IMG/VR virus record: IMGVR_UViG_3300004282_000011
Location: 1-21,651 of that record
Reading direction: 5' to 3' (one strand)
DNA length: 21,651 bases
DNA from: a virus
A model generated the notes under the pieces. The model saw nothing but the letters and a program-made list of their open reading frames with translations, had not been told where the DNA came from and did not search any database. Shown here in pieces: positions 1 to 21,651 of this stretch. Within the stretch, counting starts at the first letter, position 1, and every line of letters begins with the position of its first letter. The translations under genes were made by a program, and so were the position numbers.

Positions 1-1
1 A

Positions 2-1114
2 CCCCTTGAAGGTGCTACTAAATATACTGCTAAAACTGGTGAAAAAGTCGAACAACGTGATGTAGTTTCATTATCTGCATTTACTGATTATTTAAGAGAA
101 AATAAACTTACATTTCTTCAACAATCTTCTGAAGTATCTATAGAAAGATATAATGAAGAAGTTGTTCCAAAAGTAATGGATTCTTTAGTTACTTTTAAAG
201 AAGGTTTAAAAAATGCTATTTCATATATGGAAAAAGATATTGAAACTTTAAGTGTTATTAAAGGAACAGGTAATATTAATGCTCCTGGTTTTAAAGATCC
301 AGAAGATATTTATAGAGGTCTTTTTGGTGAAATGATGGCTAATGAAGCTGGAGCTAGAACAATGTATGAAAAAGGTAAACCAGTTTATATGACTAAACCT
401 CCATTTGAAGGAATTAATCCAGATGATTATTTAAAAACTAATCCAGATGTGGGTGGACCTTGGTATGATCCTATAAGTCCTACTTTTAAATATAGAGAAG
501 TATTAGAAAAGGAGTTACAAAGTTTTAGTGGAAAATCATTTGGTTTAGGTATTGGTGGTGCTGGAATAATGGGGGCTGGTTTATATGGTGGTACTGCTGA
601 AGCAAAAGAGAATTTAGAAGCTTTAAATAAACCATTAGAAAATGTTACAGAAAATCTTGAAAAATTAGAAACTTCTTCTAAACAACTTTCTACTTCATTT
701 ATGAGTTCTGCTAGTTCTTTAATTTCTGGAATTGGTTCTTTATTTGGTGCTAAAGGACAACAAATAGGTAATTTTGCTGGTCAGGTATTACAGTTTGGTA
801 CTATGGCTGCAAAGAGTTATGGATATGCTGAAGGTGGTATTATTAATGAACCTGTATTTGGAGTTGGTTTAAAAAGTGGTTCTAATTATACATTTGGAGA
901 AAAAGAATCTGAATTAGTAACTCCAATGTCTAAAATGAATAATTTTGGTAATGGTGGTGAGACAACTAATGTTAATATGAGTTTAAGTATAAATGCTGTT
1001 GATACACAAACTGGTATGGAATTTTTAATGAAAAATTCTGATTTTTTACAAGCACAAATGGTAAAAGCAATTAAGAATAATAAAAGTATTAGATCTTCCG
1101 TGAAGAGGTCATAG
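2..1114 (+). CDS. Tape measure protein, C-terminal part (5' end outside window)
   Basis: The frame is open from the left edge, so this is the last 370 residues of a longer protein. Tape measure proteins set tail length and are packed in the tail tube before ejection. The C-terminal part shows the usual signature. There is a Gly/Ala-rich hydrophobic stretch (nt 538-600) and an amphipathic Leu/Glu/Lys segment that could form a coiled coil (nt 604-700). A second Ser/Gly-rich hydrophobic stretch follows, and then the typical ending 'EGGIINEPVFGVG ... YTFGE', the 'GGI..P..G......GE..E.V.P' pattern found near the C-terminus of many tape measure proteins. The ATG at 176 is internal, because coding continues upstream without a stop. 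The position directly before M-, L- and K-like genes supports the assignment. The gene ends in TAG 82 bases before the HNH gene. Confidence 0.85.
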   Translation, partial: PLEGATKYTAKTGEKVEQRDVVSLSAFTDYLRENKLTFLQQSSEVSIERYNEEVVPKVMDSLVTFKEGLKNAISYMEKDIETLSVIKGTGNINAPGFKDPEDIYRGLFGEMMANEAGARTMYEKGKPVYMTKPPFEGINPDDYLKTNPDVGGPWYDPISPTFKYREVLEKELQSFSGKSFGLGIGGAGIMGAGLYGGTAEAKENLEALNKPLENVTENLEKLETSSKQLSTSFMSSASSLISGIGSLFGAKGQQIGNFAGQVLQFGTMAAKSYGYAEGGIINEPVFGVGLKSGSNYTFGEKESELVTPMSKMNNFGNGGETTNVNMSLSINAVDTQTGMEFLMKNSDFLQAQMVKAIKNNKSIRSSVKRS

Positions 1115-1116
1115 AA

Positions 1117-1134
1117 ATGGCAAATCTTTTATAA
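1117..1134 (+). other. Five-codon mini-ORF (MANLL), possible remnant of an earlier M gene start
   Basis: Three bases after the tape measure stop, an ATG preceded by GAAGAGG (1102-1108) opens a frame reading Met-Ala-Asn-Leu-Leu-stop. The M-like gene 720 bases downstream also begins Met-Ala-Asn, and both starts follow a CATAG(G)AA string (1110-1116 and 1821-1828). This would fit an M gene that once started here, with the HNH cassette inserted just after the start and a new start supplied at the far end. It is an inference from a short match and could be chance. Confidence 0.3.
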
Positions 1135-1136
1135 AC

Positions 1137-1165
1137 TTGTAATCTCCTTTTTATTATGGTATCAT
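1137..1165 (+). promoter_or_regulatory. Candidate sigma-70-type promoter (extended -10) for the HNH gene
   Basis: TTGTAA (1137-1142, 4 of 6 to TTGACA) is followed after 17 bases by TATCAT (1160-1165, 5 of 6 to TATAAT). A TGG directly before the hexamer gives an extended -10. Transcription would start near 1172, in the only sizeable gap of the window, just ahead of the HNH ribosome binding site. Free-standing homing endonuclease genes often carry their own promoter. Such matches also arise by chance in DNA this AT-rich. Confidence 0.4.
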
Positions 1166-1196
1166 TATATGGAACCAGAAATAGAAGGGAGAAATT

Positions 1197-1844
1197 ATGA
1201 GATATAAATTAAAAGTTTTACAAATTGGTAATTTTAAAATATTAAAATTTTTTATGAAAAATTATAGATATTCTTGTTTAGGGGAGTGTGTTTGTGGAAG
1301 TATTAAAAGTTATCCTGTTAGATATTTAAAAAGTGAACATACAAAAAGTTGTGGTTGTTTAAAAGGAAAATTTATTACAGAAAAAATTAAAACACATGGA
1401 CATTCTATTGGAAAAAGAGTGAGTAAAGAATATGAATCTTGGAGAGGTATTAAAAGAAGATGTTATAAAAAAAATAGTTCCTCTTATAAATACTATGGTG
1501 GTAGAGGAATAAAAGTTTGTAGTAGATGGTTAAATTCATTTGAAAATTTTTATAAAGATATGGGGAAATGTCCTAAAGGATATTCTATTGAGAGAATAAA
1601 TAATAATGGGAATTATGAACCAAATAATTGTAAATGGGCTACTATTGGAGAACAAAATAGGAATAGAAGAAATAATATTTATATAACTTATAATGGTAAA
1701 ACTATGATATTAAAAGATTGGGCAAAATATTTAAAAATAGATCATACTTTATTGATTTATCATTATAAAATTAAAAATAGATCAATGGGAATAATAATAA
1801 GGAAATTTGTTATTAAAAGACATAGGAAGGACTGTTATGGCTAA
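1197..1844 (+). CDS. Free-standing HNH homing endonuclease
   Basis: A 215-residue protein of the phage HNH family that carries an N-terminal Cys-rich module. The N-terminal half holds a CxxxCxC and SCGC set (Cys 27, 31, 33, 52, 54), probably a zinc ribbon. The middle has the family pattern 'EYESWRGIKRRC', 'YYGGRGIKVCSRW' (99-111) and 'SFENFYKDMG'. The catalytic-region block is 'SIERINNNGNY' (130-140), then 'NCKWAT' and 'EQNRNRRN'. The C-terminal 'NGKTMILKDWAKYLKI' resembles the small DNA-binding repeat seen in such enzymes. It is expected to nick or cut DNA at the allele lacking the gene and so spread its own insertion. AAGGGAG (1185-1191), five bases before the ATG, supports this start. The last eight bases overlap the start of the M-like gene, and its 3' end contains that gene's ribosome binding site. 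It is not expected to be a structural protein. Confidence 0.9.
   Translation: MRYKLKVLQIGNFKILKFFMKNYRYSCLGECVCGSIKSYPVRYLKSEHTKSCGCLKGKFITEKIKTHGHSIGKRVSKEYESWRGIKRRCYKKNSSSYKYYGGRGIKVCSRWLNSFENFYKDMGKCPKGYSIERINNNGNYEPNNCKWATIGEQNRNRRNNIYITYNGKTMILKDWAKYLKIDHTLLIYHYKIKNRSMGIIIRKFVIKRHRKDCYG
1824..1830 (+). promoter_or_regulatory. Ribosome binding site that sets the M-like gene start
   Basis: AGGAAGG lies six bases before the ATG at 1837, inside the end of the HNH gene. The in-frame ATG at 1807 has no comparable site and would add ten residues unlike an M protein N-terminus. Confidence 0.7.
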
Positions 1845-2184
1845 TTTCAGTTGGATCTCCCACAGAACAGAACCGGATGCTCCTATTTGGAATGTTGTTT
1901 CAACTGATATGGAAGGAATGAAAAAGAAAACAAGATTAAAATCTACTGATCCAATGAGAATGTGGACCTTATTTTTTAGAATACAAACTAATGCTGAAAG
2001 AGAAATTCTTTTAGGGCATTTTAATGCTCAATATGGTTCTACAGAACCTTTTTATTGGACTTCTGTACCAGATCATATAAGTGCTGAAGCTTCTATTTAT
2101 GTTAGATATGTTTACTATAAAGAAACTATTCAATTATATGATATTTGGGAAATAGAAGTAAAATTTGAAGAAGTTTTAATTTAA
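1837..2184 (+). CDS. Lambda gpM-like minor tail protein
   Basis: A 115-residue protein with the length and layout of the phage minor tail protein M family. It begins 'MANFSW', has a central beta-rich region, the block 'PFYWTSVP' (71-78) equivalent to the 'FLWTPP' of lambda M, and ends 'VKFEEVLI' where M proteins end in a similar 'F..V' strand. M acts at the tail tip, joining the tail tube end to the L/K/J complex. Its place between the tape measure and L-like genes agrees. The start at 1837 was chosen over 1807 because of the ribosome binding site at 1824-1830. Its first codons (TTC, ATC, TCC, CAC, CCG between 1846 and 1875) differ from the T/A-ending codons usual here, which may mark DNA brought in with the HNH gene. 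Confidence 0.75.
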   Translation: MANFSWISHRTEPDAPIWNVVSTDMEGMKKKTRLKSTDPMRMWTLFFRIQTNAEREILLGHFNAQYGSTEPFYWTSVPDHISAEASIYVRYVYYKETIQLYDIWEIEVKFEEVLI

Positions 2185-2195
2185 GGATAAATTTT

Positions 2196-3029
2196 ATGGC
2201 TAGAAATATTCCTACAATTATTGCTCCTGAATTTTATAGATTATTTTCTAAACCCTTAACTATTTATGAATTGTATTTAGTAGATCCTTATACAACTCCT
2301 TCTCATTATTATGTTGCTAATACAAGTGATATTGTTTTTGGTGTAATTACTTATACTGCGTTAGCAATAAAGCGTTCTACTATTAAAAGTGAAGAAGGAA
2401 CAATTATAAATGATATTGAAGTAGGATTAGATAATGTTGATTTAGCTTTTAGATCTTTAGTAGCTTCTGGTGCTTTAAATAGAAAAAGATGTGTTGGTAA
2501 ATTAGTATTTTCTAATTTTCTTTCTAATTCAGCAAATTATATTATTTTGTTTGATGGTTGTTTAGATGAACCAAAAGGTGATGATAAATGGGTAACAATG
2601 TCAGTTAGTCCATTTCCAATACTTGAAAGAGATTATCCTGCTAGAATTTTTCAAGTGGGTTGTAATTGGTTATTTGGTTCTACTTGGTGTACTATAGATA
2701 AAGATAGTTATGATGCAACAATTACAACAATTGCAGGAACTACAGAAGAAATTTTAACTTTTGCTGATACTGGTTTAGCAACTAATTTTTTTGTTCCTGG
2801 TTATGCTGAAATATTAACTGGTGATTTAGCAGGACAAGTAAGACCTATTGTATCAAGTACAGCTACAACTGCTACATTGAGAGTATTTTTTGATGGAACT
2901 CCTGCAATTGGAATTTCTGTTAAATTACAAAAATTATGTGCAAAAAATCCAGATGTTTGTATTGCTAATTTTAATGATTACATAAATTATGGTGGTTTCC
3001 CTCATGTACCCAAAAAACCTACATTATAG
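2196..3029 (+). CDS. Lambda gpL-like tail-tip protein (DUF2163/BR0599 type) with a four-Cys C-terminal domain
   Basis: A 277-residue protein matching the L-type tail-tip family also found as DUF2163/phage BR0599 proteins in gene transfer agents. The N-terminal half is a beta-rich ring-forming type of domain. The C-terminal half has four well placed cysteines: Cys156 and Cys165 in 'VGCNWLFGSTWC', then Cys248 and Cys255 in 'LCAKNPDVC'. It ends in 'NFNDYINYGGFPHVP', the family's 'N...FGGFP..P' ending. In lambda gpL the equivalent cysteines hold an iron-sulfur cluster, so the same is inferred here. The gene sits 11 bases after the M-like gene with AAGGA (2183-2187) as ribosome binding site, and 9 bases before the peptidase gene. 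A small insertion domain separates the two Cys pairs (about residues 166-247). Confidence 0.85.
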   Translation: MARNIPTIIAPEFYRLFSKPLTIYELYLVDPYTTPSHYYVANTSDIVFGVITYTALAIKRSTIKSEEGTIINDIEVGLDNVDLAFRSLVASGALNRKRCVGKLVFSNFLSNSANYIILFDGCLDEPKGDDKWVTMSVSPFPILERDYPARIFQVGCNWLFGSTWCTIDKDSYDATITTIAGTTEEILTFADTGLATNFFVPGYAEILTGDLAGQVRPIVSSTATTATLRVFFDGTPAIGISVKLQKLCAKNPDVCIANFNDYINYGGFPHVPKKPTL

Positions 3030-3038
3030 AAGATAATT

Positions 3039-3479
3039 ATGGAAAATGATATTCAAAATATAATTGTTACTGAAGCTAAGAAATTATTAAATACTCCATT
3101 TAGACATAGAGGAAGAACAAGACATGGAGTTGATTGTTTAGGATTTTGTTGGCTTGCTTTTAGAAGAGCAGGATTAACACATATACCAGATGGTGATAGA
3201 AAAAATTATGAAGTAAATTGGTTTTGGTTTGCTGATGAAGAAAGATATTTAGATGGTTTATTAAAATATTTTTATCCTGTAAGTAATCCTATACCTGGGG
3301 ATTTAGTTACTTTTAGAATATTTGCAAAGAAAATAACTCATGCTGGTATTTATGAAAAAGATAATTTTTTTATTCATGCTAGAAGTGGTAGAAGAGTACA
3401 AAGAGATTCATTAGATCAAAAATATTGGCAAAATAGATTTTCTGGTTTTATGCGTTTAAAGAATCTTGAGGATATTTAA
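3039..3479 (+). CDS. NlpC/P60 tail-tip peptidase (gpK C-terminal type)
   Basis: A 146-residue NlpC/P60 cysteine peptidase. The catalytic Cys33 lies in 'HGVDCLGFCWLAF', the catalytic His101 in 'THAGIYEK', and His113 in 'FIHARSG' can complete the triad. 'IPGDLVTFR' (85-93) is the usual strand before the catalytic His. In siphoviruses and gene transfer agents this protein is part of the tail tip and is thought to cut peptidoglycan cross-links during DNA entry or to process tail-tip partners. Lambda gpK has an extra N-terminal JAB domain that is missing here, so this is the short form. The stop codon touches the ATG of the J-like gene (3480), and the GAGG at its 3' end serves that gene. Confidence 0.9.
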   Translation: MENDIQNIIVTEAKKLLNTPFRHRGRTRHGVDCLGFCWLAFRRAGLTHIPDGDRKNYEVNWFWFADEERYLDGLLKYFYPVSNPIPGDLVTFRIFAKKITHAGIYEKDNFFIHARSGRRVQRDSLDQKYWQNRFSGFMRLKNLEDI

Positions 3480-6050
3480 ATGGGAAGTGGAACTTCTACA
3501 GGTCAATTAATTGGAGCAGGCATAGGTGCTGTAATTGGCTATTATTTTGGTGGTCCTGCTGGTGCTGGACTTGGAATGTCATTGGGTGGAACAATTGGTT
3601 ATTATATTGATCCTCCTGATCCTCCAAAGCCACCAGATTTGGGAGATTTGGGTGTTAATACTTATATTCGTAATATGCCAGTTCCAATTGTTTATGGTCA
3701 AGATAAAGTTTATGGTGGTGTAATTTGGATTGGTGAAAATTATGTTAGTATGGAAAATGAAGGAAATAAAAAGAATCCCCAATATGCTCCTATGTATCAT
3801 GCTGATTTTGCAGTAGCAGTTAGTGAAGGAACAATTGGTGGGTTTGTTTCTTATTTTATAAATGATAATTCGTTAGAAGAAATTGAAGAAGAAGATAAAA
3901 TAGATCTATCTTTTTCTGAATATTTAGGAACTGATTCTCAAGCCATTGATTCTCTTGTTTCCACTAATTTAGGTGCTGCTGCTATTCCTTGGAGATATAC
4001 TGCTTATGTTGTTTGTTCTGGTGATTTAGGTTCTGCAAATTCTCTTCCTACTCTTTCTTGTATTATAAATGGTTTATTAGTTGAACCTGGAGAAACAGAA
4101 GCAAATACAATTAGAGTTTTATATGATTTTTTAACTAATACTAGATATGCTATTGGTGCTGATACAGATGATCTAGATGGAGATCCAGATACTCCAAATT
4201 GTTCTTGGAAAACGGCTTCTGATATTTGTGATGTATTAGTTGATAATGGTAATGGAGGAACCGAACCACGTTTTAGATATTCAAATGTTATAAATGAAAA
4301 ACAAAAAGGATTTGATATTGTTCAAAGTATGCTTGCTACTTGTAGAGGATTTCTTTTTATAGTTGATGGAAAAGTTGGTGTAAAGATTCAAATGCCAGAT
4401 GAAGAACCAGTATTATATCTTGCAGATAATCATATAGAAAATTATACAATTACACAACAAAGTATAGGTACTAGACTTTATGCTGATTTTTCTGGTGTTC
4501 CAACAAACTATTGGATGGGGGATATTGCTAGAAAAACTGGTTTACAACAAGATATAATTATCATTTCTAATACTTCTACATATGCTGATCTTGCAGATAG
4601 TTTAGCTGAGACTTTAGAAATTGGTAATACTATTACAATTTCAAAACAAAATATTAAATCTTTTGATTACTATAGAAAGAAAACAAGAGAAACTTTTAAT
4701 AGAATTAGGGTTGAATTTATAAATAGAGATGATGAATTTAGATGGGATTATGCTGAAGAAGATGATGTTTATGACATAAATATGACAGGAGAGATTAGAG
4801 AACAAACTATTAGATTGGATGGTGTTAGAAGAAAAACACAAGCTGCTAGAATGGCTTCTTTCTTTTTAGATTGGCAAAGCAATATAAAATATTTTTGTAA
4901 TATTCAAACTGATTTTCTTGGTTATTTTTTCTCAATGGGAGATGTTGTAGGTGTTACCCATCAAATTCCTCAATGGTCTGGAAAATTATTTAGATTAGTT
5001 GGAAAAGAAGAATTAGAAGATTATAATACTAAATTATCTTTTGTTGAATATGTTCCTGGTATTTTACATGATGGTTTTACACCAGTTCATACAAATATAA
5101 ATTATAATATTCCTAATCCATTTTCAAAACCAGATCATGTAGAAAGATTTGTAGTAATTGAAGATACTTTGAATTATAAATTGTATTTTTGTTTTAAGAA
5201 ACCAGTTTTTACCTATTGGGCTGGTGCTGTTATTTATGTTCAAAATGGTTCTGAATGGGAATATTATTCTAGAGTTGCTGTTGTTACTCCAAGTGTTAGA
5301 TTAGGTGCTTCTATTGATTCTGATGATACTACATTTATATATGATGATTCTTCAATGTATGAATCTTTCCCTGCTTCTGGTTCTTTTTGGATTGAAGATG
5401 AAGAAATTTATTATGATTCTATTGATGATATAAACTTTCAATTTGTAGATTGTGTTAGAGGTTATAATAATACAACTGCTGCTTCTCATGCAGATACAGA
5501 ATATTGTTATTTAAGACAGAATTTAAGTAATTTTTATGAATATACTGATGTAGAAATTGGAAGAGAATATGTTTTTAGAGCAGTCTCTATAACTACTTCT
5601 GGTATTTTAGCTGATCCAGATACAGCACCAGATTTTACAATTACAATTGGTGGATTAGCTAATACTCCAAGTTTCATTTCTTTATTAGATTTAAACGATC
5701 AAGGGAATGATAATACACTTTTAACTGCTACAGATGCAGAGTTAAATTGGTATCCTATTGTAATGGGAATAAATCAAGGATATGGTTATGCTTATGGAGA
5801 TTATTCTGGTTATGGTGATGGTTCTCTTTCTGGAACAATAATTAAATTTAAAGTAGAGGTTTATGTAACAAGTGGTTTAACTTTACTAAGAGAACTTTTT
5901 CTTGATACAGATACAACTACTTATACTTATACAGTTGCTATGAATGAATCAGATAATGGAAGTTTTGAAACTGATTTAACTTTTAAAGTTTATCAAGTTA
6001 ATTCTAATTGGATTTTATCACCTGCTGTTATATTAGTTACTAATACATAG
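3480..6050 (+). CDS. J-like tail-tip / central fibre protein, first copy
   Basis: An 856-residue tail-tip protein of the J / 'putative phage tail protein' type. It starts with a Gly-rich hydrophobic segment (residues 9-43) that could sit in the tube lumen or insert in a membrane. Then come 'RNMPVPIVYG' (64-73), 'PWRYTAY' (170-176) and the J-type block 'VLYDFLTNTRYAIG' near residue 213. A region typical of J ring domains follows ('EIREQTIRLDGVRRKTQAAR', 'MGDVVGVTHQIP'). The block 'SGSFWIEDEEI' (633-643) with downstream 'RGYNNT' is widespread in phage tail proteins. The C-terminal 90 residues (from 768) look like a fibronectin-III-like domain. J proteins cap the tail and bind the host receptor. 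The next gene is a clear paralogue. Confidence 0.85.
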   Translation: MGSGTSTGQLIGAGIGAVIGYYFGGPAGAGLGMSLGGTIGYYIDPPDPPKPPDLGDLGVNTYIRNMPVPIVYGQDKVYGGVIWIGENYVSMENEGNKKNPQYAPMYHADFAVAVSEGTIGGFVSYFINDNSLEEIEEEDKIDLSFSEYLGTDSQAIDSLVSTNLGAAAIPWRYTAYVVCSGDLGSANSLPTLSCIINGLLVEPGETEANTIRVLYDFLTNTRYAIGADTDDLDGDPDTPNCSWKTASDICDVLVDNGNGGTEPRFRYSNVINEKQKGFDIVQSMLATCRGFLFIVDGKVGVKIQMPDEEPVLYLADNHIENYTITQQSIGTRLYADFSGVPTNYWMGDIARKTGLQQDIIIISNTSTYADLADSLAETLEIGNTITISKQNIKSFDYYRKKTRETFNRIRVEFINRDDEFRWDYAEEDDVYDINMTGEIREQTIRLDGVRRKTQAARMASFFLDWQSNIKYFCNIQTDFLGYFFSMGDVVGVTHQIPQWSGKLFRLVGKEELEDYNTKLSFVEYVPGILHDGFTPVHTNINYNIPNPFSKPDHVERFVVIEDTLNYKLYFCFKKPVFTYWAGAVIYVQNGSEWEYYSRVAVVTPSVRLGASIDSDDTTFIYDDSSMYESFPASGSFWIEDEEIYYDSIDDINFQFVDCVRGYNNTTAASHADTEYCYLRQNLSNFYEYTDVEIGREYVFRAVSITTSGILADPDTAPDFTITIGGLANTPSFISLLDLNDQGNDNTLLTATDAELNWYPIVMGINQGYGYAYGDYSGYGDGSLSGTIIKFKVEVYVTSGLTLLRELFLDTDTTTYTYTVAMNESDNGSFETDLTFKVYQVNSNWILSPAVILVTNT
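5374..5407 (+). repeat. 34-base identical repeat, copy 1 (pairs with 9541-9574)
   Basis: This 34-base stretch, coding the 'SGSFWIEDEEI' block of the first J-like protein, is identical to 9541-9574 in the second. The flanking bases differ on both sides. The match lies in the same domain and frame of two paralogues. Confidence 0.8.
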
Positions 6051-6062
6051 GGATTTTTATAA

Positions 6063-9000
6063 ATGACTACTGGTGTTAGTGGTGGTGCATTAACTACAAG
6101 TGGTGGTTATCAAGTTAATAGTCCTGTAGGAGCTACTGGTGGAACTATTAGTAGTGGTTGGGGAACTTATTTACAAATTGCAATAATAGTTGGTGGTATT
6201 ATTTATTCTTTTTTTCAAGATAAAGAAGGAAATGATTTTGAAATAGAAGAAATAACATTTAATAATTTTTCTAGAAATATGCCAGTTCCTCTTTGTTATG
6301 GAACTAATAAATATGCTGGAACTTTAATTGCAATTGGAGAAACAGGAACTAAAATTATTACTACTGAAGTTGGTGGTAAAGGTGGAATGATTGGAGGTTT
6401 ATTTGCTGGTGGAGAAGAAGTAGAAACTTTATATTATACTGCTTCTTTTTGTGTTGCTTTTTCTGAGGGTGAAATTAGTGGTTTTGGTACAGTTTTTCTT
6501 GATGATTCTCCATTAATGTCTGGAGTTGGTGATTGTGCTTTACTTTCTAGAGATATTGTTTATACATCTTATTTAGGAACTGCAACACAAACTATTGATC
6601 CTGATATATTAGAATTTTTTGGTGCTTCTGCTGTTCCTTGGAGATATACTGCTTATTTATTTTTGTCAGGTTCCATTGGTCAGCAACCACAATTACCAGT
6701 TGTTTCTGCTGAAGTTGTTGGATTATTAACTAATAGTGAAATATTTGAATCAACTGATTGGTATTTAGACAATATATTCAATCATTCCTATTTAGAAAGT
6801 GCTATTTCTCACCATGAATACAAATATTTTTATACTTTTTCTGCTTATAATGGAAATATTTTTAAAGTTGATTCTTTAACTGGTGAAAATATACTCATTG
6901 CTTCTAGTGGAGTTGTTAGTATTGGTTGGGATAATCTTAGTCGTCATATAGATACTCCTGATGGTGGTGATTTTAGATTAATATATTGTGTTGCTATTAG
7001 GAGTTATGAAGAAAGTATTTGGGATGGTTATGGATGTTTAGAATATGGGCAAGGTATTGGTAGTGCTTCTCAAAATTATAAAATTGGATATGGAGAACAA
7101 ATAGAGGATATTGATTATCTTAGCTATGATGTTTTTTATATAGATACTAGAGATGATTCTGTTCATTCTCTTGTTATTAATGATAGTATTTCTTATTATC
7201 CATGTTTACCTAGAGAATGGAGTCCCTATGTTCCTGGTGAGGGAAGTCTTGAATTCGATACATATGTATATGAAAATTATGGGCCTACTGCTTGGTGGAC
7301 ATATAGTGAATATTATCCTTATATTTCTTTTAATGAAAATTTAGCAGTTACACCATACAAACTTGTATTAGTTGGTGGTGTTACAAGACAATATTCTGTT
7401 TCAATTCATTATGAAGTTGAAGGTGAATGGTATGAAGATGTATTTGGTTCCTATGAAAAATTTGAATTAATGTTATTTTTTAATAAAGATGATGGTAATT
7501 ACTATAATTGGATGGGTTATGAAAGATATGTAGGCTCAAATATTCCATCAATTCCACCTACAGGAACACCTATAGTAATATCTAATTGGATTGTAGTACA
7601 TTTTTCTGGTTTTACTGGTGTAGAACCACAAAATATTTTAATTCAAACAACACAAGCTGGATTTGGATTTTGGGCTTTACAAGATGGTATGGATTTTCGT
7701 TATATTTCTGACTTTGTAGAACTTGAAGGTTGTTGGTATGGCCTTATTAGCTTTGGAAATGATAAAGCTTATTTTGTTAAAACAATGGAATTATTAATTG
7801 CTCCTGGTTCTAGATGGCTAACAGGAAATCCCTTTACTGGTGGTCCTGCACTTTGGCTTTTTGAAGTAATTGCAGAATTAGATGATCCTTATCTTTCTTA
7901 TGGTGCGCCTTTAATTGGAAATATCCAATATTATCAAAAAAGTTTATATTTTTGGTGGAATTATCATTATGAAATAGAGGGAGTTCCACCCCATTCTTAT
8001 TTGTGTAGAGAATTACGAAAATATAATGCTATTGATGGATTAACTATAGATTTTCCTAATTATGGTAAATATTATTATGGAGATGGTAGAGGTTCTTTTT
8101 ATTCAACTCCATATAAAATAACACATGAATTTAATTTTTCAAAAAGTGGTGGATATACAACTGCTAAAGATACTAATCCAATAGAGGTTGTTTATAATTT
8201 TATGACTCATCCTAGATATGGATTGGCTTTAGATACAAACATATTTGATGGATCACCATATATTGTTGACTCTGGTACTTGGAATACAGAATATAATACT
8301 TGTATGGAACTTATACAAAATTCTGATGGTACTTGGGAACCTAGATATTTATATTCAAATGTATTTTTAGAAAGACAAAAAGCTTATGATATAATTAAAG
8401 ATGTTTTACAAACTTGCATTGGTTATTTGTATTATTGTGATGGAAAAATAAAAGTAGGAATTGAAAAACCAAACGAAGTTCCAATTCTTTATTTTGGAAA
8501 TCATTCAGAATATTTTCTTTCTATTAATGATGATATAACTTTTGATTTGGATAGAATTTATTTTGATTTATCTAGTTATCCAACTGGATATTGGAAAGGA
8601 GATGAAGGATATGTACAAACATATGATGGTTATGGGAGTTTGGGATATGGTTATACTACTTATGGTTGTGAAGATACAGATTATTTAAAACAACTTTTTG
8701 TTGTAATTGATAATACAACAACATATATTGAATTAGCTGAAGATTTACCAGTTGGAGTTATAAATAATTCTATTGTGAAATTGAGAAAAGATAATATTAA
8801 ACAAGGTTCTTTTACATATGGTGAAAAAAGTCATAGAGAGAGATCTAATAGAATACAATTAGAATACATAAAAAGAGATGATGATTACAGATTAGATATT
8901 TTAGAACAAGATGATGTTTATGATATTGATGTTTTAAGTAATGGAGAGATAAGAGAAAAAACTTATCAAATGCCAGGGATAAAAAGAGAAACACAAGCTA

Positions 9001-9872
9001 GAAGATTATTAAACTTTTTAAATGATTATAATTCAATTGTTAGATGGAAGTGTGATTTTAATACAGATATTGTAGGAATGTTTTTGTGTTATGGAGGTAT
9101 TATAGCGGTAACTAGAGATGAATTAGATTGGTTTGCCAAACCATTTAGAATTACAAGACTTGAAGAAAATCCAGATTTTGAAGTTTCAATTGGATTAATA
9201 GAATATATATCTTCTTTATATAATAATTATGGAAGTGATTCTTACAATATTCCAGAACCTATTACAATTGATAAGTTTGCTATTCCAGAACAAGTAACAA
9301 ATTTGCATTTATTTGAAGAATGTGATAATAATATAATTACAATCGCTTTTGCTAAACCAGAAGATGATTCTTTTTGGGTTGGAGCTTATATTTATCATAA
9401 GAGGGGAGAAGATGGAACTTATGAATTTATTGGTGTTAGTTATGTTCCAACTACTGTTGTTCAATTATCTAGTAATATAACTTCTAGTGAAACAATTATT
9501 TATTATGATGATGAAACTTTATCTGGAGATGCTTTTCCTTCTTCTGGTTCTTTTTGGATTGAAGATGAAGAAATACATTATACTGGAATTGATACTATTA
9601 ATAATTGTTTTTTGAATTGTGAAAGAGGATATAACAATACAATTCAAGAAGAACATACTTCAGATTTTTATTGTATTTTAAGAAAAGATAATTTGTTTTA
9701 TTTTAGATATATTGAAGATGATGTTTGGGCTACACATTATTTTAAAGCAGTTTCAATAACAGCTTTTAAAATATTTGCTGATGGTGATGGGGCACCAGAA
9801 GAAACAATTGAAATTTTTGGATGTGATTATTTACCATATCCAGTTGGATCTTTAAAAGGAGTTTTAATATAG
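6063..9872 (+). CDS. J-like tail-tip protein, second copy, with a large inserted domain
   Basis: A 1269-residue paralogue of the preceding protein. Shared blocks in the same order are 'RNMPVPLCYG' (71-80), 'PWRYTAY' (192-198), 'VVGLLTNSE' (to 226), then after an insert 'PIEVVYNFMTHPRYG', 'EPRYLYSNVFLERQKAYDI', 'RDDDYRLDILEQDDVYDI', 'GEIREKTYQMPGIKRETQAR' and 'SGSFWIEDEEI' (1161-1171) with 'CERGYNNT'. A hydrophobic segment (35-51) precedes the first block, matching the Gly-rich start of copy 1. Residues about 227-704 have no counterpart in copy 1. The protein ends soon after the RGYNNT domain, so it lacks the final domain of copy 1. It probably forms part of the tail tip or receptor-binding assembly. 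Whether the two copies share one complex or are alternatives is unknown. The ribosome binding site is TAGGGAT (6048-6054). Confidence 0.8.
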   Translation: MTTGVSGGALTTSGGYQVNSPVGATGGTISSGWGTYLQIAIIVGGIIYSFFQDKEGNDFEIEEITFNNFSRNMPVPLCYGTNKYAGTLIAIGETGTKIITTEVGGKGGMIGGLFAGGEEVETLYYTASFCVAFSEGEISGFGTVFLDDSPLMSGVGDCALLSRDIVYTSYLGTATQTIDPDILEFFGASAVPWRYTAYLFLSGSIGQQPQLPVVSAEVVGLLTNSEIFESTDWYLDNIFNHSYLESAISHHEYKYFYTFSAYNGNIFKVDSLTGENILIASSGVVSIGWDNLSRHIDTPDGGDFRLIYCVAIRSYEESIWDGYGCLEYGQGIGSASQNYKIGYGEQIEDIDYLSYDVFYIDTRDDSVHSLVINDSISYYPCLPREWSPYVPGEGSLEFDTYVYENYGPTAWWTYSEYYPYISFNENLAVTPYKLVLVGGVTRQYSVSIHYEVEGEWYEDVFGSYEKFELMLFFNKDDGNYYNWMGYERYVGSNIPSIPPTGTPIVISNWIVVHFSGFTGVEPQNILIQTTQAGFGFWALQDGMDFRYISDFVELEGCWYGLISFGNDKAYFVKTMELLIAPGSRWLTGNPFTGGPALWLFEVIAELDDPYLSYGAPLIGNIQYYQKSLYFWWNYHYEIEGVPPHSYLCRELRKYNAIDGLTIDFPNYGKYYYGDGRGSFYSTPYKITHEFNFSKSGGYTTAKDTNPIEVVYNFMTHPRYGLALDTNIFDGSPYIVDSGTWNTEYNTCMELIQNSDGTWEPRYLYSNVFLERQKAYDIIKDVLQTCIGYLYYCDGKIKVGIEKPNEVPILYFGNHSEYFLSINDDITFDLDRIYFDLSSYPTGYWKGDEGYVQTYDGYGSLGYGYTTYGCEDTDYLKQLFVVIDNTTTYIELAEDLPVGVINNSIVKLRKDNIKQGSFTYGEKSHRERSNRIQLEYIKRDDDYRLDILEQDDVYDIDVLSNGEIREKTYQMPGIKRETQARRLLNFLNDYNSIVRWKCDFNTDIVGMFLCYGGIIAVTRDELDWFAKPFRITRLEENPDFEVSIGLIEYISSLYNNYGSDSYNIPEPITIDKFAIPEQVTNLHLFEECDNNIITIAFAKPEDDSFWVGAYIYHKRGEDGTYEFIGVSYVPTTVVQLSSNITSSETIIYYDDETLSGDAFPSSGSFWIEDEEIHYTGIDTINNCFLNCERGYNNTIQEEHTSDFYCILRKDNLFYFRYIEDDVWATHYFKAVSITAFKIFADGDGAPEETIEIFGCDYLPYPVGSLKGVLI
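6741..8174 (+). other. Inserted region of about 478 residues within the second J-like gene
   Basis: Aligning the two J-like proteins by eye, copy 1 passes from 'GLLVEPG' (198-204) to 'NTIRVLYDF' (209-217) within a few residues. Copy 2 has about 478 residues between 'GLLTNSE' and 'NPIEVVYNF'. The insert is rich in Tyr, Trp, Gly, Ser and Asp. Its start, 'YFYTFSAYNGNIFKVDSLTG', recalls a blade of a beta-propeller ('G.iy.vD..tG'). No family is recognised with confidence. A receptor- or glycan-binding domain is an inference from its position and composition. Confidence 0.6.
9541..9574 (+). repeat. 34-base identical repeat, copy 2 (pairs with 5374-5407)
   Basis: Exact 34-base match to 5374-5407, coding the same block in the paralogous protein, in the same frame. 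Confidence 0.8.
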
Positions 9873-9881
9873 GAGATTTTT

Positions 9882-10703
9882 ATGGCAGAAAAATCAATAA
9901 GAATTGCTGATGATGCTTCTGGTGATAGGATGGCAACAAGGGATGCTTTTGAATTAGATGGAAGTAACAATGCTCGTGTAATTGAAAGGGTAGATTTTGC
10001 TGGTGGTAAATGCCCCAATCCAATTGGACCTCCAATTAGGGGTGGAGAAGCTACAATTCCTTTTAATTCTGGTGGAACTTATGAAGTTTTAATAGGGGAT
10101 TTAATTGAGGGAGCAACAACTGGAGCTACAGCTATTGTAGTTGAAATTGAAATTGATGATGGTTGGTGGCCCAATGGTGATTGTGAAGGACATTTTCATA
10201 TTGTTCAGAGAGTAGGAAGACTTACAGGAGGTTTTTGTACACCAGAAGATATAAATGTTGGTGCTAATAATAATGTTGCTACACTTACTGATTGTCCAAC
10301 TAATGTTGATTTAACTGCTGCTGATTCTTTAAATTTAAGTGGAATAAGTAGTGCTAGAGATTTAATGTTTAATATGATTGATGTTGGTGATAAAACTACT
10401 CTTTTTGTTGCAATAGAAGAAGAAACACAAGATGGAACTGTTACAATTACACCAATTTTATATGATGATACATATGATGCTGACTATACATATGTTCCAG
10501 GTATAGTTGGAATATTGGAATCAAAAACATTTACACCAGCACATGATTTTTATTATAGTTGGGATGCTAACAAAAGTGATGAGAATATGTATTTATCTGC
10601 TATTCAATCATGGAATGTTTCTGGTGCTTATAAAATAGCTCTTCATGTAACTGCTATAACTGGAACTAGCAATGTGGTTAAAGTATATGGTTGGGTAATT
10701 TAA
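9882..10703 (+). CDS. Putative virion/tail-associated protein, unknown function
   Basis: A 273-residue protein I cannot assign to a named family. The segment 'LIGDLIEGATTGATAIVVEIE' has the look of the 'G..v.GatSGAtA.V' motif that recurs in phage structural proteins. The C-terminal half alternates polar and hydrophobic residues as in a beta sandwich and ends 'IALHVTAITGTSNVVKVYGWVI'. The string 'YYSWDANKSDEN' loosely resembles 'YNYTWDKNETDN' at the end of the next protein. There is no signal peptide or membrane segment. It follows the second J-like gene by nine bases with AGGAG (9871-9875) as ribosome binding site, so it is probably a tail-tip accessory or fibre protein. Confidence 0.55.
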   Translation: MAEKSIRIADDASGDRMATRDAFELDGSNNARVIERVDFAGGKCPNPIGPPIRGGEATIPFNSGGTYEVLIGDLIEGATTGATAIVVEIEIDDGWWPNGDCEGHFHIVQRVGRLTGGFCTPEDINVGANNNVATLTDCPTNVDLTAADSLNLSGISSARDLMFNMIDVGDKTTLFVAIEEETQDGTVTITPILYDDTYDADYTYVPGIVGILESKTFTPAHDFYYSWDANKSDENMYLSAIQSWNVSGAYKIALHVTAITGTSNVVKVYGWVI

Positions 10704-10729
10704 ATTTATTTTCTAATTGGAAATAAACT

Positions 10730-11566
10730 ATGCCTGTTTGGAAATATAAGTCAGGTACAACTGGTGGAAATACTTATCTAGAAGAATTATCTGATTCTAT
10801 TGGTTTTTCTTGTTTACCAGATTTTCAAGACACTCATTTTTTACAAGATATTGTTGCTTTTCAAGATACTACTACTATTAATTTAGCTGAAATATTAGTA
10901 GATACTGTTGGTTTTAATTCATATTTTCCAAGAGTATCTTTTCAATTAATAAGTTGGAATGTATTAAATGATATTGTTGGTTTTTATAGTGTTCCTCCTA
11001 ATGAGTATTCAGAAACATTAGATGAAATAATAGGTTTTGATGATTTATTAGTTGAAGATGCTTTTGTTGTTTTAAGTGATTCAATAGGATTTGATGATTC
11101 TATTTTAGATAATGTTATTTATTTTGATACATTAATAGATACTTCTGGATTTAATGATACACCTTTAGCTCATTTGGAATTTGTTACTTTTATTTTAGAT
11201 GATTTGATTGCTTTTCAAGATATTCCATTACATACTGGTTATATTATTACTTGGAGAGGAAGAACAAAAATTCCTAGAATTGCTTATGGAGGTACTGGTT
11301 ATGGAGAAGTAATAAGTTATGGAGATGGTTTTCTTTCAGATATTTCACATTATCTTTTTGTTGTTAAAAATGAATCTGAAACAATAGTTAGAGAAGAAGA
11401 AATAACAATAGTAGAATTTGATAATCCAGATCAAGAATATAATTATACATGGGATAAAAATGAAACAGATAATACAACAATTACTCTTAGATTAATTTTT
11501 GATGTTTATCAGGTGGATGTGAATGGTTATAGATCTTTGGTTAAAACTGTTAATTTCTGTGATTAA
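10730..11566 (+). CDS. Repeat-containing tail protein with a J-type C-terminal domain
   Basis: A 278-residue protein in two parts. Residues 20-162 hold about eight copies of a short repeat, L-x-D-x-[I/V]-[G/A]-F, often followed by x-D, spaced 18-23 residues apart. Examples are 'LSDSIGF' (20-26 and 115-121), 'LNDIVGF' (79-85), 'LDEIIGF' (97-103) and 'LDDLIAF' (156-162). Residues 186-278 match the C-terminal domain of the first J-like protein in three places: 'YGDG.L' near the start, 'Y.YT...NE.DN' and 'F.VYQV' near the end. The repeats could form a stalk or solenoid ending in a fibronectin-like domain. The ribosome binding site is weak (TTGGAAA, 10718-10724). The position among tail-tip genes supports a fibre or tail-tip role. 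Confidence 0.6.
   Translation: MPVWKYKSGTTGGNTYLEELSDSIGFSCLPDFQDTHFLQDIVAFQDTTTINLAEILVDTVGFNSYFPRVSFQLISWNVLNDIVGFYSVPPNEYSETLDEIIGFDDLLVEDAFVVLSDSIGFDDSILDNVIYFDTLIDTSGFNDTPLAHLEFVTFILDDLIAFQDIPLHTGYIITWRGRTKIPRIAYGGTGYGEVISYGDGFLSDISHYLFVVKNESETIVREEEITIVEFDNPDQEYNYTWDKNETDNTTITLRLIFDVYQVDVNGYRSLVKTVNFCD
10787..11215 (+). repeat. Tandem protein repeat, about eight copies of L-x-D-x-[IV]-[GA]-F
   Basis: Seen in translation at residues 20, 38, 56, 79, 97, 115, 135 and 156, with a degenerate copy at 126 ('LDNVIYF'). Spacings are 18, 18, 23, 18, 18, 20 and 21. The DNA copies have diverged, so the repeat is kept at the protein level. Confidence 0.75.
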
Positions 11567-11577
11567 GGAGAAAAATT

Positions 11578-11976
11578 ATGTCTTTCAGCACAACTTTTCA
11601 ATTAGAAAAACCAGATTACAAAACTTTACGTTATGATATTCCTCTAAATTCTAATTTTGATATTTTAGATTCTGGTTTAAAATGTTGGCCTTCTGCTACA
11701 CAACCTGGAGATGCTGGAAATTATGATTCTATTGTATTAACAGAAGGTGTTTTATGGAGAGATACAACTAATCATCTTTTAAAAGTTAGGGGTGCTGCTG
11801 CTTGGGAATCAATATTATCTTGTGCTACTATTACAACTGTAAATGCTAGTGGAGCTACTGATTTAACTACTTGGGCTGATTTAATTGATGCTGGAGATGG
11901 TGCAGATCCTAAATATGCAATTGCAGTTATTGTTGGAACTGTTACTTATTATATTCCTGTATTTACTGCTATCTAA
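11578..11976 (+). CDS. Small tail-fibre-associated protein, conserved phage type
   Basis: A 132-residue protein. The N-terminal 'FQLEKPDYKTLRYDIPLNSNFDILDSGL' region has the pattern common at the N-terminus of phage tail fibre and receptor-binding proteins ('L.KP......W....N.NFd.lD'). A second block, 'GVLWRDTTNHLLKVRGAAAWESI', resembles the 'lWvDTsn..LK..dG..W..i' element of the same group. The protein is too short to be a full fibre and may be a fibre attachment or adaptor protein. TAAGGAG (11564-11570), which begins in the previous stop codon, is the ribosome binding site. The next gene starts 18 bases downstream. Confidence 0.55.
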   Translation: MSFSTTFQLEKPDYKTLRYDIPLNSNFDILDSGLKCWPSATQPGDAGNYDSIVLTEGVLWRDTTNHLLKVRGAAAWESILSCATITTVNASGATDLTTWADLIDAGDGADPKYAIAVIVGTVTYYIPVFTAI

Positions 11977-11994
11977 TTTGAAAGGAGATTTAAA

Positions 11995-12570
11995 ATGAAG
12001 ATAAATAAAATAGGTGGATCAATTATTTTTCCTGGTATTTTTGATGTTACAATAGAAAAAAGAGTTAAAGCTAATTCTGTATTTAGACCAGTTGGAAGAT
12101 TTTTTGTACAATGTTTTGGTAAAGATGGTGTTTTAAAATGGACTGAAGATTTTAAGAATATTACTGTTGATGAAGGATTAACAGATATTCTTGATGTTTA
12201 TTTTTCTGATGGTACACAAAAAGGAACTTGGTATCTTGGTTTAAAAGGAACAAATCAAACTCCTGCTGCTGGTTGGGATGCTGCTGGTATTGGAACTGAT
12301 TTTACTGAATTTACTTCTTATGATGAAGCTACAAGAGAAGAATGGGTAGAAGCTGGTGTTACTGCAAAAACAATTACAAATAGTGCTTCTCCTGCTGAAT
12401 TTAATATTAGTGGTAGTGGAACTGTTTATGGTGCTTTTGTAGTTTCTACAAATACAAAAAGTGGTACTACTGGTGTTTTATGGTGTTGTTCTAATTTTAC
12501 AATTTCAAGACCAGTGATAGAGGATGATATTGTAAGAGTTGTTTATTCTATTGCTTCTCAGGATGTTTAA
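11995..12570 (+). CDS. Conserved phage structural-region protein ('WYLGL...TEFTSY' family), function unknown
   Basis: A 191-residue protein whose pattern recurs in many phages near tail fibre genes. It has 'VDEGLTDILDVYF' followed by 'GTWYLGLKG', then 'DFTEFTSYDEATREEWV', 'ITNSASPAEFNISGSGTVYGAF' (read with gaps as N-S-A...F-x-I...T-V-x-G-A-F), 'KSGTTGVLW', and an ending like 'GD.l.V.Y.i'. The fold is likely all-beta. The biochemical role of the family is, to my knowledge, not established. The ribosome binding site is AAAGGAG (11981-11987). It is the last structural-type gene before the glycosyltransferase cassette, 14 bases upstream of the GT9-like gene. Confidence 0.6.
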   Translation: MKINKIGGSIIFPGIFDVTIEKRVKANSVFRPVGRFFVQCFGKDGVLKWTEDFKNITVDEGLTDILDVYFSDGTQKGTWYLGLKGTNQTPAAGWDAAGIGTDFTEFTSYDEATREEWVEAGVTAKTITNSASPAEFNISGSGTVYGAFVVSTNTKSGTTGVLWCCSNFTISRPVIEDDIVRVVYSIASQDV

Positions 12571-12584
12571 AATATAGGATTTTT

Positions 12585-13538
12585 ATGAGAAAAATAGTTC
12601 TTAGAAGTTGGCAATCTCCTGGTGATGTAGTTGTGTCAACTATTGTATTTAGAGAACTGCAAACTAATTATCCTAATAAATTTATTCTGGATGTTTTAAC
12701 CCCATATCCAGAAATTTTTTATAATAACCCTAGAATAACTAATATAAAGAAAGATCCAGATGTAGAACTACATAATATTTTTTATTATCCAGAAATAAAG
12801 AATGTTGTATGGACAGGAAATCATGTTTCAGATGGTTATATAGCAGATGTTTCTGAAAAACTAAAAGTTTCAATTAAAAAAGTATCTATGTTTCCTGAAA
12901 TATTTTTAACTGATGAAGAAAAAACTTTAGATGTAAGAAGTAAATATGGAATAGAAGGAAATTTTTGGTTGTTTAATGCAGGTATAAAAAATGATATGCC
13001 ATTAAAAGCATGGCCTATAAACTACTGGAAACAATTAATTAATATGTGTTCTTTATTAGATATTCAACTTATACAAGTTGGAAGTGTGAATCACATACAT
13101 CCAGAATTTGAGGGTGTAAAATCATTAGTAGGAAAAACAGAAGATTTAAGAGAGTATATTACTTTATGTTATCACGCTCATGGTCATATTGGAGGAATGT
13201 CTTTACATTCTCATATAATGGCAGCATTTGGAAAACCTTGTATAGTAATTGCTGGTGGTAGAGAAAATCCAAGATGGGAGTATTACCCAGGACAAATATT
13301 TTTACATAGAGTAGGATTATTAGATTGTTGTTTATATGATGGTTGTTGGTTTAAGAAAAGAGAACAGTGTAAAAAAATGGAAAAATTAGCAGGTACTAAT
13401 TTATACTATCCAAAATGTATGATTTTGATTTATCCAAATATTGTTATGGATACAATTCTAAGATATTTTTTTAGATTTGTTAGTGGTGACTGTGAAGATT
13501 TTTTAAGAGAAAAATTTGCAAAAAAGAGGATTTCTTAA
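12585..13538 (+). CDS. GT9-like (heptosyltransferase-type) glycosyltransferase
   Basis: A 317-residue GT-B-type protein resembling the ADP-heptose:LPS heptosyltransferase family (GT9). The N-terminal 'SPGDVVVSTIVFRELQ' (11-26) matches the GT9 glycine-rich start 'GD....p....L'. 'KAWP' and 'YW' (141-148) lie where GT9 proteins have 'K.Wp...W..L'. 'HIGGMSLHSHIMAAFGKP' (201-218) is the donor-site segment, usually 'D.G..HlAaAlg.P'. The C-terminal part has a Cys group (Cys248, 249, 254, 262, 278). Soluble; no signal peptide. It opens the carbohydrate cassette. TAGGA (12575-12579) is the ribosome binding site. Whether heptose or another sugar is moved cannot be read from sequence. Confidence 0.75.
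   Translation: MRKIVLRSWQSPGDVVVSTIVFRELQTNYPNKFILDVLTPYPEIFYNNPRITNIKKDPDVELHNIFYYPEIKNVVWTGNHVSDGYIADVSEKLKVSIKKVSMFPEIFLTDEEKTLDVRSKYGIEGNFWLFNAGIKNDMPLKAWPINYWKQLINMCSLLDIQLIQVGSVNHIHPEFEGVKSLVGKTEDLREYITLCYHAHGHIGGMSLHSHIMAAFGKPCIVIAGGRENPRWEYYPGQIFLHRVGLLDCCLYDGCWFKKREQCKKMEKLAGTNLYYPKCMILIYPNIVMDTILRYFFRFVSGDCEDFLREKFAKKRIS
13524..13530 (+). promoter_or_regulatory. Ribosome binding site that sets the GT25-like gene start
   Basis: AAGAGGA lies nine bases before the ATG at 13540, inside the end of the GT9-like gene. It supports that start over the in-frame TTG at 13516. Confidence 0.6.
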
Positions 13539-13539
13539 T

Positions 13540-14151
13540 ATGGATTTTTCTATAGTTGTAGTTGCTAATAGAAAAAGAAAAGCAATAATTTTGGATTATT
13601 TAAAAGGTATAGAACATTTAGTTTATTATTCTGAAGATCCAGATTTACCTAATAAATGGAAAGCTGATCCTACTTATAAAGGGTTAGTGGTTCATATGCA
13701 TCAACATATAGGACAATGGAGATGTTTAGAAGCACATAAAAAAGCAATTGAATTAGCTGATGAGGAAAATATTTTAATATTAGAAGATGATGCTAGAGTA
13801 GATAATCCTAATTGGTTGATTATTGCTGACTATGCTTGTAGTTTATTAAATAGATTTGAGATTATAAGTATTCATTCTAGAGAACCCAATTATCCTGTAT
13901 GGAAAAAAGAAAAAAAAGAAGGATTAATTTTATATTATCCAAAAGATAATAAAACTCCTAGAAGAGCTTTAGGAACTCTTGCATATGTAACAAGTAAAAG
14001 TATGCTTCCAAGAATACAAGAACACTTTTATAATGGATTACCAATTGATATTTTTTATGCTAATTGTTTTAACTTTGCCTTCCTTGAACCTACCCCGCTA
14101 ATCCATGATAGATCAAGTGGTTCTCTTATAGATATAGGAGTAAACAAATGA
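13540..14151 (+). CDS. GT25-like glycosyltransferase
   Basis: A 203-residue GT-A-type protein resembling the LPS glycosyltransferase family 25. Key signs are 'HIGQWRCLEAHKKAIELA' (56-73), which corresponds to the GT25 'GC..SH...w..a' segment, and 'ILILEDDARV' (78-87), whose acidic triplet EDD is the metal/nucleotide-sugar site. A later 'ALGTLAYVTSKS' stretch matches the 'g..aY.is...a' of the family, and the end 'IHDRSSGS' fits its usual serine-rich finish. Family members add galactose and other sugars to LPS or lipooligosaccharide cores. The gene begins one base after the GT9-like stop and overlaps the next gene by four bases (ATGA). Near its 3' end (14071-14109) it uses GCC, TTC, ACC, CCG and ATC codons that are rare elsewhere in the window. 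Confidence 0.7.
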   Translation: MDFSIVVVANRKRKAIILDYLKGIEHLVYYSEDPDLPNKWKADPTYKGLVVHMHQHIGQWRCLEAHKKAIELADEENILILEDDARVDNPNWLIIADYACSLLNRFEIISIHSREPNYPVWKKEKKEGLILYYPKDNKTPRRALGTLAYVTSKSMLPRIQEHFYNGLPIDIFYANCFNFAFLEPTPLIHDRSSGSLIDIGVNK

Positions 14152-14810
14152 GCTATAGTCAAAAAAATGAAGATGAAATTATAGAAAATATTTTTTCTAA
14201 ATTAAATATAACCAATGGAAGTTTTGTTGAAGTTGGTGCTGGAAATGGTATTACTTTAAGTAATACTAGAAAACTTTTAGAAAAAGGGTGGAGAGGAACT
14301 TATATTGAAGGAGATAATTTTTTATTTGAATCCCTTGTAGAAAATACTAAAAATTTTAATGATGTGGATTGTTTAAATTATTATATTTCTAATGAACCAA
14401 ATTATAAGTTAGATCATTTACTATATTTATATACAAAAATACCTTCTTTTTTTGATTTTTTTTCATTAGATGTGGATGGAAATGACTATTGGATTTGGAA
14501 GAATCTTAATTATTATTTTCCAAAAGTAGTTTGTGTAGAATATAATCCAAATTTTGAACCTACTGAAAGTAGAGTAATTGAATATGACCCAAAATTTAGG
14601 CATGATAATACTAATTATTATGGAGCATCTGCATTAGCTTTGTGTAATTTAGGAATTGAAAAAGGTTATACTTTAATAAATCATACTGAAGATCTAAATT
14701 TATTCTTTGTACAGAGTTGTTTTTCTCATTTATTTAAAAAATATGATATTAATAATGTAAAAAAGAATGTACACCATTCTCCATCGAAAAGAAGTATGAT
14801 TTCTATTTGA
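14148..14810 (+). CDS. FkbM-family methyltransferase (first of three)
   Basis: A 220-residue Rossmann-fold protein of the FkbM type. The SAM-binding motif I is 'FVEVGAGNG' (26-34). It is followed by 'ITLSNTRKLLEKGWRGTYIE' (35-54), an arrangement shared almost word for word with the second FkbM protein at 16546. 'FFSLDVDGNDYW' corresponds to the 'lkiDVEGaE' motif of the family, here with DGND instead of EG.E. FkbM proteins usually O-methylate sugars or small molecules. The ATGA overlap with the GT25-like gene suggests coupled translation. The usual acidic 'VEP' after motif I is replaced by 'IEG', so substrate use may differ. Methylation of the cassette's glycan is inferred from the neighbourhood. 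Confidence 0.75.
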   Translation: MSYSQKNEDEIIENIFSKLNITNGSFVEVGAGNGITLSNTRKLLEKGWRGTYIEGDNFLFESLVENTKNFNDVDCLNYYISNEPNYKLDHLLYLYTKIPSFFDFFSLDVDGNDYWIWKNLNYYFPKVVCVEYNPNFEPTESRVIEYDPKFRHDNTNYYGASALALCNLGIEKGYTLINHTEDLNLFFVQSCFSHLFKKYDINNVKKNVHHSPSKRSMISI

Positions 14811-14817
14811 GAGGGAG
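14811..14817 (+). promoter_or_regulatory. Ribosome binding site supporting a TTG start for the GT61 gene
   Basis: GAGGGAG starts directly after the FkbM stop and lies seven bases before TTG at 14825. The other in-frame TTG (14807) would place this purine run inside the coding sequence. Confidence 0.6.
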
Positions 14818-14824
14818 AGCAATT

Positions 14825-15898
14825 TTGAAAACTTATGATTGGGTTAATAAATTTGGTGATATTTCTAAAGATTATTTCTTAATTAATCCTAATTATACAT
14901 TAAATTTTAATCTTCCAAAAACCCTGCCAGAAAAAAATTTTTTATGGATTTTTGAAAATTATCAAACTCAATTTTCCCAAGAAGTTTTTATAGTAAAGTT
15001 AAATAATGCTAGAGTTGTTGGTTCTAGTGATAGGGGAATTGCTGGACCTTGTATAGAAACTTCAAATGGGATTATTTTAGAGGATGTTCTTTCTTATTGG
15101 GGAGATACACAAGGTAATTTAAAGAGTAAAAATTGGTTAGAAATAAAAGATAAGGAGGTTGGATTAATTGCAGAAAAGTGGGGTGGAACGAATTATTGTC
15201 ATTGGATTTTAACTTGTTTACCAAAATTACTTTTACTATTAGATAGATTTCCTGATCTTTCTTTTTTTATTCATAACTCTACAGATGTAAATTATGTAAA
15301 AGAGATATTTAATCTTTTAAATATTGATATTAAAAATGTATTTAGTCTTTCTTTAACATCTAATTTGAAATGTGAAAATTTAATAGTCCCATCAAAAATT
15401 GGATTTGGGGTTAATGTAAATAGATTTGCTGTTTCTTTAATTGAAAATTTTTTTGATAAATATTTTATAACTGGTACAAAAAAAATATATGTTACTAGAA
15501 AAAATGCAACTTCTAGAAGAGTTATTAATGAAGATTTAGTTGTAAATTTATTAACTACTCTTGAATTTGAAATTGTTGAACTAGAACTTTTAAGTGTTTT
15601 AGAACAAATAAAATTATTTTCTCAAGCTAAAATAATCATTGCACCACATGGGGCTGGACTTACCAATTTAGTTTTTTGTACTCCAAATACTAAAGTGTTA
15701 GAAATATTTTCTTCATCTTATATTGGTTTGTGTTACTGGTTTTTATCAAATGTAAAATATATAGATTATTATTTTATAGTTGATAGAAATAATAATTCTT
15801 CAAGAGATATAAATAAATGTTTTGTTGATGGTGAGAGAAATATTGTGGTTGATATGGAAGATTTGAAAAAAATTTTAGAAATCATGGAGATATATTAA
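14825..15898 (+). CDS. GT61-family glycosyltransferase
   Basis: A 357-residue protein with the GT61 (DUF563) signatures in order. 'GGTNYCHWILTCLPKLLLL' is centred on residues 120-138. 'YVTRKNATSRRVINED' starts at 222. 'PHGAGLTNLVF' (274-284) is the most conserved segment of the family. GT61 includes xylosyl- and N-acetylglucosaminyltransferases in eukaryotes, and many bacterial and viral members lack a defined acceptor. No membrane segment or signal peptide is evident, so it probably acts in the cytoplasm. The start codon is TTG at 14825, chosen from the ribosome binding site. The stop overlaps the next start by one base (TAATG). Confidence 0.85.
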   Translation: MKTYDWVNKFGDISKDYFLINPNYTLNFNLPKTLPEKNFLWIFENYQTQFSQEVFIVKLNNARVVGSSDRGIAGPCIETSNGIILEDVLSYWGDTQGNLKSKNWLEIKDKEVGLIAEKWGGTNYCHWILTCLPKLLLLLDRFPDLSFFIHNSTDVNYVKEIFNLLNIDIKNVFSLSLTSNLKCENLIVPSKIGFGVNVNRFAVSLIENFFDKYFITGTKKIYVTRKNATSRRVINEDLVVNLLTTLEFEIVELELLSVLEQIKLFSQAKIIIAPHGAGLTNLVFCTPNTKVLEIFSSSYIGLCYWFLSNVKYIDYYFIVDRNNNSSRDINKCFVDGERNIVVDMEDLKKILEIMEIY

Positions 15899-16542
15899 TG
15901 AAAAAAGCTGATGATTTTGATTGGGAAAAATATACAGAGCTTTCTTATCTTAAAGAAATTGAGAAAATGCAAAAAGATAATTATGATTTTAAGGTTGAAA
16001 AATCCTATGTTGAAAATAATAAACTTATTTTAAAAGATAATTTACATCCAAATTGGATTGTAATTTATTCTACTATTATAGAAACTAAAGTTTCTAGTGT
16101 ATATGAAGCTGGTTGTGGTGCTGGTTATCATCTTTATAATATTAAAAAGTTATTACCAGATATTAAAATTGGAGGTTGTGATATTTCAATAAATCAAATA
16201 GATGAACCAAGTAAGGTTTTAAAAATACCTAAAAGAATACTTAATTGTATTGATATTCTTGATTTTTCACAATATAATTTAGATAAAGATTTTTCTAAAA
16301 AATCTTATGATTTTGTTTTTTCCCATGCAGTTACGATGCATTTAGAACATAAAAAAGCTGTTAATTTTATTTATACAATGAAAGAATTATCAAATAAATA
16401 TGTAATGTTAATTGATAATCAAAGTTATGAACATAATTATAGAGAACTACTAGAACAATCAACTATTTTAGATGAATTTAATTTAATTGATATGTCTTAT
16501 AAAAATGTAGAAGCTATCTTTTTAGAAAGAAAGGATATTTAA
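15898..16542 (+). CDS. Class I SAM-dependent methyltransferase
   Basis: A 214-residue protein with motif I 'VYEAGCGAGYHLYNI' (68-82), then 'IGGCDISINQID', whose Asp is the expected ribose-binding acid at the end of strand 2. 'YDFVFSHAVTMHL' is the motif IV region of small-molecule methyltransferases ('fD.v....vl.Hl'). It differs from the FkbM type in these motifs. The substrate cannot be named; O-methylation of a sugar or of a glycan end is suggested by its place between a GT61 and an FkbM gene. TAATG overlap with the upstream gene and a 3-base gap to the next indicate the same operon. Confidence 0.75.
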   Translation: MKKADDFDWEKYTELSYLKEIEKMQKDNYDFKVEKSYVENNKLILKDNLHPNWIVIYSTIIETKVSSVYEAGCGAGYHLYNIKKLLPDIKIGGCDISINQIDEPSKVLKIPKRILNCIDILDFSQYNLDKDFSKKSYDFVFSHAVTMHLEHKKAVNFIYTMKELSNKYVMLIDNQSYEHNYRELLEQSTILDEFNLIDMSYKNVEAIFLERKDI

Positions 16543-16545
16543 AGA

Positions 16546-17181
16546 ATGAATTATACTGTAGTTCCAACTTGCCAAATAGATAATAAATATTTAAATGAAT
16601 TATATTTAAAAGTATTTGGTTATATAAATAATGGTTATTTTGTAGAGATAGGAGGTTATGATGGTATTACATTTAGTAATACTTATGGATTATCTGAAGC
16701 TGGTTGGAGTGGTTTATATGTGGAACCAGTAGAAGAATTATTAGAAAAGTGTGAAGCTAATCATAAATTTAATAAAAATATACATTATATTAATTGTGCT
16801 GTAGGTAATTTTGAAGGTACAGCTAAACTTTATTTGGGTGATTGGGGATCAACTATTTGTAAAAATCTTGTAACAAATAATCATCCATACTTAAATAAAA
16901 ATAATTATAGAATAGTAAAAGTATTTACTTTAGAGCATATTTTGGAGTTGTTTAAAGTTCCAGTTGACTTTAATTTACTTGTAGTAGATTGTGAGGGGAA
17001 TGATTTAGAAGTATTGAAGAGTTTTTCTATTGAAAAATATAAACCAAAAATGGTAATTGTTGAATACACACATGAAAGGTTTACTGAATTTACAGATTAT
17101 TTTAATAATTTTAATTATAAATTAGTAAATAAAGATTCTTGTAACCTGATTTTTGTAAGGGGAGATTTATGGAAAATATAG
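16546..17181 (+). CDS. FkbM-family methyltransferase (second of three)
   Basis: A 211-residue FkbM protein with the clearest family match of the three. Motif I is 'FVEIGGYDG' (32-40), followed by 'ITFSNTYGLSEAGWSGLYVEP' (read as ITxSNT, GW.G, VEP). 'INCAVGNFEGTAKLYLG' is the typical 'v...ig...g...l'. 'LLVVDCEGNDLEVLKSF' is the 'lkiDvEG.E..vL.G' motif with EGND. It is similar to the first FkbM protein through the motif I region, which suggests paralogy. Its last 13 bases overlap the GT11-like gene, whose ribosome binding site (AAGGGGAG, 17157-17164) lies inside it. Confidence 0.8.
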   Translation: MNYTVVPTCQIDNKYLNELYLKVFGYINNGYFVEIGGYDGITFSNTYGLSEAGWSGLYVEPVEELLEKCEANHKFNKNIHYINCAVGNFEGTAKLYLGDWGSTICKNLVTNNHPYLNKNNYRIVKVFTLEHILELFKVPVDFNLLVVDCEGNDLEVLKSFSIEKYKPKMVIVEYTHERFTEFTDYFNNFNYKLVNKDSCNLIFVRGDLWKI

Positions 17182-17927
17182 TTCAAATGTCATGTCTTGG
17201 AAACTTCGGTCGATTTGGCAACCAATTATTTCAATTTTGTTTTGCTAAAGCATATGCAGATAAAAATAATGCAATTTTACAAATTCCAAAAGATTGGATT
17301 GGGAGAAAGATATTTAAGAATATAGATCCTTGGGTTGAACCAATAAAAAAAGTATTACCAAAAACTAAATTAGATGAAATTCCAAATGGTAAAACTGATA
17401 TAGATTTATTTGGTTATTATCAATTTGGTGAAGCATATAATTACTATTCTTATTCTGAAATAATGGAATGGTTACAGTTTAAAGATGAATGGGAAGAAAT
17501 GCTCCCTAAGATTTTACCTTATTATATAGCTTGTCATTTAAGGCGTGGAGATTATGAAAAGTTTAATCATATTTATTGTACCATCTCAGAAAGAAGTTAT
17601 ATACAAGCAGTAAGTGTTAGAGGATATTCTCTAAAAGATATAATTTGGGTATCTGCTGAAAAACCTAGAATTGTTAAAGATTGTCCTTATGATTTTCTTC
17701 CTGATTTTTTTACTTTAATGAACTCAGATGTTTTATTTAGAGCAAATTCTATTTTTTCTATATGGGCAAGTCTACTTGGAAATGTAAAAACATTTTCACC
17801 AAATGTAGAGAATAAAACTGGTTTGAATGTAGATGTTTTATTTGAAATGGGAAATCATAATAAAACAGTTAGTGATTATAAGGGAGCTTCACCACAGAAA
17901 CCAGAAATGTTTATATTTAAACTATAA
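17169..17927 (+). CDS. GT11-like (alpha-1,2-fucosyltransferase family) glycosyltransferase
   Basis: A 252-residue protein with two hallmarks of GT11. 'GRFGNQLFQFCFAKAYA' (14-30) is the N-terminal segment. 'HLRRGDY' (123-129) is the GDP-fucose-binding motif I shared with other alpha-1,2 and alpha-1,6 fucosyltransferases. 'FTLMNSDVLFRANSIFSIWASLL' (in parts) matches the later family segment 'df.lms.c.h.i.snStFsWWaa.l', here with 'SIFSIWAS' in the key position. The length is a little short of the common 280-300. The donor is likely GDP-fucose, though GT11-like members with other activity exist. Codons around the first motif (17202-17222) use AAC, TTC, CGA and GGC, unusual for the window. Confidence 0.8.
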   Translation: MENIVQMSCLGNFGRFGNQLFQFCFAKAYADKNNAILQIPKDWIGRKIFKNIDPWVEPIKKVLPKTKLDEIPNGKTDIDLFGYYQFGEAYNYYSYSEIMEWLQFKDEWEEMLPKILPYYIACHLRRGDYEKFNHIYCTISERSYIQAVSVRGYSLKDIIWVSAEKPRIVKDCPYDFLPDFFTLMNSDVLFRANSIFSIWASLLGNVKTFSPNVENKTGLNVDVLFEMGNHNKTVSDYKGASPQKPEMFIFKL

Positions 17928-17930
17928 GGA
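17926..17930 (+). promoter_or_regulatory. Ribosome binding site favouring the second ATG of the third FkbM gene
   Basis: AAGGA abuts the ATG at 17931 but lies six bases from the in-frame ATG at 17937, the normal spacing. The later start is therefore preferred. Confidence 0.55.
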
Positions 17931-17936
17931 ATGAAA

Positions 17937-18551
17937 ATGACAATAGAAGAAGAATTTAAAGAAAGTATTGATGTTTGGATGAGAGAAAATTTAGAGGAAT
18001 TAAGATATAATTATAGTTTAAATAGAAACTCTATTGTTTTTGATGTTGGTTTTTACAAGGGAGAGTTTACTGGAAGAATATTTAGAAGTTATAATTGTAA
18101 TATTCTAAGTTTTGAACCTGTTTTTAATTTCTTTGTAGAGGGATGTAGAAATATACCAAAGAATAATAAAATTAGATTGTTTAATTATGGAATAGGAAAT
18201 AAAGATACTTGGGAATGGATTTCTATTGATGGTGATAAAAGTAGTATTCATACTAAATCTGATTCAATTAAGAAAAAAGCAGTTATGAAATCTTTTTTTA
18301 CAGTTATTAAAGAAGAAAATATTACCTTTATAGATTTAATCAAGATAAATATTGAGGGTGGAGAATATGATCTATTAGAATATATGTTAGATAATAATTA
18401 TATTTCTATATGTAATAATATTCAAGTTCAATTTCATACTTTTGTTGAAAATGCAAAAGAAAGAAGAAATAAAATTAGAGAAAGGTTAGCAATAACTCAT
18501 AAAGAAACTTATAATTTTCCTTGGGTTTGGGAAAGTTGGAATATTAAATGA
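17937..18551 (+). CDS. FkbM-family methyltransferase (third, divergent)
   Basis: A 204-residue FkbM-like protein. Motif I reads 'SIVFDVGFYKGEFT' (residues 32-45 from the chosen start), followed by 'ILSFEPV', the 'v.a.EP' strand of the family, and 'LFNYGIGNKDTWEWI'. 'FIDLIKINIEGGEYDLLEYM' contains the diagnostic 'lKiniEG.E..lL' block with a full EGGE, unlike the DGND/EGND of the other two, so it belongs to a different FkbM branch. It is likely a sugar O-methyltransferase. It starts nine bases after the GT11-like stop and overlaps the next gene by four bases (ATGA). Confidence 0.75.
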   Translation: MTIEEEFKESIDVWMRENLEELRYNYSLNRNSIVFDVGFYKGEFTGRIFRSYNCNILSFEPVFNFFVEGCRNIPKNNKIRLFNYGIGNKDTWEWISIDGDKSSIHTKSDSIKKKAVMKSFFTVIKEENITFIDLIKINIEGGEYDLLEYMLDNNYISICNNIQVQFHTFVENAKERRNKIRERLAITHKETYNFPWVWESWNIK

Positions 18552-19459
18552 AAGTAATAAAATCTTCAAATAATATAAATGATAAATATGTTCTTTTTTC
18601 TTCTGATAATAATCCAGATTATTATTTTATTCTTCCAATTGCTACTTTAGCTTGGAAGAATATGGGATATAAACCTTTAATTTCTTTAGTATGGGATAGT
18701 AATAATTTATCTGAAAATAAAAATACAGTTATTGAATATTGTAATCTACTTGGGGCTGATATTTTTATTATAGAATCCCAAACTATAATAAAAGATAGAA
18801 GATTTAATGGTTATAATCTTTCTATGTTAGCTCAAATTAGCAGATTTTGTTCTTCTATATTACTTCCTAAAAATTCTTATTGTCTAACCAGTGATGCTGA
18901 TATGATCCCTACAAATGTTGAATGGTTCAATCAACAAAATTTTAATAAAAAAATTCATTTATTTTATGCAAATGGCTATGAGCATACAAGGTATCCTATT
19001 TGTTATATTGGAATGGATACTTCTACTTGGAAAGATGTTTTTAAATTTCCTTCAGAAATAGATATTTATTATGCTTTAAAACATTTACTATCTGATTTGA
19101 ATAGATATGAATCAAATGGAAATCAATGGGGATATGATGAGATTTTATTTTTTAAAAGAATTTCTAAATACAAGGAATACCCCCATAACTGTCATATGAT
19201 TGATAGAAAGATTTATAACAATCTTGGTTTTAAAAGAGGAATGATAGGTGTTCCAAAACTTTTACCTTATGGAAGATTAGATAGATCTTTTTGGAATATA
19301 AAAAGGATATATGGAGATTTAGTTGATATTCATTGTATGAGAAATCCATACTCTAGAAACAATGTAAAATTATTGAAAGAAACTTTAACTATAGTTTTCT
19401 CAAAAAAAGATTATGAAATTATTGATAAGTATATTCATAAATTTGTTTATGGGGTTTAA
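18548..19459 (+). CDS. Putative GT-A-type glycosyltransferase, family not assigned
   Basis: A 303-residue protein whose centre reads like a nucleotide-sugar transferase. 'YCLTSDADMIP' (111-121) carries a DxD triplet after a hydrophobic strand, the usual metal/donor site. It is preceded by 'SMLAQISRF' (92-100), similar to the 'ky.R' helix before the DxD in retaining GT-A enzymes. 'HLFYANGYEHTRYPICYIGMDTSTWKDVF' (in parts) contains the strand where such enzymes have 'fN.G....d...W'. 'NQWGYDEILFFKRI' resembles the 'D...l' acceptor-side helix. I do not recognise a numbered family. ATGA overlap with the FkbM gene upstream and a 3-base gap to the GT10-like gene place it in the cassette. Confidence 0.6.
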   Translation: MKVIKSSNNINDKYVLFSSDNNPDYYFILPIATLAWKNMGYKPLISLVWDSNNLSENKNTVIEYCNLLGADIFIIESQTIIKDRRFNGYNLSMLAQISRFCSSILLPKNSYCLTSDADMIPTNVEWFNQQNFNKKIHLFYANGYEHTRYPICYIGMDTSTWKDVFKFPSEIDIYYALKHLLSDLNRYESNGNQWGYDEILFFKRISKYKEYPHNCHMIDRKIYNNLGFKRGMIGVPKLLPYGRLDRSFWNIKRIYGDLVDIHCMRNPYSRNNVKLLKETLTIVFSKKDYEIIDKYIHKFVYGV

Positions 19460-19462
19460 TTT

Positions 19463-20296
19463 ATGGTTAAGAAGAAAAGATATAGGGCAAAAATTTATTT
19501 TAGTCATTGGATTGGTGAGTTATATTTTCCAATTCCAGTAGCACTTTATAATGTTCATGCTGATATTCCTGAAGAGAAAGATATATTTAATATTTTAAAT
19601 GTTGTTAATGAACCAGAACCAACAAGGATGAGTAATGAAAAAGTTAAAAAGATTGCTAAACATTTTGATCTTATATTAACTTGGGATACAGAATTATTAA
19701 AATTACCAAATGCAAAATTGATGTATATGGGAATGACTTGGATACCAGAAGTTTATTATCAAAATATTAAACTTGAAGATAAAGAATTTAAAGTAAGTTT
19801 TATTTGTGGTACAAAAAATTCTACTATGAATCATCTTATGAGACAAAAACTTTGGAAAAAATATGATGAGATAAAATCTTTGAAATCTTGTTTTTTTAAT
19901 TCTTCACACAATCCAATGACAATAGATTATGGTTTTACTCTTGGACCTAATCCAGAAGAAAAAATAGAAGTTTTTAAAGATTTTCAGTATCATATTGTTA
20001 TAGAAAATTCTTGTTATAATAACTATTTTTCAGAAAAAATAATTGATTGTTTTATTACAAAAACAATACCAATTTATGTAGGTTGTCCTAATATTGATTT
20101 TTTCTTTGATATTAGTGGAATATTGGAAGCTGATAATGTAGAAGATATATTGTATTTTTGTAAAGATTTAACTCCTGAGTTTTATTTATCAAAGAAAAAA
20201 GCAATAGAAACAAATTTTCAGTTATGTAAAGAGTATGCTAGAGATTTTACAGAACGTATTTATGAAACTATTTTAGAGGAAATTGAAAGGAGATAG
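19463..20296 (+). CDS. GT10-like (alpha-1,3/4-fucosyltransferase family) glycosyltransferase
   Basis: A 277-residue protein with the C-terminal donor-binding half of GT10. 'YHIVIENSCYNNYFSEKIID' (176-195) and 'TKTIPIYVGCPNI' (199-211) correspond to the family's '(F)ENS...dYiTEK......g.vPvv.G'. Earlier, 'ILTWDTELL' and 'VSFICGTKN' match the 'vlt.d..l' and 'vsFv.s.k' segments. The spacing and length agree with short bacterial GT10 members. The donor is probably GDP-fucose, but some GT10-like proteins are uncharacterised. With the GT11-like gene, this gives two fucosyltransferase-type folds in one cassette. The start has a weak GGGG site (19451-19454). It ends one base before the sulfotransferase start. 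Confidence 0.8.
   Translation: MVKKKRYRAKIYFSHWIGELYFPIPVALYNVHADIPEEKDIFNILNVVNEPEPTRMSNEKVKKIAKHFDLILTWDTELLKLPNAKLMYMGMTWIPEVYYQNIKLEDKEFKVSFICGTKNSTMNHLMRQKLWKKYDEIKSLKSCFFNSSHNPMTIDYGFTLGPNPEEKIEVFKDFQYHIVIENSCYNNYFSEKIIDCFITKTIPIYVGCPNIDFFFDISGILEADNVEDILYFCKDLTPEFYLSKKKAIETNFQLCKEYARDFTERIYETILEEIERR
20286..20293 (+). promoter_or_regulatory. Strong ribosome binding site of the sulfotransferase gene
   Basis: AAAGGAGA lies within the end of the GT10-like gene, four bases before ATG at 20298. It rules against the in-frame TTG at 20283, which lies upstream of the site. Confidence 0.65.
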
Positions 20297-20297
20297 A

Positions 20298-20975
20298 ATG
20301 GATTATATCATTGCAAGCTTCCCCCGTTCAGGAAATCACCTTCTACGTTACATAGTAGAGTATTTTACAAAACGTCCAACATTAGGTGAGGGTGATTATG
20401 AATGGTCTAGAACTATAGATGGTCCTGTTTTAAATAGACTTTCATTAATAGAACATAAAAAACCCTATGTATATGCAGATCCCGAACCAATAGCAGTTAA
20501 AAGACATAATATTAGAGAGGATGATTTTTTCCTTAGAGATATAACTTATTTGTTGTACATAAAACGTGATATGTTAGAAGCTATATTGAGACATGGATTA
20601 CATAATAAAAGTATAGAATTTTTAGTTGAACCAGAAAATAATTATCTACAAGAATTAATAAAAATGTATGATAATTTAGAAAATGATGTAAAACAATTTT
20701 ATAGTGTCTTAACAATATCTTTTGAAGAACTTGTTTTTGAACCAGCAAAACTAAGAATGATTCTTACAGATATTGTTGATTTTTTTGAATTAAAAAAGAA
20801 AACAATAAATATAGGATGGTTTGTAAAGAATTGGGATAAACATCAAGAAAAGTGTAAGTTAGTTTTCAATGAAATTAATCATATGGAATATGAAGATTCT
20901 CCTACATTTTGGCAAGATAAATTAACTATTGAACAATTAAACTATGTAAAGGAAAGAATAGAAAATGCCTATTGA
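20298..20975 (+). CDS. Sulfotransferase-like protein
   Basis: A 225-residue protein with a P-loop-like N-terminus typical of PAPS-dependent sulfotransferases. 'SFPRSGNHLLRYIVEY' (7-22) corresponds to the 5'-phosphosulfate-binding 'SyPKSGttwL...' motif. 'YLLYIKRDMLEAILRH' lies where the 3'-phosphate-binding 'v.R.p.d...S' motif is expected and keeps the Arg-Asp pair, but the usual Ser is not evident. 'ISFEELVFEP' resembles the 'v.yEdLv..P' segment, and 'FWQDKLTIEQL' is like the family's C-terminal 'w...lt.e'. It would transfer sulfate from PAPS to a hydroxyl, here probably of the cassette glycan. Codons at 20307-20351, over the first motif, are GC-richer than the surroundings. It overlaps the next gene by 11 bases. 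Confidence 0.75.
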   Translation: MDYIIASFPRSGNHLLRYIVEYFTKRPTLGEGDYEWSRTIDGPVLNRLSLIEHKKPYVYADPEPIAVKRHNIREDDFFLRDITYLLYIKRDMLEAILRHGLHNKSIEFLVEPENNYLQELIKMYDNLENDVKQFYSVLTISFEELVFEPAKLRMILTDIVDFFELKKKTINIGWFVKNWDKHQEKCKLVFNEINHMEYEDSPTFWQDKLTIEQLNYVKERIENAY

Positions 20976-21522
20976 TAATGTAGATTTTCTTAAAAAATAT
21001 GCTTATAATAATTATTTTGTAGAAACAGGAACTTTTGTGGGGGCTACAGTACAATTAGCTTTAGATGCTGGTTTTAAATATATAAAAAGTGTAGAATTAT
21101 CTCCAGAAAATTATTGGAATTGTGTATTCAAATTTAAAGATAACAAAAATGTGAATCTATACTTTGGAGAATCTGAAAAATTATTTTGGGATATGATTAA
21201 AAATATAGAAGAACCCATTACGTTTTTTCTTGATTCTCATTATAGTGGTGTTACTGATTATTATACAACTGCTAAAGGAAGAACTTATAGTTCTTTAGTT
21301 TCTGAATTGGTAACTATTGCTAAACATCCTATTAGAAATCATACAATATTAATAGATGATATTAGAGATTTAGGTACTATAAATATGGATTTTATACCTA
21401 TGGAAGATGTACTTCAATTAATTGAAAATATAAATCCAGATTATAATATTTCATTTGATACTGGTGATAGTTCTCAACATTTATTTATAGATGATATACT
21501 TGTTGCAATAATAAAACAATGA
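20965..21522 (+). CDS. SAM-dependent methyltransferase-like protein
   Basis: A 185-residue Rossmann-type protein. 'FVETGTFVGATVQLALDAGF' (18-37) is a motif I variant (ETGTFVGAT). It is followed by 'IKSVELSPENY' (40-50), with Glu44 at the end of strand 2, and 'NVNLYFGESEKLF', the 'v....gds...l' strand. 'ITFFLDSHYSG' holds the Asp-Ser-His motif after strand 4, and 'HTILIDDIRDLG' a second acidic site. This 'ETGTF.G.t' group occurs in glycan gene clusters and is often labelled as methyltransferase, but I know of no defined substrate for it. It overlaps the sulfotransferase gene by 11 bases and the next gene by four (ATGA). Confidence 0.65.
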   Translation: MPIDNVDFLKKYAYNNYFVETGTFVGATVQLALDAGFKYIKSVELSPENYWNCVFKFKDNKNVNLYFGESEKLFWDMIKNIEEPITFFLDSHYSGVTDYYTTAKGRTYSSLVSELVTIAKHPIRNHTILIDDIRDLGTINMDFIPMEDVLQLIENINPDYNISFDTGDSSQHLFIDDILVAIIKQ

Positions 21523-21651
21523 AAAAAGTTATTACACTAACAGCTTATAATAGACCTCAGTATTTAAAATTATTATTAGAATCTTTATCTAATAATAATT
21601 TAAATGGTTATGAATGTTTATATATTAATATTGAACCAAGAAATAGAAAAG
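21519..21651 (+). CDS. Probable glycosyltransferase, N-terminal fragment (3' end outside window)
   Basis: The ATG overlaps the stop of the previous gene (ATGA), and the frame stays open to the window edge, giving 44 residues. They begin 'MKKVITLTAYNRPQYLKLLL' and continue to 'YECLYINIEP'. This is the first strand, substrate loop ('T.yNRp..l') and second strand typical of GT-A transferases such as GT2. No ribosome binding site stands out, so translation is probably coupled to the upstream gene. The assignment rests on the N-terminus only. Confidence 0.6.
   Translation, partial: MKKVITLTAYNRPQYLKLLLESLSNNNLNGYECLYINIEPRNRK

Follow-up and report, generated by a model that had tools for sequence, protein, structure and literature searches.

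A phage glycan cassette that directly follows tail genes and may act on the phage's own virion

Glycan cassettes of phages are usually read as tools for changing the host surface. A different role was proposed in 2015 for gp35–gp38 of the mycobacteriophage Corndog (cluster O), where an O-methyltransferase and glycosyltransferases lie in the virion operon and were suggested to modify the capsid (PMC4351075). This set comprises four genes between portal and protease in an actinobacterial phage, and neither a sulfotransferase nor an FkbM protein was described in it, unlike the cassette reported here. Glycans on the capsid and tail tube of mycobacteriophages are mentioned in PMC12619734, which cites Freeman 2023 for them. 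Pelagimyophages carry a host recognition cluster, a variable region rich in glycosyltransferases that lies beside the tail fibres and within the structural genes; it differs from our locus in belonging to T4-like myophages and in being dominated by GT8, and its authors favour a change of the host O-chain (PMC7029224).

Larger clusters, of 8–25 glycan genes, are found in the cultured cyanophages S-SCSM1, S-SM2 and S-CAM7. As in the stretch analysed here (the window, a complete IMG/VR record of 21,651 bases), they combine GT11 or other fucosyltransferases with methyltransferases, and their GT11 and MT24 (methyltransferase-like) genes are homologous to those of the window. The cyanophage clusters, which belong to T4-like phages, also include nucleotide-sugar synthesis genes, and those of S-SCSM1 and S-SM2 do not adjoin the tail-tip block, whereas the window cassette does. 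Among 160 viral loci, a biased sample since they were fetched via GT11 or MT24, 49 held three or more genes from such families. The IMG/VR contig L200 (3300017952_004623) resembles the window in holding FkbM, GT10, GT11 and two sulfotransferases together; it additionally has genes that by eye resemble GDP-mannose dehydratase and APS kinase, and unlike in the window, no tail genes were seen nearby. In two other cases, L127 and L203 (a phage-like region on a contig of a Phycisphaerae metagenome-assembled genome), a glycan cassette directly follows a gpJ-type tail-tip gene, and L203 has the same type of GT9. Among 50 records with GT11, MT24 or GT9 genes, PF13550 was found only in L127 and in the genome of L203, and a gpJ neighbourhood is thus not a rule for these genes. 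The gpJ of L127 was detected by Pfam and missed by iterated profiles of the window's tail proteins. A preliminary description of the window had considered continuous glycan assembly lines with methylation and sulfation uncommon in phages; the clusters of the cultured cyanophages, the 49 of 160 loci, L200 and Corndog leave this without support. The cassette is real, and comparable phage cassettes were already known.

The cassette consists of 12 ORFs (185–363 amino acids), all on the + strand, at positions 12,585–21,522, followed by the start of a thirteenth. The last gene of the tail block stops at 12,570 and the first cassette gene starts at 12,585, and the spacing between genes within the cassette ranges from -13 to +3 bases. 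The cassette is therefore a same-strand continuation of the structural block, directly after structural genes, a layout of the Corndog type, and the expectation that this phage carries a multi-transferase cassette immediately 3' of its tail genes was borne out. No terminator-like site was found on the + strand. Because the window is the complete record, the end of the contig truncates the cassette. As far as the contig runs, none of the 12 ORFs encodes nucleotide-sugar synthesis, and no cassette protein has a hydrophobic segment above 1.6 (Kyte-Doolittle, 19 residues). Defence-system models gave no match.

Direct profile support, in some cases below the cut-off, was obtained for six predicted products: GT9, GT61, GT10, two FkbM proteins and one class I methyltransferase. 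The GT9-type glycosyltransferase (12,585–13,538; Pfam GT9, 6.4e-4), which has a cysteine-rich segment in its C-lobe, is the lineage-conserved anchor of the cassette. The GT61 glycosyltransferase (14,807–15,898, TTG start) matched Pfam Glyco_transf_61 at 1.6e-30; a single-sequence query with it found no match in viral contigs, and neither GT61 nor GT9 had a tblastn match in cultured phages. A class I SAM methyltransferase (15,898–16,542) matched Methyltransf_12 above the cut-off (5.2e-9) and TIGR03587 below it (8.5e-9). The second FkbM methyltransferase (16,546–17,181; Pfam, 9.1e-22) and the third (17,931–18,551; Pfam, 1.6e-9) both exceeded the cut-off of TIGR01444, the latter with 53 bits. The GT10-like alpha-1,3-fucosyltransferase (19,463–20,296) stayed below the Pfam cut-off (6.3e-4), and it matched PDB entries 2nzw, a solved alpha-1,3-fucosyltransferase (7.3e-7), and 5zoi (1.2e-6).

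For four further products, the assignment is supported through homologues. The first FkbM-like methyltransferase (14,148–14,810; Pfam FkbM 0.019, below the cut-off) is homologous to the second (BLAST, 7e-15). The GT11-like fucosyltransferase (17,169–17,927) carries the motifs GRFGNQLFQF and HLRRGDY, matches cyanophage GT11 genes with motifs in common (tblastn, 4e-5), and has a homologue in locus L123 that passes the Pfam GT11 cut-off (9.3e-7). The sulfotransferase-like product (20,298–20,975; motif PRSGNHLLR) has no direct Pfam match, and its L200 homologue matches Sulfotransfer_3 at 6e-4; we chose ATG 20,298, preceded by GGAG, as its start over TTG 20,283. MT24 (20,965–21,522) likewise gave no Pfam match and is 34–37% identical to proteins of S-SCSM1 and S-SM2, the former annotated as a methyltransferase. 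Two more ORFs are named by motif only. The product of 13,540–14,151, GT-A-like and GT25-like by its ILEDDA motif, is 31% identical to an L127 protein whose gene adjoins GT11; it has no Pfam match, and the same is true of its homologues in L127 and L124. The putative GT-A enzyme at 18,548–19,459 (motif SDADM) had no match in Pfam, NCBIfam, PHROGs, phages or the fetched loci, and its PDB matches were at chance level; an AlphaFold model from the single sequence was set aside (pLDDT 33). The ORF cut by the contig end (21,519–21,651) begins MKKVITLTAYNRPQYLKLLLESL, looks GT2-like by eye and overlaps the end of MT24 via ATGA. Profile searches, which the preliminary description had named as the check on its reading, thus placed most of the proteins in transferase families, directly or via homologues. 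Judged by its gene content, the cassette looks able to make a sugar chain with fucose, methyl and probably sulfate decoration.

Upstream, the tail block includes two gpJ-like tail tip proteins on the + strand, encoded at 3,480–6,050 (PHROG 1101, 1.5e-26; PHROG 31, 3e-24) and 6,063–9,872 (PHROG 31, 8.5e-22); according to their alignment, the second is a tandem paralogue of the first with ~480 additional residues. The last gene of the structural block before the cassette (11,995–12,570, + strand; PHROG 8123, 8e-31) has homologues in 22 other viral contigs. Eight relatives extend at least 4 kb past the same tail block, and in all of them the next gene set opens with a GT9 homologue lying among virion genes (ORFs with a collar domain or resembling beta-propellers); the records of these relatives lack FkbM and GT61. 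None of the other 11 cassette genes gave a sequence match in the 33 relatives' loci fetched first, and FkbM and GT61 were absent from 18 full records of relatives. Hence the cassette beyond GT9 looks like a variable insert: the content at this position varies among relatives as in a variable glycan island, GT9 being common and the rest not. At the DNA level, the search for close relatives of the window returned only a 68-base match inside a homing endonuclease. Since GT9 lies among virion genes in all eight relatives with 4 kb or more of downstream sequence, its substrate is likely tied to the virion module.

The GT9 product itself scored 19.6 bits against Pfam GT9, where the cut-off is 22, and four of its phage homologues passed the cut-off (1e-7 to 1e-10). 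Its AlphaFold2 model (pLDDT 81) most closely matched 3tov (Z 23.7), a GT9 of unknown acceptor, ahead of WaaF (Z 21.1) and TibC (Z 19.1). The enzyme is thus predicted to have a GT-B fold, and its GT9 assignment is supported via homologues. Residues D14, K141 and H210, the catalytic positions of this family, occupy columns that stay invariant when WaaF and WaaC of E. coli are added to the alignment. Cysteines 248, 249, 254, 262 and 278 are invariant across ten phage GT9s, and the segment containing them has no counterpart in the two LPS-acting enzymes compared, WaaF and WaaC from E. coli K-12. TibC, which heptosylates autotransporter proteins, has an essential Fe-Cys4 finger at residues 339–370 (PMC4358343). 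The autotransporter heptosyltransferases TibC and AAH (BAHT) share the GT9-type fold of the phage enzyme and have a C-lobe cysteine cluster at a comparable place, although the spacing differs. By aligned-range ends only, the TibC finger lies 55 to 24 residues before the end (394) and the segment in the phage model 54 to 24 residues before it (302); the cysteine region is modelled with low confidence (residues 242–252, pLDDT <50). The N-terminal beta-barrel of TibC (1–97) is missing in the phage enzyme, residue 1 of the model aligning to TibC 96. TIGR04414 (TibC type) did not match the window GT9, and one relative reached 13.9 bits against a cut-off of 200.

Our main reading, to which we give a probability of roughly 0.5, is that the cassette is expressed late and serves to glycosylate virion proteins of the phage itself, in the first place those of the tail tip or those that bind receptors. 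In its favour are the unbroken run from the structural block into the cassette, the place of GT9 among virion genes in relatives, its cysteine segment with a position like that of the TibC finger, the cassettes after gpJ in L127 and L203, and the mycobacteriophage precedents; the better match to 3tov than to TibC, the lack of a TIGR04414 match and the differing cysteine spacing weigh against it. The GT9-type enzyme would attach the first sugar, perhaps heptose-like and taken from a host nucleotide sugar, to Ser/Thr of a tail protein, its cysteine segment taking part in recognition of that protein. The GT25-like, GT61, GT-A, GT11 and GT10 enzymes would lengthen and branch the chain, GT11 and GT10 adding fucose from host GDP-fucose; the three FkbM and two other methyltransferases would cap hydroxyls, and the sulfotransferase would add sulfate. 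Which acceptor and which sugars are involved, and in what order and when the steps take place, is our inference. A narrower version appears rather unlikely to us: that GT9 is a protein-O-glycosyltransferase with a TibC-like metal-finger acceptor module and starts, on tail-tip proteins, a glycan that carries fucose, methyl and sulfate groups, the relatives keeping the primer only and this phage having acquired the full extension set. Soluble cytosolic enzymes such as those of the cassette suit LPS core building equally well.

Alternatively, the enzymes might change the LPS core, O-chain or capsule of an infected or lysogenic host, and in this way prevent superinfection or keep progeny from re-adsorbing to debris. 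The families GT9, GT25, GT10, GT11 and GT61 are typical of surface-glycan synthesis, the authors of the pelagimyophage and jumbo cyanophage studies preferred this explanation for similar clusters, and core modification in the cytosol would need no flippase. We regard it as possible but less likely than virion glycosylation, because the cassette as sequenced has no membrane-like segment, polymerase, flippase or ligase, its position in the structural block points to late expression, GT9 keeps its place among virion genes in relatives without the remaining cassette genes, and the GT9 cysteine segment is missing in WaaF and WaaC.

The transferases could also add sugars to modified bases in the phage's DNA. 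According to PMC12619734, with reference to Pyle 2024, some phages make DNA-linked glycans with their own glycosyltransferases. The rest of this phage's genome lies outside the window, but the window contains no base-modifying gene, and the cassette is located on the tail side. Moreover, no FkbM, fucosyl- or sulfotransferase is known to act on DNA, and we consider DNA hypermodification very improbable. Even less probable is a misassembly joining glycan genes of the host or another phage to the tail genes. In its favour, the GC content is 0.254 in the cassette and 0.296 in the tail block (p = 0.003), GC3 also differs, L003 (the identical contig in a second assembly) stops short of the cassette, and no other viral contig matched a 27-base pattern taken at the 3' end of the window. 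Nevertheless, genes abut or overlap along the whole stretch, the shift in composition is also compatible with recent acquisition, and GT9, common to relatives, has an intermediate GC content (0.280). At the junction of tail block and GT9, where the preliminary description had raised misassembly as a concern, the recurrence of GT9 after the same tail block in relatives argues against it.

Glycosylation of the phage's own tail is directly testable here, since GT9 is fixed beside receptor-binding genes and carries the cysteine segment. Speculatively, the benefits might be evasion of antibodies, proteases or host decoys, or altered adsorption. Should the main reading hold, glycans on the tail would have consequences for adsorption, for recognition by antibodies and for structural studies of phage tails.

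The window is the complete IMG/VR record of 21,651 bases, with no known host, and positions 2–12570 encode a siphovirus-type tail block. The block starts with the 3' end of a tape-measure gene, whose full-length product (2441 aa) is encoded by the identical contig L003. Directly after it, an HNH/AP2-type endonuclease ORF (1197–1844) overlaps the next ORF; over a 68-base stretch, this ORF shares 84% identity with AP2/HNH genes from two Staphylococcus phages. Further products are a DUF2460-like protein, a BR0599-type hub protein, an NlpC/P60 protein, two tandem gpJ-type tail-tip proteins (3480–9872) and four smaller proteins. The second gpJ-type gene encodes about 480 more residues (223–702) than the first, and tandem gpJ-type genes are also present among relatives, including L002, L014, L016, L017 and L020. 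L003 and its upstream part, L204, additionally carry genes for head-tail connectors and tail completion, on the strand of the tail block. Response-regulator-like ORFs (receiver domain), each followed by a coiled-coil-like ORF, lie amid structural genes at L204:3634–4149 and L005:12596–13063.

Twelve ORFs (12585–21522) follow on the strand of the tail block, with spacings of −13 to +3, and a thirteenth, beginning at 21519, is cut by the contig end. The multi-gene glycan cassette that the preliminary description placed after the tail genes is real and mostly as described. Direct profile or solved-structure matches were obtained for six proteins: GT9, GT61, the class-I methyltransferase at 15898, FkbMb (16546–17181), FkbMc (17931–18551) and GT10. 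The window GT9 scored under the Pfam cut-off, while GT9 homologues from related phages scored above it; GT10, also under the cut-off, matched solved alpha-1,3-fucosyltransferases. GT11, FkbMa (14148–14810), the sulfotransferase and the methyltransferase-like MT24 (20965–21522) were supported through homologues. The GT25-like and GT-A-like proteins are putative assignments by acidic motifs; the latter (ORF 18548) had no relative in any sequence set searched, and its predicted model was unusable.

The last gene of the structural block, o11995 (11995–12570), has homologues in 22 viral contigs. Eight relatives reach 4 kb or more past the shared tail block (contigs of L002, L004, L006, L007, L008, L010, L011 and L017), and in every one a GT9 homologue (37–45% identity) follows; the tail–GT9 junction is, from sequence comparison, therefore natural. 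Misassembly of the cassette with the tail genes is very improbable. Where intervening genes were read, a 150-aa gene and two collar/beta-propeller-like genes separate o11995 from GT9 in the relatives; these are absent from the window, where GT9 comes directly after o11995. For the other eleven genes of the cassette, phmmer gave no match among the loci of the relatives; FkbM and GT61 had none in the full records of 18 relatives. The GC content of the cassette is lower than that of the tail block (0.254 versus 0.296), which fits acquisition. No independent contig was found over the remainder of the cassette, and the case for its internal continuity therefore comes from a single assembly and from the way the genes abut. 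Two relatives have, 3' of the first GT9 and after a beta-propeller-like ORF, another GT9-like gene that is more distant (L002:19193–20029, L005:11766–12596). Runs of paralogous ORFs of about 340 aa, possibly lectin-like fibre proteins, also occur 3' of GT9 in relatives (e.g., L004:11773–16744); a Pfam search of one gave no match.

The supposed rarity of such assembly lines in phages was not borne out. Among cyanophages, S-SCSM1 encodes epimerases, at least seven glycosyltransferases, methyltransferases and a NodZ-type fucosyltransferase in an unbroken run, S-SM2 has about 25 sugar genes, and S-CAM7 carries GT11, adenylylsulfate kinase and further transferases directly 5' of a tail fibre gene. 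Among 160 IMG/VR loci, 49 had three or more ORFs from families of the window's cassette inside about 8 kb, which is not a frequency among phages because the loci were selected by GT11 or MT24 themselves. One contig, L200 (3300017952_004623), combines FkbM, GT10, GT11 and two sulfotransferases; in L127, a gpJ-type gene precedes GT2, GT25-like, GT11, GDP-mannose dehydratase, MT24 and FkbM genes. L203, a contig of a Phycisphaerae MAG, bears an integrase-like ORF and a gpJ-type gene, and directly after gpJ lie an apparent GT, two methyltransferases, GT2 and an apparent GT9–GT4 fusion (ORFs annotated by eye; the fusion, in a phage-like region, at 5998–7851). If the binning is correct, this gives a weak hint at host range. 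Published glycan clusters adjoin tail fibres in pelagimyophages (PMC7029224), and others are known from jumbo cyanophages and, on a small scale, from the virion operon of mycobacteriophage Corndog (PMC4351075). The window cassette belongs among these phage glycan cassettes near structural genes, a kind already known.

GT9 is the most informative part of the cassette for mechanism. Its predicted fold (pLDDT 81) matches 3tov (Z 23.7), WaaF (21.1) and TibC (19.1). The enzyme is probably active, since D14, K141 and H210 have aligned counterparts in WaaF and WaaC. Five cysteines (248–278) are common to 10/10 aligned phage GT9s, and the L203 GT9 retains the majority there, whereas WaaF and WaaC lack this whole stretch. 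In the GT9-like TibC, which adds heptose to autotransporter proteins, residues 339–370 form an essential Fe-Cys4 finger that the authors of that work tied to dimerisation and substrate recognition (PMC4358343). The cysteine regions of TibC and the window GT9 coincide (55 to 24 versus 54 to 24 residues before the structural alignment ends). This likeness by position is a lead and not proof, because the match uses range ends, the cysteine spacing differs and local model confidence is low.

Together with the fixed place of GT9 among virion genes, the possible likeness to the TibC finger speaks for a virion protein as acceptor, and we give virion glycosylation by the cassette a probability of about 0.5. 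Alteration of the host surface by the same enzymes is a plausible but lesser candidate. No membrane proteins were found in the cassette, but LPS core assembly is cytosolic as well, so this does not discriminate between virion and host surface. That the enzymes modify DNA is unlikely. GT9, lineage-conserved and cysteine-rich, is the piece of the cassette worth following.
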